Assembly: GCF_015708085.1 (NCBI RefSeq)
Contig: NZ_JADNYM010000005.1
Location: forward strand, 124,001-188,000
Length of the DNA stretch: 64,000 nucleotides
From: Arthrobacter terrae
GTDB lineage: Bacteria; Actinomycetota; Actinomycetes; Actinomycetales; Micrococcaceae
Direction of reading: 5' to 3'
Made by a program: the position numbers and the translations under genes. Below the pieces are notes generated by a model. That model ran no database searches. It was not told where the DNA came from and saw only the letters and a list, made by a program, of their open reading frames with translations. Positions 1 to 64,000 of this stretch are shown here, piece after piece. How positions within the stretch are numbered: the first letter of the stretch is position 1; every line of letters starts with the position of its first letter.

Positions 1-655
1 CTGCAGCCTTCAGATCCGCGATCGTGAAAATCCCCAACGCGTTCAGCTTCTTTCCGAGCCGGCCGGCGATCCCCCAGATCCCAGTCACCGGAACCCGGGA
101 CATGATGGCCTCGGCGTGGGCGGACGGCAGCGTATCCCAGGAGCAGACGCCGCGCAGTGCCGGGTTCTGCTTGGCAACCCGGTTCACGAACTTGGCCAAT
201 GTCTTGGTCGGGGCGATGCCCACACAGACCGGCAGGCCTGTATGAAGGGCGACGGCTGCTTTGATCTCAGCACCGGTCCTGACCAGCTCCTCCGGGGTTC
301 CTCGAAGGACCAGCCAGGATTCATCAATGGAGTAGACCTCCTGGGAGAACGAATACCGTCCCAGGAGCTCCATCACTCTGCTCGACAGATCGCCGTACAG
401 CTCGTAGTTGGAGCTGCGCTGGATGAGTCCGGTGCGCTTGGCGTCGGCTGCGAGTTTGAACCAGGGATCCCCGTTTTCGATGCCCAACGCCTTGGCCTCG
501 TTGGACCGGGCCACCACGCAGCCGTCATTATTGGAAAGTACGACGACCGGTTTCAATTCAAGGCTCGGATCGAAGGCGCGCTCACACGAGACGTAGAACG
601 AGTTCACGTCGACGAGGGCAAACCGCTCGACCTTGCCGGCCCCCATTTCAGGCAT
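1..655 (-). CDS. umuC: UmuC-type Y-family DNA polymerase (partial)
   Basis: Catalytic subunit of an error-prone translesion polymerase. The visible N-terminal 218 residues carry the Y-family palm signatures: the metal-binding block [14 protein letters not shown] near the start and the second acidic motif YSIDE about 100 residues later, then helix-hairpin-helix-like sequence at the window edge. The gene continues beyond position 1, so finger/little-finger parts are missing. The start ATG at 655 lies just after the umuD stop; a second in-frame ATG is at 646. Operon with umuD. Plasmid umuDC typically raises mutagenesis and damage tolerance of the host. Confidence 0.93.
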
Positions 656-663
656 GGCGCAGA

Positions 664-1095
664 TCAGACGTGGTGCAGGCAGCGGGTAACGACGCCCCAG
701 ATGCTCAGCTCGGATAGCTCACAAATTACAACGTCCGGGTATTCGGGGTTCTCGGCCGCCAACCGGACCCGGCCATGCTCGAGGCGCAGACGCTTGACAG
801 TCAACTCCCCGTCAATGATCGCTACGACGACGTTACCGTCAGCCGGGGTGAGAGACCGGTCCACGACGAGTTCATCCCCGTCGGCAATACCGGCGCCGTC
901 CATGGAGTGCCCGGAGACCCGGACCAAAAAGGTGCAGGTGATGTCGCGGATCAGGTGCTTGTTCAGGTCGATCCGGCCGGTGAAGTAGTCCTGGGCCGGG
1001 GACGGGAAACCAGCGGGCACTGCAACCGGAGAACACAGCGGTCCCTGCAGGTTCAGGCCGTCCAGATCCAGGGCGGATACGACCATGACGCCCAT
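664..1095 (-). CDS. umuD: UmuD-like S24 self-cleaving peptidase
   Basis: Accessory subunit of DNA polymerase V, activated by RecA-stimulated self-cleavage. 143 aa. The expected Ala-Gly cleavage site precedes GFPSPA (about residue 29), the nucleophile serine lies in [10 protein letters not shown] and the general-base lysine in GELTVKRL. First gene of the umuDC operon; umuC starts 8 nt after its stop. A palindrome upstream (1138-1153) may be its operator. Confidence 0.93.
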
Positions 1096-1137
1096 CAGCC
1101 TTCACACCTCTCGTATTCGAACCACTCCCCCAAAGAT

Positions 1138-1153
1138 TGTTCACATATGAACA
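1138..1153. promoter_or_regulatory. 16-bp perfect palindrome upstream of umuD
   Basis: TGTTCA, 4-bp spacer, TGAACA. It lies about 45 bp upstream of the umuD start and is a candidate operator. The half-sites are in the opposite orientation to the actinobacterial LexA box (GAAC-N4-GTTC), so LexA binding is not implied. Confidence 0.45.
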
Positions 1154-1286
1154 TTGCTTCGATAAAAGTATACGGCTGATAAGTGTGGGTCGGACATGCC
1201 GTTGGCTGATCGAACGATCCTACGCTTCCGGCACGCAGGCCCGGGAGGTTGATCAATGTTTCCCCACCTACGCATCGGAGCCAACC

Positions 1287-1316
1287 GGTGACGGCAGAGT
1301 AAGTTCCCGCACACAT
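1287..1316 (+). promoter_or_regulatory. Class-1 promoter (gene at 1324)
   Basis: GGTGAC, 15-bp spacer, CGCACACAT, then 7 nt to the ATG; the transcript is predicted to be leaderless. Confidence 0.75.
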
Positions 1317-1323
1317 GAGGGGC

Positions 1324-1542
1324 ATGATGATCACTGCCCTGCTCCTGAACTACGCCTCCTGGCTCCTGGCCAGCGCCATTTTCTTCTGGCTGTGCTCCGT
1401 CCTGTACCGGACTACCTGGAACACCGTCAACGCGGCATATGAGTGCCGTCTTGAAGAAAGAGAAATCCCAGTTCCCCAGGTGGCTCACATTCCGGCGCGG
1501 CCGAGGCACAAACCCCGCGTCCCGTACTCGAACGCGGCCTGA
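1324..1542 (+). CDS. Small membrane protein
   Basis: 72 aa. One strongly hydrophobic segment (about residues 4-27, LLLNYASWLLASAIFFWLC) followed by a short basic cytoplasmic-type tail ending in proline/arginine-rich sequence. No family recognised. The start is set by the fixed 7-nt distance from the class-1 element; an upstream in-frame ATG at 1315 overlaps that element and is less likely. Confidence 0.65.
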   Translation: MMITALLLNYASWLLASAIFFWLCSVLYRTTWNTVNAAYECRLEEREIPVPQVAHIPARPRHKPRVPYSNAA

Positions 1543-1563
1543 GACTTGCCCGCAGGGAGACCG

Positions 1564-2040
1564 ATGGAAGCCATGCAGCCAGCAATTCGAAGCCAGTTCG
1601 GTGCCGATGTAAACTCGGCAATCACGAGCGGGCCTGATCCGGCGAAGCCACGGAAGAGCCCGTGTGCCTCCTGCCCGTACCGGAAGAATGTGCCCTCGGG
1701 TGTCTGGGATGGGTCTGAGTACCAGAAGCTTCCCGGCTACGACGGTGAGATTCATGAGCAGAAAACTGCATCCATCTTCATGTGTCACCAGCAGGACGGC
1801 TGCGTATGCTCCGGCTGGCTGGGCCATAGGTCCGAGCCCGGTGACATGCTCGCTGTGCGCCTGGGGCTCATGCGCGGGAGCCTGGATCTCGGCTGCCTCG
1901 ACTACACCACCAATGTGCCGCTCTTTGACAGCGGTGCGGCAGCCGCCGAGCACGGACTGGCGGATGTACAAAGCCCGGGCAGGAAGGCACAGGCTGTCAT
2001 TAGCAAGATCGCCAACAGACGCGGACCGGAAGTGCTTTAG
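1564..2040 (+). CDS. DUF6283-like cysteine-motif protein
   Basis: 158 aa. A central block CASCPYRKNVPSGVW followed by EYxKLPGYD matches the small actinobacterial/phage family of cysteine-rich proteins annotated DUF6283; further cysteines (MCHQQDGCVCSGW) suggest metal binding. Function unknown. The start is chosen for the GGGAG five bases upstream; an earlier in-frame ATG at 1546 has a poorer context. Confidence 0.72.
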   Translation: MEAMQPAIRSQFGADVNSAITSGPDPAKPRKSPCASCPYRKNVPSGVWDGSEYQKLPGYDGEIHEQKTASIFMCHQQDGCVCSGWLGHRSEPGDMLAVRLGLMRGSLDLGCLDYTTNVPLFDSGAAAAEHGLADVQSPGRKAQAVISKIANRRGPEVL

Positions 2041-2103
2041 GGCTCGAGGCGCCAATTCTCCAGAGCCGGTTGCCGCATCTTCTGCAAAACCTGCCGCCGC
2101 GAC

Positions 2104-2133
2104 GGGGAGAGGATCCGCGATCTCCGCACACAT
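2104..2133 (+). promoter_or_regulatory. Class-1 promoter (gene at 2141)
   Basis: GGGGAG (one mismatch from GGTGAG), 15-bp spacer, CGCACACAT, 7 nt to the ATG. Confidence 0.7.
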
Positions 2134-2140
2134 AGTGGCC

Positions 2141-2416
2141 ATGACCACAATGACCCACCCCCGCCGCGCTGCAGCGCCCCGCCTGACCCTTGAGACAACC
2201 CAGGTCTGGGGTGCCCTTCTGTCTTCGTATTCCGCAGCCATCGGCGGCATTTCCGTCTGGTCCACCGAAGACGGGGCGCTCCGCTATGCCGAACGTGTCC
2301 TCGCCGCCCGACCGGGCATCGAGTTCGAACTGATGACCTACCTCGGTGAAGGCCCATGGCGCTCCGTCGCTGGAGGTCATGAGATTCCGGACGTCATCGC
2401 CCGCCGCTGGTCATGA
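2141..2416 (+). CDS. Hypothetical protein (leaderless start)
   Basis: 91 aa, no family recognised. An Arg/Ala-rich N-terminus is followed by a compact alpha/beta-looking body (SVWSTEDGALRYAERVLAARPG). The start is the ATG exactly 7 nt after the class-1 element. The stop overlaps the start of the next gene (ATGA), so the two are probably cotranslated. Confidence 0.65.
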   Translation: MTTMTHPRRAAAPRLTLETTQVWGALLSSYSAAIGGISVWSTEDGALRYAERVLAARPGIEFELMTYLGEGPWRSVAGGHEIPDVIARRWS

Positions 2417-2583
2417 GCGGTACGAAACGGGACCGCCGTGGTCGGCCGCATTCAGACAAACGATCCCCTGAGTCAGCCAATGGCGGATGCATCTACTGCC
2501 ACACCGGGGACCAGAAACCCATCCTGCGCCGCAGAGCACGCCGCTCCGGTAAGACCCTCGCACGGAAGGAGGAACAGCTGTGA
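2413..2583 (+). CDS. Small basic CxxC protein
   Basis: 56 aa, very rich in Arg/Lys, with a single CIYCH motif in the middle that could form half of a zinc site. ATGA overlap with the gene before; its TGA overlaps the GTG start of the ATP-grasp gene after it. This tight coupling on both sides is the main evidence that it is real. Confidence 0.6.
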   Translation: MSGTKRDRRGRPHSDKRSPESANGGCIYCHTGDQKPILRRRARRSGKTLARKEEQL

Positions 2584-3434
2584 GCCATGACCACCTCACT
2601 GTTGTCACCAGCGCCCGCTGGCTGGCCGATGATCTTCGGGCCGCCGGTACCATCGGCATCGATCAGATCCTCGGACTGGATGCGCCGGTGCTCGATGGCA
2701 GGACCGCGCTCTGGTGCTCCGGTGCGTGGGCGCTTCGGCTGCTCAAAGCAGGAGTGCAGCACCCGTTCCTCTCCGCCGGTCCTGACTGGCTGACCCGTGT
2801 TCCAGCCGAATTCCTGCGCCGTGACGTCTGGGCCGGAACCATCGGACGCATGCCTTACCGGGGTGAGGGAAAGATGTTCTACAAACTTGCCGAGCATAAA
2901 CACGGGGACATCCCCGCCGGCCTTTACCTGACTGAGGACACCTTTCAGCGGCACGTCCGTAACGTCTTCGCCACCGCCGACCACGTCGATGAGCTTCACT
3001 TCGTCGGCTCCGCACCGATGCGCTACACCCGTGAATACCGGTGCTTCATCGCCCACGGGACGGTGACCGCTGCGTCGTTCTACCTGGCGACCCTACCCGG
3101 CGTCAACGACAGCACGGCGACCATCACCTGGGATGCCTATAACGGCGAACAGGCACCGGACGCCTCCCGCGCTGCAGCGTTCGCCCAAGACGTCGTCGAT
3201 GCGATGGGTGCTGACCAGCCGCCCGGTTACACGCTCGACGTCGGCGAGGATGCCGATGGTGACTGGTCTGTCATTGAAGCCAACGCCGCCTGGTCCTCCA
3301 ACATCTACCATGCCCCGGCAGCCGGGGTCATCGACTCCGTCCTCGCCTCTCAGGAACCAGGCAACAATCGTTGGGGCTGGACCCCGGACGCATTGTTCTT
3401 TAACCGCACCCAACCCCTGGGCGGTGTCCGCTAA
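2580..3434 (+). CDS. ATP-grasp domain protein
   Basis: 284 aa. The C-terminal half has the layout of the ATP-grasp family found in actinobacterial plasmids and phages (REYRCFIAHG, then LDVG...DGDWSVIEANAAW; the E and N are typical Mg-ATP ligands). Such enzymes usually ligate a carboxylate to an amine; the substrate is unknown. GTG start at 2580 overlapping the previous stop (GTGA). Confidence 0.72.
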   Translation: MSHDHLTVVTSARWLADDLRAAGTIGIDQILGLDAPVLDGRTALWCSGAWALRLLKAGVQHPFLSAGPDWLTRVPAEFLRRDVWAGTIGRMPYRGEGKMFYKLAEHKHGDIPAGLYLTEDTFQRHVRNVFATADHVDELHFVGSAPMRYTREYRCFIAHGTVTAASFYLATLPGVNDSTATITWDAYNGEQAPDASRAAAFAQDVVDAMGADQPPGYTLDVGEDADGDWSVIEANAAWSSNIYHAPAAGVIDSVLASQEPGNNRWGWTPDALFFNRTQPLGGVR

Positions 3435-4297
3435 TGGCTGCTGCCCGCCGCCGGCCCGCGGCCCAGGCACTGGAAATGCTGGACGCCTTCCAGCACGAGC
3501 ACCGCCGGTTGCCTAAAGCCACTGCCACAGACCCGGCGGAGAAGTACCTGGCAAACTTCCTTTTCGTAACCCTGCGCCGGCGGGAGCGCCGCGGGACACT
3601 GCCGCCGGCCATCCGGGAACGGGCCGCACTCATCCCCGGCGCCCTGACTCTGGACACGCACCCTGATCAGGACAAGGTCCTTACCGAGCTGGCCGCCTTC
3701 GTACAGGTGCACGGTCACGCGCCAAGGTATTCCCGCCGGGGAGTCCCCGACCATGAGGTCCGCCTCCGGGCCTGGATCAGCAACAATGTCTACTGCGACC
3801 CTTCCCGCAAGAGCCCGCGTCTGCGCGTCCGCCACGAGGAAATCCAGTCCATCCTTGCCGGCATCCCGTCCTTTGCTGAGAAGAAATTTGATGACCGCAT
3901 CGCCCTGGCTGAACAGTTCGTCCGCGACCACGGTTACCGGCCCTCCGGCAAAGCCTGGTCCTGGTTGCAGGCTTACATCCAAGGCACATACCCGATCCAG
4001 GGGCCGTTCCATGCAGGTTCACGTCTGAACGACATCCGGGCCGCGCGGCTCAGAGCCGTTATCTCCAGTCCAAACCCCGTCGACTTCCGCTGGCAACGGA
4101 ACTTCGAGGATCTGACAATGTACGCCACAGCCCATAACGGGGAGCTGCCAAGCAGTTGGGATGAGGATCTTTTCAGTTGGTTGACCGTCCAGCGCCGGGA
4201 GTACCGGCACGGCAGACTCACTCCGGAGCGGGAAGCGGTCCTGCGGACGCTGCCGGGTATCTTGTCGGAGGGCACGGAGCTGGCCGCCGCGGCCTGA
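3434..4297 (+). CDS. Helicase-associated (HA) domain repeat protein
   Basis: 287 aa. Contains repeats of the small helicase-associated domain, clearest at the C-terminus (LFSWLTVQRREYRHGRL then EREAVLRTLPG). In other actinobacterial proteins these units follow helicase domains and are thought to bind nucleic acid. No helicase motor is present here, so it is a stand-alone HA-repeat protein. Overlaps the ATP-grasp stop by one base. Confidence 0.7.
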   Translation: MAAARRRPAAQALEMLDAFQHEHRRLPKATATDPAEKYLANFLFVTLRRRERRGTLPPAIRERAALIPGALTLDTHPDQDKVLTELAAFVQVHGHAPRYSRRGVPDHEVRLRAWISNNVYCDPSRKSPRLRVRHEEIQSILAGIPSFAEKKFDDRIALAEQFVRDHGYRPSGKAWSWLQAYIQGTYPIQGPFHAGSRLNDIRAARLRAVISSPNPVDFRWQRNFEDLTMYATAHNGELPSSWDEDLFSWLTVQRREYRHGRLTPEREAVLRTLPGILSEGTELAAAA

Positions 4298-4301
4298 TAC
4301 T

Positions 4302-4331
4302 GGTGAGGACCGGACCGGTCTCCGCACACAT
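4302..4331 (+). promoter_or_regulatory. Class-1 promoter with short leader (gene at 4380)
   Basis: GGTGAG, 15-bp spacer, CGCACACAT. The +1 triplet is ATC, not ATG, so this copy gives a leader of about 40 nt ending in a normal ribosome site. Confidence 0.7.
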
Positions 4332-4379
4332 TAGGCTCATCAGCAAGAAAAGTTGTATAGACCTGAAGTGGAGAACCCC

Positions 4380-4544
4380 ATGACCGAAGACGCCGCACCC
4401 GGTGCTAGGGCTGAGATCAGTGCCCAGCTCCAGTACTATATCCACGCGGCACCAGCGCCTGTGGCCCCGGTTCCACCGTCCGTGTATTCGACCGCTATCC
4501 ACCAGCTGCTCGACGATTTCGACCGTGCCAACGGCGCCGTCTAG
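4380..4544 (+). CDS. Small hypothetical protein
   Basis: 54 aa, Ala/Pro-rich centre with an acidic, probably helical C-terminus. Ribosome site GTGGAG precedes the ATG. A strong terminator follows directly, making this a single-gene transcript. Confidence 0.55.
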   Translation: MTEDAAPGARAEISAQLQYYIHAAPAPVAPVPPSVYSTAIHQLLDDFDRANGAV

Positions 4545-4570
4545 GAACAACCCCGATCCCCTCCGGAAGT

Positions 4571-4603
4571 CCCTCACTGTCCGCGGTGAGGGGATTTCTT
4601 TTA
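4571..4603 (+). terminator. Rho-independent terminator overlapping the next promoter
   Basis: Hairpin with arms CCCTCAC / GTGAGGG followed by a T-rich run. The right arm contains the GGTGAG element of the next promoter. Confidence 0.75.
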
Positions 4604-4614
4604 TCCGCACACAT
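4585..4614 (+). promoter_or_regulatory. Class-1 promoter nested in a terminator (gene at 4622)
   Basis: GGTGAG in the terminator stem, 15-bp spacer containing the T-run, CGCACACAT, 7 nt to the ATG. Confidence 0.75.
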
Positions 4615-4621
4615 CACGACT

Positions 4622-4897
4622 ATGTATGAACTTCTCGCTGAACTGACCAGTCTCCTTGAACGCACCTCACAGTTCACCGACCGGGGATGCGCCAGGCTAC
4701 ACGACGGTCTCCAGGAGGTTGTCGACAAGTACACAGGCACACCCGCCACCTACCAGTACCGCAATCACCCGTCCTGGGACACAGCTTGGATGGATCTTGA
4801 CCGGTCGCAGGTCGGTATCGTTTTGGACCTTGGGCACGCCGTAGAGCGAAGCCTCGTCGCCGGTGACTGGGAAGCTGTGACAGGGGTTCCGGTATGA
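4622..4897 (+). CDS. Hypothetical protein
   Basis: 91 aa, probably helical at the N-terminus (LLAELTSLLERTSQF). No family recognised. Leaderless start at the ATG 7 nt after the promoter element. ATGA overlap with the membrane protein gene that follows. Confidence 0.62.
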   Translation: MYELLAELTSLLERTSQFTDRGCARLHDGLQEVVDKYTGTPATYQYRNHPSWDTAWMDLDRSQVGIVLDLGHAVERSLVAGDWEAVTGVPV

Positions 4898-5178
4898 GCT
4901 GGAAGTCAGCCTTTCTTGCCGCAATCAAAAAGCGCAGGGCCCGTGACTTCTTCCGAGCTGTGTTCGTGGCATCAGTCCCGGCGGTCGTTAGCTCTTTCCA
5001 ATATGGAATCGCACGCGGCCTGATGGCGGCCGCCGTTATAGCCCTCTGCGTCTTTCTGATCGACGTGGTGGACGATGCACGCGCGCTCCGCCGGCGCGCC
5101 CGAACGGACGCTCCACGGAATGACAGCCGGCACCAGGAACCTATTGCTCGACGAAACGCCCCGAAGGATCAATCATGA
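4894..5178 (+). CDS. Small membrane protein
   Basis: 94 aa with two hydrophobic stretches (about residues 22-35 and 43-60, LMAAAVIALCVFLIDVV), a basic N-terminus and a highly charged C-terminal tail. Coupled by ATGA overlaps to both neighbours, suggesting the three products act together at the membrane. Confidence 0.6.
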   Translation: MSWKSAFLAAIKKRRARDFFRAVFVASVPAVVSSFQYGIARGLMAAAVIALCVFLIDVVDDARALRRRARTDAPRNDSRHQEPIARRNAPKDQS

Positions 5179-5564
5179 GCCGCTCCTCCAACAGCAAGAC
5201 CCGGGAGGCATACGCCCAGGAACGCAGCGGCCTCGACTTCAAGCTCATCGGCTGGATGGTCCTTGGATCCTTCGCAATTACCGGCATCACCATTCTGAGC
5301 ATAGGGCTCTACGCCACTTCCGGCTTGTCCGGGCCAGACCCGGTAACGATCAAGAACACCATCGCAGGGAACTACCAAATCCAGGGCATCGGCTGGGACG
5401 GTGACGGACGCACCAACGGGGTTGGAGTCTTCAACGTCGGCACCCACGCTTACGGGATCTCTGTGGACGGTACCGTCCACACCTGTCTTGCCAACCTGAA
5501 GCAGGCACAGGCTAAGACACCGATCATCTGCAGGGACCATTTTGTTGTTCAGCCGAAGCCGTAG
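5175..5564 (+). CDS. Single-pass membrane protein with extracytoplasmic domain
   Basis: 129 aa. One transmembrane segment (about residues 25-47, IGWMVLGSFAITGITILSI) followed by an approximately 80-residue domain likely outside the membrane, with two cysteines (HTCL and IICRD) that could form a disulfide. No family recognised. Confidence 0.6.
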   Translation: MSRSSNSKTREAYAQERSGLDFKLIGWMVLGSFAITGITILSIGLYATSGLSGPDPVTIKNTIAGNYQIQGIGWDGDGRTNGVGVFNVGTHAYGISVDGTVHTCLANLKQAQAKTPIICRDHFVVQPKP

Positions 5565-5573
5565 GAGACGTCG

Positions 5574-5786
5574 ATGACTGCGATCCGCGAAGCTTTTGAC
5601 CGGGCAGTGCAGGAGCACGGCGCATGGCTGCCGGAGGGGGTCTTCCTCGACCTGGTTTTGGCGTCTCCGGCTGCAGATAGGCTACCTGCCACTTCAGCCG
5701 AGGAGATGGAGGTGTTGACGTTCGGCGGCGCCACCGGAACGAAGTACCGGTCCGCTGACGTCAAGACAGCACTCGGCTTCACCTGA
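5574..5786 (+). CDS. Hypothetical protein
   Basis: 70 aa, no family recognised. Good ribosome site AGGAG before the ATG. Last gene of the 4622-5786 operon; converges with the minus-strand gene that ends at 5833. Confidence 0.55.
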   Translation: MTAIREAFDRAVQEHGAWLPEGVFLDLVLASPAADRLPATSAEEMEVLTFGGATGTKYRSADVKTALGFT

Positions 5787-5832
5787 GTGGCAGAGCTGCC
5801 GGCCGCACGGGTTTTCCGTGAAGTTGACACCA

Positions 5833-6745
5833 CTATTCGCTGTCGCGGCGCCCCGCAAGCTTGTACGTCTTTGATATTCGACCTTTGAGGCCATCTCCTC
5901 GGACCTGCCAGCTCCACCAATAGGTGCCCACGTGTCTGCCGAGGAGCGGAGCTTCTTCCGTGAAGGTCTTGAAATGTCCTCGGGCCAGGTGTTGCCGTCC
6001 CTCCACTGTTGTTGCCTCAGGTCTTACTGTGCCGTTCATACCGGGGGTGCCTATGAGAAGCTCGTGGAACGAATCCCCTTCCACGCCCGGACCGGCATTG
6101 GCACCGTATTTGCGTTCCCGCATCCTGATGTTTCTGCAGTTCATCAGGGCGAGGCAGAACAGTGCCCGGTTGGCCACTGCTCTGGACAGAAAATAGTCCG
6201 GGTCCTGTGCGGTGTAGTCGACACGGGTTGTGGTGTTAGAAAATGAAAACCGTTTTTTTTCGGGCATTCTCCCCCGCCTCCGTTTTCTCGTCCAGAAACT
6301 CGATGCCGACAACTCGACCATCGGTGCCCAACCTGAACCGGATATCAGGGCCGGCACTGCGGGCAAACCCTTCGCTGTCTCTGACGAATGTTTCGATGAG
6401 AAATTCATCGCTGGCGCCGGTCCATGCCTGGGACCGGAAAGAGGTCCGGGTCGTGCTGTGGTGAATCATGGCTCCGATGCGTGAAGCCCCGCGGGATGAA
6501 AACACGGAGCCGTGAACTACACCCTCTACCCAGACTGCTTCTGCCCCTGGGCGCGATGGGCCGAACAACTCCGGAGCGTCAGCATTGTCGATATTGTCAG
6601 GCGTCATCTCCAGCGCATCAGAAACATCCACCATAAGTGGCTCGTCAAAGTCAGCCGTGTCCAGAAACATGCTGATCTTGGACCGGTAAATCATAAAATG
6701 GCGCCGCAGCCTGTCCGGCATTTTCTTGGACGAGAAAGTCTTCAC
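5833..6745 (-). pseudogene. Frameshifted gene at an A8 homopolymer
   Basis: Two overlapping reading frames encode one continuous-looking protein. The N-terminal part starts at GTG 6745 (AGGAG upstream) and runs to a stop at 6236. The C-terminal part reads on in the +1 frame to 5833 and contains a block, GHFKTFTEEAPLLGRHVG then TYWWSWQVRG, that I recall from actinophage and plasmid hypothetical proteins. The frames meet at eight adenines on the coding strand (6253-6260); seven would restore one frame of about 300 codons. It could be a mutation, slippage-controlled expression or a sequencing error. Confidence 0.65.
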
Positions 6746-6801
6746 TTCGGCAGCTCCTAGCAGTGGGTTCGCCCCGCAGGCTATCACGGACGAATGCACC
6801 C

Positions 6802-6831
6802 GGTGACGCGGTTTCCTGTGGCCGCACACAT
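6802..6831 (+). promoter_or_regulatory. Class-1 promoter with short leader (gene at 6867)
   Basis: GGTGAC, 15-bp spacer, CGCACACAT; predicted start at about 6839 and a leader of about 28 nt. Confidence 0.7.
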
Positions 6832-6866
6832 AGCGGTCACAGGCACAACCAGGCAGGAGCCAGACC

Positions 6867-7184
6867 ATGACCGTAGTCATCTCATTCCCCACCAAAACCG
6901 CGGCGACCCCGCGAACCTCCGCATATGAGGTCACCGACGAGGTTCTGCACGAACTGCTCCGCAAAGCTGTCGTTGCCTACCGTGCCGGTGAGGCCCGGAC
7001 CCCCGGCTCCCTCGCGCATCGCCACCATTTTGCCGTCTCTGTGGCACTGCTGGATGCTATCCAGGTCATCATGGGTTTTGGCGGTGTGGCGCAGGAGCTC
7101 GAACGCTGCCTGGGTTCAGGCATTACAGACATCCGGGCACTGGCCCGCGTCGCCCGCGCCTACAACGGACCCGAATCCGCCTAA
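6867..7184 (+). CDS. Hypothetical protein
   Basis: 105 aa, mostly helical by composition, no family recognised. Ribosome site AGGCAGGAG precedes the ATG, consistent with its promoter being one of the few that make a leader. Followed by a terminator. Confidence 0.6.
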   Translation: MTVVISFPTKTAATPRTSAYEVTDEVLHELLRKAVVAYRAGEARTPGSLAHRHHFAVSVALLDAIQVIMGFGGVAQELERCLGSGITDIRALARVARAYNGPESA

Positions 7185-7204
7185 ACCGACACCCCAGCCC
7201 ACAT

Positions 7205-7237
7205 AGTCCCCGCAGAGGTGCAGCCGCTGCGGGGACT
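7205..7237 (+). terminator. Rho-independent terminator
   Basis: 11-bp perfect stem (AGTCCCCGCAG / CTGCGGGGACT), then a short T-rich stretch. Confidence 0.75.
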
Positions 7238-7248
7238 ATCCTTTATCT

Positions 7249-7278
7249 GGTGAGTTTTACCCGCCGGTCCGCACACAT
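7249..7278 (+). promoter_or_regulatory. Class-1 promoter (gene at 7286)
   Basis: GGTGAG, 15-bp spacer, CGCACACAT, 7 nt to the ATG. Confidence 0.8.
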
Positions 7279-7285
7279 AGTCGCC

Positions 7286-8011
7286 ATGCCTTCCCTCCCG
7301 ACCCTCACCCACCCGACCGGCCTTCCCATCTGCGATTGCACCGAAGCGTGGGAGCCGCACGAGCACGGGACCAGGGGAATGTACGGGTACCACCGCTGCC
7401 GGTGCGCCCCATGCAGGACCGCCAACCGCGACTACAACCGGGAGAACACCAAATACCGCCCCCGGCGTCAAATGGTGGATGCAGATCTGGTGCGGGCGCG
7501 GATCGCCAAGCTTCGTGCGGCAGGCTTAACGCTCGGCGAAATCGCAGACATGTGCGCCGTCAACTCCAAAGTCATCGACTTCGCCGTCCACGGCCGGAAC
7601 GGCCGGAAACCCAAAACCGTTCAGGCGAGCACCTTTCGGGCGTTGAACGCCATCAGCTCCAAAGACATTGCCTCAGTGGAGCGCCCCCGCGGCCGTAAAG
7701 TCGACGGCGACATCCCCCGCCGGCAGATCCAGTCACTGCACAGTTTCGGCTGGGGAATGTTCGAAATCGGTTCCCGGGCAAACGCCACAGCAGCGACGCT
7801 GAACCGCATTCTGAAAGGCTTCATGACCACCGAGGAACTCAGGGCGTCCATCGACCGGGTCCATGCGGAACTTCACGGTATGGAAGCACCCACGGCCACC
7901 ACATCGGAAAAGGCCAGAGCCAGCAAAGCCAGGACACGTGCAGATGCTAACGGCTGGACACCGGACACCTCCTCTGATCTTGAATACTCCCAGTACGTCA
8001 GGGTCCACTAA
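7286..8011 (+). CDS. Zinc-finger/HTH DNA-binding protein, paralog 1
   Basis: 241 aa. The N-terminus has a Cys/His cluster (CDC, HEHGTRGMYGYHRCRC, C) of a type common in actinophage and plasmid proteins and likely to bind zinc. Next come helices with helix-turn-helix character (LRAAGLTLGEIADMCAV) and a second HTH-like block before a basic tail. Likely a DNA-binding regulator. Paralog of the next gene; each has its own class-1 promoter. Confidence 0.68.
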   Translation: MPSLPTLTHPTGLPICDCTEAWEPHEHGTRGMYGYHRCRCAPCRTANRDYNRENTKYRPRRQMVDADLVRARIAKLRAAGLTLGEIADMCAVNSKVIDFAVHGRNGRKPKTVQASTFRALNAISSKDIASVERPRGRKVDGDIPRRQIQSLHSFGWGMFEIGSRANATAATLNRILKGFMTTEELRASIDRVHAELHGMEAPTATTSEKARASKARTRADANGWTPDTSSDLEYSQYVRVH

Positions 8012-8013
8012 CC

Positions 8014-8043
8014 GGTGAGTCCTGCCGGGCACTCCGCACACAT
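8014..8043 (+). promoter_or_regulatory. Class-1 promoter (gene at 8051)
   Basis: GGTGAG, 15-bp spacer, CGCACACAT, 7 nt to the ATG. Confidence 0.8.
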
Positions 8044-8050
8044 TGATCTC

Positions 8051-8761
8051 ATGCCGTCCAGCCCTACTGCCGCCGCCCCCACCGAGTTTGCCGCCTGCAC
8101 CTGCCCCAGGGCCCGGCACAGTCACGGGACCAGGGACATGTACGGCTACCACAAATGCCGTTGCATCCCCTGTGCGACAGCAAACCGCGAATATTACCGC
8201 TCCACCGCTCACCTGACCCGTACCCGGAAATGGGCTGACGCTGAGCACGCACGCCAGCGGATCCTGCAACTCAGGGCTGCCGGGGTGTCGATCGAGACCA
8301 TGGCCGACTTGTGCGCAGTACATGCTTCAACCCTGCGCTTCGTCCTCAGCGGCCCGGGCGGCCGGACTGTCCGCCGCGTCCTGGCCAGCACCTTGGACTC
8401 GCTGAACGCCATCAGCTACCGCGATATTGCAGCCCGTACTGTCAGCGATGACACCAGGGTCGACGGGGAAAGCCCCCGGCTTCAGACTATGGCGCTTACC
8501 GCGGCAGGCTGGTGTCCTGAAGATCTGGCCGAGCTCAGTGGTGTGGGCCGGCAGACGTTCAGCCGGCTGCTGCGAGGCTTCACCACTACTGAGGAAATGC
8601 GCCAGATGATCGACGCCCTCTACCGGGACCTGCGCCGCAGCACTCCACCTCAGCAGACACACCTGCAACGGATGCGTGTCCGCCGTGCTCTGAAGCGGGC
8701 GGCCGAAAACGGGTGGTCACCCGGTATGGCCGAGGACGACGAATATGTTGCCCCGGCGTGA
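8051..8761 (+). CDS. Zinc-finger/HTH DNA-binding protein, paralog 2
   Basis: 236 aa, same architecture as the preceding gene: N-terminal CTC / HSHGTRDMYGYHKCRC / C cluster, then LRAAGVSIETMADLCAV and a C-terminal HTH-like segment (LAELSGVGRQTFSRLLRGF). The two copies have diverged well beyond a recent duplication, so both are probably maintained with distinct targets. Confidence 0.68.
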   Translation: MPSSPTAAAPTEFAACTCPRARHSHGTRDMYGYHKCRCIPCATANREYYRSTAHLTRTRKWADAEHARQRILQLRAAGVSIETMADLCAVHASTLRFVLSGPGGRTVRRVLASTLDSLNAISYRDIAARTVSDDTRVDGESPRLQTMALTAAGWCPEDLAELSGVGRQTFSRLLRGFTTTEEMRQMIDALYRDLRRSTPPQQTHLQRMRVRRALKRAAENGWSPGMAEDDEYVAPA

Positions 8762-8821
8762 CCGGGACGGCTCCGGCAACGACTAGGCATAGGATTCCCT
8801 CCCGTCAGGAACCGGCCACAT

Positions 8822-8851
8822 GGTGAGGTCAAAGGGTGGTTCCGCACACAT
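8822..8851 (+). promoter_or_regulatory. Class-1 promoter (gene at 8859)
   Basis: GGTGAG, 15-bp spacer, CGCACACAT, 7 nt to the ATG. Confidence 0.8.
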
Positions 8852-8858
8852 GGGTTTC

Positions 8859-9689
8859 ATGGACACAAACACTGAGCCGCATACCGTCGCACGACCGCGG
8901 CCGAAAACCCTGCCCGCCGGTCGGGGAGGTAACGTGTTCAGCGCACGCACTGAAGCTGCAGCCCGCACCGAATACAACCTCGCCCAGGGTCTTGAACCCA
9001 ACGATGAAACCAGTTGGAACGAACTCGGAGGCCAGCCCCGGGCCACCGCACTTGCCCGCGCGGCGGTCCTGATCGCAGCGATCGATGCCGCTGATGACCG
9101 CATCCGCCTGACCATACCCGAATTCCATGCCATCAAGGCGGACGCTATCGGGGATCTGAGCCACGCATTGCATCGGGACTGGGATGCAGACCAACTCACC
9201 TCCGCACAGGCAGCCGGTGTCCCGGACTGCATGGAAGCGTTCCGGTCAAAGCTTGCCGGTAGCCATCTCGAACCCGCTAACCACGAAAGCGCCATGGCTT
9301 CCCTGATCAGCGAACGGACCGCCGCCGCCCTGCGCTCCACCGCCGATACCTTCGACTACGCTTCCCTTGCCGACGTCACCGCCGACATGGACATTGACCC
9401 CGGTGTCTCGCCCAGGTTCATGCGCATCATGATCCGCGGCTGCGCCGACTGGCTCAGGACCCGTGCCGACGAGCTCGATGCCGGGACCCGGATTCCTTAC
9501 TATCGGGTCAACACCCGCGCCGTCATCGACGAGGACCGGCACACCGCTTTGCTCGGCGCACTTGGCCGCGTCGTAGACCGTGCCGACCGGCTCACCAACA
9601 CCGGACTCATTACGGCGTCTTTCATCCTGACCGAACATCTCGTCGAGGCAATCGAAGCCGTCGGCGCCACCATCCCTACGGAAAGCTGA
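8859..9689 (+). CDS. Hypothetical helical protein
   Basis: 276 aa, Ala-rich and predominantly helical by composition. The N-terminal PAGRGGNVFSARTEA region faintly resembles the tag of the 41-62 kb island but lacks its key residues. First gene of a transcription unit running to about 10590. Confidence 0.55.
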   Translation: MDTNTEPHTVARPRPKTLPAGRGGNVFSARTEAAARTEYNLAQGLEPNDETSWNELGGQPRATALARAAVLIAAIDAADDRIRLTIPEFHAIKADAIGDLSHALHRDWDADQLTSAQAAGVPDCMEAFRSKLAGSHLEPANHESAMASLISERTAAALRSTADTFDYASLADVTADMDIDPGVSPRFMRIMIRGCADWLRTRADELDAGTRIPYYRVNTRAVIDEDRHTALLGALGRVVDRADRLTNTGLITASFILTEHLVEAIEAVGATIPTES

Positions 9690-9698
9690 GGGCACCTG

Positions 9699-10115
9699 AT
9701 GGCACCCTGGCCTTTCGGGCAGCGCGGCGGTCTCACCGTTGCGCCGTTCTCCTCCCACAACCCACTCGTCTGCGCTCACCAGGCAGCCCGGCTGCAGATC
9801 CTGCTGACTGAATTTGAGGGCCGCTACGAGGAAACCTCCATGGTGCTGAACCGTCTCGAGATCGTCTACATCTGCGCCGGGCGCCTCGAGGACGGTGACC
9901 GGGTCCATGCTGTCAAACTCGCACTCGTTCCACCTGCCAACGCTGACGAGGGGAAAGGGATCATCGGCCGGCTCCGATGGTGGTGGGAGGCCCGCGAAAT
10001 GGAGGCACGCTTCCGGCACGGACAACGGGCCATCGACCGGCACCTCGCCGACCTGCACCGCTGCGCGCCGTGGAAGTCAGGCCAGGACTCCGGCGCCGTC
10101 CAAGGAATGGCTTGA
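9699..10115 (+). CDS. Hypothetical protein
   Basis: 138 aa. A W-rich basic helix (LRWWWEAREMEARFRHGQRA) near the C-terminus. No family recognised. The start has a weak ribosome site; the stop overlaps the TTG start of the next gene. Confidence 0.5.
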   Translation: MAPWPFGQRGGLTVAPFSSHNPLVCAHQAARLQILLTEFEGRYEETSMVLNRLEIVYICAGRLEDGDRVHAVKLALVPPANADEGKGIIGRLRWWWEAREMEARFRHGQRAIDRHLADLHRCAPWKSGQDSGAVQGMA

Positions 10116-10357
10116 GGGTCATTACGACTGTCGACGAGCTGGAAGCCTTGCCGACCATGAGCGTTATCGGATGTGTCAGTGCGGTCTGCAATATCCCCCT
10201 GGTGGTTGTTTTCCAGCGAGGATCCCTGGAGACCGGGGGCTCCGGCTGGTGCGCGCCCGAGGCTCAAGGCCAGATCACGTCCCACCAGGTTTTCCAGTTC
10301 CTCCTCGTCAACCAGCTCCCGTACGAGCTGACCGTCTTCTGGGAACCTGGGCTGTGA
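10112..10357 (+). CDS. Small conserved-type hypothetical protein
   Basis: 81 aa from TTG 10112, which has AAGGA upstream and overlaps the previous stop. The opening VITTVDELEALPTMSVIG resembles small actinobacterial proteins that begin with a similar 'TVDELDALPVGSVI' phrase. ATG 10157 is a shorter alternative. GTGA overlap with the following gene. Confidence 0.55.
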   Translation: MRVITTVDELEALPTMSVIGCVSAVCNIPLVVVFQRGSLETGGSGWCAPEAQGQITSHQVFQFLLVNQLPYELTVFWEPGL

Positions 10358-10590
10358 CAGTTACCGAGCATTTCGTGCTGCCCCCGATTGTTCTCGATCA
10401 GCAACGCGCCATTGATGCCGCCCTTGAATTGGCCGCCGGCTGGGACAGCGAAGCCAACAACCTCCAGAACATCGCCGGATACACCCGCATCCACGGAACC
10501 TCGCTGCTGGCAGACCGGTACGCGATGAGGGCGCGCGCCTTGTCCGGGAACGCCCAGGCGCTGCGCGACGCACTGGCAACTGTTCGCTAA
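10354..10590 (+). CDS. Hypothetical protein
   Basis: 78 aa, helical, no family recognised. GTG start overlaps the preceding stop (GTGA). Last gene of the unit that begins at 8859. Confidence 0.5.
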   Translation: MTVTEHFVLPPIVLDQQRAIDAALELAAGWDSEANNLQNIAGYTRIHGTSLLADRYAMRARALSGNAQALRDALATVR

Positions 10591-10602
10591 TCCTGACAGC
10601 GT

Positions 10603-10632
10603 GGCGAGGCCAATCTGTGATGCCGCACACAT
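10603..10632 (+). promoter_or_regulatory. Class-1 promoter (10646/10669 unit)
   Basis: GGCGAG (one mismatch), 15-bp spacer, CGCACACAT; predicted start about 10640. Confidence 0.65.
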
Positions 10633-10645
10633 AGAGAGGGACAGG

Positions 10646-10672
10646 ATGGCACGACGAAGGCGGACACCATGA
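10646..10672 (+). CDS. Eight-residue leader ORF MARRRRTP
   Basis: A minimal ORF whose TGA overlaps the ATG of the next gene (ATGA). It begins about 6 nt after the predicted transcription start and encodes four consecutive arginines. Could regulate the downstream gene by translational coupling, or be incidental. Confidence 0.35.
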   Translation: MARRRRTP

Positions 10673-10977
10673 GCATTGAACTAACAGACTTCACCACCGT
10701 GGTCGGCGATACGGCTGTAGCCGAATTCTCCGCAACGGCTGAGGCAGTCACTGAAGCGGTCCGCCAGATCGAGCTGGAACATCCCGGATTCAGCCATTCC
10801 TACTCCACTTTGATCCGATGCAACGCGTGGGCCTGCAGCCAGTACATGGACATCGAAGTCGGCCGCGGACACAACAACGCCGGAGCTGAAGCGTATGCCG
10901 CCCACCGGGCCGAGCGCGTTGACGCTCGTCTCGCCGAATGGTTCCCTCAGCAGCGGGACGAGGAGCTGGGCAACTGA
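10669..10977 (+). CDS. Hypothetical protein
   Basis: 102 aa, no family recognised. The body has CNAWACSQYMD and a helical C-terminus. AAGGCGG lies upstream of the ATG. Converges with the 11079-11627 gene across a bidirectional hairpin. Confidence 0.58.
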   Translation: MSIELTDFTTVVGDTAVAEFSATAEAVTEAVRQIELEHPGFSHSYSTLIRCNAWACSQYMDIEVGRGHNNAGAEAYAAHRAERVDARLAEWFPQQRDEELGN

Positions 10978-11028
10978 CGGGAGGCGCCCCGGTTGTTCCG
11001 CTCACCGGGACCGGGAAACGGCCGCCCC

Positions 11029-11055
11029 GCCGGAGTCCTCCATCGGTACTCCGGC
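11029..11055. terminator. Bidirectional hairpin between convergent genes
   Basis: Arms GCCGGAGT / ACTCCGGC. No T-run on either side, so termination is inferred from position. Confidence 0.45.
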
Positions 11056-11078
11056 CCCGGCGGGCAACTGGACGACTG

Positions 11079-11627
11079 TCAGCCTGCGGCACCCCCAACG
11101 ATCTCCCAGAATGCGATGTCGATATCTGCCTGGCGGAGGACGCGGTCTGCGAGATCCGTGGTGACCTCGATGGCCACATCAAGTGCGGCTGCGCTGACGC
11201 CTCCGGAAAGCCGGTATGACCGGCCCTCGACGTCGACACCGTCCTGCTCGTTAGCCAGAGCCGCCATCATGGCCTGCAGAATGACCAACGCTACGCTGGG
11301 CCCAAAAGTCTCCTCCAGAGCGTGCGCCGTTACGCCGAGGCCATCTCCGCTGACGGTGTACCAGCCCTCCAGTGCCTTGGCCGCTTCAAGCTTCTCCCCG
11401 TAGATTCCCATGCTCTCCCAGGTGACGGTCATCTGTCCCGTCCTGCGGTCCTTATCGATGGAGGCCGGAGCGGACCCGTCCTCGTCGTGTGGCCCGTTGA
11501 CGATCAGGGCGTAGAGATTGACCTCAAGGGCTGGACGACCCTCCTCGTCATGGCCGGAGGTGAAAAAATCCATGTCGAACGTGTTGTCGAGGGGGAAGCC
11601 GATCGGCTGGATATGGTTGCTGCGCAT
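11079..11627 (-). CDS. Hypothetical protein
   Basis: 182 aa, acidic, no family recognised. The start is the ATG with AAAGG upstream. An intrinsic-terminator-like hairpin lies in its upstream region (11656-11687), suggesting attenuation. No class-1 element is seen upstream on this strand, so its control differs from its neighbours. Confidence 0.6.
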   Translation of the reverse strand: MRSNHIQPIGFPLDNTFDMDFFTSGHDEEGRPALEVNLYALIVNGPHDEDGSAPASIDKDRRTGQMTVTWESMGIYGEKLEAAKALEGWYTVSGDGLGVTAHALEETFGPSVALVILQAMMAALANEQDGVDVEGRSYRLSGGVSAAALDVAIEVTTDLADRVLRQADIDIAFWEIVGGAAG

Positions 11628-11655
11628 GGTGGAACCTTTCGTAATCTGTCCTGGG

Positions 11656-11687
11656 GACAAAAAGCGGACCCCGCAATGTTTGCGGGG
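11656..11687 (-). terminator. Terminator-like hairpin upstream of the 11627 start
   Basis: On the minus strand: arms CCCCGCAA / TTGCGGGG with a 3-nt loop, then TCCGCTTTTT. It sits about 30 bp before the ATG of the downstream gene, so it may attenuate that gene or block antisense transcripts. Confidence 0.55.
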
Positions 11688-11702
11688 CCCGTAAGCTGTT
11701 TG

Positions 11703-11865
11703 CTGCCCGTGGGCGGCAAACGCGGTTGATGTGAGTGAATATCGTGGATCGCCGTTGCACTTGCAACCCACCGGAGACGGGGAGGACTGTTCTGGGCTCC
11801 GCACATCTGACCGATATGGCGGGCTTTCAACGCGGACCGCTCACTGTGCCCAACCAGCAGCCGCG
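11703..11865 (+). repeat. Direct repeat copy 1 (regulatory duplication)
   Basis: About 160 bp, near-identical to 11870-12030 with a period of about 166 bp. Carries GGGGAG-N15-CGCACATCT, a decayed version of the element in copy 2. Confidence 0.85.
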
Positions 11866-11983
11866 TTCACTGCCCGTGGGCGCCAACGCGGTTGATGTGA
11901 GTGAATATCGTGGATCGCCGTTGCACTTGCAACCCACCGGAGACGGGGAGGACTGTTCTGGGCTCCGCACACATAACTGGTAA
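11816..11983 (+). CDS. Possible leaderless ORF from repeat copy 1
   Basis: 55-aa ORF beginning exactly 7 nt after the decayed element in copy 1 and reading through copy 2. Its sequence comes from duplicated regulatory DNA, so it may be non-functional or a young gene. Its promoter is weakened (ACATCT in place of ACACAT). Confidence 0.25.
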   Translation: MAGFQRGPLTVPNQQPRSLPVGANAVDVSEYRGSPLHLQPTGDGEDCSGLRTHNW

Positions 11984-12030
11984 GGCGACCCCTGAATGCG
12001 GACCGCTCACTGTGCCCTCGCAGCAGCCGC
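11870..12030 (+). repeat. Direct repeat copy 2
   Basis: Second copy of the approximately 160-bp unit; keeps an intact CGCACACAT. Confidence 0.85.
11945..11974 (+). promoter_or_regulatory. Class-1 promoter (gene at 11996)
   Basis: GGGGAG, 15-bp spacer, CGCACACAT; predicted start about 11982, leader about 14 nt. Confidence 0.65.
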
Positions 12031-12535
12031 GCGAATCGGCGCCCCAGACCTTGAAAGAAGCCCCGTGCCAACCACCACGCGCCGTATCAGTGACGCCGGA
12101 GCCTTGGACCATGTAGTTGAGCCATCCCCCGGGACCGATGCTTACCACAGCGCACCTATCGAACCGGATGAGAACCTTGCCGACTGGTTTCCGCAGGTTG
12201 CCGTCCGCGCCCGGATGTACCGGCTTGAAGATGACGGTGCCTCCGATCTTGCGCGCCGTAAACGGGCCGCCAAAGACCGGGGCCCGGGTGTCATTGAACG
12301 CCATGAGCAGGCCATCGCTGCGATCGGGAAACGTCAGCGCGGAGAATCCGCCCTGGACCCGGTGGCCGCGGACATAGCCCGGGGTCGGATCGACGCGCAC
12401 CGGAAAGCAATCCGCCGGCACGAGGCAGGACTCGACGAGGTTCCGACGGTTAACCTGATCGCTCCAGTCGCCCGCCGCGTCGCCCGCGAAGACCGGCGGA
12501 GGAGCAGGAAGCACAAGGGCGAGCACCGCGCCTGA
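11996..12535 (+). CDS. Basic hypothetical protein
   Basis: 179 aa from ATG 11996. An in-frame GTG at 12065, preceded by GAAAGAAG, is an alternative start. Strongly basic and helical (RRKRAAKDRGP, RRVAREDRRRSRKHKG at the C-terminus), suggesting nucleic-acid binding. No family recognised. Confidence 0.5.
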   Translation: MRTAHCALAAAARIGAPDLERSPVPTTTRRISDAGALDHVVEPSPGTDAYHSAPIEPDENLADWFPQVAVRARMYRLEDDGASDLARRKRAAKDRGPGVIERHEQAIAAIGKRQRGESALDPVAADIARGRIDAHRKAIRRHEAGLDEVPTVNLIAPVARRVAREDRRRSRKHKGEHRA

Positions 12536-12610
12536 CCTCCTGCCGACGCGCGCAGCACATCTCCCCCGTTTGTCGGAGGCCGAAGTCCGGATGAATAACA
12601 GGCCTGAGCC

Positions 12611-12640
12611 GGTGAGGGCCGGCGGCGCCTCCGCACACAT
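12611..12640 (+). promoter_or_regulatory. Class-1 promoter (micro-ORF at 12647)
   Basis: GGTGAG, 15-bp spacer, CGCACACAT, then 6 nt to a TTG. Confidence 0.7.
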
Positions 12641-12646
12641 GATGGT

Positions 12647-12721
12647 TTGCACGACTCCACCAGCACCGTCCCGACCATCGACGCGCCCGTCAATATCCAG
12701 CGCGGATACCTGAACGGCTGA
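12647..12721 (+). CDS. 24-residue microprotein (TTG, leaderless)
   Basis: Reads (M)HDSTSTVPTIDAPVNIQRG then YLNG. It starts at a TTG 6 nt after a good class-1 element, one base closer than usual. The composition looks protein-like and no other frame from this promoter does. It precedes the 12760 gene, which has its own ribosome site. Confidence 0.4.
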   Translation: MHDSTSTVPTIDAPVNIQRGYLNG

Positions 12722-12759
12722 CCTCCCCCGCCCGTTTCTTCCCCACAAAGGATCACACC

Positions 12760-13281
12760 ATGACCGTTGCCGTTGCGTACAAATCCACTGCACCAACAGT
12801 GGTCGACACCTACCTTCAGGCCCGGGAGGAAATCGTGGCCGTCTGGCGTACCAGCGTCGATGCCTTCCAAGAGAGCGTCGGCGGTCATGAAATCCACGGC
12901 ACGGCCTTCTTCGACGGTGGCTGGGCCGTCCAGGGGTTTTACACCCCGAATTCCTTCGCAGAAATCCCGGACGGCTGGCGCCGCGAGGGCAAGTTCAAGG
13001 CTGTCCTCGCCAAGCGGACCCCGGAGGGCCGCGCTGCTGCCGCGACGCTCACGGAACTTCGCCTGCCCGGCAACCACTACCCGGGCGTCCCGGCAATACT
13101 CCACGCAGAGAACCACGCGGTGTTCCCACGGATCGTAACTGCCGGCAAGGACCACTTCCTGACTCTCAGCATCGCCCCGCTGGATGAGCCCAACAATGCT
13201 GTCGATCGCGGGCTGTGGGAACCCGTTAAGCTTTCCGCGTTCCACGCCGCCGTCGAAGCGGCCGAGATGGTCGCCCTGTGA
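12760..13281 (+). CDS. Hypothetical protein, paralog of the 20625 product
   Basis: 173 aa. Shares with the 20625-21182 product an ordered set of motifs: GWRREGKFKAVLAKRTPEGRAAAATL, LRLPGNHYPGVPAIL and a conserved FPRIV...YLTL-type strand. Together they define a small plasmid family of unknown function. AAAGGA ribosome site. Confidence 0.62.
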   Translation: MTVAVAYKSTAPTVVDTYLQAREEIVAVWRTSVDAFQESVGGHEIHGTAFFDGGWAVQGFYTPNSFAEIPDGWRREGKFKAVLAKRTPEGRAAAATLTELRLPGNHYPGVPAILHAENHAVFPRIVTAGKDHFLTLSIAPLDEPNNAVDRGLWEPVKLSAFHAAVEAAEMVAL

Positions 13282-13329
13282 ACAGCGCAGGCCTTCCCCG
13301 TGAGGCACCGGCCCACGTCCGCCCGCTGC

Positions 13330-13359
13330 GGGCAGCATAACGGCCTGCGCCGCACACAT
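13330..13359 (+). promoter_or_regulatory. Class-1-like promoter (gene at 13367)
   Basis: Perfect CGCACACAT 7 nt before the ATG; the upstream hexamer GGGCAG is a poor match. Confidence 0.5.
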
Positions 13360-13366
13360 GAGGTCC

Positions 13367-14221
13367 ATGATTAAGTCACCCGCGACCAAGCCCGCTTTCG
13401 CACGAGCCCTGGCGTACGGCTATAAGGCACCCTCCGGAACCGAGATCATTCCGCCCTACGGACGCGAAATCATCTTCAACCGCGACCTGACCGGCGAAGA
13501 GCTCCGCCAACTCACCGACAGCTACCCGGTCCCTGGCCGCACGCTCCGCCTCGTCGGCGGCTACTCGTTTCTCGCCTCATGTTTCATCCCCGGGGTGACG
13601 TGGATTGAAGTCCTTCTCGGCGCCACCATCGCGGACGCCACCGATGTCCGATGGATCACAGAGCAGGAAGTCCCGGGACTCCTTAACACCCTGTTCTCCT
13701 TCACAGCCATAGTGTCCGGGTGGCTCGGTCTGCTGGCCATCGTCGTAGCAGCGACAGGGATCGTGACAGACTTCGTCGCCTGGAAGAAGTGGGGTGTCGA
13801 ACTGTCAGCAACGTGGGCCCGATACGCCGGACGTGTCGTGTCCACTAAGGGACTTCCCACCAACCGCAAACAGGCGGTCGAAACCTTCGCCGGCCGCCTC
13901 GACTCAGCACTGAAAAAGCTTGACCCTGCCGATCCTGTGGCACAACGTCTGGATGCCGCGGCCCGGCAGGCGATCGGGTTCTACATCGACCTCCCCGTCA
14001 TGAGCGAGCACATGCGCAACGAAACCGCGTCCGCCGACGACCAGATCCGCGACCCAGACGGGGCATCCCCGGCTGCCGAAGCTGAAGCGCGACAGGCCGC
14101 GGGAGCAGCAGTTTTCGCAGTCCGTGAATACGCACGCAAGGCCAGGCCTGCCGCCGCCGACCCGGAGAGCATCGCGTCGTCCCAGGTCACAACAGACAAG
14201 GCATCCTCATCTCTCCTCTGA
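13367..14221 (+). CDS. Membrane protein with two hydrophobic segments
   Basis: 284 aa. Two membrane segments (about residues 63-83 and 105-135, LFSFTAIVSGWLGLLAIVVA) enclose a short loop; the C-terminal 140 residues are soluble, helical and Ala/Glu-rich. The start is the ATG 7 nt after CGCACACAT. No family recognised. Confidence 0.62.
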   Translation: MIKSPATKPAFARALAYGYKAPSGTEIIPPYGREIIFNRDLTGEELRQLTDSYPVPGRTLRLVGGYSFLASCFIPGVTWIEVLLGATIADATDVRWITEQEVPGLLNTLFSFTAIVSGWLGLLAIVVAATGIVTDFVAWKKWGVELSATWARYAGRVVSTKGLPTNRKQAVETFAGRLDSALKKLDPADPVAQRLDAAARQAIGFYIDLPVMSEHMRNETASADDQIRDPDGASPAAEAEARQAAGAAVFAVREYARKARPAAADPESIASSQVTTDKASSSLL

Positions 14222-14237
14222 CCGCTCTCGTCGCTCC

Positions 14238-14267
14238 GGTGAGAGAACGATCCGTTGCCTTACACAT
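14238..14267 (+). promoter_or_regulatory. Class-1 promoter (gene at 14275)
   Basis: GGTGAG, 15-bp spacer, CTTACACAT, 7 nt to the ATG. Confidence 0.75.
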
Positions 14268-14274
14268 GAGTGGC

Positions 14275-14583
14275 ATGAAGCCGAAAAATAGAATGGCAAG
14301 CCCGTACAACGCAGAGGTCCGCCAATACGCCACCGATCTGCTCGGCTACCTTGGCAGGCCCGGCGACACCGTCCCCGGCGGCTTCACCACTGGTGTCTTC
14401 GAGTTGTGGCCGAAGGCTGACTTCGTCAATAAGGCGATCATCGTCAGTAGCTGGCCCGCTATCGGTGTGGTCCTGCGCGCTAACGACCGTGACGGCGAGG
14501 CCGCACTGCGCGACGTCGCCGGAATCATGGGCAGCGTCTGGCCGGAGTCCAAGGCAACACAAGCAGACCATGATGGCTTCTAA
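14275..14583 (+). CDS. Hypothetical protein
   Basis: 102 aa, no family recognised. Leaderless start. Heads a unit of three genes to 15804. Confidence 0.6.
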   Translation: MKPKNRMASPYNAEVRQYATDLLGYLGRPGDTVPGGFTTGVFELWPKADFVNKAIIVSSWPAIGVVLRANDRDGEAALRDVAGIMGSVWPESKATQADHDGF

Positions 14584-14659
14584 CCCCGCCCTTCCGAAGA
14601 TCACCCCTCTGGAGGAGTGTGCGATCCGCCCCCTACCGGCTGAGATGAAGGAAACCCCC

Positions 14660-15157
14660 GTGACCCTCTCCTTTTACTGCTTCCACGCCCCGACGCCGAC
14701 GCCGGCCACCCACTGGCTGTGGGCGCCAGGGGACCATTGGTACGCTCTGGCCGACACAACCCTGGAAGACTGGGTCGGGACCAAGCGAACCGTCCCGCAG
14801 CGGTGGATGATCCGACCTATCGGTAACGTTCCGACGTCTGGAACAATGCATTGGCGGAACGCCGAAAACGCTGAACACTCCGCCAAGCTCAGCTACTCCC
14901 CCGTGCACCACCATCGTGCCCTCCTTGAGGAAATCCTGCCCGACAAGGACCTGGCGGCCGCCGTCCTGAAAGAGTTCGTCCTCGTGCCCAGGACCATGCT
15001 GCCCCACGCAGCGATAGTTGATGACGTCGGCACGGTGCAGGCCGGATCACAGGTCTATCCGTCCACGATGGACACGGACCTCCTCCGTATGAGCGCCGGG
15101 GCGACCCTGGCCATCGCCGACTTCATTGACGCGTTGTCCGAAGAGAGCACCCCATGA
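14660..15157 (+). CDS. Hypothetical protein
   Basis: 165 aa from GTG 14660, chosen for GAAGGAA six bases upstream. In-frame ATGs at 14570 and 14645 are alternatives. Opens with FYCFHAPTPTPATHWLW; no family recognised. ATGA overlap with the next gene. Confidence 0.55.
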   Translation: MTLSFYCFHAPTPTPATHWLWAPGDHWYALADTTLEDWVGTKRTVPQRWMIRPIGNVPTSGTMHWRNAENAEHSAKLSYSPVHHHRALLEEILPDKDLAAAVLKEFVLVPRTMLPHAAIVDDVGTVQAGSQVYPSTMDTDLLRMSAGATLAIADFIDALSEESTP

Positions 15158-15804
15158 CAGCAGTCCTCGACTTCGTTGACACCGCTGCCGTCGTCCTCGC
15201 CGGTCACCCGATATACACGTGGAACAAATCCGGCACCCGGATCCGGTGTGTCGGCCAGGGTTGCGGCGCCATCCTCGACTCAGCAGGCGGGGATGACGGC
15301 GCCACCCTGGTTTTCGCCCGTCACCAGGCCGAGCAGCTGCCGTCCCCTTTCGGCACGGAAACACCCGCACCGGTGACCGCTGTGCCGGTCCCTGATCATG
15401 CGGGCACCGTGGAACCCGAGCCAGAACCGGCCCGTGTGCCGAATCCGGCAATCAACGAAACATCAGGAGAACCCGTGGAAACCGCTGTCGAAGAAAAGAC
15501 ACTCAAGATCCGCCGCGACACGAAGGCGCTGGCCGCGACGATCGCCGAGGTCAAGAAAGGTGACCGGGTCACAGCCTCCTTCAAACATCCCCGTTACGGG
15601 GACTTCGCCGTCGAAGGCACCGTCATCAAGGGTGGGGCCGGGGTGGACAACAACCAGCTCATCGTCGGCGGCTGGTACATCAACCTGAACGAGCGTGCCG
15701 GGAAGTACCTTCAGGAGCTCATCATTGTGGCGGCCGCGGGGAGCCACGAGTTCGCCATACCGAAACCCTCCGAAGCCACCGAGCACGTCGGCATCGGAGG
15801 CTGA
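15154..15804 (+). CDS. Two-domain hypothetical protein with Pro/Glu linker
   Basis: 216 aa. An N-terminal domain with a CVGQGCGAIL cysteine pair is joined by a Pro/Val/Glu-rich linker (about residues 68-112) to a C-terminal beta-rich domain (KKGDRVTASFKHPRYGDFAVEG). The C-terminal part resembles a small SH3-like barrel by pattern only. Confidence 0.55.
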   Translation: MTAVLDFVDTAAVVLAGHPIYTWNKSGTRIRCVGQGCGAILDSAGGDDGATLVFARHQAEQLPSPFGTETPAPVTAVPVPDHAGTVEPEPEPARVPNPAINETSGEPVETAVEEKTLKIRRDTKALAATIAEVKKGDRVTASFKHPRYGDFAVEGTVIKGGAGVDNNQLIVGGWYINLNERAGKYLQELIIVAAAGSHEFAIPKPSEATEHVGIGG

Positions 15805-15855
15805 AACCGGCAGGTATCGCTGGCCTTTACGCCAGATCAGACCTCCATGGTGGGA

Positions 15856-16104
15856 TTAGCCGACGTAATGCCCGTACGGGCAGGTAGTGCTCCCCCGCAC
15901 GACCGCGTGACCTTCTGAGCAGACCAGCTGCGCCCGTGGAGCTCTGCCGCGCAGGACGTTGAGGAAGTCCTTCGCGGAACGGCCGGCCTCATTGGTTCCC
16001 TCCTCAATCTGCCCCCACCTCCCTTTAGCCGGTGGGACCGCAGTTTCCCCACGTGGTTCTGCTGTCTTGCCGAAAACCCTATCTTTCCAACCCATCGCTA
16101 CCAT
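15856..16104 (-). CDS. Small protein with C-terminal zinc-knuckle-like motif
   Basis: 82 aa from ATG 16104 (an alternative ATG at 16095 gives MGWKDRVFGK). The C-terminus LVCSEGHAVVRG then TTCPYGHYVG has paired CxxGH motifs that would form one zinc site. Divergent from the 16200 gene. Confidence 0.55.
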   Translation of the reverse strand: MVAMGWKDRVFGKTAEPRGETAVPPAKGRWGQIEEGTNEAGRSAKDFLNVLRGRAPRAQLVCSEGHAVVRGSTTCPYGHYVG

Positions 16105-16162
16105 CACCAATCTGCGTTTGAAGGTAGCTGGATGGTACGCCTGCCGGCGCCGGGGAGGAATA

Positions 16163-16192
16163 GGTGAGGGAACCGGGGATGTCCGCACACAT
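16163..16192 (+). promoter_or_regulatory. Class-1 promoter (gene at 16200)
   Basis: GGTGAG, 15-bp spacer, CGCACACAT, 7 nt to the ATG. Confidence 0.8.
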
Positions 16193-16199
16193 GGGGTCT

Positions 16200-16586
16200 A
16201 TGACCGATAATGAGTACACACCCCGGATGCGGGCAATGGACCGCATCGCCCGATCCATCGCCGAACACAGGTCTGTCCGGCGCACCAATGGCATCGGTTC
16301 GACCTGCAAGAACCCCGTCTGCAGGGGCGTCATCTTCCTGAACCTCAACGACTGGTACCGGCACCAGGCCGCCGTGCTGGTCAACGATCTGCAGCGCGAG
16401 CTGGACTTCTATACCGAAACCGTTCATGAGGACGCCCGCGCGGAAGGCCGCGAAGCCACCGCCGAAGAACTGTCCGCCTTGGCCTCCCAGTTCCTAGTCC
16501 TCGGCTCGGTACCTTCCCTGATCCGCGCCGCTGACGATCTCCTGTCAGCCGGAACCATCCAGAAAGGCTCCAAAGAAGATGTCTGA
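16200..16586 (+). CDS. Hypothetical protein with possible zinc motif
   Basis: 128 aa. STCKNPVCRGVIFLNLNDWY then RHQA places two cysteines and a histidine in a layout common in actinophage proteins. The C-terminal half is a long helix. Overlaps the start of the next gene by 8 bases. Confidence 0.58.
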   Translation: MTDNEYTPRMRAMDRIARSIAEHRSVRRTNGIGSTCKNPVCRGVIFLNLNDWYRHQAAVLVNDLQRELDFYTETVHEDARAEGREATAEELSALASQFLVLGSVPSLIRAADDLLSAGTIQKGSKEDV

Positions 16587-17340
16587 TTTCATCGAGCTCC
16601 GCAACGGAGTGCCCTTCAAGCTGGACAGCAAGACGATGCGGCTGGACGTTCGACGCAACGGCGAATTTGAGTTCGGCGGCCCCGGATGCTGGCTCATGAA
16701 CCCCGCGTTCGGCCAGTTCCCCTACGACGATTGGGAAATGGTCCCCCCGTACCCGACCAACCCGTTCAACGACGAGATCGACCCGACCGTGGTCGCCGTC
16801 CTCGTGAAGAGGTCGAAGCGGTACCGGACCGCCCTGGCTGCGCGGGCCTTCATCAAAGCAAAGGACCTGCATGAGGAAGCCGGCTCCGTCGGTCTACGTG
16901 CGCTGTTCCGCTCGATGGGCGGCATCATCATCCAGCCTGGCGGGCTTACCGAGCGGGACGCCGAACGATTTCCGGGGCGGACCGCCCGAATCCACGGGCC
17001 CGGCGACATCACCTTGTTCTTTCAGGACGGCGATGGTCAAGCCCGTCGCCGCGAACTCGTGGCCCTGACCATCGCCGTCCAGGAGCTGCGATGGGAAACC
17101 TACGAGGACTGCTACAACCACGGGCCCCTGGATCTCTCCTTGGGCGATGCTCGCCGAGACCACTTGGAAGCCCATCTCTTCGCGGCCATGCTGCTGGTCC
17201 CGCAGGAGGACGCTGCCCGCGCGGTTGACATCGCTGCAGCCGAAAAGATTGGTGCCGAACTGCGGGTCGACCCGGACACCGTCCAGGACGCCCACCAGCT
17301 GTGGCACGAAATCACCCATCCGGAACAACCGAAAGCCTGA
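16579..17340 (+). CDS. Hypothetical protein with degenerate ImmA/IrrE-like C-terminus
   Basis: 253 aa. The order in the C-terminal third (ALTIAVQELRWETYEDC, then LEAHLFAAMLLVP, then a helical region) recalls ImmA/IrrE-type proteins, where a zinc HExxH precedes an 'FAaxLLmP' block. Here the HExxH position reads QELRW, so zinc-protease activity is not expected. The relation is by pattern only and may be coincidental. Confidence 0.5.
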   Translation: MSDFIELRNGVPFKLDSKTMRLDVRRNGEFEFGGPGCWLMNPAFGQFPYDDWEMVPPYPTNPFNDEIDPTVVAVLVKRSKRYRTALAARAFIKAKDLHEEAGSVGLRALFRSMGGIIIQPGGLTERDAERFPGRTARIHGPGDITLFFQDGDGQARRRELVALTIAVQELRWETYEDCYNHGPLDLSLGDARRDHLEAHLFAAMLLVPQEDAARAVDIAAAEKIGAELRVDPDTVQDAHQLWHEITHPEQPKA

Positions 17341-17348
17341 GGACCGCC

Positions 17349-18035
17349 GTGACAGGACCCCACCCCCGCGTCTGGGCCACCGCCACCGACGAACTTGACC
17401 CGGTCAGCAATCTGATAGGGCATGCGGTGGCCCGCCATTTCAGCGACGCGACAGGCAGGACTGAACACGAGCCCGAAGCTGGGGACCTCGACCTGGCCTT
17501 CAGCATCAACAGAGCTTTGACAGCAGCAGGCTGGGGAGACCTGCGGTTCTTGGCTAGGGCCTTCACTGACAAGGCACGCGCCCATGACAGCATCGCAGAC
17601 CGGTGGTCCACGGAGGACCGCGAACAGGCTCTCATCGACTCAGGAACCGCGGCCGGCTATCGGGGCGCGGCAGAACTTGCCATCAAACCCCTCGGTACTC
17701 AGCCGGCCAGCCTGTCCGCAGTCTTGGCCCTGCACTCCCCCGTCCGTCGTTACCAGGCCTCATCCCTTGACCGGATCACTTACCCGACTGCCGAGCGTGC
17801 CTACCAGATGAACTGGAACGACAGAATGCGCGGCTACGAATCCATCGCCCTGGGCCGTGCCGAGGATGCACCTTTCATTGAGGTCTGCACCGAATGCTCC
17901 CGTGTGGAGAATTCGTTCGACCTTGGCGGAGACCGCTACCCCGACGATCATGACGATGAGCAGGACGGTACCGAGCTGTCCATGGAAGCCTCCCGCTGGC
18001 CATGCGCAACGTACGCCGCCATCGCAGGTGTCTGA
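17349..18035 (+). CDS. Hypothetical protein
   Basis: 228 aa from GTG 17349 (GAGGA upstream). Mostly helical, with a C-terminal CTECS pair and a later PC that may bind metal, and an acidic stretch (PDDHDDEQDG). No family recognised. Part of the 16200-18403 unit. Confidence 0.55.
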   Translation: MTGPHPRVWATATDELDPVSNLIGHAVARHFSDATGRTEHEPEAGDLDLAFSINRALTAAGWGDLRFLARAFTDKARAHDSIADRWSTEDREQALIDSGTAAGYRGAAELAIKPLGTQPASLSAVLALHSPVRRYQASSLDRITYPTAERAYQMNWNDRMRGYESIALGRAEDAPFIEVCTECSRVENSFDLGGDRYPDDHDDEQDGTELSMEASRWPCATYAAIAGV

Positions 18036-18403
18036 TTGGTGCGTGGTTGCCCTTGGCGCTGCTCGGGTGCAACGATCAGAAGATGACAGCCGATGACCGG
18101 ATCAGCACGGAGTTTCCTCTGACACCCGGGGCCGACGGCGACCAGGACATTGTGACCCTCTGGTCGGTCCACCTGCCGGGGACCCTGAATTATGAGGCAA
18201 TCGCTGTGCGCTCCCACATCAGCGGCGCCGACGGCACCGGCCTTGAAGCTGAGACTATGGACCCCATCACCATCCTGAAAGGGGTCGGCGACGGCTCTCA
18301 TCTGGCGTTCTTCCACGAGCGGGCGCTGATGGAGCTCGACGAACGCAAAGCCACCGATTACCGGGTTGCCGACCTGTTCGCACCCCAGGAGGAATGGACC
18401 TAA
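18002..18403 (+). CDS. Hypothetical protein, possible lipoprotein
   Basis: 133 aa from ATG 18002, which overlaps the previous gene by 34 bases. Read this way, the N-terminus (RRHRR, a hydrophobic run, then LALLGC) looks like a lipoprotein signal. A start at ATG 18084 would remove it and give a soluble protein. Ribosome sites are weak for both, so the start and localisation are open. Confidence 0.45.
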   Translation: MRNVRRHRRCLIGAWLPLALLGCNDQKMTADDRISTEFPLTPGADGDQDIVTLWSVHLPGTLNYEAIAVRSHISGADGTGLEAETMDPITILKGVGDGSHLAFFHERALMELDERKATDYRVADLFAPQEEWT

Positions 18404-18434
18404 CCTGTCGCGGACCCAGTGACCGGTTTCACCC

Positions 18435-18464
18435 GGTGACGCCGGACATGTCTTCCGCACACAT
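18435..18464 (+). promoter_or_regulatory. Class-1 promoter (gene at 18472)
   Basis: GGTGAC, 15-bp spacer, CGCACACAT, 7 nt to the ATG. Confidence 0.8.
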
Positions 18465-18471
18465 ACCAGGC

Positions 18472-18909
18472 ATGGAAACTTTTTACGGCAATGTCAGCAC
18501 TCTCGAGCGGTTCTTCTCCTACGGCCCCGACGGGCAGCTGCAGTTCGAACCGTTCAACGACGCCTATGGTGCAGTGCACCCGGACAGCGGACCGGGTACC
18601 GGCGAGAACGACGTCGAGCTCGTCCTCAACGATGGCGAGTTCTTCCAGGTCCGCGGCTTTTACCGCGCCAGCGACGGCGGGAATTTCCTCAATTACCGTG
18701 ACGCCTACAGGAAGGCCATGGGCAGCGGGGAGCAGGGCAGCCTCGCCAAAATCGTCATCGTCGCCCAGGACGGTTCCACGAACGTTACCGCCCAGGCCGC
18801 CGACGGCACGACTGTCATCATGGGCCACAACACGACATGGCGGACCATCTCCCTTCCACGGCGCATCCGGTTCCTCAACCGTCCGGCCACCCGACCCGGA
18901 ACTGACTAG
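18472..18909 (+). CDS. Hypothetical protein
   Basis: 145 aa, beta-rich with a DGGNFLNYRDAYRKA helix; no family recognised. Leaderless start. Heads the unit 18472-19480. Confidence 0.6.
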   Translation: METFYGNVSTLERFFSYGPDGQLQFEPFNDAYGAVHPDSGPGTGENDVELVLNDGEFFQVRGFYRASDGGNFLNYRDAYRKAMGSGEQGSLAKIVIVAQDGSTNVTAQAADGTTVIMGHNTTWRTISLPRRIRFLNRPATRPGTD

Positions 18910-18917
18910 AAGGAATC

Positions 18918-19256
18918 ATGGACCTGAACATCGTCGACACCAGCTACGGCCGCGACAGCCTCTCCGCCCGGCTCACCCAAACCGCGCACGCCCAGATCCC
19001 CCACCCAAGGCAGCCTGCCCGACACACCATCTTGCAGGTTAGTATTCTCAACGCGGCCCTGGACAAGAACTCCCACGCCAAGATCAGCGTCCTCAACCGT
19101 GCGTCGATGGAGTGGACCGAACTGCTGTCACTGACTGCCAGCGAATGGCGCTCCAACGTGCCCAACCCGACCGGCTCAGCCACGGACTCACAGGCCGCCA
19201 TGGAGGAACTGGCCGCGTCCCTGTTCAAGCGTGCCGAGCGGATCCTCGGCTACTGA
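18918..19256 (+). CDS. Hypothetical protein
   Basis: 112 aa, helical C-terminus, no family recognised. GAAGGA ribosome site. Its TGA overlaps the ATG of the following membrane gene. Confidence 0.58.
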   Translation: MDLNIVDTSYGRDSLSARLTQTAHAQIPHPRQPARHTILQVSILNAALDKNSHAKISVLNRASMEWTELLSLTASEWRSNVPNPTGSATDSQAAMEELAASLFKRAERILGY

Positions 19257-19480
19257 TGACACCGGCCAGGCGCCGCTTCCCGGTCAGCGTCTACACGGTT
19301 GCCCTGGGCATCATCGCCGTCAGCTTCGGCGGGTACCTCACCTTCCGGTGGCCGGTCGAATGGTACGCGCTGTCTCTCGTGGCAGCACTGCTGCTCAGCG
19401 ACCTCGGATTCTCTCTGGCCGAACGACGCCGCAGGAAGAAGGCCAACGTCACGCTGTCGCCGGTGCCCGCGTTCAAGTAG
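19256..19480 (+). CDS. Small membrane protein
   Basis: 74 aa with two hydrophobic helices (about residues 10-28 and 35-52) separated by a short loop, followed by a basic tail (ERRRRKK), so a hairpin with the tail in the cytoplasm is expected. Confidence 0.58.
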   Translation: MTPARRRFPVSVYTVALGIIAVSFGGYLTFRWPVEWYALSLVAALLLSDLGFSLAERRRRKKANVTLSPVPAFK

Positions 19481-19590
19481 TCACCGCGGAGAACAGGGAC
19501 GGGGTCGAAGTGGCGCTCGGTGACACCGTGGTCTGGGAGCCCATATCGTTCCAGAGCCGGATCACCGTCCTGGCGTGACCCAGCAGCTTC

Positions 19591-19620
19591 GGTGAGGGCC
19601 CGTACCCGTTCCGCACACAT
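19591..19620 (+). promoter_or_regulatory. Class-1 promoter (gene at 19628)
   Basis: GGTGAG, 15-bp spacer, CGCACACAT, 7 nt to the ATG. Confidence 0.8.
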
Positions 19621-19627
19621 GAGGGTC

Positions 19628-20134
19628 ATGAAACACACACCTGACCCGCGCGCCAACGGTATCTCCACCAACGACTACTGCAAGCTCCTGCTCCGCCAGC
19701 GCTACTCCCATGAAGCCCGCGGGAAAGTTCTGCTGCTGCCTTCCAGCGGACTCGTCGTCGTCCCGTTCACCCACCACAACGGCGGCTGGGACGTCGTTGT
19801 GGTCGAAGGCCACGGCAGTTACCCCGTCGGTGGCTACCACCTCTCCGTCGGGGACACAGAAATCGAAACCGCCGTCGAACTTACCCTCGGCGAACCCGTC
19901 CCGGTCCGTTTCGTTCAGACCATCGGCGAGGCCGAGGACCTCCCGGATGGCACGATCATTCTCACCCGTGAAGGGCGGTCGCTTCGTAAAGGCACCGACG
20001 CCGACGGCACCGTTTGGACTTCATTCCTGAAAACCCCGGTCCGCTCAGCCGACCTAAGCGATGTGCTGTTCCCGGCGAAAGTCTATGGGGCGGTGCCGGT
20101 GAAAAAATCGCCGGATGACCAAAAATTGAAATAA
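19628..20134 (+). CDS. Hypothetical beta-rich protein
   Basis: 168 aa, strand-rich (VLLLPSSGLVVVPF, WDVVVVEGHGSYPVGGYHLSV), ending in a Lys-rich tail. No family recognised. Single-gene unit converging on lsr2. Confidence 0.58.
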   Translation: MKHTPDPRANGISTNDYCKLLLRQRYSHEARGKVLLLPSSGLVVVPFTHHNGGWDVVVVEGHGSYPVGGYHLSVGDTEIETAVELTLGEPVPVRFVQTIGEAEDLPDGTIILTREGRSLRKGTDADGTVWTSFLKTPVRSADLSDVLFPAKVYGAVPVKKSPDDQKLK

Positions 20135-20234
20135 CTGGCTGTTGATATAGCCTCAGTCATCTCCTGGCCCAATCCGGGATTGTCACCGGCAGCACCAGCT
20201 CCGGCCGAAAAAGAAACCTGTCACCCCTGGAGGC

Positions 20235-20555
20235 TTATGCGGCCTGGGCTGCCAAGAATTTTTCGACAATATCGGACTTGATACGGCCGCGGGGGTTGAC
20301 GTTCATGCCGTTGGCCAGAGCCCAGCGTCGTACATTCTTCGTGTCTGGACCCCCGGTGGACGGTTTCCGTGCCGCGGCGACAGGCTTAGTCCTGGCTGCG
20401 GCAATGAAAGGTGCCAGGGCGTCCCGGATCTTCTGTGCGTTTTCCTCTGTCAGGTCAATCTCATAGGAGACCTTGTCGAGGCCAAATTGAATTGTCTCGC
20501 TGGCGGTCGTGCCGTCGAGATCATCGAGTAAATGAATTGTTATCTTTTGTGCCAT
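20235..20555 (-). CDS. lsr2: Lsr2 family nucleoid-associated protein
   Basis: 106 aa. The N-terminal dimerisation domain opens MAQKITIHLLDDLDG and contains IQFGLDKVSYEIDL. A linker leads to the C-terminal DNA-binding domain (VRRWALANGMNVNPRGRI) with the RGR AT-hook-like loop that inserts in the minor groove of A+T-rich DNA. Lsr2 is the actinobacterial counterpart of H-NS and silences foreign A+T-rich genes. A plasmid-borne copy may mask the plasmid from, or add to, host silencing. Confidence 0.95.
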   Translation of the reverse strand: MAQKITIHLLDDLDGTTASETIQFGLDKVSYEIDLTEENAQKIRDALAPFIAAARTKPVAAARKPSTGGPDTKNVRRWALANGMNVNPRGRIKSDIVEKFLAAQAA

Positions 20556-20624
20556 ACATCAAGACTACCTAAAAGGGTGGTCAGTACTTTTATGCAATCA
20601 TGAACGAACCGGACGAAAAGAGCG

Positions 20625-21182
20625 ATGAACGAAAAACTGTGCACCCTCCCCGAATCGTCGAAGATATACCTACCCGCGATGGTTTTTCGCTCACTTCAGC
20701 CCGCGGTACTGGAAGCCTATTTGGATGAACGTGCCAGGGCTGAAGAAGGATTCAACGCAAAAGTGGCCGCCTACAGTATCACTATCGGCGGACGGGTCCC
20801 TTTAGTGGACACCTTTTCTTCCGGAGACCAGATGGTGCGCGGTATGCGGCTACTGTCTCCCACGGAAGAGTTACCGGCCGGCTGGCGGCGGGACGGATGC
20901 TATTCGGCTGTTCCTGCGCTGCGTACACCGGAAGGGAAGAAAGCTGCCGCGGTTCTCGCCGGTCTGCAGCTTCCCGGGCCCAGCTTTCCGGGCGCTCCAA
21001 CGCACCTGACCGGGTTGGACGGCTCGCGCGTCATCCCCAGGCTGCAGCGGGCAGCCTCCGCCGTCTACCTGACCCTGGCTTCAGCTGTCAGCGGTCCGGA
21101 AGCAGCCCGCATCGCCGGCACTCATTGGGCCCGTGTCCCCGTCCAACAGATCACCGCAGCCGTCCTCCTGGAAGCGGCCTGA
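20625..21182 (+). CDS. Hypothetical protein, paralog of the 12760 product
   Basis: 185 aa. Shares GWRRDG, RTPEGKKAAAVL, LQLPGPSFPGAP and IPR...YLTLA with the 12760-13281 protein. Start at ATG 20625 (GAAAAGAG upstream); ATG 20679 is possible, because the similarity begins there. Divergent from lsr2. Confidence 0.6.
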   Translation: MNEKLCTLPESSKIYLPAMVFRSLQPAVLEAYLDERARAEEGFNAKVAAYSITIGGRVPLVDTFSSGDQMVRGMRLLSPTEELPAGWRRDGCYSAVPALRTPEGKKAAAVLAGLQLPGPSFPGAPTHLTGLDGSRVIPRLQRAASAVYLTLASAVSGPEAARIAGTHWARVPVQQITAAVLLEAA

Positions 21183-21187
21183 TATCC

Positions 21188-21217
21188 GGAGAGGGAAACG
21201 CCCGGCTCCTTACACAT
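21188..21217 (+). promoter_or_regulatory. Class-1 promoter (gene at 21225)
   Basis: GGAGAG, 15-bp spacer, CTTACACAT, 7 nt to the ATG. Confidence 0.7.
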
Positions 21218-21224
21218 AGGGGAC

Positions 21225-21584
21225 ATGGACATCGAGAAGAACAACACTGCGCAGACCGGAAGTGGCCACACCCTCGCACAGCATCCTGTGCCAGCCCCCG
21301 GTGGCGACGGACCGGGAGAGCGTGAGCTGAGCGCACGGGACACAATAGCCCGCGTCATCGTCGCCGCGTACGGCGAGAACAGTGACGAGTGCCCGTGCGA
21401 GCAAGACCTGGACGTTGCCGACGCAATCATCGCCTACCTGACAGGTGAGGCAGCAATTAAACGGACCGCCAAGGCGATTCTGGCAGCACCAGCCGACTAC
21501 CCCGGCGAAGAACAAGCCCTGGAATGGGCGAAGTACCTTGCCGGCGCAGCCGTGGCCGCGTTGCTCGGCGGTGAACAGGGATGA
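21225..21584 (+). CDS. Hypothetical protein
   Basis: 119 aa. A flexible N-terminal 35 residues, then helices with CPCEQDLDVADAIIAYL. No family recognised. Leaderless start; ATGA overlap with the next gene. Confidence 0.58.
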   Translation: MDIEKNNTAQTGSGHTLAQHPVPAPGGDGPGERELSARDTIARVIVAAYGENSDECPCEQDLDVADAIIAYLTGEAAIKRTAKAILAAPADYPGEEQALEWAKYLAGAAVAALLGGEQG

Positions 21585-21925
21585 GCATGAAGATTCAGAC
21601 CAATCCGGACCTAGACGATACGGACTCGATAGGTCTGCACAAAGCTCTTGAAGCACTCTGCACCCTGTCCGAAAACCAGGCAGGGAGACGTGGCGACACA
21701 GCCAGCGTCAACGTTGCCGACCTCCGCGTCATCCTGGCCGCAAACCCGGACAACGCCAAAACCGAGATCCAGTGGGGAGCGGTGTTCACAGACGGCGACG
21801 CCGTCATCGCGAAAAGCTTTGCTGACGCAGTCTTGTACACCAAGTTCAGTTGCTACGCAGCAAGCCGGCAGAAAATCACCGTCCCGGAATCCGTCGTCTA
21901 CACGCCCTGGGTGGCGGCGCTATAA
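21581..21925 (+). CDS. Hypothetical protein
   Basis: 114 aa, mixed alpha/beta, no family recognised. Second gene of a tightly packed four-gene unit (21225-22375). Confidence 0.55.
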   Translation: MSMKIQTNPDLDDTDSIGLHKALEALCTLSENQAGRRGDTASVNVADLRVILAANPDNAKTEIQWGAVFTDGDAVIAKSFADAVLYTKFSCYAASRQKITVPESVVYTPWVAAL

Positions 21926-21953
21926 CAGTCCGCGGATTTCGCCGAGGAGCCAA

Positions 21954-22205
21954 GTGAGCACGCCACAAGACGAACTGCCAGCCGAGATCGTCCGCCAGTG
22001 CTGCCCGTACAAGTCCTGCACCACCAGGCTGTACCTGGTAATGGAAGCAGTCCTGGACCCGGAGAGTCCGACCGGAGCTTCCGTGGCGTACTATTACCGC
22101 CGCGAAAGCAACGACAACGGATACTGGGGTCCATGCGCCGCGGATGAGATTCGCGTCTACCTGGCTGATCTCAGCTATCTGCCCACGAAGCACGCAGAGC
22201 AGTGA
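21954..22205 (+). CDS. Hypothetical cysteine-containing protein
   Basis: 83 aa from GTG 21954 (GAGGAG upstream). CCPYKSC near the N-terminus and a later PC suggest a metal or disulfide site. Its TGA overlaps the GTG of the next ORF. Confidence 0.55.
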   Translation: MSTPQDELPAEIVRQCCPYKSCTTRLYLVMEAVLDPESPTGASVAYYYRRESNDNGYWGPCAADEIRVYLADLSYLPTKHAEQ

Positions 22206-22375
22206 GCCCTGTTGCCGAGCGGGCAGAAGCCACAGGACGTGGTCTGGGACTTGCCGGGGTCTTCGACTTTGGCGCGGCAAGGAAGCCGGCGATCGTCTCC
22301 GAGACGAATGCCGGGCACAGCGGCATCAGCGTCCACTGGCTTCGCTCCCAAGCCGCAAAGCTCAGAGGACAGTAG
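22202..22375 (+). CDS. Small hypothetical protein
   Basis: 57 aa, GTG start overlapping the previous stop (GTGA). The sequence (GLGLAGVFDFGAARKPAIV, then SVHWLRSQAAKLRGQ) looks coding, with a basic C-terminal helix. Confidence 0.5.
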   Translation: MSPVAERAEATGRGLGLAGVFDFGAARKPAIVSETNAGHSGISVHWLRSQAAKLRGQ

Positions 22376-22418
22376 CACCGGCCGGTGCCCGGCAGATTCC
22401 TCCTGCATGGAGGGAGGT

Positions 22419-22448
22419 GGAGAGTTACACGTGCAGATCCGCACACAT
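22419..22448 (+). promoter_or_regulatory. Class-1 promoter (gene at 22456)
   Basis: GGAGAG, 15-bp spacer, CGCACACAT, 7 nt to the ATG. Confidence 0.7.
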
Positions 22449-22455
22449 AGAGTGC

Positions 22456-22830
22456 ATGGATGTCCCCGCTCTCACATACCGCCTACTCTGTTCGTCGCTG
22501 CCGGACGGCACACCTTTCGCCGACCTGGCGACGCCGTCGGTGGCGCGCAACCGTTGCTGGGATGCTGTCGACCATATCTCACGGGACAAGGCCGTTGCGT
22601 CAGCGGTGCACAAGGCGCTTGGGGTGACGTGCCCGGCCGGAGACCATTACGCAACCGCGGTGACCGGCAGTGACGGCCGCGAGGTCATCATCGACTTCAC
22701 AGCCAGGCAGCTTGATCCGGAAGCTGCGTTCCCGCTCGTTACCGATCGGTGGACCTGGCAGCTAATGGTTGAACGCGCCCTCAAACGCCAGACCATTTTT
22801 ACCGACGACGAATATTCTTCAGCTGCGTAG
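22456..22830 (+). CDS. Papain-fold-like protein with Cys-His-Asp triad
   Basis: 124 aa. Three ordered motifs, NRCWDAV (Cys34), AGDHYATAV (His64) and VIIDFTARQLDP (Asp80), match the pattern of papain-like deamidase/protease folds, such as toxin-associated and protein-glutaminase-like domains. It shares these with the tagged protein at 45165 but has no N-terminal tag. Enzymatic activity is inferred from motif order only. Confidence 0.62.
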   Translation: MDVPALTYRLLCSSLPDGTPFADLATPSVARNRCWDAVDHISRDKAVASAVHKALGVTCPAGDHYATAVTGSDGREVIIDFTARQLDPEAAFPLVTDRWTWQLMVERALKRQTIFTDDEYSSAA

Positions 22831-22865
22831 CTTGGTGCCCCCGGCGCCAACACCGGTTCGCGACC

Positions 22866-23150
22866 CTATTGGGGAAGATATTTGTGGCCCCTATAGGGTG
22901 ACCCGAGGTTCCTCATGACCGTCATGGCTTCCGGTTCGGTCATCAGCGCGAGGGTTTCCACCCGGTACGCGCGGGCCATTCCCGTGCCGAGCATAACGCC
23001 TACGACCCGGTGAAGGACAGAGCCGTCGGAGAGAGACTGCAGGAGCGCGGTGGCCGCTGTTTCAGTGACCAGGTCGACGGACTGGACCCGGTACGCTTTT
23101 GTTTCGCTCGGGTTGACCGTCACCGCCCGAACGAGACGGAAACCACTCAT
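22866..23150 (-). CDS. Hypothetical protein
   Basis: 94 aa containing two similar halves (KAYRVQSVDLVTETAATALL and RAYRVETLALMTEPEAMTVM), i.e. an internal repeat of about 50 residues. No family recognised. Last gene of the minus-strand cluster from 25018; ATGA overlap with its upstream neighbour. Confidence 0.58.
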   Translation of the reverse strand: MSGFRLVRAVTVNPSETKAYRVQSVDLVTETAATALLQSLSDGSVLHRVVGVMLGTGMARAYRVETLALMTEPEAMTVMRNLGSPYRGHKYLPQ

Positions 23151-23446
23151 GCCGGCTCCGACCCCTCAGTCTCCGGCCCACGGTCAAGCACCTTGATGCT
23201 CGCGGTGCCGAAATAGCGGACGATGGGCCCACTCGAATACGTTGATTCATCGTTGCGGCCGCCCGGATCCAGCAGCAGCCACGGATCACTGCCAGTGCCG
23301 GTCCTGATAAACACTGACGGCCAGGCAGGGTTGCTGCGCTCATTGAGCGCCTTGATGATCGAACCAACCGGCAGGGAGTCGAGCAGGGCAACCGCTGCGT
23401 CGAGCTTCTCTGGGATCTCGTTGGGAGTCAGGATGAGGTTGGTCAT
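23147..23446 (-). CDS. Hypothetical protein
   Basis: 99 aa; LDAAVALLDSLPVGSIIKAL then a beta-rich body with DPWLLLDPGG. The 'LPVGSII' phrase recalls the 10112 product. No family assigned. AAAGAAGGAAACC ribosome site. Confidence 0.6.
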   Translation of the reverse strand: MTNLILTPNEIPEKLDAAVALLDSLPVGSIIKALNERSNPAWPSVFIRTGTGSDPWLLLDPGGRNDESTYSSGPIVRYFGTASIKVLDRGPETEGSEPA

Positions 23447-23457
23447 GGTTTCCTTCT

Positions 23458-23709
23458 TTAGGAGTTTGTCGGGAACTGGCGGCGGCCGGCGCTGGTATCG
23501 CCGTCCATCGCGCGCATCGTCGTGGCGGCGAACCGGGCGGACATATCCTCCAGGTGACCGCGGATGGCTGCGTGGATACCACGGGTGATCGGGTCATCCG
23601 ATTTTTCCAGCGTGGCGGTTACGTCGTCGATTTCACCGGCCAGCCATTCCAAGATGGCGGGCGCTGTCATCACCGGGGTACGGGGTGAAGCGGGAAACAT
23701 ATCGCTCAT
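23458..23709 (-). CDS. Hypothetical helical protein
   Basis: 83 aa, helical (APAILEWLAGEIDDVTATL), no family recognised. Strong ribosome site GAAGGAGG sets the start. Overlapped by the tail of the preceding ORF. Confidence 0.6.
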   Translation of the reverse strand: MSDMFPASPRTPVMTAPAILEWLAGEIDDVTATLEKSDDPITRGIHAAIRGHLEDMSARFAATTMRAMDGDTSAGRRQFPTNS

Positions 23710-23935
23710 GGGTCCTCCTTCGCGGTCTTTTGTTGTAGTCGAGGCGGTGCCGCAAATGTTTAGCGGGGCTACCAGCACCCACCTGAAAATGCTTCAGGGT
23801 TTTTTCGTCGAAGACGATGTCGTCCGAGGTGTTCTCGTGGGCGGATCGCCGCACCTTGTTGAGGGCAGCGAGGGCAGGCTTGACCTGCCTGATTTCTTCG
23901 GCGCTCATGATCCGCTCGCGAATGTCGTCGCTCAA
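23633..23935 (-). CDS. Hypothetical protein (TTG start, long overlap)
   Basis: 100 aa from TTG 23935, two bases after the preceding stop, with GGAGA upstream. The N-terminal 60 residues (MSAEEIRQVKPALAALNKV) look coding. The basic C-terminal 25 overlap the next gene by 77 bases and look less natural, so a frameshift near 23710 is possible. Confidence 0.45.
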   Translation of the reverse strand: MSDDIRERIMSAEEIRQVKPALAALNKVRRSAHENTSDDIVFDEKTLKHFQVGAGSPAKHLRHRLDYNKRPRRRTHERYVSRFTPYPGDDSARHLGMAGR

Positions 23936-23937
23936 GA

Positions 23938-24240
23938 TCAGCGGACTCTCCGTCGGAGCATGTCTTTGACGTTGCTGATCTTCCGTCCGACGACGAACGT
24001 CCACCACGACGGATCCAGGTTTTTGAGGACGCTCGGCAGGACGTAGATCCCGCAAGTCACGCACCGGTACATTGTCCAGTGCGGCTTGTAGAGGCGCTCC
24101 CATTTGTCGGAGTCGTCACCGAACTGGACGGCCAGTGACCCGCCTTCGCAGCCGCTTTCCCCAGGTCCGGACTTCCATGCCGGACCGGACCAGCCAGGGC
24201 AGCGGTGTGGTTTGTCGTAGTTGGAGCGGGAAAACTTCAC
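23938..24240 (-). CDS. Zinc-ribbon-like hypothetical protein
   Basis: 100 aa from GTG 24240 (GAAGGA upstream). Cysteines at HRCPGW, SGCEGG and YRCVTCGIYV suggest a split zinc ribbon. Has its own class-1 promoter inside the minus-strand cluster. Confidence 0.6.
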   Translation of the reverse strand: MKFSRSNYDKPHRCPGWSGPAWKSGPGESGCEGGSLAVQFGDDSDKWERLYKPHWTMYRCVTCGIYVLPSVLKNLDPSWWTFVVGRKISNVKDMLRRRVR

Positions 24241-24288
24241 CGTGGTTCCTTCTTCTTGTGTCGCGGCCAGGAAGTGCCCGCCACTCGT

Positions 24289-24318
24289 ATGTGTGAGGCG
24301 GGAGCCATCGGTCTCACC
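24289..24318 (-). promoter_or_regulatory. Class-1 promoter, minus strand (gene at 24240)
   Basis: GGTGAG, 15-bp spacer, CTCACACAT; gives a leader of about 40 nt. Confidence 0.65.
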
Positions 24319-24344
24319 GGTGGTGTCAGCCGGCCACATGCCGT

Positions 24345-24602
24345 TTAGGCAGCCTGACGTTCCGGGAGCAGCTCCTCCAGCCATGGAGGTGCCGGCTCCA
24401 CCTGGTCCCGCCATGCTTTTGCCTGGGTCTTCGAGATCCGTTCCGCCACCCCGGCGCGTTCCCGTGCAGCGACGAGAACAACGTATTTGACCCCGATGAT
24501 GCCGGGGACATGGCGGTCCATGTGGACCAGGCGTCCTTGTCGCTCAGCACGCCGTGCCCGCTTGATCTCCATCGTCTCGGCGCGGGTGAGTCCCTGCTTC
24601 AT
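24345..24602 (-). CDS. Basic hypothetical protein
   Basis: 85 aa, basic N-terminal helix (MEIKRARRAERQGRLVHMD) and a C-terminal SKTQAKAWRDQVE helix. Ribosome site GGAGGCAG. ATGA overlap with the upstream gene. Confidence 0.55.
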   Translation of the reverse strand: MKQGLTRAETMEIKRARRAERQGRLVHMDRHVPGIIGVKYVVLVAARERAGVAERISKTQAKAWRDQVEPAPPWLEELLPERQAA

Positions 24603-25018
24603 TTCGCTGCCTCCTTGGGCGCGGGCATCACAGGGGTTGCTGGTTGGTGGCTCATGACGGAATCCTTCAAAGATTGGAGGGTGGGATAGACATCGAGGTT
24701 CTGCCAGTAACTGACCTGGCCGGTACGATCCCACTCGTTGGGGCAGTCAGTTGCGGAGCAGAGGATCTCCACGGAGTCGTCATTGTTGACCAGGGCGATA
24801 ATCGGCGCACCACAGCATGGCGAGAGGATCGGCAGCCGGTTACGCTTGCGGGCCTCCGCGGCGGCAGACTGTTCGTCCGCGAAGCAGTCATCGTTGACAA
24901 ACTTATAGAGGTGGTAATGAAATTTCTGGACCTCGACGGCGACGACTTGGCCCGTTTCGGGATGCTCAGCCAGACGGTAATGGGGTTCGCGGCTATCCAG
25001 CAGATTGTTGTTCTTCAT
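24599..25018 (-). CDS. Hypothetical protein with cysteine cluster
   Basis: 139 aa. LSPCCGAPIIALV then ILCSATDCPNEW gives a CC/CxxxxC set typical of a small zinc-binding domain. Leaderless start 7 nt from its class-1 element. First gene of the minus-strand cluster. Confidence 0.6.
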   Translation of the reverse strand: MKNNNLLDSREPHYRLAEHPETGQVVAVEVQKFHYHLYKFVNDDCFADEQSAAAEARKRNRLPILSPCCGAPIIALVNNDDSVEILCSATDCPNEWDRTGQVSYWQNLDVYPTLQSLKDSVMSHQPATPVMPAPKEAAK

Positions 25019-25025
25019 GGACCTC

Positions 25026-25055
25026 ATGTGTGCGGCGGAGTTCGCCTGTCTCACC
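25026..25055 (-). promoter_or_regulatory. Class-1 promoter, minus strand (gene at 25018)
   Basis: GGTGAG, 15-bp spacer, CGCACACAT, 7 nt to the ATG. Confidence 0.8.
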
Positions 25056-25067
25056 GGGTGTTAACGA

Positions 25068-25271
25068 TCACGGCATACCGCTACAGACTTTGATGATGGA
25101 GAAGGTCAAAGCAGTTACGTTCAGCAGCACCATGACGGCCACACCGACGCGCAGCAGTGTGCTCTGGCCCAGGTAGGGAGCGAGCTTCCCAAAGTACCGG
25201 TCCTTGAAAGTGACAGCCGAGCCGTCACGTATATCCAGAGCAGGCTCGAGAGCTTCTGTGTGATTCTTCAT
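25068..25271 (-). CDS. Small membrane protein
   Basis: 67 aa, one C-terminal transmembrane helix (about residues 40-60, VGVAVMVLLNVTALTFSII) after a charged N-terminal region. Leaderless start; single-gene unit. Confidence 0.6.
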   Translation of the reverse strand: MKNHTEALEPALDIRDGSAVTFKDRYFGKLAPYLGQSTLLRVGVAVMVLLNVTALTFSIIKVCSGMP

Positions 25272-25278
25272 GGACCCC

Positions 25279-25308
25279 ATGTGTACGGCAGGCCCGGTCA
25301 ACTTCACC
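25279..25308 (-). promoter_or_regulatory. Class-1 promoter, minus strand (gene at 25271)
   Basis: GGTGAA, 15-bp spacer, CGTACACAT, 7 nt to the ATG. Its upstream hexamer is 12 bp from that of the divergent promoter at 25321. Confidence 0.75.
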
Positions 25309-25320
25309 GCGTCATGCAGT

Positions 25321-25350
25321 GGTGACATTCTCCGCCATGTCCGTACACAT
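25321..25350 (+). promoter_or_regulatory. Class-1 promoter (gene at 25358)
   Basis: GGTGAC, 15-bp spacer, CGTACACAT, 7 nt to the ATG; divergent partner of 25279-25308. Confidence 0.78.
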
Positions 25351-25357
25351 AGCGGAT

Positions 25358-25804
25358 ATGGAACTCAGCGAAGCAACCCTCACCGAACAACTTCACAGCC
25401 CGTCACCACTTCACCACCTGTCCCCGGCAGTGCGTGCCCCGTGGCAGACCCCGATGGTCAACTTCGTCGGCTACATTCTCGTCCCCGCCGGCCGAAGGGA
25501 CTTCCGTCTGCGCCGATGGATCAACACGGTCGCCACCCCTCCGGTTATCCATCCGACGTTTGCGGCCGCGGCAGTCCACATCCGCGCAGGCTTCGTCATC
25601 CGCACCGTGGGCGTGTGTGTTGAAAGCGATGCAACATACCAGGTCAACGGATTCGACTTCGTCGACTACGCCTCCGCATACAGCCACGCTGCGACCAACG
25701 GGAAGCTGACCGACATCGTTGTCATGGTCCCCCGGCCCGGGCATGCGAGCATAATTTTTCCGCTCAAATACCGGATCACTCTCCTCCGCGTCCTGGAAGG
25801 CTAA
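25358..25804 (+). CDS. Hypothetical protein
   Basis: 148 aa, mixed alpha/beta, with NFVGYILVPAGRRDFRLRRW and FVDYASAYSHAATNG. No family recognised. Leaderless start. Confidence 0.58.
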   Translation: MELSEATLTEQLHSPSPLHHLSPAVRAPWQTPMVNFVGYILVPAGRRDFRLRRWINTVATPPVIHPTFAAAAVHIRAGFVIRTVGVCVESDATYQVNGFDFVDYASAYSHAATNGKLTDIVVMVPRPGHASIIFPLKYRITLLRVLEG

Positions 25805-25837
25805 CTGGACTGCTCTTGGTCAGGCGTCCCTGCTACC

Positions 25838-25867
25838 GGTGAGCGCGACCAGGCCTTCCCCACACAT
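25838..25867 (+). promoter_or_regulatory. Class-1 promoter (gene at 25875)
   Basis: GGTGAG, 15-bp spacer, CCCACACAT, 7 nt to the ATG. Confidence 0.75.
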
Positions 25868-25874
25868 GGTGGGC

Positions 25875-26465
25875 ATGACCACACGGAAGTCCGATCTTGA
25901 CACCACCCCTGGGCGGCGCAGCTACGACCGACCACTTGCCCCGGCGCCATACACCGGTACCGCCGGAGACGGACGGCTCCATGCAGTCCGGGAACTACTC
26001 GACACACATTCCGACTACGGTGATGATATTGAGTTCGACGACGCCGACGGCCGCACTTACGTGCAGTCGACCTGCCGCTGCGGAGCCCCTCTTGGAATCC
26101 ACCTCTCACTCGATGAGCACCAGGCGCAGGCCGTTGAAACGTACATTGATCAGGTAGTGGCTGAGCGTTTCAGGGAAACTGAGCAGAACACGGATGTCGC
26201 CACACGCACCGCAGCGTTCCTGCAAGCCGCCTCAGATCTGGACATCCCGCGCGGAGTGTTCTTCCACACCAGGGACAGGGTCGCAACCTTCGTCTGGCAG
26301 CAATGGCAGCAACACATTACCGTCCGCATCGAACGCGGCCAGCCTTACACCGTCGAGCACATCCTGAACAGACCCTCCACCCCTTTTGGCAGCTACGATC
26401 CGCAGGCCACGGCCGCCGAAGTGCGACGACTGCTGGGAATCATGCAAGACAGTGCCGAGCGATAG
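25875..26465 (+). CDS. Hypothetical protein
   Basis: 196 aa. STCRCGAPLGIHLSLDEH includes a CxC and histidines; the rest is helical (QAQAVETYIDQVVAERF). No family recognised. Leaderless start. Confidence 0.57.
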   Translation: MTTRKSDLDTTPGRRSYDRPLAPAPYTGTAGDGRLHAVRELLDTHSDYGDDIEFDDADGRTYVQSTCRCGAPLGIHLSLDEHQAQAVETYIDQVVAERFRETEQNTDVATRTAAFLQAASDLDIPRGVFFHTRDRVATFVWQQWQQHITVRIERGQPYTVEHILNRPSTPFGSYDPQATAAEVRRLLGIMQDSAER

Positions 26466-26530
26466 CGCTTCCCCTCACTGATCTGCGCCAGGGCACACGG
26501 CCGTGATCGCGGTCCCGTTACGATCAGCAG

Positions 26531-26936
26531 GTGAGCACTCAGCGGATCAGCGACCCACGGATGCCGGCAGACTTGCGCCGCCCCTGGATCTTGTCCTGGC
26601 CAAAGCAGTCGCTTCCATCCCAAAGCCCGCCACACTGTCCGCCGCACTGCCCGGCGGCTGCCATGACGAACCGAAACAGGACGGCTTCCGGGTCGCAGTC
26701 CATTGCGTCAACGGAACAGCCACCACCTGGCCCTGGAACGGCAAAGACATCACCAGCTACTTCCCCTTACTTGGTGAGCGCCACCTCCATCCTGCAGGTC
26801 TCTGCCGGCTGCATCCTCGACGGTGAAGCCGTCATCTGGACGGTGGACATACTCGACTTCTCCGCACAGTAGGAACGACTGACCGCCTCCCCCCGGAAAG
26901 TTCCCGCCCTGGTGAGCGCCCGCCCGGCGCCTGAGC
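26531..26936 (+). pseudogene. Decayed ATP-dependent DNA ligase fragment
   Basis: Pieces in two frames line up with the N-terminal half of actinobacterial ATP-dependent (LigD-type) ligases: LDLVLAKAVASIPKP; EPKQDGFR, the nucleotidyl-lysine motif I; a GKDITSYFP segment; ILDGEAVIW; LDFSAQ; and ERLTASPRKVPALVSARPA. The frames switch near 26580 and 26770, and a TAG interrupts after FSAQ (26870). The catalytic C-terminal half is absent. Not functional. Confidence 0.75.
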
Positions 26937-26993
26937 TGTTTGGCCGCCGGTCATGGACTTGGACGCGACGTCGGACCGAACATGCCCCTTTAG

Positions 26994-28349
26994 TTAGGGC
27001 TGCGGCGGTCTCACCGTTGGAGGCCAAGATTCTGGCTTAACATTGGCAGGTTTCACCGTCCGTTCCGCCTCGGGTAAGGACGCGTCCCAGTCAAACTTTG
27101 GAGCCGGATCCCACTGTTTCGGGTTGTCGAACGAAACTTCTCCCGTGCCGAAGTCAGCCCTTCTGAAGCTGGTCACGACCCCGCTGAACGTCGCATCATC
27201 AAACCATGTGTGTACTGCGCTGAACGTCGCATCATCGAACCAGGCCTGGTCCCCTCTGAACGCCACACCCCTAAACGAGGTCTGCTCCCCGCTGAACGTC
27301 GCACTAGCAAATACAGTCCAGTCACCGCTGAACGTCGCATCACCAAACGAAGCCCAACCCCCGCTGAACGTCGCACCAATAAACGAGGCCCAACCCCCGC
27401 TGAACGTCGCACCATCAAACGAAGTCCACTTCCCACCGAACGTCGCACCATCAAACGAAGTCCGCTCCCCGCTGAAAGTCGCACTACCAAACACTGTCTG
27501 CCCCCCGCTGAACATCGCCTCACTAAACGAAGTCCACTCCCCGCTGAACCTCGCACCACGAATGTCCACCCTGGACTGAAACACTGCCTTGGAGAAGTCG
27601 GCGCTCTCAAGGACTGCTCCGGTGAAATCGAAGGTGCAGTCGGACCAGGATTCACGGACATCCTTCTGTAGGTGAGCGGCGATCACCCGGACGATGGTTT
27701 GGCGAACCTCTTTGTCGTTTTGCCGGTACTGATACTTGTGGGTCATTTCGTCACCGCCTCCGCGCCCCGGGGTTTTGTGCTCGAGCTGGAATTCGTGGTT
27801 AGCTCCCGTCCCTGGCGAGTAGGGCAGTCGCAAATATCCGCACAGGACGTCGACACACTGCTGCCGCTCGTGGTCCGTCGATTCGTCGGCGACACCAGCC
27901 ATCGCGTACACGCCAGCGAGACGGACAGCCACATCGGGGTTACCCAACTGGCTTGCCGCGGCACCGAACCGTTCCACAAATCGGCCCAGTTCAATGCCAA
28001 CCTGTCGGCGGTAGGCGACCACCAAGGCGACCACCCCGCCGACCCCGACCACTGTGGTGAAAGCGAACTGGGTCAGGTCCTTGGGATCAATCGGATGATC
28101 CGATGCAGGCAACAGCAGGTGCAGCAACAGGTACGCAGCAAAGGCAACGGCAATAGCCAGTATCACGGCGACGAGAACCGCGGTCAGGAGGTTCGCCCGT
28201 CGCATCCACCGTGACGATCTGGTCCGCCACGGCTTCACCTTGATCCAGACTGTTTTAGGCCACGGCCAGACAGCCTTGCGTAACCGCAACCACCTCGAAA
28301 CGTGAACAGGTGTTGCCGGCGCCGTGGGACTCGGAGTGGATGCATCCAT
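26994..28349 (-). CDS. Membrane-anchored pentapeptide-repeat protein
   Basis: 451 aa. N-terminal cytoplasmic basic region, two transmembrane helices (about residues 53-80 and 96-115), a helical middle region, then about 20 pentapeptide-type repeats (FSGxxxSFxxAT pattern, about residues 240-400) expected to form a right-handed quadrilateral beta-helix. Common actinobacterial architecture of unknown role; some soluble pentapeptide proteins mimic DNA. At the DNA level the array shows as near-30-bp repeats (27180-27560). Confidence 0.8.
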   Translation of the reverse strand: MDASTPSPTAPATPVHVSRWLRLRKAVWPWPKTVWIKVKPWRTRSSRWMRRANLLTAVLVAVILAIAVAFAAYLLLHLLLPASDHPIDPKDLTQFAFTTVVGVGGVVALVVAYRRQVGIELGRFVERFGAAASQLGNPDVAVRLAGVYAMAGVADESTDHERQQCVDVLCGYLRLPYSPGTGANHEFQLEHKTPGRGGGDEMTHKYQYRQNDKEVRQTIVRVIAAHLQKDVRESWSDCTFDFTGAVLESADFSKAVFQSRVDIRGARFSGEWTSFSEAMFSGGQTVFGSATFSGERTSFDGATFGGKWTSFDGATFSGGWASFIGATFSGGWASFGDATFSGDWTVFASATFSGEQTSFRGVAFRGDQAWFDDATFSAVHTWFDDATFSGVVTSFRRADFGTGEVSFDNPKQWDPAPKFDWDASLPEAERTVKPANVKPESWPPTVRPPQP

Positions 28350-28561
28350 GCAGCCATAGTTGCACCCGATACCCGTGGCGTGGGGAACTCCGGTCCACAA
28401 AATTCTCCGCGGCCGCCAACATCACCGACGCAGACTGACCCCCTCACGCCCATCTCCCGACCCGTCCCGCGGTGTCGTTTCGGGCGCGGTAGCGCTACGG
28501 GCCGGCGTTAGCCGCAGCCCCGGTGTGAAAATCTGTGACGGCGGTCTGCGGGTTTGGCATA

Positions 28562-29218
28562 TTAAGAGGACTCGGGGCTGCGCCCCTCGCCCTTGATGTG
28601 ATCCGGCATGTTTTTCGAATTGTCCGTCGTCGTGTTTTCCGCGTTGTGGTTCTTCTTTATGTTTTGCTGGGCCTGCGGCCCGAGCTCCCGGCCTGGCGGC
28701 CGTGAGCTTGGCGGTCTGGTTGTCGTTGCGGCTGCCGTTTTGTTGGTCGTGCTTCGCTGCGCTGCGCGTCCGTGCTGCGCACGGCCCGTTGTGTTGTCCA
28801 CCCCGTTTCCCGTCCTGGTTTTCCTCTTGGGGGTTCTGGCCGCTGCGCGGCCGGGGCCTTGTCTTTGTCCCGCTTTCCGGGGTCTTCGTTGTCGCTGCGC
28901 TCCACCTTCGTCCCCGTTTCGCTGCGCCACCCCCTTGGTTCCTTTTTCGCCTCCTGTTGTTCTGTCCGGTCTGCGTCGTGTTTCTCGCAGGGCTTCGCCC
29001 TGGGCCGGGTGGTCCTGCCTTTGGTGGTGTTGGTTCACCGGTGGTGGCACCTGCGGCGGGCGGTCCGGCTGTCCGGCTTGTTGGGCGTACTGGTTCACGG
29101 AGTGTTTTTCTGCCGGTGGCTGCGCCACAGGCTGCTGCGGCTGCGGTGTTGTTTCTTTTTGCGGCGTCTTCTCTTTCACGGCGGAACTCGGAGTGTTTCC
29201 CGCCGGCTGCGCCGCCAC
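28562..29218 (-). CDS. Possible low-complexity Pro/Gln/Arg/Lys-rich protein
   Basis: 218-aa frame from a GTG, rich in Pro, Gln, Thr, Lys and Arg (KEKTPQKETTPQPQQPVAQP). Codon use (many ACA, AGA, GGA) is unlike neighbouring genes and reflects the A/C-rich strand. It may be an intrinsically disordered protein or simply a frame kept open by composition. Confidence 0.3.
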   Translation of the reverse strand: MAAQPAGNTPSSAVKEKTPQKETTPQPQQPVAQPPAEKHSVNQYAQQAGQPDRPPQVPPPVNQHHQRQDHPAQGEALRETRRRPDRTTGGEKGTKGVAQRNGDEGGAQRQRRPRKAGQRQGPGRAAARTPKRKTRTGNGVDNTTGRAQHGRAAQRSTTNKTAAATTTRPPSSRPPGRELGPQAQQNIKKNHNAENTTTDNSKNMPDHIKGEGRSPESS

Positions 29219-30045
29219 GCTTTTCGATTCGTTGTCCAGCCCGGTCTTCGACGTGTTTCACCGGGGCTTCGCCCCGGGGCAGGTGGTTCATCCGAGGGTT
29301 CTTGTTCCTGCGGAGTATGCGCCTGCGACGGGCGGTGACCGTCTCGTCCCGACACGCTCCACGTCGAGTTTCACTGGGCTGCGCGCGTCCAGGTGAACAA
29401 AAAGTTTGCGTGCCGGTGAACGAGAAGGACATCATGCACTGCGTGCCAATGGAAGCCACGGCAAATAACCGGAGCAGCGATACAAACCGTCCACGCAAAA
29501 ACCCATTACGAAGCAATTCGTCTCCCACAAAGGCGAACCAGGACGAACAACAAAACAGACCACCCCCACCGCGCCGCAGGCACCCCAAAACAACCAGCAA
29601 CCATCCCAACACTCCACCCACACCACCGCCGGCGCAGCCGCCACAACCCCGCACCCAAAAAAGCCGACAGCTTCAACCCCAGACGCACCCACCGCCCGCC
29701 GCAGGCGTGGTAAAAGCCCGCTGCAAGCGACACACCGGCAACAAAACCGCCCAACCCAGCCACACAAAAGTTTTTGGTGGAAGTCAACAAAAAAACCGTC
29801 ACTTCCAGAAAGGAGCCGCACACAGAAGAAGTACAAGCAGCAAAGCCGCAGGCCAGTTCAGGGAACACCAAAACGCTTGCGCATGACGGTCAAACATGTT
29901 CGCAGCCGTGCATAAGATTTATAGGCCAGAAGCGGGCGCGGGGTTCCGATCCGGCCTCGGGGCGATTAGGGGATATCTGCAGCGAGCGAGAAGCTGTAAA
30001 AACCCCCAAATCCGCCTATCCGGGTCTGCAGGGCCGCATTCAGGA

Positions 30046-30066
30046 AAACTACGCATGTTCCAGGGT
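30046..30066 (+). promoter_or_regulatory. Class-3 start element (gene at 30067)
   Basis: CTACGCATGTTCCAGGGT directly before the ATG; nearly identical to the element at 35179-35196. Confidence 0.55.
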
Positions 30067-32535
30067 ATGGAGCAACGTATTTTCCGTCTGGCCCGGGCCG
30101 GCGGCATCGACACAAACCCCACAACCTTCACCCAGCGGGCCGGGACCTTCGCATCCGCGGCCACCAACACCGGGCAGGCCACACTTCTGACCCGACGTGA
30201 AAAAACCGGACTCAACGGATACCTGATCCTGCCGGCCGCGTCTTTGGGAACGAACGCTTCACTGCACCTGGCCCACACTGTCGGTGCCCGTGCCGAAGAA
30301 ACAACGATGCCCGAAGATCTCGGCGATACCCCGGCGATCGGGACGCTGAACTACAAGCCGTCCCCGGCACTGCGCGAGACCCAGTCCGGCATTGACCCGA
30401 CCGAGCTTCCGCGGCTGCTGGCCAACGCCTTGCCGGAAGGTTCCTGGGTATCCGTCACGATGCGCAAACCCTCCAACAAGGAACGCAAGCATTACACGCC
30501 GTGGCTGGGCAACCGGCTCGGCACCGCGGTCCCCACCCATCACTCCACGTCCCCGACATCCGTCGTTGTCTCCATTACCGCAGGTGGCTCCTCCAAAGCG
30601 GAAGTGACCTCGCTGCTCTCCCAGGTCACCGCCGGTCTCCCCGGTTTTGACCTGGACTCCGGTGTGCGCTTCGCTCCGAAACATCACGGCCTCCTCTTCG
30701 GTTTCCCGCTCGGTCTGGTACTGGCCGCAGCCACCATGTTCGGTCTGCCGCAGCTACCCGCCGAGTACGCCGAGTTCATTCCCGCCGCAGCAACACCGTT
30801 CCTGTTCGTACTGTCCGGTATCGCCGCCGCCCTCGGACTGGCCGCACTCACCGGCCGTGTCACCTCCCCGGATTCGAAGCTTCGCAACCGGCTGGCCGGC
30901 ACCAACTTCCCGGCCCCGCCTACACGGCGCGGACGTCCCCGGCCTCCCCGGAAAGAACAGAACATCAAAGGACACACAAAGGACGCGAACGGTGACCGGG
31001 TGCCCTTTGAAAAATATGTGGCCGCCTCCGATGGGGACTACCCGCTGGCGCCGGACGCGTTCATGGTCGGGCCCAACGTTGTTGTCGGCATGGTCTCCCC
31101 GCACGCCGGGGCTGTCTCCGGTGTCGCCGCCACCCGTGCCCGCGCCACCCCACCAGCAATGCTGCAGCCGATCGGTCCGCTGCTGGGAACCAATGACGAC
31201 GGATCAGCCCACCTGTCCGCAGCTGCGCTTCTCTTTGGTTGCGCGATCGTCGGAAAACCCGGCTCAGGAAAAAGTCTTCTCATCCGTTCCCTGTTCGGCT
31301 GGCACTGCCTGGAGCGGGTCAACCCGTCCGACAAACCCGGTTACCCGGGCGTGAACAACGCACTGATCGCCTTCGAATCCAAAGGTGACGGCGTCGCCAA
31401 ATACGTCCAGTGGGCGCACGCCCTGGGCGACAAAGTCCTGACCATCGACGTCGCCGACGCCCGCACACCGGCGATCGACCTGTTCGCCATACCGGGCGAC
31501 AACGCGGCCAAAGCGGTCTTCTTCACCAACGCGCTCAAATACACGTTCGGCGCCGACGCGATCGGTGCCCGTTCTTTCCCGACCATTGTCGCCATCCTCA
31601 CCGCCGCCCTGTCCGTGGACGCGCGCGTCATCGACTCCATCGAAGACCGGGACGACCGGATCCTCAAACACGGCATGTCCCCGCTCTACTACGCGTACCA
31701 GCTACTCGCCGGCACTTCCGATAAAGTCGCCGTCCAGCTCGCCACCGGCATCAAAGCCCTGGGCATCAAACTGCGTGAACGCGGGACACCGGACGAAACC
31801 CTCGAGCACGCATACATTGCCATCTCCTCCCTCTTCGAGGACCGCACCGAATCCGCGCGCCGGCCCTTCCTGGAGCCACCCCGGAACAAGTTCGAGCAGC
31901 TCCTCATCCTGGAGGACTGGTGGACCCCGTCACGCAAAAAGGTCAGCTGGACGGACATCCTTGAAGGCCACCGTTCCGTCGTCATCAACACCGGCTCCTC
32001 CCCGTCCGGCATCCTGCTGGATGATGAACAGAACCAGCAGATTTCCTCACTGCTGATGTACTCCCTGCAGAACGCACTCAAGCGCACCTGCTCCGGCTGG
32101 CTGGATCAGGGACGGTCCGTGTCCATCTTCGCGGATGAGCTTTCCCTGCTGGCCGGTACCTCCCCGGAAATCGTTGCGTGGATCCGCGACCAGGGCCGGT
32201 CCTACGGGATCCGGGCCATGCTCGCCACCCAGCGGCCCGAACAGCTCGGCGCCGCGCTGCGCAACAACTTCCTCACCTACTCAACCCTTATCTCCTTCGC
32301 GCAGACCGACGTCCAGACCGCCGCCGAAGTCGCAGCGAACGTCGGCTCCAACAACGAATGGACCACCGAAGACATCCAGCATCTGGAGCCGTACCATGTG
32401 GTGGTGCGCGCCGAAGTGGACCAGCGCCGGCAGTCAGCGTTCATCGTCAAGCTCCCCAACTTCGAAGCCGATATGTCCTCCTACGCCACCACGCAGGGGT
32501 ACACTCATGAACCCGCAGGAGCCTACCCGTGGTAA
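30067..32535 (+). CDS. Membrane-associated conjugation-type P-loop ATPase
   Basis: 822 aa. Two transmembrane helices (about residues 205-250) follow an N-terminal soluble region. Walker A GKPGSGKS lies at about residue 395 and Walker B VSIFADELS at about 683, followed by ARLATQRPEQ-like sensor sequence (AMLATQRPEQLG). This is the layout of HerA/FtsK/VirB4-TraD type motor ATPases of transfer systems. Start at ATG 30067, directly after a class-3 element; followed with a 7-base overlap by a replication-relaxation-like gene. Confidence 0.78.
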   Translation: MEQRIFRLARAGGIDTNPTTFTQRAGTFASAATNTGQATLLTRREKTGLNGYLILPAASLGTNASLHLAHTVGARAEETTMPEDLGDTPAIGTLNYKPSPALRETQSGIDPTELPRLLANALPEGSWVSVTMRKPSNKERKHYTPWLGNRLGTAVPTHHSTSPTSVVVSITAGGSSKAEVTSLLSQVTAGLPGFDLDSGVRFAPKHHGLLFGFPLGLVLAAATMFGLPQLPAEYAEFIPAAATPFLFVLSGIAAALGLAALTGRVTSPDSKLRNRLAGTNFPAPPTRRGRPRPPRKEQNIKGHTKDANGDRVPFEKYVAASDGDYPLAPDAFMVGPNVVVGMVSPHAGAVSGVAATRARATPPAMLQPIGPLLGTNDDGSAHLSAAALLFGCAIVGKPGSGKSLLIRSLFGWHCLERVNPSDKPGYPGVNNALIAFESKGDGVAKYVQWAHALGDKVLTIDVADARTPAIDLFAIPGDNAAKAVFFTNALKYTFGADAIGARSFPTIVAILTAALSVDARVIDSIEDRDDRILKHGMSPLYYAYQLLAGTSDKVAVQLATGIKALGIKLRERGTPDETLEHAYIAISSLFEDRTESARRPFLEPPRNKFEQLLILEDWWTPSRKKVSWTDILEGHRSVVINTGSSPSGILLDDEQNQQISSLLMYSLQNALKRTCSGWLDQGRSVSIFADELSLLAGTSPEIVAWIRDQGRSYGIRAMLATQRPEQLGAALRNNFLTYSTLISFAQTDVQTAAEVAANVGSNNEWTTEDIQHLEPYHVVVRAEVDQRRQSAFIVKLPNFEADMSSYATTQGYTHEPAGAYPW

Positions 32536-33926
32536 CCGTCGCACCCGAACGCCGCATCGTCAAAGACGGCATCCACGCCGCGATGATGCCCTCCGCCAAC
32601 CCGGACGACGAGCTGGCGATGCACAACCGGACGGACCCGTACTGGGACAGGCTCTGGGCGCCGGGGTCACAAGCCAACTGGATCACCGGCTCGATCTCGC
32701 GGCACCACAGAAAGGAAGGGATAAGCAACGGGAACGCCAAGCTGAGCCTGGACCCGGAGGAGGCGCTGCGGATACTGACATCCAACCGAGGCCGCATCGA
32801 CAGGTTGGCCGCATGGGGTGTCATGGATTCATGGCGCACAGTGTCATCGGAACAGCTTGCTGCCTTCACCGGCTGCCGCTACTTCCTGGATCCGAACTAC
32901 TCAACCCTTGCCGCGTCGTTCGCCCTGGACATCATCGACATCGGCACCTACCCGAACAAGACCCGGCCCAGCCCCGGAATGAACCGCAACGTCATCTTCC
33001 GGACCTCCAACTCGGAATCGTTCAGCAAGATCATCGCAACAACCCTCACCGGCCCTGAGTGGCTGAGCGTCACCGCCGGGCACCCGTGGTCAACCGGCGG
33101 GCAATACGACAGGCACAATATTTTGGCTACGGAGCTTGGGTTGCGGGTCAGCGAGCATCTGAACGTAGGTGCAGTCCTGGGCGAAAAGCTCTCATCGTTT
33201 GACCTGCTCGCAGGCGCTGGATTGGGAAAAAAGCTGGCTAGCGCGGACAGCCGTCGGGCCGATGGAACGATCGTCCGAACCGACGGGATGCGCATTGTGT
33301 TCGAACTGACCGCCACGGCCTCGGCAGCTTTCGAGAACAAGGTCCGCCGTTGGGCTCAGGTGATTTCGGAGCGGCCGCTGGAAACATCAGGTCTGACGGT
33401 GGTGTTTATCGCCGCTCCGCACCCGGATCGTCCCCGGCACACGAGCACCGATCCGCGGCACGAAATCTATCGCAAGATGGCAGCCGTCCTGCGGGAATTT
33501 CCAGGCCGCGGCCAGGACTCACCTGCAGCCCGGATGGGCGTCGCGCACTGGGAGACCTGGTTCCCGGACCGGCACTTGATGAGCGAAGAATTCTTCGGCC
33601 TGCGGGCCGACTTTGCGATCAACGATGCGACCGGTCCGGACCGGTGGGCAGCACGGGATCTGCTGGGCGACTACCCCTTCACGCCGTGGCACACGTTCGA
33701 TGCGACCGCAGTACTGGAGAACTCGAAGCTGCTCGCCGCCACCCCGCATTGGATGCGCAAAGGTGACCACACCCACCTGATCGGTTCGCCTATGGACCGC
33801 GCCGGCGTCGAGGTTCCGCACCCGGCACCGGCCAAACCGCACCTGTCCAAGGGCCGCCCCCTTGGTGCGGCGGTCGGTAACGGCGGCGACGCGCAACTCC
33901 CTGCCCGGCTGCGCATCCACTGGTGA
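32529..33926 (+). CDS. Replication-relaxation-like protein
   Basis: 465 aa. An N-terminal winged-helix-like region (RIDRLAAWGVMDSW, SSEQLAAFTG) is followed by a possible PD-(D/E)xK nuclease-like core (RADGTIVRTDGMRIVFELTAT, then a K-bearing helix ENKVRRWAQV). This matches the plan of the replication-relaxation family often found beside transfer ATPases in actinobacterial plasmids. The assignment is by pattern. Confidence 0.55.
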   Translation: MVTVAPERRIVKDGIHAAMMPSANPDDELAMHNRTDPYWDRLWAPGSQANWITGSISRHHRKEGISNGNAKLSLDPEEALRILTSNRGRIDRLAAWGVMDSWRTVSSEQLAAFTGCRYFLDPNYSTLAASFALDIIDIGTYPNKTRPSPGMNRNVIFRTSNSESFSKIIATTLTGPEWLSVTAGHPWSTGGQYDRHNILATELGLRVSEHLNVGAVLGEKLSSFDLLAGAGLGKKLASADSRRADGTIVRTDGMRIVFELTATASAAFENKVRRWAQVISERPLETSGLTVVFIAAPHPDRPRHTSTDPRHEIYRKMAAVLREFPGRGQDSPAARMGVAHWETWFPDRHLMSEEFFGLRADFAINDATGPDRWAARDLLGDYPFTPWHTFDATAVLENSKLLAATPHWMRKGDHTHLIGSPMDRAGVEVPHPAPAKPHLSKGRPLGAAVGNGGDAQLPARLRIHW

Positions 33927-34553
33927 TCAGCGGGTAGGTGGAGGCTCCACCACGTTGGCGTGCCGGCGTTTTGTCCGCGGCGCAATCAGGGGCAGCATGC
34001 CCGCTTCCTCCATTGCCCGGTGGCCGCTCAGCTGCCGAACCACATCCCAGCTCTCCCGCTCACCGGCGTCCCCGAAGATGGCCAGACTGTTAGCCGGTCC
34101 GGTCGTGTACCGGGAGCCGTAGTGGATGCCGCCAAGCCCGGCTGTCTTGAAGGCCTCAGCCCATGAGCAGCACAATCCGTAATCCGGGCAGGTGGACAAT
34201 TCGCGGTTGGCACCGAAAGAGGTGGACCGCGGCGAGTCCGTCTCAGCAAAGGCGCCGGCACCCTGCAGTGAGAGCTCACAGACGTTGATCCCATCCACGA
34301 ACGCCGGGTCAATCACCCCGTGGGCCAGGAGCGGGCGCCGGGCCTTCTCCCGGACCGAGGTCTCGATATTCTGCGCCGTGTAGCAGGTGCCGGATGGGGT
34401 CTTCAGGTCAAAGCGCTGCGAGCCGTCAGATCCAAACCACCACGGCCCTTGCCCGACAGCCACGGCCCGGTACAGCTCCTCACCTTCCTCAAAGTCGGTG
34501 GCCGGAAACCCGGTCAGGTCACCGGGGTCCGACAATCCGGGGTCCGCGCTCAT
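33927..34553 (-). CDS. RES-domain toxin
   Basis: 208 aa. RES-family signatures in order: ELYRAV (Arg), RFDLKTPSGTCYTA, a conserved region ending GGIHYGSRY (Tyr/Ser/Arg) and NSLAIFG. RES toxins degrade NAD+ and arrest growth. It is the second gene of a bicistronic toxin-antitoxin unit, start overlapping the antitoxin stop (ATGA). Confidence 0.85.
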   Translation of the reverse strand: MSADPGLSDPGDLTGFPATDFEEGEELYRAVAVGQGPWWFGSDGSQRFDLKTPSGTCYTAQNIETSVREKARRPLLAHGVIDPAFVDGINVCELSLQGAGAFAETDSPRSTSFGANRELSTCPDYGLCCSWAEAFKTAGLGGIHYGSRYTTGPANSLAIFGDAGERESWDVVRQLSGHRAMEEAGMLPLIAPRTKRRHANVVEPPPTR

Positions 34554-35062
34554 GCTGCCCAGACGGCGGCATCTGATGCGGCCATAGTCAACACCGGAGC
34601 GAGGGTGCGTTCGTCACCCAGCCACTCTGCCGGGGACATCCCTTCCAGCTCGTCATCAATTTTCGACGTCAGCCACAGCGCCCACGTCCACGGCGATGCC
34701 GTACCCTGCGCCAGCACAGTCAACACCTCGGTCAATCCGTTGATCACGGTGCCGTCCCGACGGAACTGCCAGGTCGGGTACAGCAGATGGTTATCCTCTG
34801 TTTTGCAGGCCAGAATCTGGAGCGCACTGGACCGTTTGCCCAGGTTCTGCCGTGTCGTGGCCAGCCACCGCTGCAGCCCGGCCGTGTCATAGAAAGGGCC
34901 TACGGCGTCCATCATGGGGTTGTTGTCCTCAACGGAAGGGAATGTCCTCACAACGTTCTGAGCGAGGAGGCCGATGTCCATACCGCGCAGAGACTTGTGC
35001 TGGCGCTCCATCTCTTCGGCCATCCGAAGAGCGAGGTCTTGGATCTCTGCCGTTCCCGGCAT
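34550..35062 (-). CDS. Xre/MbcA/ParS-type antitoxin (DUF2384-like)
   Basis: 170 aa. An N-terminal helical region is followed by the toxin-binding domain recognised by GLQRWLATTRQNLG, YPTWQFRRDGTVINGL and WALWLTSKIDDELEGMSPAEWL. Partner of the RES toxin; antitoxins of this type usually repress their own operon. Start chosen for the GGAAGGGGA ribosome site. Confidence 0.83.
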   Translation of the reverse strand: MPGTAEIQDLALRMAEEMERQHKSLRGMDIGLLAQNVVRTFPSVEDNNPMMDAVGPFYDTAGLQRWLATTRQNLGKRSSALQILACKTEDNHLLYPTWQFRRDGTVINGLTEVLTVLAQGTASPWTWALWLTSKIDDELEGMSPAEWLGDERTLAPVLTMAASDAAVWAA

Positions 35063-35178
35063 TAGGTTCCCCTTCCATTCCAACCGACGGTGTGTAAACC
35101 GCGTCAACCAAGGCTATCCCCGGTGGTGGGGACGGTCAACGGAAATGGCCTGTCCGAGTGCACCCGTGGCTGCATTGC

Positions 35179-35196
35179 CTACGCATGTTTCAGGGT
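35179..35196 (+). promoter_or_regulatory. Class-3 start element (gene at 35197)
   Basis: CTACGCATGTTTCAGGGT directly before the ATG. Confidence 0.55.
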
Positions 35197-35352
35197 ATGA
35201 GCGAAAAGAATATGAAAGAACGCGTCCTGGATCAGAGCGCGAAGGACAAGAAGGACATTGAGGACTGGATGTTCGGCTCCGGCGGCAAGATCCTCGGCGC
35301 CATCGTGGTCCTCCTCGGCATCTGGACCGTCGTCCGTCTGTTCTGGTCCTGA
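35197..35352 (+). CDS. Small C-terminally anchored membrane protein
   Basis: 51 aa: charged N-terminal helix (MKERVLDQSAKDKKDIEDWM) and one transmembrane helix at the C-terminus (ILGAIVVLLGIWTVVRLFW). Leads the 35197-40396 transfer operon; its stop overlaps the start of the NERD gene. Confidence 0.62.
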   Translation: MSEKNMKERVLDQSAKDKKDIEDWMFGSGGKILGAIVVLLGIWTVVRLFWS

Positions 35353-36020
35353 TGAGCAACGGCATCTACGGCCGGGCCGCCACCGGTCTGCAGGACACGT
35401 CCTGGGCGGTGAATGAGAACGTCGCGAAAATCGGCGCTAAAGGTGAGCAGAAGACCGAGGCGCTGCTGAACGGCTTCGCCATGAAAGCTGCCGTCCTGCA
35501 CGACCTGAGGATCCCGATCCCCGGGTTCAAAGCCAACATCGACCACGCCATAGTCTCGGGCAGGTCGGTGCTGCTGATTGACTCCAAAATGTGGAAGCCC
35601 GGGTTCTACTGGTCCATGCTCGGCTACCGCCGCGGCTGGGAGAAGACACCGCACGTCGGCAAATCCCAGGAGTACGTCTCCAAGGCGATGAACACGTTCC
35701 TGAACGGGACCGGTGCCCGCGTCCTCACTCCGCGCCTGGTTGTCTGGTCCTCCCGTGACAACCAACCGGTGAGCACCTGGATGCTCACCGTTCCAGGAGC
35801 CGAAGTGGTCAACGGGCTGCGCATCGTGCCCGTTGTGAAATCTTTCGTCCGGGGCGGCTCCGCGGACCCGGCCATCGTGCGCCGGCTCCAAGAACTGCTC
35901 GTCAAAGCCCCGCGCGCAGCAAAGCAGACCGCGCATTGGTCAGACACCGACCAGTTCAAAGCCCCGCCGCCGCGGCCGGCCCGCGTCGACGTCTACGCAG
36001 ACAACGACCCGTTCGCCTAA
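35352..36020 (+). CDS. NERD-domain (nuclease-related) protein
   Basis: 222 aa. The NERD core is visible: GAKGEQKTEALL, VLHDLRIP, NIDHAIVSGRSVLLIDSKMW (D...DxK, PD-(D/E)xK-type active site). The C-terminus ends VYADNDPFA, an acidic -DPFA tail that is repeated at the end of the next protein. Likely a DNA-processing or DNA-binding component of the transfer machinery. Confidence 0.75.
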   Translation: MSNGIYGRAATGLQDTSWAVNENVAKIGAKGEQKTEALLNGFAMKAAVLHDLRIPIPGFKANIDHAIVSGRSVLLIDSKMWKPGFYWSMLGYRRGWEKTPHVGKSQEYVSKAMNTFLNGTGARVLTPRLVVWSSRDNQPVSTWMLTVPGAEVVNGLRIVPVVKSFVRGGSADPAIVRRLQELLVKAPRAAKQTAHWSDTDQFKAPPPRPARVDVYADNDPFA

Positions 36021-36112
36021 ACCGCGCACCGGCGGCCGCCCCTCACGGAGACCGCCGCTGGGGCGCCCGGCGCATAGAGAACGCAGGAAGCTTTCACGAC
36101 GGAAAGGCCATC

Positions 36113-39100
36113 ATGGCTGCACCACGCAGGAACCAGGCACCCGGCAAACCGATCACCCCGCTCGTGATGCTCGGCGCCGCCGCCGCTGCCGGTTACGCCA
36201 TCTACCAGGGTTACCCCGGCATCGCCCTCATCTGGGCCGGGCTGCTCGTCTCCGCGTGGACGCACCCGCCGGCCATGTTCACCGGCAAGAAAGACGCCCG
36301 CGGCTACCCGTCGCCGGCGCATCCGGGCGAGCAGGCGACCATGAACAAGTACCGGCACTGGGAGGACCTGAAATTCAAACTCGTCCTGCCCAACGTGGAT
36401 TGGCTCCCCGGACTCAAGCCGCGCCTGTCTTTCCTCGTCGCCCTCTGGGCCGGGTCCGCCGCCTACCTGATCCCGGTCAAAGACGAAACCTACACCAACG
36501 GGTACGGCCCGTGGATCAATGCCGCCGCCGCGTTCCTGGCCATCGTCCAATACTCCGCGTCCCGGCGTCGCACCCAGGTTGCCGACGATGAAAACCCCGG
36601 GGCGCGCGTTGATTCGCTGATCGCCCTCGCAAAGAAGAACGTCGCAAAAGTGATCGGTCTGACCATCGCAGGCATTGTTGTCGGCGGCATCGTCGGCACG
36701 GTAGCGACGGTGCTGCTGCCGCTGGCCACGACCGCGTTCGGGGTCCACGCCATCCCGGACCCGGCCATCTGGGCGCTGGTCCTCACAGGCGGACCCCTAG
36801 CTCTGCTGTCGAGGGCGTGGATCACTGAAGCGCTCGAACACTGGAGGATCGTCGTCGCAGCCCGCGAAGAATGGAAAGGCCGGTGGGAGATGCTCAAACA
36901 GGACCCGGCTCCGCGGCTCATTGACCGGCAGGAAGTCGGCTCCGCCATCATCGACACCTTCGACGCCCCGGCCGGGACCGGCGCCGCACCATACTTCGTC
37001 ATGGCCGACAAGATCAACCCGACCCTGGGGACGGGCGCAAAATTCGCGGTCCTGGACGTCCCCAACCTTGACTCCAACAACTCCCCCGTCCCTGGCACCA
37101 AACACCCGCTGCGGTTCGAGATCGTCCGCTGGCCCTCCGACCAGATGCCTGACATCACCGACCCGGAAACCCCCAAAGAGGTCGTCTACCAGCTGGTCCG
37201 CTGCGCGATCGCGTGGGCCGCCGACGGTGTCTACTCCCGGCCCGTCATCGACGACGTACACCTGCTCACCTGCCCGCCGGCCCCTGCCGGAGATGACGAA
37301 AAGCGGGCACCCGCCGGCGGCGCCGCATGGGCCATCACCTGGTATCTGCCGGACGGGCCGCCCCCTTCCTACATCCGGGCCAACGGCCGCAACGAAATGC
37401 AGGACGCCCTCCAAGCCCACGTCCTCGTCGACCACCGGGCACAAAACGGCAACGGCTGCGCGTACGCGGGTGCGCTACTGGACCCTGACACCAACTGGGA
37501 CCCGTCCTGCGGGCTGACCACCAAGGACATGAAAAAACTCGCTGACGAAGACCAATGGAACAACCGCTGGGCCGAAGCCGCCCCGAAACACAAAGCAAAC
37601 CCTCCCGTCATGGAAGCCTCCACCGCCAGCACCGCCCGGCTCAAAAACGGTGTCACCATCAACCACCTGGCCTTCATTACCCGCCAGGGCATGACCCCGC
37701 ACGACTTCTTCCTATTCGAGCCCGCCCTGCCGTCTACGTTGAACGCCGCACCGTTCGTCGCCATGACCGGCTTCCCCGGCACCGGTAAACGCCCGGGCGA
37801 ACGCCACCCGCAGGCGTTCAGCGTCCACTGGTCCACCGAGTCCGTGCCCGCCAAACCCGACGACCTGGCACCGGTCCCCCGCTCCGAGGGGCCAAAATGG
37901 GTCCTCGCCGGCCTCGTCAACCAGGCGTTCAAAGCCGCCAAGCTGTCCGACCGCCCCGAGATCGCCGCCGTCACCTGCCTTACCAAACCGGAATCCCGCC
38001 AGCACATCTGGAAAATCGACCTGCGCCTGTACGGCGGCGTCACCCTCAACGACGTCCGCGGCATGGCGCAACGGATCCGCCAGCACTGGGCTTCGGACTG
38101 GCTGCGCGTCGCCGCCGCCCAAGACGGCTGCACCATCGTCGTCGGTGCCCGCCCCTCCAAAGTCCAGCTCGCCAGCCCCCGCCACGAGCAGTACCTCGAA
38201 TCCCTGAACTGGGACCAGGTGTTCCTGGACTCCGGGATCTCCGGCATCGGCGGCATGATGCCCGTGCTGACCAACGTTGACCACATGCCGCGGAACCAGC
38301 AGGTCTCCATCCTGGACTTCGACCTGCCCACCGGAATGGACTTCACCTCCTTCACCGGTGTCCGCACCAAGCTTGAATCCAACTCCGGCAACTCTTTCGT
38401 GGAGCCCCGCCGGATCAAGAACGCCTCCAATAAGATCCAGCTGCTCACCTGCGAAGTGAACCCTATGCCGGAAAAGGCCGGCTACGACTGGGACTACATC
38501 GACTCGTCTGATTTCATTCCGTTCGCGACCGGGGTTGACGGAGAGCCCGTGGAGTACAACTTTCGCGTCGACGCACACCTCCTTTGTGCCGGGGCATCAG
38601 GTGGGGGCAAATCGGTTTTGCTTCAATCCTTGGCCTACGGATGCCTGATTCGGGAGTACGAACTCTATGTTGCCGACCCCACCAAAGGGGGTGCCGACTT
38701 CAAATTCGCGGAGCCCTATGCGAAGGCTTTCACCGCTACGCCTTTCGAGGCGGCTGCCATGATGAAGGGAATTTACGCTGAGGTTGTCCGGCGAAAGAAC
38801 CTCAACACAGCTCACGAGGTAGGCAACTACCGTGACCTACCGGAGGACATCCGGCCCAAGCACATGGTCATTCTCCTCGATGAGTTCACCTCCCTGATGG
38901 GTCAAGACCCAGTGCCGCCTGCCAGCGATGACCCGGAGATGGATATCGAGCGGGACATGATCATCGCGACCAACAGGGCCAAGACAGAGGTCGGCGTCTA
39001 CGCCGGAAAGATTGCCCGTGAGGCCCGCTCGGCCGGAGCCACCCTCATTCTCGCGACACAGAAGCTGGCTGCAAAAATGCTCGACACCATCCCCGGGGCA

Positions 39101-40396
39101 GGGGATCTTAAGGTGAACCTTTCCCGTTTGCTGATGGGCAAGGCCACTTACGGGGACAAGCAATCCGCTCTTCGGGCTCCGCAGGATGCCCCGGACCTTG
39201 GTGACGCTATCCCGCCCGGCCGCGGACTCTTCGAAACTACTGCTGGCGCGGCCATGGCCATCCAAGCCTGGTATGACCCGGCTGAGCAAATCGTCCTACG
39301 GGAAAAACTGTCCCAGCGAATCGAGCCCTTGGCCGAATCCGCCAAACTCGAGCTGACCCCTTTCATGATGAAAATACCGGAGGTTGCCGGGGGTATATTT
39401 GCTCCGGCACCTGCTGTACGCCGACCTGCCACAGCAGCCGTCGTGGACCTGGGCGAGATCGAATTGGCTTTCGATGATCTGGACTGGTCAGAACTGGAAC
39501 TCACCGAGGACCAGCCGGCAGCGGCCGGGACTGTTCAGGATGACGCGGTCGAGGACACTGTCACCACAGTCAATGACGATGGTGATGATGAGCTGTTGTG
39601 GCCTGAGGACGAAGCAGAGCCCGACGTGGATGAAACCTCGGTGGTGTTCTTCGACGTTGACGGGTCCATCTCTCCGTTCACGTTCCGGGAAGGGTTGGAC
39701 CATATGGCGGCACCCGGGCATGGAACCGTCATGTTTGACCCTGCCGTCCTTGGCCGGATGGCAGCCCTCCCCGTCCTCCAGGCGTGGCTGAGCCCCTGGG
39801 AGGATGATGCACCGGATAACTTCGGGCACCTGCTCCCGCGGGCTGTGGAGGCGCTCATTGCCGACACTGAGGAGACCGGCTGGTGGAAAATTGACGCCGC
39901 CCTGGACTGGCTTCGTGAAAACCCGCGGATCCGACGGCTGGTCTGGATCGATGACGAGCTCGGCTCCGAAGATCCCATCCTGAGTCTGACCTACCAGGAC
40001 ATCGCTGCGGAAGCCTTCGAAGCTGCCGGGGTGGAGGCCCTGCTCGTCGTTCCCAACGCGGACCAGGGTGTCACCGACTCTGAGCTGGATGAGATCGAGG
40101 CGTTCTTCGACACGTCATCCCCAAGGACACGTGCTGCTGTGAGAGGAGAAGTCCCTGCAGAAGCTCCGGTTGCGGATCTGGTACCGGCGCCAGGAGTCAC
40201 CGCCGTGCCTGACGAGCTGGACTGGTCCGAGATGGAAGCGGACGTCGCCACACCGGCCACTGAGGAGTCCGGCGTCGAGGACCCGTTCACGGTCCCGGCA
40301 CCGGTCACCGCCGTGCCGGACCTGTTTGATGATCCGTTCGCGGAGACTGCCCCACGGAAGCGTTTCGTCCCAGATGATGACGATCCATTCGCCTAG
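36113..40396 (+). CDS. FtsK/SpoIIIE-like transfer ATPase with C-terminal HAD-like domain
   Basis: 1427 aa. Several N-terminal membrane segments within the first 240 residues, a large central region, then a P-loop motor: Walker A GASGGGKS (about 826) and Walker B MVILLDEF (about 918). After an acidic linker comes a HAD-like domain: VVFFDVDGSISPF (about 1176) and RRLVWIDDELGSEDP (about 1275). The protein ends in an acidic tail with two DDPFA repeats. Start ATG 36113 with GGAAAGG upstream. Probably the DNA pump for conjugation; the HAD fusion is unusual. Confidence 0.82.
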   Translation: MAAPRRNQAPGKPITPLVMLGAAAAAGYAIYQGYPGIALIWAGLLVSAWTHPPAMFTGKKDARGYPSPAHPGEQATMNKYRHWEDLKFKLVLPNVDWLPGLKPRLSFLVALWAGSAAYLIPVKDETYTNGYGPWINAAAAFLAIVQYSASRRRTQVADDENPGARVDSLIALAKKNVAKVIGLTIAGIVVGGIVGTVATVLLPLATTAFGVHAIPDPAIWALVLTGGPLALLSRAWITEALEHWRIVVAAREEWKGRWEMLKQDPAPRLIDRQEVGSAIIDTFDAPAGTGAAPYFVMADKINPTLGTGAKFAVLDVPNLDSNNSPVPGTKHPLRFEIVRWPSDQMPDITDPETPKEVVYQLVRCAIAWAADGVYSRPVIDDVHLLTCPPAPAGDDEKRAPAGGAAWAITWYLPDGPPPSYIRANGRNEMQDALQAHVLVDHRAQNGNGCAYAGALLDPDTNWDPSCGLTTKDMKKLADEDQWNNRWAEAAPKHKANPPVMEASTASTARLKNGVTINHLAFITRQGMTPHDFFLFEPALPSTLNAAPFVAMTGFPGTGKRPGERHPQAFSVHWSTESVPAKPDDLAPVPRSEGPKWVLAGLVNQAFKAAKLSDRPEIAAVTCLTKPESRQHIWKIDLRLYGGVTLNDVRGMAQRIRQHWASDWLRVAAAQDGCTIVVGARPSKVQLASPRHEQYLESLNWDQVFLDSGISGIGGMMPVLTNVDHMPRNQQVSILDFDLPTGMDFTSFTGVRTKLESNSGNSFVEPRRIKNASNKIQLLTCEVNPMPEKAGYDWDYIDSSDFIPFATGVDGEPVEYNFRVDAHLLCAGASGGGKSVLLQSLAYGCLIREYELYVADPTKGGADFKFAEPYAKAFTATPFEAAAMMKGIYAEVVRRKNLNTAHEVGNYRDLPEDIRPKHMVILLDEFTSLMGQDPVPPASDDPEMDIERDMIIATNRAKTEVGVYAGKIAREARSAGATLILATQKLAAKMLDTIPGAGDLKVNLSRLLMGKATYGDKQSALRAPQDAPDLGDAIPPGRGLFETTAGAAMAIQAWYDPAEQIVLREKLSQRIEPLAESAKLELTPFMMKIPEVAGGIFAPAPAVRRPATAAVVDLGEIELAFDDLDWSELELTEDQPAAAGTVQDDAVEDTVTTVNDDGDDELLWPEDEAEPDVDETSVVFFDVDGSISPFTFREGLDHMAAPGHGTVMFDPAVLGRMAALPVLQAWLSPWEDDAPDNFGHLLPRAVEALIADTEETGWWKIDAALDWLRENPRIRRLVWIDDELGSEDPILSLTYQDIAAEAFEAAGVEALLVVPNADQGVTDSELDEIEAFFDTSSPRTRAAVRGEVPAEAPVADLVPAPGVTAVPDELDWSEMEADVATPATEESGVEDPFTVPAPVTAVPDLFDDPFAETAPRKRFVPDDDDPFA

Positions 40397-40694
40397 ACAG
40401 GCTTTGCGTGCACGTCGTTCTGTTCCCTCACCGTCGCCGCCAGATGGCTGGGGGGTCAGGGAGGTGGGGGTGCGAGGATCTTGGCAGAGACCCTTCTTTC
40501 GACCCGTGCAGCCTTTGTCCGCGGCCTCGGGATGAGTCTGCCTGCGGCGGCCGGCCTTGCCGATACCTGGGCCTGCACAGGAGCTCTCCGATCCCAGGGA
40601 CGACTGCGGCGGCGGCGGCGGGGACCCTTTGGTACCTGGCCGCACACATGAGGGGAAGAAACCAAATTCTTCCGATGTGAAAGGACTGCCCGCC
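40397..40694. other. Intergenic region before the DUF457-like gene
   Basis: About 300 bp. Besides the promoter at 40620-40649, only a GGC-repeat stretch (40608-40620) stands out. Confidence 0.5.
40620..40649 (+). promoter_or_regulatory. Class-1 promoter with leader (gene at 40695)
   Basis: GGGGAC, 15-bp spacer, CGCACACAT; predicted start about 40657. The leader contains a minimal ATGTGA ORF (40675). Confidence 0.6.
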
Positions 40695-41558
40695 GCCATG
40701 ATGGGAGCCCACCACGCAGCCTGCGGCGCCGCCGCCTGGGTTGCCTTGACCACCAACATCCACGTGGACATCTCAGCCGTTGCCGAGAAGGCTGCTTTCC
40801 TGCCGCATAGCCTGGACCTCGGTTTCGGACTGTTCGATGTCAGCCCGGTCGGCATTGTCACCGGTGCGCTGGTTACCGCGGGCGCTGCGATGCTCCCGGA
40901 CGCTGACCATCATAATGCGACGATCGCCCATTCCCTGCCGCCGCTGTCCAACGCCATGTGCACCGGAATCGGCAAAGTAGCCGGAGGCCACCGGCACGGC
41001 ACCCACTCAGTGGCCGGGATTGCCGTGTTCGTCCTCATCGCCTGGCTTGCCGGACTGTGGACCTACAACCTGGACGGCTTCGGCACCATCTACCCGGGCG
41101 CGGGAATCCTGTCGGTCCTACTTGTTGCTTTCGCCGCGAAAGCCTTGAAAATCATCCCGGACCGGATGCGTAAATCCCCGTGGGCGGTGGGTCTCACCAC
41201 CGGGGCGTTCATCACTTTCTTTGCCCCGCAGGAGCAGGGCTGGTTTCCGATTGCCATGGGTATCGGCGTCATCATCCACATCCTCGGGGACATGATGACC
41301 ACCGAGGGGTGCAACCTGGCGTGGCCGTTCGCCATCAAGCCGCCCAAGGCGATCGCCAAGCTGCCCATCCTCAAAGACTGCTGGCACCCCAACGGCTACA
41401 TGACCATCCCGGTCCTCGGCCACGCCGGATCCGTTCGGGAATGGTTGCTGCTGGTCCCGATCGGTGCGTACGCCATCTTCGGCGTCGGCGCCACCCTGGT
41501 CGGCATGGGACAGACCGGCCTCCACGAACTCGTCCAAGCCGCAGCAATCGGACACTAG
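40695..41558 (+). CDS. DUF457/YdjM-like membrane metal-dependent hydrolase
   Basis: 287 aa. Opens MMGAHHAACGAAAW and carries LPDADHHNATIAHS and GGHRHGTHS, the His/Asp set of the YdjM (DUF457) family of inner-membrane hydrolases, with about six transmembrane helices. Substrate unknown; possibly a phospholipid or surface lipid. AAAGGA ribosome site. Confidence 0.8.
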   Translation, partial: AMMGAHHAACGAAAWVALTTNIHVDISAVAEKAAFLPHSLDLGFGLFDVSPVGIVTGALVTAGAAMLPDADHHNATIAHSLPPLSNAMCTGIGKVAGGHRHGTHSVAGIAVFVLIAWLAGLWTYNLDGFGTIYPGAGILSVLLVAFAAKALKIIPDRMRKSPWAVGLTTGAFITFFAPQEQGWFPIAMGIGVIIHILGDMMTTEGCNLAWPFAIKPPKAIAKLPILKDCWHPNGYMTIPVLGHAGSVREWLLLVPIGAYAIFGVGATLVGMGQTGLHELVQAAAIGH

Positions 41559-41587
41559 CTTAGGACCCTGAAGCCATACATCGTCGT

Positions 41588-41613
41588 GCAGGGGTTTGTC
41601 GCCAGACCCCTGC
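41588..41613. terminator. Hairpin before the first tagged gene
   Basis: Arms GCAGGGGT / ACCCCTGC. No T-run, so function as terminator is uncertain. Confidence 0.4.
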
Positions 41614-41615
41614 GC

Positions 41616-41627
41616 TGCCGCACACAT
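41616..41627 (+). promoter_or_regulatory. Class-2 start element (gene at 41635)
   Basis: TGCCGCACACAT, 7 nt to the ATG; no GGTGAG hexamer upstream. Confidence 0.6.
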
Positions 41628-41634
41628 AAGGGTT

Positions 41635-42243
41635 ATGGACAACACAACAACAGCAAACCGTGTACCGGCCGGAGTCATTACGGGAGGCCAGTTCGCCCCC
41701 ACACCGCATAATGAGCCCGCACTGACCCTGATCCCGGCACCCGTTGACGGTCCGGACTTCGACTATGAATTCGAAGCCGACCACGGGCCGGGCCTGGCCA
41801 AAGAGCTTCAGGCACTCCCGCGAATCCCGGCAAAGGCAGCCATCAGTGCCGGTCGGGTCGCGGACCTGATCCGGGACTCCTACGCCGTGTACTGGACCGG
41901 GGAGGACAGCGCTCCACGGACCCGCGCAGAGGCTGTGCAAGACCTTGAAGAAGCGCTGGGATACCTTCCCCGTGACAAACGCGAGCACCACATGCAGCTG
42001 ATCCGCTTCGCCGTCCATGAAGAGATGAAGCACTGGGCGGACAGCGGGCATGTCCTGAACCCGGAACACAAATATGAGCTGCTCATCGAGGAAGCCGACT
42101 ACACCGGTGAGGATGACCTGCTCGACAACGGCCAGGAAGAGAACCGGGAACGGTGGGAGCTGCTGGCCAACACGGCCGCCCACTACGCCGTGGCTGCAGG
42201 CAACGCCATCTCCGTCCAGCACAGCAGCGCCGCGGTCGCCTGA
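41635..42243 (+). CDS. Tagged protein 1
   Basis: 202 aa. N-terminal tag variant (VPAGVITGGQFAPTPHNEP, residues 9-27) followed by a mostly helical, acidic body of unknown function. First member of the tagged-protein island. Leaderless start at the ATG 7 nt after the class-2 element; followed by a terminator. Confidence 0.65.
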   Translation: MDNTTTANRVPAGVITGGQFAPTPHNEPALTLIPAPVDGPDFDYEFEADHGPGLAKELQALPRIPAKAAISAGRVADLIRDSYAVYWTGEDSAPRTRAEAVQDLEEALGYLPRDKREHHMQLIRFAVHEEMKHWADSGHVLNPEHKYELLIEEADYTGEDDLLDNGQEENRERWELLANTAAHYAVAAGNAISVQHSSAAVA

Positions 42244-42261
42244 TCCGCAGCCCTCCAACCA

Positions 42262-42292
42262 GGGGCCGTTCCATTACGGGGCGGCCCTTTCT
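42262..42292 (+). terminator. Terminator after tagged gene 1
   Basis: Hairpin with GGGCCG / CGGCCC arms followed by TTTC. Confidence 0.55.
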
Positions 42293-42305
42293 GCGTGCCT
42301 GGGAC

Positions 42306-42335
42306 GATGAGCGTCTACGCATGTTCCTTACACAT
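42306..42335 (+). promoter_or_regulatory. Class-1 promoter with nested class-3 motif (gene at 42343)
   Basis: GATGAG, 15-bp spacer containing CTACGCATGTTC, CTTACACAT, 7 nt to the ATG. Confidence 0.65.
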
Positions 42336-42342
42336 GAGACAC

Positions 42343-42924
42343 ATGAAAGAAAACCCGGACAAGCCCATCGCACTCATCGACATGGACGGCACCTGGCTGC
42401 AGTGGGGTGTCCGGCTCAACGAGATCCTGTTACGGCTGGACCCTTCCTTCCCGATCGTCGACGACGACAAGCGTACTGGATGGGATGACCTGGCCGGCCC
42501 CGGCGCCAACCCGGAGGTACTGAAAGCGGCGATGAACCACCCGGATCTGTACACCGGACTGGACCCTGTCCCTTACGCCGTGGAAGCAATTCTTGAGATG
42601 GCGGATGAAGGATGGAACGTCTTCCATTGCTCCACCCCGACGTGGACCAACCCCGGATGCGTGGCAGGAAAACTGGCCGCCGTCGATCAGTATTTCGGAC
42701 CGGAATGGGCTGACCGGCTCATCCTCACCTACGACAAAACCGTGGTCAGGGGCGACGTCCTGGCCGACGATAAAGGCGTCATCACCGGGGCTGCAGTGCC
42801 GACCTGGAAGCACCTCATCCACGACCAGTCCCATAACCGCTCCGTGACAGGAACCCCGCGGATGACAGACTGGCGGGAATGGCGCGGCCATGTCTACCCG
42901 ATGCTGGGGGCTGTCTCCGTTTAG
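42343..42924 (+). CDS. 5'(3')-deoxyribonucleotidase-like HAD hydrolase
   Basis: 193 aa. HAD motif I is ALIDMDGTWLQW, motif II is in VFHCSTPTW, and the DDK-containing VLADDKGVI supplies motif IV-type residues. This is the plan of the NT5C deoxyribonucleotidase family, which dephosphorylates dNMPs; plasmid and phage copies may adjust nucleotide pools. Terminators flank it, so it is a single-gene unit. Confidence 0.75.
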   Translation: MKENPDKPIALIDMDGTWLQWGVRLNEILLRLDPSFPIVDDDKRTGWDDLAGPGANPEVLKAAMNHPDLYTGLDPVPYAVEAILEMADEGWNVFHCSTPTWTNPGCVAGKLAAVDQYFGPEWADRLILTYDKTVVRGDVLADDKGVITGAAVPTWKHLIHDQSHNRSVTGTPRMTDWREWRGHVYPMLGAVSV

Positions 42925-42931
42925 AGCATCA

Positions 42932-42968
42932 GGGGGCCGCACCACTTCACGGTGGTGCGGCCCCTTTC
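42932..42968 (+). terminator. Rho-independent terminator
   Basis: Strong hairpin (GGGGCCGCACCAC / GTGGTGCGGCCCC) with CTTTC after it. Confidence 0.8.
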
Positions 42969-43116
42969 GTGTATCCGGATCAGGAAAAGGCTCGTAAAGC
43001 AGTCCCCCCTTTCCGGTTCCGGAGCTTGCCGTAGAGCCCGTGAACCCGATTTTTTGGTTTTTCGTGTCCACAGCTCCAACGCCCCAAAACACGAAATGGC
43101 CCCCTATTTGGGAGCC

Positions 43117-43168
43117 ATGTGATAACCCTCGTCTCTAGGGGTCGGTACCGTTCCTCAGGTTATCACAT
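43117..43168. repeat. 11-bp inverted repeat
   Basis: ATGTGATAACC and GGTTATCACAT, perfect arms separated by 30 bp. Confidence 0.8.
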
Positions 43169-43514
43169 GAAACCAAATCTGTGGTCTCTCACCTTTGAAG
43201 CCACTCCACCGCCAAAACGGCCCGATCACGGGTGAAACGGACCTCACTCGCACAACACAACAGGCCTGCATCCCAGTGCTGGCGCGGATTTTGCCGGGTG
43301 CCGGACCCTCACTCGACCAAACCTACCTGGGGAGGGACATATATATGGAGAGAAAAGTACTCTCTCTATAAGGGGGAGGGGCTGAAGGGCAGAGAGCAAG
43401 GGGCCCCTTATATATATATATCTCTTAAGGTCGTTTAAGTAGAGTAGTAGTAGTAGGGGCCCTATATTCCCCGCCGTTCCGGGGATTTTCCCACTCGACC
43501 AAGTGGTAGGGTGA

Positions 43515-43537
43515 CGGTCGTTTGGTGGGAACGACCG
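43515..43537. repeat. 8-bp inverted repeat
   Basis: CGGTCGTT and AACGACCG separated by 7 bp. Confidence 0.7.
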
Positions 43538-43598
43538 GTAGGGCGGCAAATTAGCCCGACTGGGCATCTCTCAGGGCGCCGAAGCCTGTTTTGCCGGC

Positions 43599-43610
43599 AG
43601 CCGCACACAT
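43599..43610 (+). promoter_or_regulatory. Class-2 start element (gene at 43618)
   Basis: AGCCGCACACAT, 7 nt to the ATG. Confidence 0.65.
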
Positions 43611-43617
43611 AGCTGGC

Positions 43618-44517
43618 ATGACGACATCACAGAACCGGCAGCCCAAAGGGATCACCAACGGAGGGCAATTCGCCTCTGATGCCCATGCGGAATCCACCCT
43701 CCTGCTTGACCCGGCCCACCGCGCTGTAACCCTCGCCCCTGGCGACGGCGACACCTTCCCGGAACTGGCCGACGGTGAGGTCATCGAGACCCTGAACGTG
43801 AGCCGGTCCGATGACGGCTTCGGCTACTGGGTTTCCCCGGCTAAGACGATCAACCTGAAAGGGCTCATCACCGACGCAGACCCACGACTGCACGGGCAGA
43901 CCCTGGACGACTGGCTGGAGCGCAACAGCCCCGTCATCGAAGACTTCCTCGCCGAACGCTACGACGCCGACGTCACCACCGATGAAGGCTGGGACGAGGT
44001 CAGCGTTGAATGCACCGCTCAGCTTCCGGATGGACCACTGACCGAAGCCCAGGTCGTGGACGCAGCGTGGAACTGGACCAAAGTCGTCCAGCTGCACAAC
44101 GAATCCGATCACGGCTCCTTCAGGTCGGTGAACCTGGGCCGGCTCATCGTTGAACGCGTCCAAGACGCCACCGTCCTGACCAACCCGTACGCGGCCCGCA
44201 GCGCCGGCCTGCACCTGAGTGCGGACGAGATGGACGGCATGATCGAGGAGAGCCGGGGCAGCAGCCGTCCGGTCACCGACGCGACAGCCGTTGCCATCGC
44301 ACGGGAGCTCAACAGGATCCGCACCTCCCGTGGTGTGATCGCCTACCCGGCCGTTGGCCGGCTGGCCAGCCGCGGGTATCTGGACAACACCGCCGTGGAC
44401 CTGGAACTCTCCCGCGCGTCCGCGGCTAACCAGCAGTCCGTCTCCCCGGACCGGAAACTTGCCGCCCGGATCGAGGCAATGCAGTCGTGGATGAGCGACG
44501 GTGGCAGCCACGCATGA
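43618..44517 (+). CDS. Tagged protein 2
   Basis: 299 aa. Tag RQPKGITNGGQFASDAHAES (residues 7-26), then an alpha/beta body of unknown function with a helical C-terminal half. ATGA overlap with the frameshifted tagged gene that follows. Confidence 0.68.
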   Translation: MTTSQNRQPKGITNGGQFASDAHAESTLLLDPAHRAVTLAPGDGDTFPELADGEVIETLNVSRSDDGFGYWVSPAKTINLKGLITDADPRLHGQTLDDWLERNSPVIEDFLAERYDADVTTDEGWDEVSVECTAQLPDGPLTEAQVVDAAWNWTKVVQLHNESDHGSFRSVNLGRLIVERVQDATVLTNPYAARSAGLHLSADEMDGMIEESRGSSRPVTDATAVAIARELNRIRTSRGVIAYPAVGRLASRGYLDNTAVDLELSRASAANQQSVSPDRKLAARIEAMQSWMSDGGSHA

Positions 44518-44869
44518 GTGTCACCACCCGCCACCCCCGTGGAACGCGGGCCGGCGGACGGTTCGGCCCCACCGTGCGGACCGAGCCGTCACTGACCCTC
44601 TCCCCCTGCATGGCCTCAGCGGAGGTGTACCGCCGGTACACGGAAAACAAGATGGGCAAGAACGAACAGCGCGCCTGGTCCAGGGGGCCTACGATTCCGG
44701 GTTGCTGCACCGGATGGCCGGAAACCGGAACCGCAACGAGGTGGACGCCGTCATGGCGGCCGCGACGGATGACGACAAGCTGGACGCCGCGATCCATGGC
44801 GTCACGCCGGCGGACAGCATTGCATTCCAGCTGTGCCGAAACCTGCTCGCAACCCAGCGATCATCGTGA
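44514..44869 (+). pseudogene. Tagged protein 3, frameshifted
   Basis: A divergent tag (RHPRGTRAGGRFGPT then RTEPSLTL) is followed by a body read in one frame to about 44672 (KMGKNEQRA). The body then resumes one frame over (LVQGAYDSGLLHRMAGN...) to the stop at 44869. Restoring one base would give about 118 aa. A mutation or a sequencing error is possible. Confidence 0.6.
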
Positions 44870-44961
44870 GCGTCCTGCGCGAGATTCCGGCCAGCCGCGA
44901 GGGCAACTTCTTCGGCTGGGATCAGCTGGTCCCCAAATTGCTCCACAGGAACAAGAACTAG
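44866..44961 (+). CDS. Small hypothetical protein
   Basis: 31 aa, GTG overlapping the previous stop (GTGA). Sequence SVLREIPASREGNFFGW then a basic end. Coupling supports it. Confidence 0.4.
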   Translation: MSVLREIPASREGNFFGWDQLVPKLLHRNKN

Positions 44962-45099
44962 GAACCCCGGTAAAAGCGAGCCAGCGTGATCCCGCTCCGG
45001 ACGTCGAAGGGCATCACGAGGAGGATGGTTCACCGATTCCGTCGAGACCGGATCGTCCCTCAGAGTTCCTGCCCGGAACCACGTAGCAGTAAACCTCCT

Positions 45100-45130
45100 G
45101 AAGCCCCGCACCCCTGGACTGCGGGGCTTC
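45100..45130 (+). terminator. Hairpin terminator
   Basis: 11-bp perfect arms GAAGCCCCGCA / TGCGGGGCTTC; weak T content after it. Confidence 0.6.
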
Positions 45131-45145
45131 GCCATTCCCGGCAAC

Positions 45146-45157
45146 CGCCGCACACAG
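45146..45157 (+). promoter_or_regulatory. Class-2 start element (gene at 45165)
   Basis: CGCCGCACACAG, 7 nt to the ATG. Confidence 0.6.
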
Positions 45158-45164
45158 CACTAGT

Positions 45165-45677
45165 ATGACTTTCACCGCAAACGATCACCCGCGCGGATTC
45201 GGCGGACGCTTCACCTCCACCGTCCACGCCGAACCGGGGACCACGCTGACCGCGCCGGAGCCTTCGGATACGATCCAGTGCCGCCGCCTTGAAGCAGCCC
45301 AGATGGTCCTCGCTGATTACCGTGAAATGGAAATTTTGGACCATTCCCCGGCCGGGCGCGAAACCGTCACACTCGGTGAGCTCGGGGATCCCGCACTGGC
45401 CCTGGGCAACTGCTGGGCCGCCACGGGCGAACTCATCGAACAGGTGGGCGCGTCCGAGTTCGATGTCGACTGGCTGGATGAAATCACGATCAGGCGGGCC
45501 CGGCTGGGAGGCCAGCATGTTGCTGTCCTTGCCGGGGACCGGGACGGGCAGTTCGTCATCGACTTCACGGCCCGGCAGTTCCATCCCGAGCTTCCTTTCC
45601 CGTACGTCGCCGGCGTCGACGAGTGGAAAGCCATAGTGGAGCGCGCCTCGGGAACCCGATGGATCATGGACGATTGA
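45165..45677 (+). CDS. Tagged protein 4: papain-fold-like with Cys-His-Asp triad
   Basis: 170 aa. Divergent tag (DHPRGFGGRFTSTVHAEPG, residues 7-25). The body has GNCWAATGEL (Cys83), GGQHVAVLAG (His118) and FVIDFTARQFHP (Asp133), the same motif set as the untagged 22456 protein. This order fits papain-like deamidases, cross-linkers or proteases. If active, it could modify a host or recipient protein. Confidence 0.65.
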   Translation: MTFTANDHPRGFGGRFTSTVHAEPGTTLTAPEPSDTIQCRRLEAAQMVLADYREMEILDHSPAGRETVTLGELGDPALALGNCWAATGELIEQVGASEFDVDWLDEITIRRARLGGQHVAVLAGDRDGQFVIDFTARQFHPELPFPYVAGVDEWKAIVERASGTRWIMDD

Positions 45678-45714
45678 GCTTTCCGGTGTGGCGCTGCGCG
45701 TTTTGCATCCAAGC

Positions 45715-45723
45715 CGTACACGA
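45715..45723 (+). promoter_or_regulatory. Class-2-like start element (gene at 45731)
   Basis: CGTACACGA, 7 nt to the ATG. Confidence 0.5.
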
Positions 45724-45730
45724 TAGAGGT

Positions 45731-46417
45731 ATGCCACTACCTAAGCAGCCATTCTTCAAGAAAAAATCTGTGCAAAATCAGCAGCCTGCAGGTGCCCCCA
45801 ATTCCACCGGCGGGCAATTTGTCCCCACGCAACATGCCGAACCGGATGTCACATTGCCCTCCAATGAGAAGTCGATCTTCACTGAGGCGGACAATGAGCC
45901 GGACATCTTTGCGGATTCACCAACCACTGACGGTTACTCGCGCAATGTGCCCGCGAACGACTTCCTCGACAGCCCCGAAGATCCCATAATCCTCTCTCCC
46001 TACCCCGCTGTCGGACTTCCCGCCAAGCGCCCAACCGCCGGCGGACTTCCCACCAGTCCTGCTGCGGCTGACCTCCAACAGCGCGAGGCCAGCCAAAACA
46101 TCGTGTTCGCCGCGGCTAAGAAGTACGCGTCTCATTTGCTGAACGCCAGAACTGTCAGCATCTCCTCTGACGACAAGGGGTATCTGCATGTCGATGAAGT
46201 CAGGGATCACGCCAACGAATCCATGTTCATGAACAATGACAGTCGATCCTCTGTCGCTAGCTCGCTGCAGTTCGAAATCAGGGCTAATGTCCCCTACGGC
46301 GTTCCCCTTCCAGCGCATCACGTCCTCGGTGATCTGAAATCCGCTTCAATTGATGCGTCAGCCCTGCTCAGGGGCGAAATCAAAATCGTCGGTTTCGGAA
46401 AGCCCGCCCCCTTCTGA
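45731..46417 (+). CDS. Tagged protein 5
   Basis: 228 aa. A basic start (MPLPKQPFFKKKSVQ) precedes the tag (QQPAGAPNSTGGQFVPTQ, then HAEPDVTL). Then a disordered Pro/Asp-rich region to about residue 115 and a folded C-terminal domain. No family recognised. Confidence 0.62.
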   Translation: MPLPKQPFFKKKSVQNQQPAGAPNSTGGQFVPTQHAEPDVTLPSNEKSIFTEADNEPDIFADSPTTDGYSRNVPANDFLDSPEDPIILSPYPAVGLPAKRPTAGGLPTSPAAADLQQREASQNIVFAAAKKYASHLLNARTVSISSDDKGYLHVDEVRDHANESMFMNNDSRSSVASSLQFEIRANVPYGVPLPAHHVLGDLKSASIDASALLRGEIKIVGFGKPAPF

Positions 46418-46514
46418 TATTTCTCTGTCCAAAACTCGCCCGCGCCGGATGTCCCGACGCGGGCGAGTCGTCTTTGAGGGTTTGCTTCCATCAGATTTGC
46501 GCGGATTTTCGTCG

Positions 46515-46526
46515 GGCCGCACACAG
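46515..46526 (+). promoter_or_regulatory. Class-2 start element (gene at 46534)
   Basis: GGCCGCACACAG, 7 nt to the ATG. Confidence 0.62.
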
Positions 46527-46533
46527 ACAAGGT

Positions 46534-47505
46534 ATGACCGAAAATATCAGCCGCCAGCCCAAGGGGGTTCCGGTCGGTGGCCAGTTCGCCGCCACCACCC
46601 ATACCGAACCTGAACTGTCTCCTCTGACGTCGGTTACCCCGTTCCACGATGCGGATGGCACCGACTGGGAGTTCGGCGGGGATGAGTACACGGACGTCTA
46701 CAACTCGTTTCAGCACGCAGTCGAGGTCCGCATCACCACTGACATCCGCGAAGACGGCGCCTACGCGACAGTCACAGACTTCCGCAGGAACCGCCCACTG
46801 GTCCTTGGCGACCGGACCCATCATGAGTCCTTGGAGGAAGCCAAGGCGCACGGCAAAGCGATCCGGGAACGGGCTAACAGCTACGAGCACAACCACATCG
46901 GGGAAGGATCCCGCTCCCCGTGGGGGAAGCTGCAGGGTGTCGACCCTGTGGCGGTCGGCATTGACGCCGTCTGGACGGAGCGGCATGGCGGTTTCAAACT
47001 ATCCCCGGAGCGCGCTGCGGAGGTAGACCCGGCCTGGCGTGAAGTTGCCGGCTGGTATGAGCAGGACTGCGCGTGGGCCAAGGCCATCATCACCCACCAT
47101 CAGGATCTGAAGCCGGCCGATGTTGCCGGGGCTCACAAAGCAGCACGCGAATATTACCCGGATGAGTACACGGCAATTGTCGGCAAGGATCCCGCCAAAT
47201 ACGGTCTCGCTTCTTTTCAGCCGATCACCGCTGCCGAGTCGTCGATTATCGAAACACGCGAATTCCTGGCCGCACGTGCCGACACGCATGTCCGGGTCGA
47301 ACGAGTAAATCTGACGCCGGAAGGGCATTCCGGCATGGTTTCCGTCGACGTTCATGACATCCCTGCGGACGGCCGCGATGAGGAAGACAGCCCTGCCGTC
47401 AACGCCCGCACCATTCTGGTCCCAGAGCAGGAGTGGAAAATGCCGTGGACGGAGCGCCGGACCATTCCAAAGTCGGACGCATACCAGACCCTGGAGCTCG
47501 CTTAG
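46534..47505 (+). CDS. Tagged protein 6 with DUF7007-like domain
   Basis: 323 aa. Tag RQPKGVPVGGQFAATTHTEP (residues 7-26). Residues about 125-220 (SPWGKLQGVDPVAVGIDAVW, then GGFKLSPERAAEVD) resemble DUF7007, a domain found in plasmid proteins that include putative antirestriction factors. The role here is unknown. Confidence 0.66.
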   Translation: MTENISRQPKGVPVGGQFAATTHTEPELSPLTSVTPFHDADGTDWEFGGDEYTDVYNSFQHAVEVRITTDIREDGAYATVTDFRRNRPLVLGDRTHHESLEEAKAHGKAIRERANSYEHNHIGEGSRSPWGKLQGVDPVAVGIDAVWTERHGGFKLSPERAAEVDPAWREVAGWYEQDCAWAKAIITHHQDLKPADVAGAHKAAREYYPDEYTAIVGKDPAKYGLASFQPITAAESSIIETREFLAARADTHVRVERVNLTPEGHSGMVSVDVHDIPADGRDEEDSPAVNARTILVPEQEWKMPWTERRTIPKSDAYQTLELA

Positions 47506-47544
47506 CCGTCATTGCACCGGTTAGACCAAGGTCACCGTCACCAC

Positions 47545-47585
47545 GGAACTGCAGCCCCAGGATTGGCCCCGGGGACTGCAGTTCC
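47545..47585 (+). terminator. Hairpin between tagged gene 6 and the nuclease gene
   Basis: Arms GGAACTGCAGCCCC / GGGG(A)CTGCAGTTCC, one bulged base; directly followed by a class-3 CTACGCATGTTTTT element. Confidence 0.55.
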
Positions 47586-47656
47586 TGCGTCTACGCATGT
47601 TTTTCAGAGAGGCCCGCCATAAGGCCGGCACGCCACCTCTTTGTTTTTGGAGATCC

Positions 47657-48565
47657 GTGAAAAGCCCTTCTCTCGTTACCCGATCATTGGCAGTCCTTGT
47701 GCTGGGTGCCTCTATTCTTGCGGTGGCCGCACCTGCGCAGGCCGCCCCGGCCAGGACCTCCGTGAAGGTCGCCTCCTTCAATGTCGACTCCGCCTGGCGC
47801 CAGAAGGTTGACCCGTCCATCCCCGGCTGGGACGCCCGCGTCCAGGGCATCGGCCGGATCATTAACACAGCGAATCCGGATGTCGTAGGCATTCAGGAGG
47901 CTCCCGACATCAACATTGACGGGCGCGTCTACCATCAGGGCGACGACATCAGCCGCCAGACCGGTTTCAAGATGTACCAGCCATCAGACCCTGCCGCGAA
48001 GCTTGATCCGATCCTCTACCGCAGCGTACTTTTCGACATGACAGGGTCAGGCTACAAGGTGTTCGAGCAGAAGCCCTACCCGAACTACGGCAAGGTGATG
48101 ACCTGGGTGAAGTTGCGTTCCAAGGCCACCGGACAGTCTTTCCTCGTCGCCAACACCCACTTCCAGGTCGGGGCTGACAAGCAGGCTGACCGGGACCGTG
48201 AAGGCGCCCTGCTGGCCGATGAGGTCCGGCGCATTTCAGGTGGTCTCCCTGTCTTCGTGACCGGGGATTTCAATGCCAGTGCCTCCAAGAACGCACCTCA
48301 GACAAAGAACCTTGCGGCCATCGGGCTGAAGGACATGTACGCCATGACCTCTGACCGGATGCACCCGGAAATGAAGACATACAACGGATACCAGTGGCCA
48401 GTTGCGGGTTCTTCACGAATCGATCAGGTCTACGCCGGAGCACCGGCAGGTAAAGACCTGAAAGTCAGCTACTGGGAGAACTGGACGGCTTACGGCAACC
48501 AGATCATTGGTGGCCGGCAGCCGTCGGATCACGACATGATCTACGCCGTGGCGACGTTCAAGTAG
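47657..48565 (+). CDS. Secreted endonuclease/exonuclease/phosphatase-family nuclease 1
   Basis: 302 aa from GTG 47657 (GGAG upstream). Sec signal peptide ending AxA (VLVLGASILAVAAPAQA). DNase I-fold active-site motifs: ASFNVDSA, VVGIQEAP, VTGDFNAS and SDHDMIYA. An exported nuclease or phosphodiesterase on a conjugative element could act on extracellular DNA or on the cell surface. A longer paralog is at 55796. Confidence 0.82.
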   Translation: MKSPSLVTRSLAVLVLGASILAVAAPAQAAPARTSVKVASFNVDSAWRQKVDPSIPGWDARVQGIGRIINTANPDVVGIQEAPDINIDGRVYHQGDDISRQTGFKMYQPSDPAAKLDPILYRSVLFDMTGSGYKVFEQKPYPNYGKVMTWVKLRSKATGQSFLVANTHFQVGADKQADRDREGALLADEVRRISGGLPVFVTGDFNASASKNAPQTKNLAAIGLKDMYAMTSDRMHPEMKTYNGYQWPVAGSSRIDQVYAGAPAGKDLKVSYWENWTAYGNQIIGGRQPSDHDMIYAVATFK

Positions 48566-48644
48566 TACCTTCCCTCCGTGCCGCGGCATTTGTTTTCGTC
48601 TTGCGCGAGGCAGCCGGCGTCCCCTGATCGGCAAATTCTTTGAC

Positions 48645-48675
48645 AGCAGGCCCCGGTACAGTGCCGGGGCCTGCT
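48645..48675 (+). terminator. Rho-independent terminator
   Basis: 12-bp perfect arms AGCAGGCCCCGG / CCGGGGCCTGCT, then GTGTTT. Confidence 0.75.
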
Positions 48676-48687
48676 GTGTTTCCCGGC

Positions 48688-48699
48688 AGCCGCACACAG
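48688..48699 (+). promoter_or_regulatory. Class-2 start element (gene at 48707)
   Basis: AGCCGCACACAG, 7 nt to the ATG. Confidence 0.65.
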
Positions 48700-48706
48700 T
48701 CCAGGT

Positions 48707-49303
48707 ATGAGCATCAGTATTGTTACCCGCCCCCGGCCGATCCGCCGGCTCGATGGCGAGAAGGTCTTCGAACGCCGCAACCTGACCGTCACAGTGGACC
48801 AGATCGTCCACCCCGACGGCCGGGACGGCGAATACGTCCTGGTCGACACGGGCTGCCGCTACGCCGTTTCGGTCATCCCTTTAGCTGTCATTGACGGCGA
48901 AGCCAGGATCGCTCTGGTCCGCCAGCACCGCTACCCGGTTGACGATTACACCCTTGAGCTTCCCGGGGGCGGCGCCTCAGCGATCGCACCGCAGGAAGCC
49001 CTGCGGGAACTTGTCGAAGAAACCGGCATCATCCCTGACTCCATTGAACTCCTTGGTGTTTCCTACCAGGCAGCAGGATCCTCCCCGATCACCGGCTCCA
49101 CCTGGCTCGCACACGTCCCGGCCGCCGCGGCGGACCTGGCCTACGTTGAAGGCGAATCCGGCGCCGTCACCGAGTGGTACACGGTCCCCGAGATCCTGAC
49201 CATGATGGCTACCGGCACGATCAACTGCACCATCACCCTCGCCGCCCTGGCGCAGGCAATCGTTGCCGGTAAGTTCGGCACCCTTATGAAGGAATGCTCA
49301 TGA
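48707..49303 (+). CDS. NUDIX hydrolase (ADP-ribose pyrophosphatase-like)
   Basis: 198 aa. The NUDIX box is visible (LPGGGASAIAPQEALRELVE then ETGI). The N-terminal arm and LVRQHRYPVDDYTLELPGG are as in ADP-ribose pyrophosphatases. It has no tag but is translationally coupled (ATGA) to tagged protein 7. A plausible link to NAD+/ADP-ribose chemistry exists with the RES toxin at 33927. Confidence 0.85.
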   Translation: MSISIVTRPRPIRRLDGEKVFERRNLTVTVDQIVHPDGRDGEYVLVDTGCRYAVSVIPLAVIDGEARIALVRQHRYPVDDYTLELPGGGASAIAPQEALRELVEETGIIPDSIELLGVSYQAAGSSPITGSTWLAHVPAAAADLAYVEGESGAVTEWYTVPEILTMMATGTINCTITLAALAQAIVAGKFGTLMKECS

Positions 49304-50316
49304 CCACTGACACCACCACCCGCCAGCCTAAAGGCGTACCAGTCGGCGGGCAGTTCGCCGCTACGGCACATTCTGACTCGGTAGCAGCACTGGAACGGCC
49401 TGCTATCGAAGACCTGACCTTCAGCCATAACGATGACGAGTATGAGATCGAACGCGATGGTAACGGCCGCTACACGATTTACTCCGACGAGAGTGAGGTC
49501 GCCTCGTTCACCTACGACGCGGACCCTGCCGACCGGTCGGCGCTGGAGACCGCTGCTGTCGCCGCACTGACCGAACAGAATGAACGCCTCAAGCTGGTCA
49601 CCTCCCCCGGCGCCCGTGTCCTGTGGACTGATCCGGACGGCTGCGCGGTCCATCCCGGAAAGGTGGTTGCCGCCGAAGGCGAAATCGTCACGGTGGCTCT
49701 GACTTCCGGCGGAGAAGCTGAAGTATTCGGTAACGAACTCACCGTCGATGAGGCTGCCACCTCAAAGCATCGGGATGCGATCTCACCGATTGACACCCCG
49801 GTTGTCTGGACTGACCCGTCCACCGGCAAGAAACATCACGGCCGGTCCCTTGGCTCCATTGGCGGTGACAACTTCGCTATCCAGATCCCGTTCGCCGGCA
49901 GAGGGTTCAGCGCAGCCAAAGCTCATGATCTCGAACTGGCTGCCGCCGGACCTCCTGCGCCGCCGGTGAAGTTTACTGAGCCGAACCGGAAAATCCGGGG
50001 GCACAACTTTTACGCCCCCAAAGCGGTCCTGTCCAAGGTACCTGCCCTGGGTGCAACGGAAGACACCCCGCTGGAGGAGAAAAAGTTCCACCTGCACTAT
50101 TTCACCGGCGGAGCCGCCAACTGGTACATCGCAGAATACGATCCCGCCACAGGTAAAGCTTTCGGACTGATGGACCCCTCCGGCCGCGGCGACGGCTCCT
50201 GGGGTTACGTCAGCCTTCCCGAGCTGGAAGCCTACAACCCGTCCGGGTACCGCGTCATCGAACGGGACTGCTACTTCTCCCAAGGCAACCTCGCCCACGT
50301 CACCCGCAACAACTGA
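49300..50316 (+). CDS. Tagged protein 7 with DUF2958-like domain
   Basis: 338 aa. Tag RQPKGVPVGGQFAATAH at residues 8-24. A beta-rich middle is followed by a C-terminal domain (residues about 230-310; GGAANWYIAEYDPATGKAFG, GSWGYVSLPELE) that matches the DUF2958 plan seen on many mobile elements. Starts inside the stop of the NUDIX gene. Confidence 0.68.
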   Translation: MTTDTTTRQPKGVPVGGQFAATAHSDSVAALERPAIEDLTFSHNDDEYEIERDGNGRYTIYSDESEVASFTYDADPADRSALETAAVAALTEQNERLKLVTSPGARVLWTDPDGCAVHPGKVVAAEGEIVTVALTSGGEAEVFGNELTVDEAATSKHRDAISPIDTPVVWTDPSTGKKHHGRSLGSIGGDNFAIQIPFAGRGFSAAKAHDLELAAAGPPAPPVKFTEPNRKIRGHNFYAPKAVLSKVPALGATEDTPLEEKKFHLHYFTGGAANWYIAEYDPATGKAFGLMDPSGRGDGSWGYVSLPELEAYNPSGYRVIERDCYFSQGNLAHVTRNN

Positions 50317-50340
50317 TCCGCCGGCCAGGAGCATTCCGTT

Positions 50341-51555
50341 ATGAAGACAGACCCAAATCGTCAGCCCAAGGGTGTCCCGGTCGGCGGCCAATTCGCCGCC
50401 ACCACCCACAATGAAGCAGCGTTCACCCTGGCCAGTCCGGGACCGGCGCTGCCTGAACTTGAAGCGTACGGGGAAATCCCGACACCCCTGAAAGGGCAAA
50501 CGCTCGAGACCGGGGAACCCGCTGAAGCTACCTTTGAGGGCTCCTACCGGGCGTATTTCCGCCCACTGGATGAGTACGAAACGAGCCACGGGCCGTTTAC
50601 AGGCCAGCAGCCGATCTCTGAAGCTGAGATTCTCGACCTTGCCGGTATCGGCGAGGAAAACCTGGGTCGCCACCGAGGCACCTCGCTCGAGCGTGACGAT
50701 GACACGGGCGAACCTGTCATTGTGGTCTATACGCGTAACGGCGGCGGCAACCGGGAATGCTGGCAGGATGACTGCGACGGCCAATGCACCGGCTGCATCC
50801 AGACCGACGCCATTCCCGCACTGCCCACCTACCTTCGAGACGAAGACGACGAGGGTGACAGAACCTACGCGAACAACTACTTTTGTCCTGTCGATGCGGC
50901 CACCGGCCGTGCCGCGCTCGAAGCCCAGGAGAGGCAGCAGCTGCTTGGCCGCCTCAAGTATTTCCGGGATGCCATCACCACCGGCAAGCAACCCCCGTGG
51001 TCTGTTTTGTCCCCTGTCCTGGCAGAATCGGAGAGGAACGATCTGCGGTACAAGCTGCAGAAGCTGCGCGAGCAGGCTGGTTACCGTGCCAGGGACCGGC
51101 GCTACGCTGACGCTGTGCAGGAAGCTCTCGGGAGCGGCGCCAATCTCCCAGCTTCCGGAATGGCACGGGTCCCGAGTGCGTACTACACCTACAACACCGC
51201 ACTGCAATACCAAGCCATAAAGGAAGCGGCGGCGACCACAGCCCGCTCCGAGGCGGAGACGCTTGCTGGTGAGCTGACGGGAGCGCTGCCGCCAGCGGTC
51301 ACCGCACTGGCCGTCGCAGAATATGACAGGCTCAGCGACAGCGCCACGAAACTAGAGGCCGGGGCCCTAGAGAGCAAGGAGAAACTCGCGGCCGCCGCGG
51401 CGGTGATGAAAAACTGGGCCGCACTTCAACACCGGGCTGCAGACGAAGCTGACGCAAAAGTAACCGAGGCGCAGAACATATTGAACAACTTCGACTGGTC
51501 AGCATCATTCCCTGGCGATACCAAAGACTGCCTGCCCCGTCCGACAGACTCCTGA
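50341..51555 (+). CDS. Tagged protein 8
   Basis: 404 aa. Tag RQPKGVPVGGQFAATTHNEA at residues 7-26. Middle region with a cysteine cluster (NRECWQDDCDGQCTGCIQ) that probably binds metal. Long helical/coiled-coil C-terminal half (residues about 190-390). AGGAG ribosome site. Confidence 0.66.
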   Translation: MKTDPNRQPKGVPVGGQFAATTHNEAAFTLASPGPALPELEAYGEIPTPLKGQTLETGEPAEATFEGSYRAYFRPLDEYETSHGPFTGQQPISEAEILDLAGIGEENLGRHRGTSLERDDDTGEPVIVVYTRNGGGNRECWQDDCDGQCTGCIQTDAIPALPTYLRDEDDEGDRTYANNYFCPVDAATGRAALEAQERQQLLGRLKYFRDAITTGKQPPWSVLSPVLAESERNDLRYKLQKLREQAGYRARDRRYADAVQEALGSGANLPASGMARVPSAYYTYNTALQYQAIKEAAATTARSEAETLAGELTGALPPAVTALAVAEYDRLSDSATKLEAGALESKEKLAAAAAVMKNWAALQHRAADEADAKVTEAQNILNNFDWSASFPGDTKDCLPRPTDS

Positions 51556-51564
51556 CCACCATCC

Positions 51565-51592
51565 AGCAGCCCCGGATTATTTCGGGGCTGCT
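51565..51592 (+). terminator. Rho-independent terminator
   Basis: Arms AGCAGCCCC / GGGGCTGCT, then CTGTTATC. Confidence 0.7.
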
Positions 51593-51604
51593 CTGTTATC
51601 CCGC

Positions 51605-51616
51605 AGCCGCACACAC
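51605..51616 (+). promoter_or_regulatory. Class-2 start element (gene at 51624)
   Basis: AGCCGCACACAC, 7 nt to the ATG. Confidence 0.65.
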
Positions 51617-51623
51617 TCCTGGT

Positions 51624-52133
51624 ATGAGCACAGACACGACCAATCGCCAGCCCAAAGGCATCCCGACCGGCGGTCAATTCGTCCCGACATCCCACACGGA
51701 ACCCGATCTGCACCTCGATCCGGTCAAATCTTCCCCTGAGGGCACCTGTTCAGAATGTGATGAAACCGTCGAAGATTTCCAGTCTGAACCCGGCCTCTGT
51801 GAAGGTTGTAACTCCGAACATACCTGCCGGGAATGCGGCAATCGAAATGATCTTGGCGGGTACGGTTACGACGGGCTATGCATCAATTGTGCCGACAAGG
51901 AATTTGACGATGAAGAAGACGAAGACAGCGACGTTGTGTGTGTCTTCGACCATGAGGGGGCCTCTATCCAGGTCGACCACTGCGGCGAGGATAATTACGC
52001 GCTCTACGACGAGGAAACCAACGAGCATCTCGCTGACTTTGAGTTTGTCGGTGATCCTGAAGATCATTCAGAACTGGAGGAGGAAGCCATCCAAGCCTTG
52101 AGGGTGGTTCGGACTGCACACAGAAGTGTATGA
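51624..52133 (+). CDS. Tagged protein 9 with zinc ribbons
   Basis: 169 aa. Tag RQPKGIPTGGQFVPTSHTEP at residues 8-27. Four CxxC-type pairs (GTCSECDE, GLCEGCNS, HTCRECGN, GLCINCAD) suggest two small zinc ribbons. Very acidic C-terminal half. Confidence 0.66.
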   Translation: MSTDTTNRQPKGIPTGGQFVPTSHTEPDLHLDPVKSSPEGTCSECDETVEDFQSEPGLCEGCNSEHTCRECGNRNDLGGYGYDGLCINCADKEFDDEEDEDSDVVCVFDHEGASIQVDHCGEDNYALYDEETNEHLADFEFVGDPEDHSELEEEAIQALRVVRTAHRSV

Positions 52134-52235
52134 CCACGAGCAACGCAGCACGACAGCCCGCGAAGGGATTTCAGTCTGTTCAGATGCTCCGCTTCCCGCT
52201 TCACTTCGCTGCGACGTCGAACATTGCCCACCGCG
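52130..52235 (+). pseudogene. Relic of a tagged gene start
   Basis: A degenerate start region: TGCACACAG, 6 nt, ATG, then MTTSNAARQPAKGFQSVQ, which begins like a tag (RQP-KG) and then loses it. Immediately followed by the copy B terminator-promoter block. Likely left by recombination between tagged genes. Confidence 0.45.
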
Positions 52236-52260
52236 GCCGGAAAATTCCCGACCACCGTCC

Positions 52261-52288
52261 AGCAGCCCCGGATTATTTCGGGGCTGCT
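52261..52288 (+). terminator. Rho-independent terminator
   Basis: Arms AGCAGCCCC / GGGGCTGCT, then CTGTTTTC. Confidence 0.72.
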
Positions 52289-52300
52289 CTGTTTTCCCGC

Positions 52301-52312
52301 AGCCGCACACAC
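52301..52312 (+). promoter_or_regulatory. Class-2 start element (gene at 52320)
   Basis: AGCCGCACACAC, 7 nt to the ATG. Confidence 0.65.
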
Positions 52313-52319
52313 TCCTGGT

Positions 52320-53303
52320 ATGAGCACAGACACGACCAATCGCCAGCCCAAGGGCATTCCTGTCGGCGGCCAGTTCGCCGCCACCACCCACTCCGACCCG
52401 GAGGTCCGGCTGCAGGTCTCCGCCGAACACCGGTCTGCCCTGGCCGAGATGGGTGCCGCATCACGTGCCGGGATCTCCCATACTTCTGCCACCTACGTTG
52501 CAACCCTGATGAAGAACAGCCCTGCCGCGGTCTGGGACGAGAACGCTGCAACCCTGGCGGCCGCCAACGGCTGCACGGTCGACGACATACGCAGCATCGA
52601 TGCTGTCTTCAACCGGGGTGAGCGACCGCTGGAGGTGACGGGGTCCGGTGATGATCTCCCCGACCTGCTCACTGCCGGCGGCCTTACCGGCCACCTCACC
52701 CCTTACACCGGGAGCCACCCGGATATCCCTGATAAGGCTTGGACGTATACCTCCGGCACCGGCCGTGAGCTGATACTCAGCCGCACCGAGGACGGGGGTT
52801 TCACTGTCTGGAACGATGACCCCGACGAGGATTACTCCTTCAGTGTCGAAACGATGCCCGGCGACGTCACTCCTGAGTCATCTGTCGAATCTGTTCAGGA
52901 TGTGCTGTGGAACCGTGCTGTGACCGACGCGAACTACAACATGACAGGCGGGCTTCAATCCGGGGATTTTTACGAACTTCGCGAGGTCACCCTCGACAAG
53001 GACTCGGAAGGAAACACCTTCGGCGAGGTCCTGGCCAGCAATGAGGACGGCATGTGGACCACGCTCCATCACGACTTCGCCACCGGCGCCACCACCGTTG
53101 ACCGCGACAATGAACGCCTGGAGGGCGCCGCTGCGGACTGGGAGATGGCAGCTGTTTTCGAGGGTCTGCACAGTGAACCATCCGACGGTGACTTCAACGT
53201 CCACGCAAAGAATGTGTTCGCCGGACTGCTCGCTGAGGCCGCCAAAGACCCGGACGCACCCCGTTGGGCAGCCCGGCACGCCGATAAGGATGACCGATCA
53301 TGA
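52320..53303 (+). CDS. Tagged protein 10
   Basis: 327 aa. Tag RQPKGIPVGGQFAATTHSDP at residues 8-27. Helical region, then a beta-rich domain with acidic loops. No family recognised. ATGA overlap with tagged gene 11. Confidence 0.65.
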   Translation: MSTDTTNRQPKGIPVGGQFAATTHSDPEVRLQVSAEHRSALAEMGAASRAGISHTSATYVATLMKNSPAAVWDENAATLAAANGCTVDDIRSIDAVFNRGERPLEVTGSGDDLPDLLTAGGLTGHLTPYTGSHPDIPDKAWTYTSGTGRELILSRTEDGGFTVWNDDPDEDYSFSVETMPGDVTPESSVESVQDVLWNRAVTDANYNMTGGLQSGDFYELREVTLDKDSEGNTFGEVLASNEDGMWTTLHHDFATGATTVDRDNERLEGAAADWEMAAVFEGLHSEPSDGDFNVHAKNVFAGLLAEAAKDPDAPRWAARHADKDDRS

Positions 53304-54022
53304 GCACAGAGTCACGTCAGCCCAAAGGGATCCCCGCCGGCGGCCAGTTCGCGGCCACCACCCACACCGAGCCTTCCCTCAGTCTTGCCGCCGCCCGCCC
53401 GGATCCGGAAGTCACGCCAACCAAGCCGGGGCGGCCGTACGAGCTGACCGACAACGGTGACGGCACATTCAATTACAGCGACGTCGGCGCCGAAACCACG
53501 CTCGAACACAAGGAGCCGGTCACCCGTACCGACATCCGCCGCGCACTCCGCTGCCCGCGAGGTCAAGGCCGCGTTGTGGACCTGGGACGGGTCCCCGGCC
53601 GGCGCAACTCACCACGGGATGACATCTATGAGGTCGTCGGACCGGAGTCCGGGGCACCCCTGGTTATCCGGATCCAGGACGGATTCCATGCCATACACGT
53701 CACATCTGGCAACGTCCAGGTGGAGGTCCTCGGCGGCTTCATGAGCACCGCTGGCCGCACCGTCGTTGAGGACGGCGCCCGCGCCGGAGTAGTCGTGGAC
53801 GATGACCACAGGTACACCATCGAGACCCGTGGCTCCGGCAGCGCCCGCGTGGCGCTGTCCACCCAATCAAACGTCGATGTCCGGGCAACCGGCACCGGCC
53901 AGATGTACGTCACCGGCGGCGGCCGCAGGTGCGAGATCCTGGCCAAGGACGGCGTCGTCGTCCACCAGGACGGGCCGGAGGAGGACCGGCTCCCGGTCCA
54001 GCGCCCCGCCATCTGGTGGTAG
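53300..54022 (+). CDS. Tagged protein 11 (beta-repeat type)
   Basis: 240 aa. Tag RQPKGIPAGGQFAATTHTEP at residues 6-25. From about residue 120 onward there are short repeating beta-strand units (NVQVEVLGG, RAGVVVDDD, NVDVRATGTG) that suggest a small beta-helix or roll. Resembles tagged protein 14 in the same region, including the PEEDRLPVQRPAIWW / DTDRIPYERPVY ends. Confidence 0.65.
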   Translation: MSTESRQPKGIPAGGQFAATTHTEPSLSLAAARPDPEVTPTKPGRPYELTDNGDGTFNYSDVGAETTLEHKEPVTRTDIRRALRCPRGQGRVVDLGRVPGRRNSPRDDIYEVVGPESGAPLVIRIQDGFHAIHVTSGNVQVEVLGGFMSTAGRTVVEDGARAGVVVDDDHRYTIETRGSGSARVALSTQSNVDVRATGTGQMYVTGGGRRCEILAKDGVVVHQDGPEEDRLPVQRPAIWW

Positions 54023-54032
54023 CCGCACACAG
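54021..54032 (+). promoter_or_regulatory. Class-2 start element (gene at 54040)
   Basis: AGCCGCACACAG, 7 nt to the ATG. It overlaps the TAG stop of tagged gene 11. Confidence 0.62.
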
Positions 54033-54039
54033 ATAAGGC

Positions 54040-54996
54040 ATGACCGAAAACATCGTGCGTCAGCCCACCGGCATCCCGGCCGGCGGGCAGTTCGCCGCCT
54101 CTGCCCACGCCGAACCCGTGATCACCCTGGCCCCGGCGTTCAGCTACGACCCCGAAGCCGTCGCCAAAGGTATCTTGAGCGATCTGCGGGACATCCAAGA
54201 GCTCTGGACTTCCGAGCTGTTCTACGACACGTACAACGCTGTCCGGGCCGGAAAGACCACATACGGGAAATTCTTGGGCGGGCTCATTGCCAAGAACCGC
54301 GGCGGCCGGTGTGAACACCACGAGCACGACCCAGGCCACTCCCCGGAGCGCTACTGCCACGACTGCCACATCGCCTTCATGGTGGAGGCCCGCACCAACC
54401 CCAAGCCCCTGCCCTCCCCGCGAGGTGTTATCCCGGGCCCGCCGCAGCATCACCACCTGACAAAGCAGCAGATCTCCTCGGACTACAACGAAAGCAATGG
54501 GGTCGAACAAACCACGACCGCTATGACCGGGGACCAGAAATTCGAAGCCGCAGTCCGTCGAATGTTCAAAGCACCCGAAGACGCCAACGTCGAAATCATC
54601 CAGGAAGAATACGAATCAGGGACCGACTGGACCCGCGAGACCTCCACCGAAATCACCGTCAAATGCGACGGCCGCGAAGCCGTGTACGAGTACTTGGGTG
54701 CCCTGATGACTGCACTTGATCAGGCAGAGCAGGACCCGGAGGAAATGGCGTTGCGCTTCATGCGCGCAACTTCCGGGCAACGGCCTTTGTTGAACGGCGT
54801 CGCCGCGGTGTACCTGAAAACCGGAGAGCACAGCGCCCCGAAGCCGGTGTTCGGAAAGATTCGAAATGTCTTCTCCGGCCGGGATGCGTCCATGGATTTC
54901 CTGCACACTGACGGCCGCCAAGAATACGTCCCAATGAACCGTGTCGCCTCCATTTTGGAAACCGACCAGTCCAGCATCTACGACGAAAGCGAATAG
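54040..54996 (+). CDS. Tagged protein 12
   Basis: 318 aa. Tag RQPTGIPAGGQFAASAHAEP at residues 7-26. A Cys/His cluster in the middle (RCEHHEHDPGHS, YCHDCHIAF) probably binds zinc. C-terminal domain of unknown type. Confidence 0.65.
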   Translation: MTENIVRQPTGIPAGGQFAASAHAEPVITLAPAFSYDPEAVAKGILSDLRDIQELWTSELFYDTYNAVRAGKTTYGKFLGGLIAKNRGGRCEHHEHDPGHSPERYCHDCHIAFMVEARTNPKPLPSPRGVIPGPPQHHHLTKQQISSDYNESNGVEQTTTAMTGDQKFEAAVRRMFKAPEDANVEIIQEEYESGTDWTRETSTEITVKCDGREAVYEYLGALMTALDQAEQDPEEMALRFMRATSGQRPLLNGVAAVYLKTGEHSAPKPVFGKIRNVFSGRDASMDFLHTDGRQEYVPMNRVASILETDQSSIYDESE

Positions 54997-55000
54997 GACC

Positions 55001-55660
55001 ATGACCCAGCAGCGCCACCCCGTGGGCATCCCAACCGGCGGCCAGTTCGCCGCTACAAACCATGCCGAGCCCGACATTGCCCTGGACTCAGTTTCAGCTG
55101 CCCGGCTGATCCTGCCGGACGACTCCTTCCTGGGCCAGCACGCCCGCTGCCCTGAAACCCGCCCTGCAGAATGGGTATTCGGCCAGGATGACTCCATCGA
55201 TGCCGCCGTCGGAACCGTCATGGACGGCCCGCTCTCCCGCGGAGTCGTCAACGCCCAACGCCGTAGCGCGTTCCACGCCTGGCATGACTGGGCAATGACC
55301 CGGGCATTGGAAACCAGAGACCCTGCCTTTGATGACTTCGTCATGGGGCTGCGCACCGGTGCCACTTCGCTGTACGAGCGTCGCATGGACCACTACAAGC
55401 CGTCTCTTGACCGGTTCAAGCACGGAGGCACCCCGGTCTACGTCGCTGACCATGCCCTGCAGATCTCCGGGACCAAACGTGCTTCCTTGGAGGACCGGGA
55501 GCATTGGCGCAAACTCCTCAAACGGACACCGAATGAGGCCTGGCACCGGGGACACCTCGCGGCTGGTCTCGTTCTTTCGGGTGCCGACGCGTACTGGGGT
55601 ATGCGCGACACCCCGGACGCTGCAGCGATCGGCGTGGCCACCCCGCCCTCCGCGGAGTGA
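55001..55660 (+). CDS. Tagged protein 13
   Basis: 219 aa. Tag RHPVGIPTGGQFAATNHAEP at residues 5-24. Helical body with several Trp and His (NAQRRSAFHAWHDWAM). No family recognised. Starts 4 bp after the preceding stop with only a weak ribosome site, so translation is probably coupled. Confidence 0.63.
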   Translation: MTQQRHPVGIPTGGQFAATNHAEPDIALDSVSAARLILPDDSFLGQHARCPETRPAEWVFGQDDSIDAAVGTVMDGPLSRGVVNAQRRSAFHAWHDWAMTRALETRDPAFDDFVMGLRTGATSLYERRMDHYKPSLDRFKHGGTPVYVADHALQISGTKRASLEDREHWRKLLKRTPNEAWHRGHLAAGLVLSGADAYWGMRDTPDAAAIGVATPPSAE

Positions 55661-55737
55661 GCTCAGCGCGGTTAGGTGATGCGTCCCTATCATCCTGAGC
55701 TCAGCGGATGCAGGCGGGGAGAGTGCGGGGCCTTGTC

Positions 55738-55748
55738 TACGCATGTCA
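55738..55748 (+). promoter_or_regulatory. Class-3 element upstream of nuclease 2
   Basis: CTACGCATGTC, shared with the elements upstream of 30067, 35197 and 47657; here it gives a leader before the GTG at 55796. Confidence 0.45.
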
Positions 55749-55795
55749 GTTGGTGACGACTATTCTGACCGCGATCGACCTGCACCGGGGGAACT

Positions 55796-57286
55796 GTGAT
55801 TACCCGCACGAGCCTTATCACCACATTGTCTGCCGCTGTTTTGGCCGGCTCCTTCCTGCTCCCGGCAGGGATGGCCGATGCCGCTCCTGCCGTGCATCCC
55901 GGACTCAGCGCTTCCCTCGCTTCAGTCATGCCGGCGTCCCAGACCCAGTACCTCAAATACTCCTGGAGTCCTTCGATCTATTCCCGGACCCCCACCAGCA
56001 AAGGAGATCAGTGGAAGGTGCTGTCATGGGACGACTACGTCTCCGCCGGATACCCCAAGCCTTCCCCTGCCGGCTTCATTCCTGGCACAACCGTTTACCA
56101 GTTCCCCGGGGACAGCACTATCTTTGTCTCACAGGACGGTCTCGAACATGCGCTCTCCTATCCCGAGTGGAAAGACATGGGCTTCCCCTCCCCCGGCACC
56201 CCAGCAAAAACACAGTACGTGAAATACCCCTGGGGTACGGCCATCTACTCACGGACCGTGTCTAAAGGCACCGTCCAGTGGAAACATTTGAGCCCTGCCG
56301 ATTACGCCAAGGCAGGACGCCCCGTTCCGGTCACGATCGTGTCGCTGATCCCTGACACCGCCGTGAACAAGTACAACTCAGACCCGACGCTGTGGGCTGA
56401 GCAGGATGGGATCAAGCATGCTCTCTCCTTCGCAGAATGGGGGTCTCTTGGTTCCCCGGCGCCAACGGTCCGCACCTCTGTCGAGGTGGCTTCATTCAAC
56501 GTCGACTCAGCATGGCGGCAGAAGACAGACCCGTCAATCCCTGCATGGGACCAGCGTGTCCAGGGCGTTGCAAGGATCATTAACACGGCCAAACCGGACG
56601 TGATCGGTATTCAGGAAGCCCCGACAATCACAATCGACACACGCACTTACACTCAGGCTGATGACATCCGCCGACAAACCTCATACGAGATGTACCAGGC
56701 ACCGGACGGGGCAACCATGCCCATCCCGATCCTGTACCGCGGCGGGCTCTTCGACCGCCTCGATGCTGGCTACAAAGTGTTCGAAAACCAGCCTTACCCG
56801 AACTACGGACGAGCCATGACTTGGGTGAAGCTGCGGTCGAAGGCGACCGGGGATGTGTTCTTCGTCTTCAACACGCACCTCATGGTCGGCGGCGACAAAC
56901 AGTCAGTTCGGGATAACGAGGCCAGGATGCTGGCTGCCGAAATACGGAAGGTGAATCCGTCCGGGCTGCCGGATTTTGTGACCGGGGATTTCAACGCCTC
57001 GGCTTCCAAAACCGCACCACAGACTCGTGAACTGGGGGTCCTGGGCTTCACGGATACTTACTCGGCGGCCGCTGACAAAATGCATCCCGAGATGAAAACC
57101 CATAACGGATACACACCGCCGCAGGTCGGCTCTTCACGCATTGATCAGGTCTACGCAGGCGGACGGACCAGCGATGACATGCGGGTTGATTATTGGGAGA
57201 ACTGGATGGCATATGGAAACCAGATCATCTGGGGACAGCAGCCTTCTGATCACGACATGATCTACACACGGGCGAGCTTCAAATAG
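55796..57286 (+). CDS. Secreted EEP-family nuclease 2 with N-terminal repeats
   Basis: 496 aa. Sec signal peptide (about residues 1-30), then two tandem repeats of about 80 residues, each with YxKYxWxxxIYSRT ... W...L...DY ... ALSxxEW. The DNase I-fold catalytic domain follows (ASFNVDSA, VIGIQEAP, VTGDFNAS, SDHDMIY) and is closely related to nuclease 1. The repeats may bind the cell wall or another surface. GTG start with GGGGG upstream. Confidence 0.82.
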   Translation: MITRTSLITTLSAAVLAGSFLLPAGMADAAPAVHPGLSASLASVMPASQTQYLKYSWSPSIYSRTPTSKGDQWKVLSWDDYVSAGYPKPSPAGFIPGTTVYQFPGDSTIFVSQDGLEHALSYPEWKDMGFPSPGTPAKTQYVKYPWGTAIYSRTVSKGTVQWKHLSPADYAKAGRPVPVTIVSLIPDTAVNKYNSDPTLWAEQDGIKHALSFAEWGSLGSPAPTVRTSVEVASFNVDSAWRQKTDPSIPAWDQRVQGVARIINTAKPDVIGIQEAPTITIDTRTYTQADDIRRQTSYEMYQAPDGATMPIPILYRGGLFDRLDAGYKVFENQPYPNYGRAMTWVKLRSKATGDVFFVFNTHLMVGGDKQSVRDNEARMLAAEIRKVNPSGLPDFVTGDFNASASKTAPQTRELGVLGFTDTYSAAADKMHPEMKTHNGYTPPQVGSSRIDQVYAGGRTSDDMRVDYWENWMAYGNQIIWGQQPSDHDMIYTRASFK

Positions 57287-57309
57287 CGGTATTCCGCCGA
57301 ACACCTGAC

Positions 57310-57340
57310 AGGACAGGCACCCGCTGGTGGTGTCTGTCCT
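57310..57340 (+). terminator. Hairpin terminator
   Basis: Arms AGGACAG(G)CAC / GTG(T)CTGTCCT, followed by GTTT. Confidence 0.6.
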
Positions 57341-57351
57341 GTTTCGGCGAC

Positions 57352-57363
57352 AGCCGCACACAT
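57352..57363 (+). promoter_or_regulatory. Class-2 start element (gene at 57371)
   Basis: AGCCGCACACAT, 7 nt to the second of two ATGs. Confidence 0.62.
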
Positions 57364-57370
57364 CATGAGC

Positions 57371-58000
57371 ATGAGCACAGATACAGTACGTCAGCCCAAG
57401 GGCATTCCTGTCGGTGGCCAGTTCGCCGCCACCATTCACGCTGAGCCGGGCATCGTCCTGGCCGGCGGCCGGGCCGAGTTTGTGGGCGAACGCCACCTTT
57501 ATCAGCGGGAGCTGGCGGCCCTTGCCGGACCTGATGCTGTCATCGAAGAAAAATACCCGGCCACCAAGTCGGAGGCCAGGCGCCTGTTGAAGAACACCCG
57601 TGGAGAAACTGGCAGAAAGATCCGGGTTGTTCGTCTGGATTACAGTAATGCCCCAGATTCCGAACTGTACGAACGGGTGGAGATTGTCGGACCGAAGGAT
57701 GGCCGACCCATCGTCGTCGACGTTGTCTCCGGTCTGCCGCGTCTGAAGGTTATGTCCGGGACGGCGATCGTGCGGATGCGCTCCAACTGGGGTAACGCGG
57801 TGGATGTCGGTCAGGGTGCTAAGGCGATCATCATCGCACCGGCAGAAACAAAAACCACTATTGAATGCGATAAAGGTGGTACGGCGATCCTGGTGAGTCC
57901 ATCGGCGAAGAACCGGTTGCGGCCGTTCGGTGACGGGGAAATCTTCGTGTCCACGGGCACGGATACCGATCGTATTCCGTATGAACGCCCGGTTTACTAG
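57371..58000 (+). CDS. Tagged protein 14 (beta-repeat type)
   Basis: 209 aa. Tag RQPKGIPVGGQFAATIHAEP at residues 7-26. The C-terminal half has repeating beta units (IVRMRSNW, AIIIAPAET, GTAILVSP, EIFVSTGTD), similar to tagged protein 11. The start is set by the fixed 7-nt spacing; an in-frame ATG 6 nt upstream is less likely. Confidence 0.66.
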   Translation: MSTDTVRQPKGIPVGGQFAATIHAEPGIVLAGGRAEFVGERHLYQRELAALAGPDAVIEEKYPATKSEARRLLKNTRGETGRKIRVVRLDYSNAPDSELYERVEIVGPKDGRPIVVDVVSGLPRLKVMSGTAIVRMRSNWGNAVDVGQGAKAIIIAPAETKTTIECDKGGTAILVSPSAKNRLRPFGDGEIFVSTGTDTDRIPYERPVY

Positions 58001-58329
58001 CCAGGACTGCCAAGTCGTGGGCCGTGGAGGAAGGTCACCGTTTCCGGGCAGGGACAGCGAAACTTCTCCGTGGACCTTGACGGTGACGGGGGCACACTCG
58101 ATCCCGACGATGAAGACGGGCACTTCGCCGATGAACTTTGAGCGCTTCCTTCAGTCTGTAGGGCTCCGGGACCTAGGGCTTGCGTGAATTGACTGCGGTC
58201 AAGGTGTCAACCTATCGTCCGGATGTGAATGAAGTTGCGGGCTAGTATCAAGGTCACCGCGAACTTATGCGGAACCTAGTCCGGGGGTTCCGCCAATACA
58301 AGTAGCATCCGGCGATACTTGGAGACGAA
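58001..58329. other. Intergenic stretch before the kinase insert
   Basis: Up to about 58140 one frame still looks coding (KVTVSGQGQRNFSVDLDGDG then acidic, ending at a TGA), possibly the tail of a lost gene. Beyond that, base composition changes and no feature is evident. Confidence 0.4.
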
Positions 58330-58905
58330 TTGAAGCAAGTCATCATTGTTGCGGGCCATGCTGGCTCGGGTAAGACTGAGTTCTCGAAGCAGATCGCCGA
58401 TCGCACGGGGTGGCCCTTGCTCGATAAGGACACACTCACCCGGCCGTTCGTTGAATCGTTAGCCGACCAACTCGTCGGCGACCCAAATGACAGGCACAGC
58501 ATTACGTATCTTGAGGATATTCGACCACTCGAGTATCAAACTTTACTCGAAACGATGTGGGAAATCTTAGAATATGGCGCGCGAGGAGTCGTCGTGACTG
58601 CCCCGTTTGTGATGGAGCTGTTCGATGCGAATTGGCTTGAAAACTTCGATTTCGATTGCGACCTCAAGGATAGTCAACTCACGGTTGTGTGGGTGCACTG
58701 CGATGACGAGACCCTCAAGGGGCGCATCATTGAGCGTGGTGCTGCTAGGGATCGCTGGAAGATCCTCAATTGGGCCGAGTGGGTGGCTTCGTTGGGTGTG
58801 CCATCGCTTCGGGAGACTGACGTACATGTCGACAATAGTGTGGAGTCAATCGCGTCCCTCAGCTCATCGGTCGATGCACTCGTAAGTCGGCTTGAGCGTG
58901 CATGA
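58330..58905 (+). CDS. P-loop kinase-like protein
   Basis: 191 aa from TTG 58330 (GGAGACGAA upstream). Walker A AGHAGSGKTEFSKQI, a DKDT motif (LLDKDTLTRPF) and a helical lid fit the AAA_33/zeta-toxin/nucleotide-kinase group. Codon use is more A+T-rich than its neighbours, a sign of recent acquisition. Confidence 0.68.
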   Translation: MKQVIIVAGHAGSGKTEFSKQIADRTGWPLLDKDTLTRPFVESLADQLVGDPNDRHSITYLEDIRPLEYQTLLETMWEILEYGARGVVVTAPFVMELFDANWLENFDFDCDLKDSQLTVVWVHCDDETLKGRIIERGAARDRWKILNWAEWVASLGVPSLRETDVHVDNSVESIASLSSSVDALVSRLERA

Positions 58906-59012
58906 GGAGCCCGGCAACATCGTTGTTCTTTTCGGAGCGCCTGCGGTAGGTAAGGACACAGCAACGGCCGTGCTGGTCGCACGGAACTCAGGGTATGAAC
59001 ACTTCAAGAAGC
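58898..59012 (+). pseudogene. Truncated second P-loop kinase
   Basis: GTG start overlapping the preceding gene. Walker A LFGAPAVGKDTATAVLV and a YEHFKK continuation match guanylate-kinase-like proteins. The similarity stops at about 59012, where sequence of a tagged gene begins. The fusion is out of frame. Confidence 0.55.
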
Positions 59013-59465
59013 CATGCAGAGCCCGCCTTGTCTCTGGCGAATGGCGATCCAATTGCCATGAGTCGGGAGGAGACCGTTGATTTCATCCGCGGCGAAATTT
59101 ACCACCACATCTCCCCTGTCATCGGCGCACTGCGCATGAATGCCAGGCAGGGTGTGGCGGACACTGACAAAGCCCTGTTGAATGATTGGAGGGTCAGCGC
59201 TGCGAAGGCTGCCGAAGCGATCGCAAAACGGTCCACCATTCCGGCCCCTACCCTGGACGGCTTTACTGCAGAGCAGGTTGAGGATCAGATGGCAAAGGAC
59301 ACGCACGAGGATCTGTGTGGCTGCGCCCTCGCCAACGACGGCTGTGCCACACCCTCTTATGGGCCCGACTGGCGGTCACGGATGGGTGTTCCGAACGTCC
59401 ACGGCATGTTCGACGCGTTGGAGAAAATGGCTGCTACACGAGCGGCCTGCACTTCCGGAGCCTAG
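59013..59465 (+). pseudogene. Tagged gene remnant (5' end lost at insertion junction)
   Basis: Begins with the tail of a tag (HAEPALSL) and continues for about 150 codons with a C-terminal cysteine cluster (EDLCGCALANDGCATP). The tag front half, start and class-2 element are missing, replaced by kinase sequence. ATG 58995 or 59058 could still start translation of the body. Confidence 0.55.
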
Positions 59466-59475
59466 CCGCACACAA
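59464..59475 (+). promoter_or_regulatory. Class-2 start element (gene at 59483)
   Basis: AGCCGCACACAA, 7 nt to the ATG. It overlaps the preceding TAG stop. Confidence 0.6.
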
Positions 59476-59482
59476 CCCTGGT

Positions 59483-60238
59483 ATGAGCATCCATACCGTA
59501 AACCGTCAGCCCGAAGGCATCCCGACCGGTGGGCAGTTCGCCGCAACCACCCATGCCGAACCGGACCTGTCCTTGTCCGACCCCTCCATCAAAAACGTCA
59601 CGGAATTCTTCGAGGAGCGGGATTCGATCCGTGCCCGCCGCGAACGCCTCCAGTCCCAGCAGGAGAATATGGACCGGCTCTCCCAGGCTTATTCGATCCG
59701 CGGCGCCGGAGCTCTCGCTATGGCCCGATTCCCGGGCGCGGCGGCGATGAAGATTGCAGCGAACGAGGATGGCGAAAACCAGTATGACGTGGTTGCAATC
59801 CTGGACAAGGACGGCAATGTTCTCCAGCACGTCGATGACGACGAAGATTTCATTTACGAGGAGATGGTTCAGGATGGACCAAACCTGCAGGACCTCATCT
59901 TGGATCTGAACCTCAAAGATGACTCATGGGCTGACAATGGGATCGCCATCGTCGCCGGTGACGGTAAGCGTGTTTTCAAATCCGCTTTCATTAACCTCAC
60001 CGCCGCCCGTGATGCACCCGTCCCGTTTATCGCAGCGGAAAACAGCCCATACACCAGGTCTTTCTCCGAGGATGAGCAACGGGATTTGGTCGAAGCAGCC
60101 AATCGAGGAATTGTTGCCATCGAAGATGTCCTTGACGATCCGGGCAGCTTCGATGAGCATCGCCAGTTCCAGGAGCTGGAAGATCTGAAGGACCGGGTCA
60201 ACGCATTGCTGACCGTTACGAAGGAAAACCGGGCCTGA
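59483..60238 (+). CDS. Tagged protein 15
   Basis: 251 aa. Tag RQPEGIPTGGQFAATTHAEP at residues 8-27. A charged coiled-coil-like stretch (FFEERDSIRARRERLQSQQE), an alpha/beta domain and an acidic helical end. No family recognised. Confidence 0.65.
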   Translation: MSIHTVNRQPEGIPTGGQFAATTHAEPDLSLSDPSIKNVTEFFEERDSIRARRERLQSQQENMDRLSQAYSIRGAGALAMARFPGAAAMKIAANEDGENQYDVVAILDKDGNVLQHVDDDEDFIYEEMVQDGPNLQDLILDLNLKDDSWADNGIAIVAGDGKRVFKSAFINLTAARDAPVPFIAAENSPYTRSFSEDEQRDLVEAANRGIVAIEDVLDDPGSFDEHRQFQELEDLKDRVNALLTVTKENRA

Positions 60239-60244
60239 TCCTAA

Positions 60245-60274
60245 GGACCCCGCACCGCAACCGGTGCGGGGTCC
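60245..60274 (+). terminator. Rho-independent terminator
   Basis: 12-bp perfect arms GGACCCCGCACC / GGTGCGGGGTCC, then GAATGCTTTT. Confidence 0.75.
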
Positions 60275-60290
60275 GAATGCTTTTACAGCT

Positions 60291-60302
60291 GGCCGCACAC
60301 AT
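60291..60302 (+). promoter_or_regulatory. Class-2 start element (gene at 60310)
   Basis: GGCCGCACACAT, 7 nt to the ATG. Confidence 0.63.
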
Positions 60303-60309
60303 AGCCTGT

Positions 60310-61113
60310 ATGACCACTGATAACGAAGCGCGGCAGCCTAAAGGTGTACCCTCCGGGGGACAATTCGCCGCCACCGCCCATGCAGAACCGGCAATCGCAC
60401 TTGCCGGATCCATCTCAACGGCAGCAGACCTAAAGCTCAGCGCCGACTTCATCGACAACCTCCCCTTCGAACACAAAGTCGCCCTTGAACACTGGCATAG
60501 CAGGCTCCAGGGCGCCGGCGTGGCAGGTGAACTGGAGATCTCCTCCGTGGACGGGGGAAATACCGACCCCGGCGGGCCCACAGTCTCCGGGGAATGGCGC
60601 AGCCCTGACGGGAACCAATTCGGCTTCTACCTGGACCACAAATCGCTCTACATCTCCCGTTACGACGAATGGAACGTGGATTCCGGCCACGCCGGCGTAA
60701 CCTCAACCCTCGTCAAAGGGGACGAGTTCCCCATAACAGATGAGGACCTGACCACTCATTTTGAGCATGCCAGGGAACGGGCCCGTTCCGCAGACGGCTG
60801 GGCCAACCGGTCGCTCCTGCGCAGCAACGACAAATTCCGCTTCACCATCCCCGAACGGATCTCCGAGGGTCCGGGCCACGAGACCGGCCAGGTGGAGATC
60901 ACTGCACCCAACGGTGACGAATACATTGTCCGCATGGACCGCGGAGAATTTGAGGCCCGAGTCTACGGACCGCACGAGGGGCAGCTCAGCGACCGGATGG
61001 CGGCGGCCTTCCTCACTGATGTCTCTGAAGCCTGCGGTGGGAATACCGACCCGGACGACCTCAAGTACGCGATCCTGTATTCCATCCAGGCAGGCTCCGG
61101 AGAAACCTGGTAG
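60310..61113 (+). CDS. Tagged protein 16
   Basis: 267 aa. Tag RQPKGVPSGGQFAATAHAEP at residues 8-27. Alpha/beta body with GFYLDHKSLYISRYDEW; no family recognised. Confidence 0.65.
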   Translation: MTTDNEARQPKGVPSGGQFAATAHAEPAIALAGSISTAADLKLSADFIDNLPFEHKVALEHWHSRLQGAGVAGELEISSVDGGNTDPGGPTVSGEWRSPDGNQFGFYLDHKSLYISRYDEWNVDSGHAGVTSTLVKGDEFPITDEDLTTHFEHARERARSADGWANRSLLRSNDKFRFTIPERISEGPGHETGQVEITAPNGDEYIVRMDRGEFEARVYGPHEGQLSDRMAAAFLTDVSEACGGNTDPDDLKYAILYSIQAGSGETW

Positions 61114-61145
61114 TCCTCTCGTGTGCCGCTGGCGGCAATCGGTGC

Positions 61146-61157
61146 AGCCGCACACGT
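61146..61157 (+). promoter_or_regulatory. Class-2 start element (gene at 61165)
   Basis: AGCCGCACACGT, 7 nt to the ATG. Confidence 0.6.
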
Positions 61158-61164
61158 TCTGGGT

Positions 61165-61587
61165 ATGACCACATTGACGGCCCGCCAGCCTAAAGGCATT
61201 CACATAGGCGGCCAGTTCGCCGCGACAACCCACGCCGAACCAGGCACCAGTCTGAGCATGCCTGTAAGCCTCCACGAGCGCACCCATGCAGGGCTAGTCA
61301 ATGATCAGATGAACACCCACGAGGAAGCCCGGAGTGTACGGGACGCAATCTATGCGTCCTTGGTGGCAGGGGATTTCGGCACTAAGACCACCACTGTGCG
61401 TAACCTCGCCGATGATGACCGTCTAATCCGTCTCGCTATCGACCGCTACGTGGTCACCGAGGACAACGAGCCCGGCTCATTCCGCCCTAAAGACGCAGGC
61501 CACAACCTGGGTTGCTTGCTTGTCGAACTTCAGGCCGAAGACCTTGCGGACGAAGTCGACGAATATGAAGACGATGAGGACTTATGA
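61165..61587 (+). CDS. Tagged protein 17
   Basis: 140 aa. Tag RQPKGIHIGGQFAATTHAEP at residues 7-26; small helical body and a very acidic C-terminus (DEVDEYEDDEDL). ATGA overlap with tagged gene 18. Confidence 0.65.
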   Translation: MTTLTARQPKGIHIGGQFAATTHAEPGTSLSMPVSLHERTHAGLVNDQMNTHEEARSVRDAIYASLVAGDFGTKTTTVRNLADDDRLIRLAIDRYVVTEDNEPGSFRPKDAGHNLGCLLVELQAEDLADEVDEYEDDEDL

Positions 61588-62438
61588 GCGCTGTAGTTCG
61601 TCAGCGCAAAGGGGTCCCCTCCGGTGGCCAGTTTGCAACCACCGCCCACGCGGATCCGTCCGTTCAGCTGCAGCAGTTCGCAAAGATGGAGAAGGTTTTC
61701 GCGCACTCCCCCGGGACCAGGGTCATGACCGGCAACGAATTCGGTACTATCTCTGACGCCGGCAAGGACCGAAGAGAAAACATCACCGTCAACCTCGACG
61801 GTGGAACCTCGCTGTACCAGAAAGCATCACGTGTTGTGCCTTGGGAAGCGTATTTGGACACCGTTATGCCCACCACAGAGTACAACCCCGACTCGTCAGC
61901 AGAGGATACCCCGCAGCAGGACGCTGATGCTTTCTTCAGGGCGGCTTTGGTCAGAATGCGCAACGCCAGGGACGCCAGCATCCAAGCGGATTCGCCGTAC
62001 TTCAACGGAATAGCCGTCGGCGAAGCGGAGGTCGCTGCTGCCCTCGCCAATGCCGACGCGGATCCGGCTACCATTGAGCAGTCCAGTGCCACATTCCTGG
62101 GCATGGACGGGGCCGGGCTCGATGTCACGGAAATCAAGAAGCAGACCGCCGCTCCCCTATCGATGACCCGTGCACGCCGGCTGGCCGGCTATTTCACCAC
62201 TCGTGCGGTCGAGCTGCAGCACGAGCTGGGCTCCAAGGCAGCCAGCGACTGGGGACGCGATGACTGGCAGAAGCATGGAACAAAGTTTGTCTTCTCTTCT
62301 GCCGCTGTCCGTTTCGCTGGCGGGGCCCTCCGCGATAACAACCGTTTCTACGAGGACAGGTTCAACTCCTTGGTGATGGAGGGTGAAACGGATACCGACA
62401 CAATAGTCAGCGAAACATTCGACGACGCCGGTTGGTAA
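61584..62438 (+). CDS. Tagged protein 18
   Basis: 284 aa. Tag RQRKGVPSGGQFATTAHADP at residues 6-25. Ala-rich helical body; no family recognised. Last member of the island. Confidence 0.65.
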   Translation: MSAVVRQRKGVPSGGQFATTAHADPSVQLQQFAKMEKVFAHSPGTRVMTGNEFGTISDAGKDRRENITVNLDGGTSLYQKASRVVPWEAYLDTVMPTTEYNPDSSAEDTPQQDADAFFRAALVRMRNARDASIQADSPYFNGIAVGEAEVAAALANADADPATIEQSSATFLGMDGAGLDVTEIKKQTAAPLSMTRARRLAGYFTTRAVELQHELGSKAASDWGRDDWQKHGTKFVFSSAAVRFAGGALRDNNRFYEDRFNSLVMEGETDTDTIVSETFDDAGW

Positions 62439-62593
62439 AACGGTCCCTTGCGGCCCTGTGTGCCCTCAGAGCGCCTCAGCGCGATAGATACGGACACTCA
62501 CCCATGTCAGGAAGACTAGTGACTCCTGTCGCCACGGACGGCGTCTGACGGGTACCTGAATTCCGGTGCGGGGACGACTAGCAGGACGGGCAG

Positions 62594-62803
62594 GTGGCCT
62601 CATCGGCGACAGCCCAGCCGGAGCGGATAGCAGCGCGAAGCGTCGCAGCCATCGTCTTCGACTCAAAAGTTTCCGCCGCAGACCTGGCACAACGTCCCAG
62701 TCCTCCCCCGTCGCACGTCAATGTGGTCCGGCAGCTGATCTTGATGCTCATAGATCCCCCTCACGCGCCCCCATGGCACGAATTCATCTCTAAACGAATC
62801 TAA
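62594..62803 (+). CDS. Small hypothetical protein
   Basis: 69 aa from GTG 62594 (AGGACGGGCAG upstream). The C-terminal part VNVVRQLILMLIDPPHAPPW looks protein-like. No family recognised. Confidence 0.4.
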   Translation: MASSATAQPERIAARSVAAIVFDSKVSAADLAQRPSPPPSHVNVVRQLILMLIDPPHAPPWHEFISKRI

Positions 62804-62816
62804 GACCTGAACACTT

Positions 62817-62832
62817 GTTACCAACCGGTAAC
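62817..62832. repeat. Short inverted repeat
   Basis: GTTACC / GGTAAC with a 4-bp spacer, between the last plus-strand gene and the repeat array. Confidence 0.45.
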
Positions 62833-62959
62833 TTCAGACTTCACCCCCACTTTCACCCTGCCGTGAAAACCGGTGCCATGCCGCCGCGACAAGGATCACT
62901 TTCCCGCTGGCTTTCAGTGTGTTCCACAAAGATAAGCGCACTTAATGGTCCGATCTTCG

Positions 62960-63520
62960 GTACCAACCTCGTACAGTACTGGTACTAGTACCACACCGGA
63001 CCGCGTTGGGGCGGTTTCGATACCACATCAGTACCTTAGCGGGAGCGGAATGGCAGCACGCATTGTTGACTTTTTTGACAAACACCACACTAGTACTGCA
63101 CTAGTACTGCACTAGTACTGCACTAGTACTGCATAAGTAGTACACCACCACCACACCGGTATTTGACTAACACATAACCAGTACCACACAAGGTCGGATA
63201 CCACACCAGTATCGCGCCAGTACCACACCCGAACATTGCATATACCGAGATCACACCACGTTTATACCAGCACCACACCAGTATGGGGCTAGTCAGATAC
63301 CGGCACCGTACTGGTCACACACCACGAAAACACAAGTGTGTAACCGATACCATACTGGTACCACACCGGGGCTGGGCGGGGACCAATTCAATGCTAGTGC
63401 TGTACTAGTAAGGGGCCAGCACCACACCAGTACCGTTTAGGGGCAGGTTTGGACCTAAGACAGGGGAATTATGCCCGCTGTCGGTAGTACCACACCGGTA
63501 TGGTACTACCGACTCTCTAC
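62960..63520. repeat. Centromere-like repeat array
   Basis: Gene-free region densely packed with short related repeats: GTACTAGTAC-type palindromes and many copies of TACCACACC(A/G)GTA and its complement. It lies directly downstream of the small ParB-like gene. Best read as the plasmid partition site, i.e. the binding array for that protein. Confidence 0.72.
63089..63132. repeat. Four tandem 11-bp repeats
   Basis: ACTAGTACTGC repeated four times without change. An 11-bp period keeps sites on one face of the DNA helix, as expected for cooperative binding. Confidence 0.9.
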
Positions 63521-63532
63521 GTGTAGGACGCG

Positions 63533-63937
63533 CTACTCGTAGGATCCGGGACCGTACTTTTCTTCGAGGATAGGCCAAATGAGCCGCTCCAAAACCTTCT
63601 GCTGGCTCATTTCCTCAACCAGCGCTGCCGTGCGCAAAAGGTCCAACTGCGACGAACTGGCGCGAAAATTGATGCCACCGACCTTCGGCTCACGGTTACG
63701 GCGCTTCCAATCCACCATGGCCGGGGCCAGAGTCGCCGATATAGACGAAACCTTAGCGGGGGAGGGGCGGACAACTTTGGGCGCCACGGGCGCCTTCTGA
63801 GCTGGGGAGGGGTCCTGTTGTGGGGCGGCCGATTGGGGGAGTGAGGTTACCGGCATGAGTGGCCGTTCCGCCTGGGCACCAAATTCTTCAATAGCTTTCT
63901 CTGTCTGGACGTCAGTTCGGGTGCGCTTGTTTACCAT
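63533..63937 (-). CDS. ParB-like small partition protein (ribbon-helix-helix type)
   Basis: 134 aa. Disordered Pro/Ala-rich N-terminal half; the C-terminal half (GGINFRASSSQLDLLRTAAL then SQQKVLERLIWPILEEKYG) has the strand-helix-helix pattern of ribbon-helix-helix DNA-binding proteins. Position between a ParA-type gene and a repeat array supports a type Ib partition protein that binds the array and may repress the operon. Confidence 0.66.
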   Translation of the reverse strand: MVNKRTRTDVQTEKAIEEFGAQAERPLMPVTSLPQSAAPQQDPSPAQKAPVAPKVVRPSPAKVSSISATLAPAMVDWKRRNREPKVGGINFRASSSQLDLLRTAALVEEMSQQKVLERLIWPILEEKYGPGSYE

Positions 63938-64000
63938 GCCAAAACCTCCGCAGTGAGTAGCTGGATTTCTGCTTTAGCCTTCGGGTCCTTCATTTCGACG
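63931..64000 (-). CDS. ParA-type ATPase, C-terminal end (partial)
   Basis: Only the last 22 codons are in the window (KAKAEIQLLTAEVLAW at the end). The stop TAA overlaps the start of the ParB-like gene (ATGGTAA). The identity as parA is inferred from position and overlap, not from motifs. Confidence 0.45.
   Translation of the reverse strand, partial: VEMKDPKAKAEIQLLTAEVLAW

Follow-up and report, generated by a model that had tools for sequence, protein, structure and literature searches.

The segment at 42969-43598 of the window, by which the whole analysed stretch of 64,000 nucleotides is meant, carries one copy (copy A) of an element that is repeated in the host genome and on related megaplasmids. 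Judged from its sequence and surroundings, the segment probably, at modest confidence, holds copy A of an origin-type element that is dispersed in several copies over a Micrococcaceae megaplasmid; a plasmid initiator would open the core of the element, and copy B would be the main origin. The preliminary description had proposed a candidate replication origin at this position. The proposal held as to kind, given the repeats on both sides of the core, the weakest DNA of the plasmid, and a copy located beside a primase-helicase-like gene, but the segment is one of four copies. Since the copy adjoining this gene is B and not A, copy A may not be the main origin.

The segment was confirmed to be gene-free, with an NT5C-family gene stopping at 42924 and the ATG of a tagged gene at 43618. 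The preliminary description missed that the element within it is multicopy, with borders at about 43082-43557. The features of copy A and its surroundings are the following:

42295..42924, plus strand: upstream gene, NT5C-family 5' nucleotidase
42933..42964, no strand: 13-bp hairpin 3' of the NT5C-family gene, outside the element
43082..43557, plus strand: element copy A, the whole repeated module of ~470 bp
43116..43169, no strand: inverted-repeat module CATGTGATAACC-N30-GGTTATCACATG
43282..43320, plus strand: left arm with the GCGCGGATTTTGCC block and the repeat unit CACTCGACCAA
43333..43422, no strand: purine-rich and TA-rich core, candidate unwinding element
43429..43472, plus strand: GGTCGTTTAAGTAGAGTAGTAGTAGTAGGGGCCCTATATTCCCC block, near-invariant among 12 copies
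43479..43538, plus strand: right arm with the CCGGGGATTTTCCC block and the CACTCGACCAA and GGTCGTTTGG...AACGACCGG repeat units
43618..44517, plus strand: N-terminally tagged protein gene (QPKGITNGGQFA), neighbour of the element

The hairpin at 42933-42964 probably terminates transcription of the NT5C-family gene. The tagged protein (43618..44517) matched no Pfam or NCBIfam family at the limits used. Its type of N-terminal tag, RQPKG-xP-xGGQFA, occurs in the window at 41596-42243 and 43591-61587 and is scattered over all plasmids, with 24 tagged ORFs on two host contigs, 37 on pACHL01, and 28, 21, 29, and 23 on four others, where they are clustered but not restricted to a single region. Further upstream in the window, 35936-40396 encodes a 1486-aa protein that has an FtsK/SpoIIIE domain and, at its C terminus, a HAD-type domain (HAD_SAK_2, below the Pfam cut-off).

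A mechanical ORF of 107 aa in the ORF list (minus strand, 43244-43567) overlaps the segment. Across the four host copies, the longest stop-free runs on the minus strand measured 102, 102, 84, and 63 codons; those of the four pACHL01 copies measured 56-121 codons, and the frames differed. A coding role for this ORF was dropped because it is not consistently open across these copies.

The TA runs reported for the segment were found at 43340-43346 and 43409-43421, and the purine blocks at about 43347-43358 and 43370-43403. An inverted repeat had been reported with perfect 11-bp arms; the arms are indeed perfect, but their length was understated and amounts to 12 bp (CATGTGATAACC at 43116-43127 and GGTTATCACATG at 43158-43169, separated by 30 bp). 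Arms of at least 12 bp appeared in 0/200 dinucleotide shuffles of the segment and arms of at least 11 bp in 2/200. The GTGATAAC...GTTATCAC form of this repeat is present in all 12 copies of the host, pACHL01, and pYJN5-1, in one of four copies each in A. caoxuetaonis and zg-Y1110, and in none of the five in pPA-B-2242. Further inverted repeats are located at 43096-43118 (9 pairs), 43405-43430 (complementarity of 75%), and 43516-43536 (GGTCGTT/AACGACC).

In a BLAST search of the whole host genome, the segment matched C56:171099-171555, C45:78092-78550, and C56:60776-61217 with 99, 98, and 89% identity, respectively, and two extra matches of 31-67 bp were confined to the tag-coding end of the query. 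With the element alone as query, exactly four places were found in the host genome, and a search of four other genomes of the genus gave no match. Copy A shares 97-99% identity with C45:78085-78555 (copy B) and C56:171085-171555, and 84-89% with the copy at about C56:60760-61217. The window belongs to contig C45. Contigs C45 and C56, which together make up 387 kb, appear from their shared gene content to resemble one megaplasmid.

Five named plasmids of Pseudarthrobacter, Paenarthrobacter, and Arthrobacter contain related DNA. The complete megaplasmids pACHL01 (from the soil strain Pseudarthrobacter chlorophenolicus A6), pYJN5-1, and those of A. caoxuetaonis zg-Y453 and zg-Y1110 carry four copies each, and pPA-B-2242 carries five, identified by short conserved blocks. 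The block TATATATA is confined to the elements in all seven sequences and is absent from one pYJN5-1 copy. No match to the element was obtained among phage records. The annotation of the pACHL01 record lists secY/secE/secG, dnaE, ligA, nrdIEF, an umuD/Y-family polymerase pair, and tad-type pilus genes.

The four positions (A-D) of the host, pACHL01, and pYJN5-1 correspond to one another by their neighbouring genes. Position A lies next to the tagged gene, and position B between a Cas4/RecB-like nuclease on one side and the primase-helicase-like gene on the other. Position C neighbours a gene without family that is divergent from a helicase-like AAA gene, and position D a protein that matches a Holliday-junction-resolvase-like PHROG. 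Copies A, B, and D occupy the same positions in A. caoxuetaonis and zg-Y1110, but gene C stands without the element there and the fourth copy is located between convergent gene ends, where the right arm of the A. caoxuetaonis copy extends to the stop codon of the opposing gene. In pPA-B-2242, two copies are inverted: the B copy, which keeps its place, and the copy near A, which lies about 5 kb from the relative of gene A.

The copies resemble their plasmid-mates more than the copies at the same locus elsewhere, which is concerted evolution. The 12 copies of the three closest plasmids were aligned, giving 18 pairs within a plasmid, 12 pairs at the same locus, and 36 pairs sharing neither. Mean identities for these three groups were 0.76, 0.60, and 0.59 in the left arm, 0.81, 0.62, and 0.61 in the core, 0.97, 0.87, and 0.87 in the right block, and 0.94, 0.88, and 0.86 in the inverted-repeat module, respectively. 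Same-locus pairs thus scarcely exceed pairs that share neither plasmid nor locus. No within-plasmid excess was found in the 32 columns of the left edge (0.60 vs 0.61). Host copies A, B, and D are 99% alike, and in pYJN5-1 only A and B are close (0.94), with the remaining pairs at 0.67-0.72. Gene conversion, we infer, is the cause of this likeness.

Duplex stability was calculated from nearest-neighbour energies in 60-bp and also in 30-bp windows. In pACHL01, pYJN5-1, A. caoxuetaonis, and zg-Y1110, the four 60-bp loci of lowest stability are the elements, as are the two of lowest stability on C45 and on C56. On C45, one of the two weakest is the 60-bp stretch from 43408 and the other lies in copy B. 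The elements of pPA-B-2242 took stability ranks 1-4 and 6 in 60-bp windows, and in 30-bp windows every element was within the top seven of its sequence. As expected of the A+T-rich unwinding region of an iteron-type origin, the elements thus hold the weakest or near-weakest predicted 60-bp duplexes. Purine asymmetry was less consistent, as only some elements ranked with the 12 windows of strongest skew, and no element of zg-Y1110 did.

Short repeats face one another across the TA/purine core. The pentamers of A. caoxuetaonis, zg-Y1110, and pPA-B-2242 are of a single type within each element, directed rightward on the left side of the core and mostly leftward on its right side; the step between them is 9 close to the core and at the right end mainly 10-11 (9-12). 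The pentamer itself differs by lineage (CCAAC/CCGAC vs CGACC and variants), and its order and spacing are kept. A shorter version of the pattern is present in pACHL01, and the copies of the host and of pYJN5-1 hold few repeats (5-7 and 2-5 pentamers each, respectively). As the motifs were picked from the elements themselves, their enrichment there is partly circular, and the informative part is that dense motif clusters occur nowhere else in these plasmids and that the spacing survives sequence change. A motif-blind density of 7-mers placed three of four pACHL01 copies, three of four A. caoxuetaonis copies, and all five pPA-B-2242 copies in the top 4% of windows; it was not significant in the host, pYJN5-1, zg-Y1110, Curtobacterium, and most other relative loci. 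The repeat arrays are candidate initiator-binding iterons, with a grammar shared by the dense-repeat lineages.

One copy, B (C45:78085-78555 in the host), is located just past the end of the primase-helicase-like gene in six of six plasmids. The distance from the gene end is about 150 bp in the host and pACHL01 and 163 bp in pYJN5-1, and the element follows directly in the other three. The gene is located at 331747-334899 in pACHL01, where it encodes a 1050-aa protein, and at C45:78707-83311 in the host. Two sub-threshold Pfam matches (DUF3854 with E 0.0098 and RNA_helicase, a P-loop helicase domain, with E 0.024) and a conserved P-loop, GPKGKGKS, suggest the name primase-helicase, and the protein had no PHROG match and no PDB sequence match. 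The host gene contains an in-frame intein-like insert of several hundred residues within the Walker A motif/P-loop, which is absent from the homologs of the five other plasmids. The gene order at copy B is ParA, a 362-aa partner, a sigma-like protein, the primase-helicase-like protein, and the element. In pACHL01, the sigma-like protein (330638-331642, 334 aa) has the look of a divergent sigma factor, based on a weak Pfam match to sigma region 3 and an alignment.

Relatives of the primase-helicase-like protein were found in 11 of 395 genomes of the family, which include the host and apparently two of the named plasmids; one of these relatives amounts to a fragment of about 100 residues. Among plasmids, relatives besides the five occurred in three Curtobacterium megaplasmids at about 34% identity. 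No relative was found in viral contigs and phage records, and a search of genome contigs yielded a single locus (L126), which lacks TATATATA. In the three Curtobacterium megaplasmids, core-like sequence was recognised by eye just before the gene. Further candidate copies are present in NZ_CP126255 (one), in NZ_CP126274 (two, the second with E 8e-5), and in CP018784 (two, the second weak with E 0.02). The PLSDB table also holds a 102-bp NDM-19 prediction for Curtobacterium plasmid D40 (L183:23726-23827), which is probably a false positive because it is short.

At 13 other loci of the gene, stretches of 20 to 300 kb were examined. The weakest 60-bp duplex of the stretch was located within 1.5 kb of the gene in nine of them, and the nearby weak spot took rank 2 in two, rank 3 in one, and rank 27 in one of the remaining loci. 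From the absence of TATATATA, relatives outside the named megaplasmids had been taken to lack the element, a view that was overturned as weak-duplex sites adjoin the gene at most loci. By tblastn, ParA and the 362-aa partner were found at five of the 13 loci (G139, G154, and the three of Curtobacterium) and not at the other eight, in four of which the stretches measure just 20-23 kb. Four of the nine loci with the weakest duplex were without detected ParA or partner (G160, G185a, G376, and L126). A core-like piece recurs in G121 and G162. In G162, a 520-bp inverted pair (C1 4469213-4469732 and 4474319-4474838, 519/520 identical) is located on a contig of 4.76 Mb, and its core resembles that of A. 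caoxuetaonis by eye.

In each of the five complete plasmids, cumulative GC skew peaks at a distance of 8-13 kb from copy B, and neither GC skew nor gene strand resets at copies A and D. The skew suggests one dominant origin, and its maximum near B makes B, the copy beside the primase-helicase-like gene, the likely main origin. The position expected of an adjacent initiator gene likewise fits copy B and not copy A, the initiator itself being a candidate. In pACHL01, strand-independent third-position skew, evaluated by hand, is negative over the second half of the B-D interval, at D, and onward to C, and is positive or close to zero in the remainder. Sign changes are thus confined to the vicinity of C and to the B-D interval and are absent at A and D, which does not support four equal bidirectional origins in long-term use. 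It is doubtful that the plasmids hold four or five equivalent origins that share one initiator and stay alike through gene conversion, a multi-origin arrangement of the archaeal kind in a bacterium.

In the favoured mechanism, a plasmid-encoded initiator, most likely the primase-helicase-like protein next to copy B, would bind the phased short repeats on both sides and, once bound, open the TA/purine core. Copies A, C, and D would be extra origins, dormant origins, or initiator-binding sites for copy control or handcuffing, and may alternatively be centromere-like sites. Gene conversion would keep the copies alike, and the repeat sequence would drift jointly with its binder.

The preliminary description had also considered the segment as an oriT, with the tagged genes as the leading region, and this part was not supported. 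An oriT is unlikely because the same element occurs at three other places, searches for three relaxase families gave no match on C45 or C56, and nothing locus-specific is conserved on the left, as alignment with the two closest named plasmids at the orthologous locus begins only at about 43094. Of these families, MobA/MobL had no match in the host genome, and TrwC and Relaxase (PF03432) matched only on other contigs (C21 and C18). No relaxase was present among 11 Pfam-scanned ORFs of the upstream block either, and the five related plasmids are typed as non-mobilizable by PLSDB. A leading region does not agree with tagged genes on both sides of the element, one of them upstream at 41596-42243, nor with 37 of them scattered over pACHL01. 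Copy A does come after a TraG-like gene (TraG-D_C with E 0.0016, below the cut-off) and an FtsK-domain gene that weakly matches TraB, and the relaxases on other contigs of the genome could act in trans. With copies B, C, and D carrying the same element elsewhere, an oriT or clt-like transfer site used by the upstream-encoded FtsK/TraB-like or TraG-like proteins is nevertheless very improbable. A structured RNA gene or a single-strand promoter of the Frpo type is less credible still. Each strand folds better as single-stranded DNA than its shuffles (z -2.1, 1/100, and z -3.1, 0/100), but inverted DNA repeats alone yield such folding, and the copies are not all on one strand. An Rfam RNA was rejected, as no match reached the gathering score in the window and the segment gave only weak matches to implausible families.

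A dispersed partition centromere, in which a binding protein such as the 362-aa protein encoded with the long ParA would load on phased repeats at four sites, is rather unlikely, and a shared promoter or regulatory region, through which a plasmid sigma factor or regulator would control the genes beside the copies, somewhat more so. The phased short repeats fit a centromere, as do the ParA and 362-aa partner genes near copy B, and dispersed centromeres are reported for N15 and pMF1 in passages of PMC3235114. The copies are also evenly spaced, with chances of a smallest gap this large of 0.003 in pACHL01, 0.011 in pYJN5-1, and 0.008 in pPA-B-2242, and of 0.15 and 0.14, not significant, in A. caoxuetaonis and zg-Y1110, all of which are not independent because the plasmids are related. 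However, a centromere has no need to coincide with the weakest duplex of the plasmid, and weak-duplex sites adjoin the primase-helicase-like gene also where ParA and the 362-aa partner were undetected. As to a promoter, most copies are located upstream of a gene start, and pACHL01 encodes both a helicase-sigma70 fusion and the sigma-like protein beside the primase-helicase-like gene. Orientation upstream of a gene is, however, not fixed: A. caoxuetaonis and zg-Y1110 each have one copy flanked by convergent gene ends, and the B copy and the copy near A of pPA-B-2242 are inverted relative to their neighbouring genes. A promoter role therefore fits poorly and leaves the convergent copies unexplained, and a fixed promoter was rejected on these placements. 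A scan for one promoter type only, sigma-70-like, found none at copy A.

The helicase-sigma-70 protein of pACHL01 (377249-380221) comprises 990 aa, the N-terminal half being helicase-like and the C-terminal half sigma-70. Its best host match is located near 32 kb of C45, and BLAST matches occur in all five other plasmids, those in the more distant plasmids perhaps covering one half only.

The origin-type reading can be compared with several known systems. In passages of PMC7581432, the Rep helicases of SaPI (Rep) and SCCmec (Cch2) are described as binding iterons and opening origins, and the SCCmec origin, with 5-nt iterons, is placed directly downstream of the initiator-helicase gene or operon. 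The short repeats next to a primase-helicase-type gene are shared with the element described here, a likeness in layout. SaPI and SCCmec have one putative origin per element according to these passages, whereas four to five copies are spread here over about 400 kb. Several origins per replicon are described for archaea in passages of PMC4010727, where ORB-type origins likewise combine an AT-rich region flanked by repeats with an adjacent initiator gene. Multiple archaeal origins tend, in the same passages, to have distinct pairs of repeat and initiator, unlike the one repeat type and one candidate initiator found here in a bacterial host. The centromeres of N15 and pMF1 also consist of several repeat-bearing sites dispersed on one plasmid, but the element differs by its strong TA core and by a primase-helicase-like gene that stands beside a weak-duplex site also without detected par genes. 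No description of the element was found in titles and abstract starts of the open-licence PMC literature, and passages on pCPAA3 mention DNA polymerase III subunits and tmRNA but no such sites.

A single origin is generally assumed for bacterial replicons. R6K-type plasmids have several origins, which are clustered and depend on one iteron block; the likeness to the megaplasmids lies in more than one origin on one plasmid, and the difference in that clustering on one block. Four or five origin-type sites, mostly about 100 kb apart, would offer a direct test of whether several equal origins can be used by a bacterial replicon or have to be suppressed, and the family would also test how a repeat and its binder change together. 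If the sites are centromeres, they would represent an unusual dispersed layout of partition. Either way, the element provides a recognisable landmark for a poorly known megaplasmid family that is typed as non-mobilizable by PLSDB.
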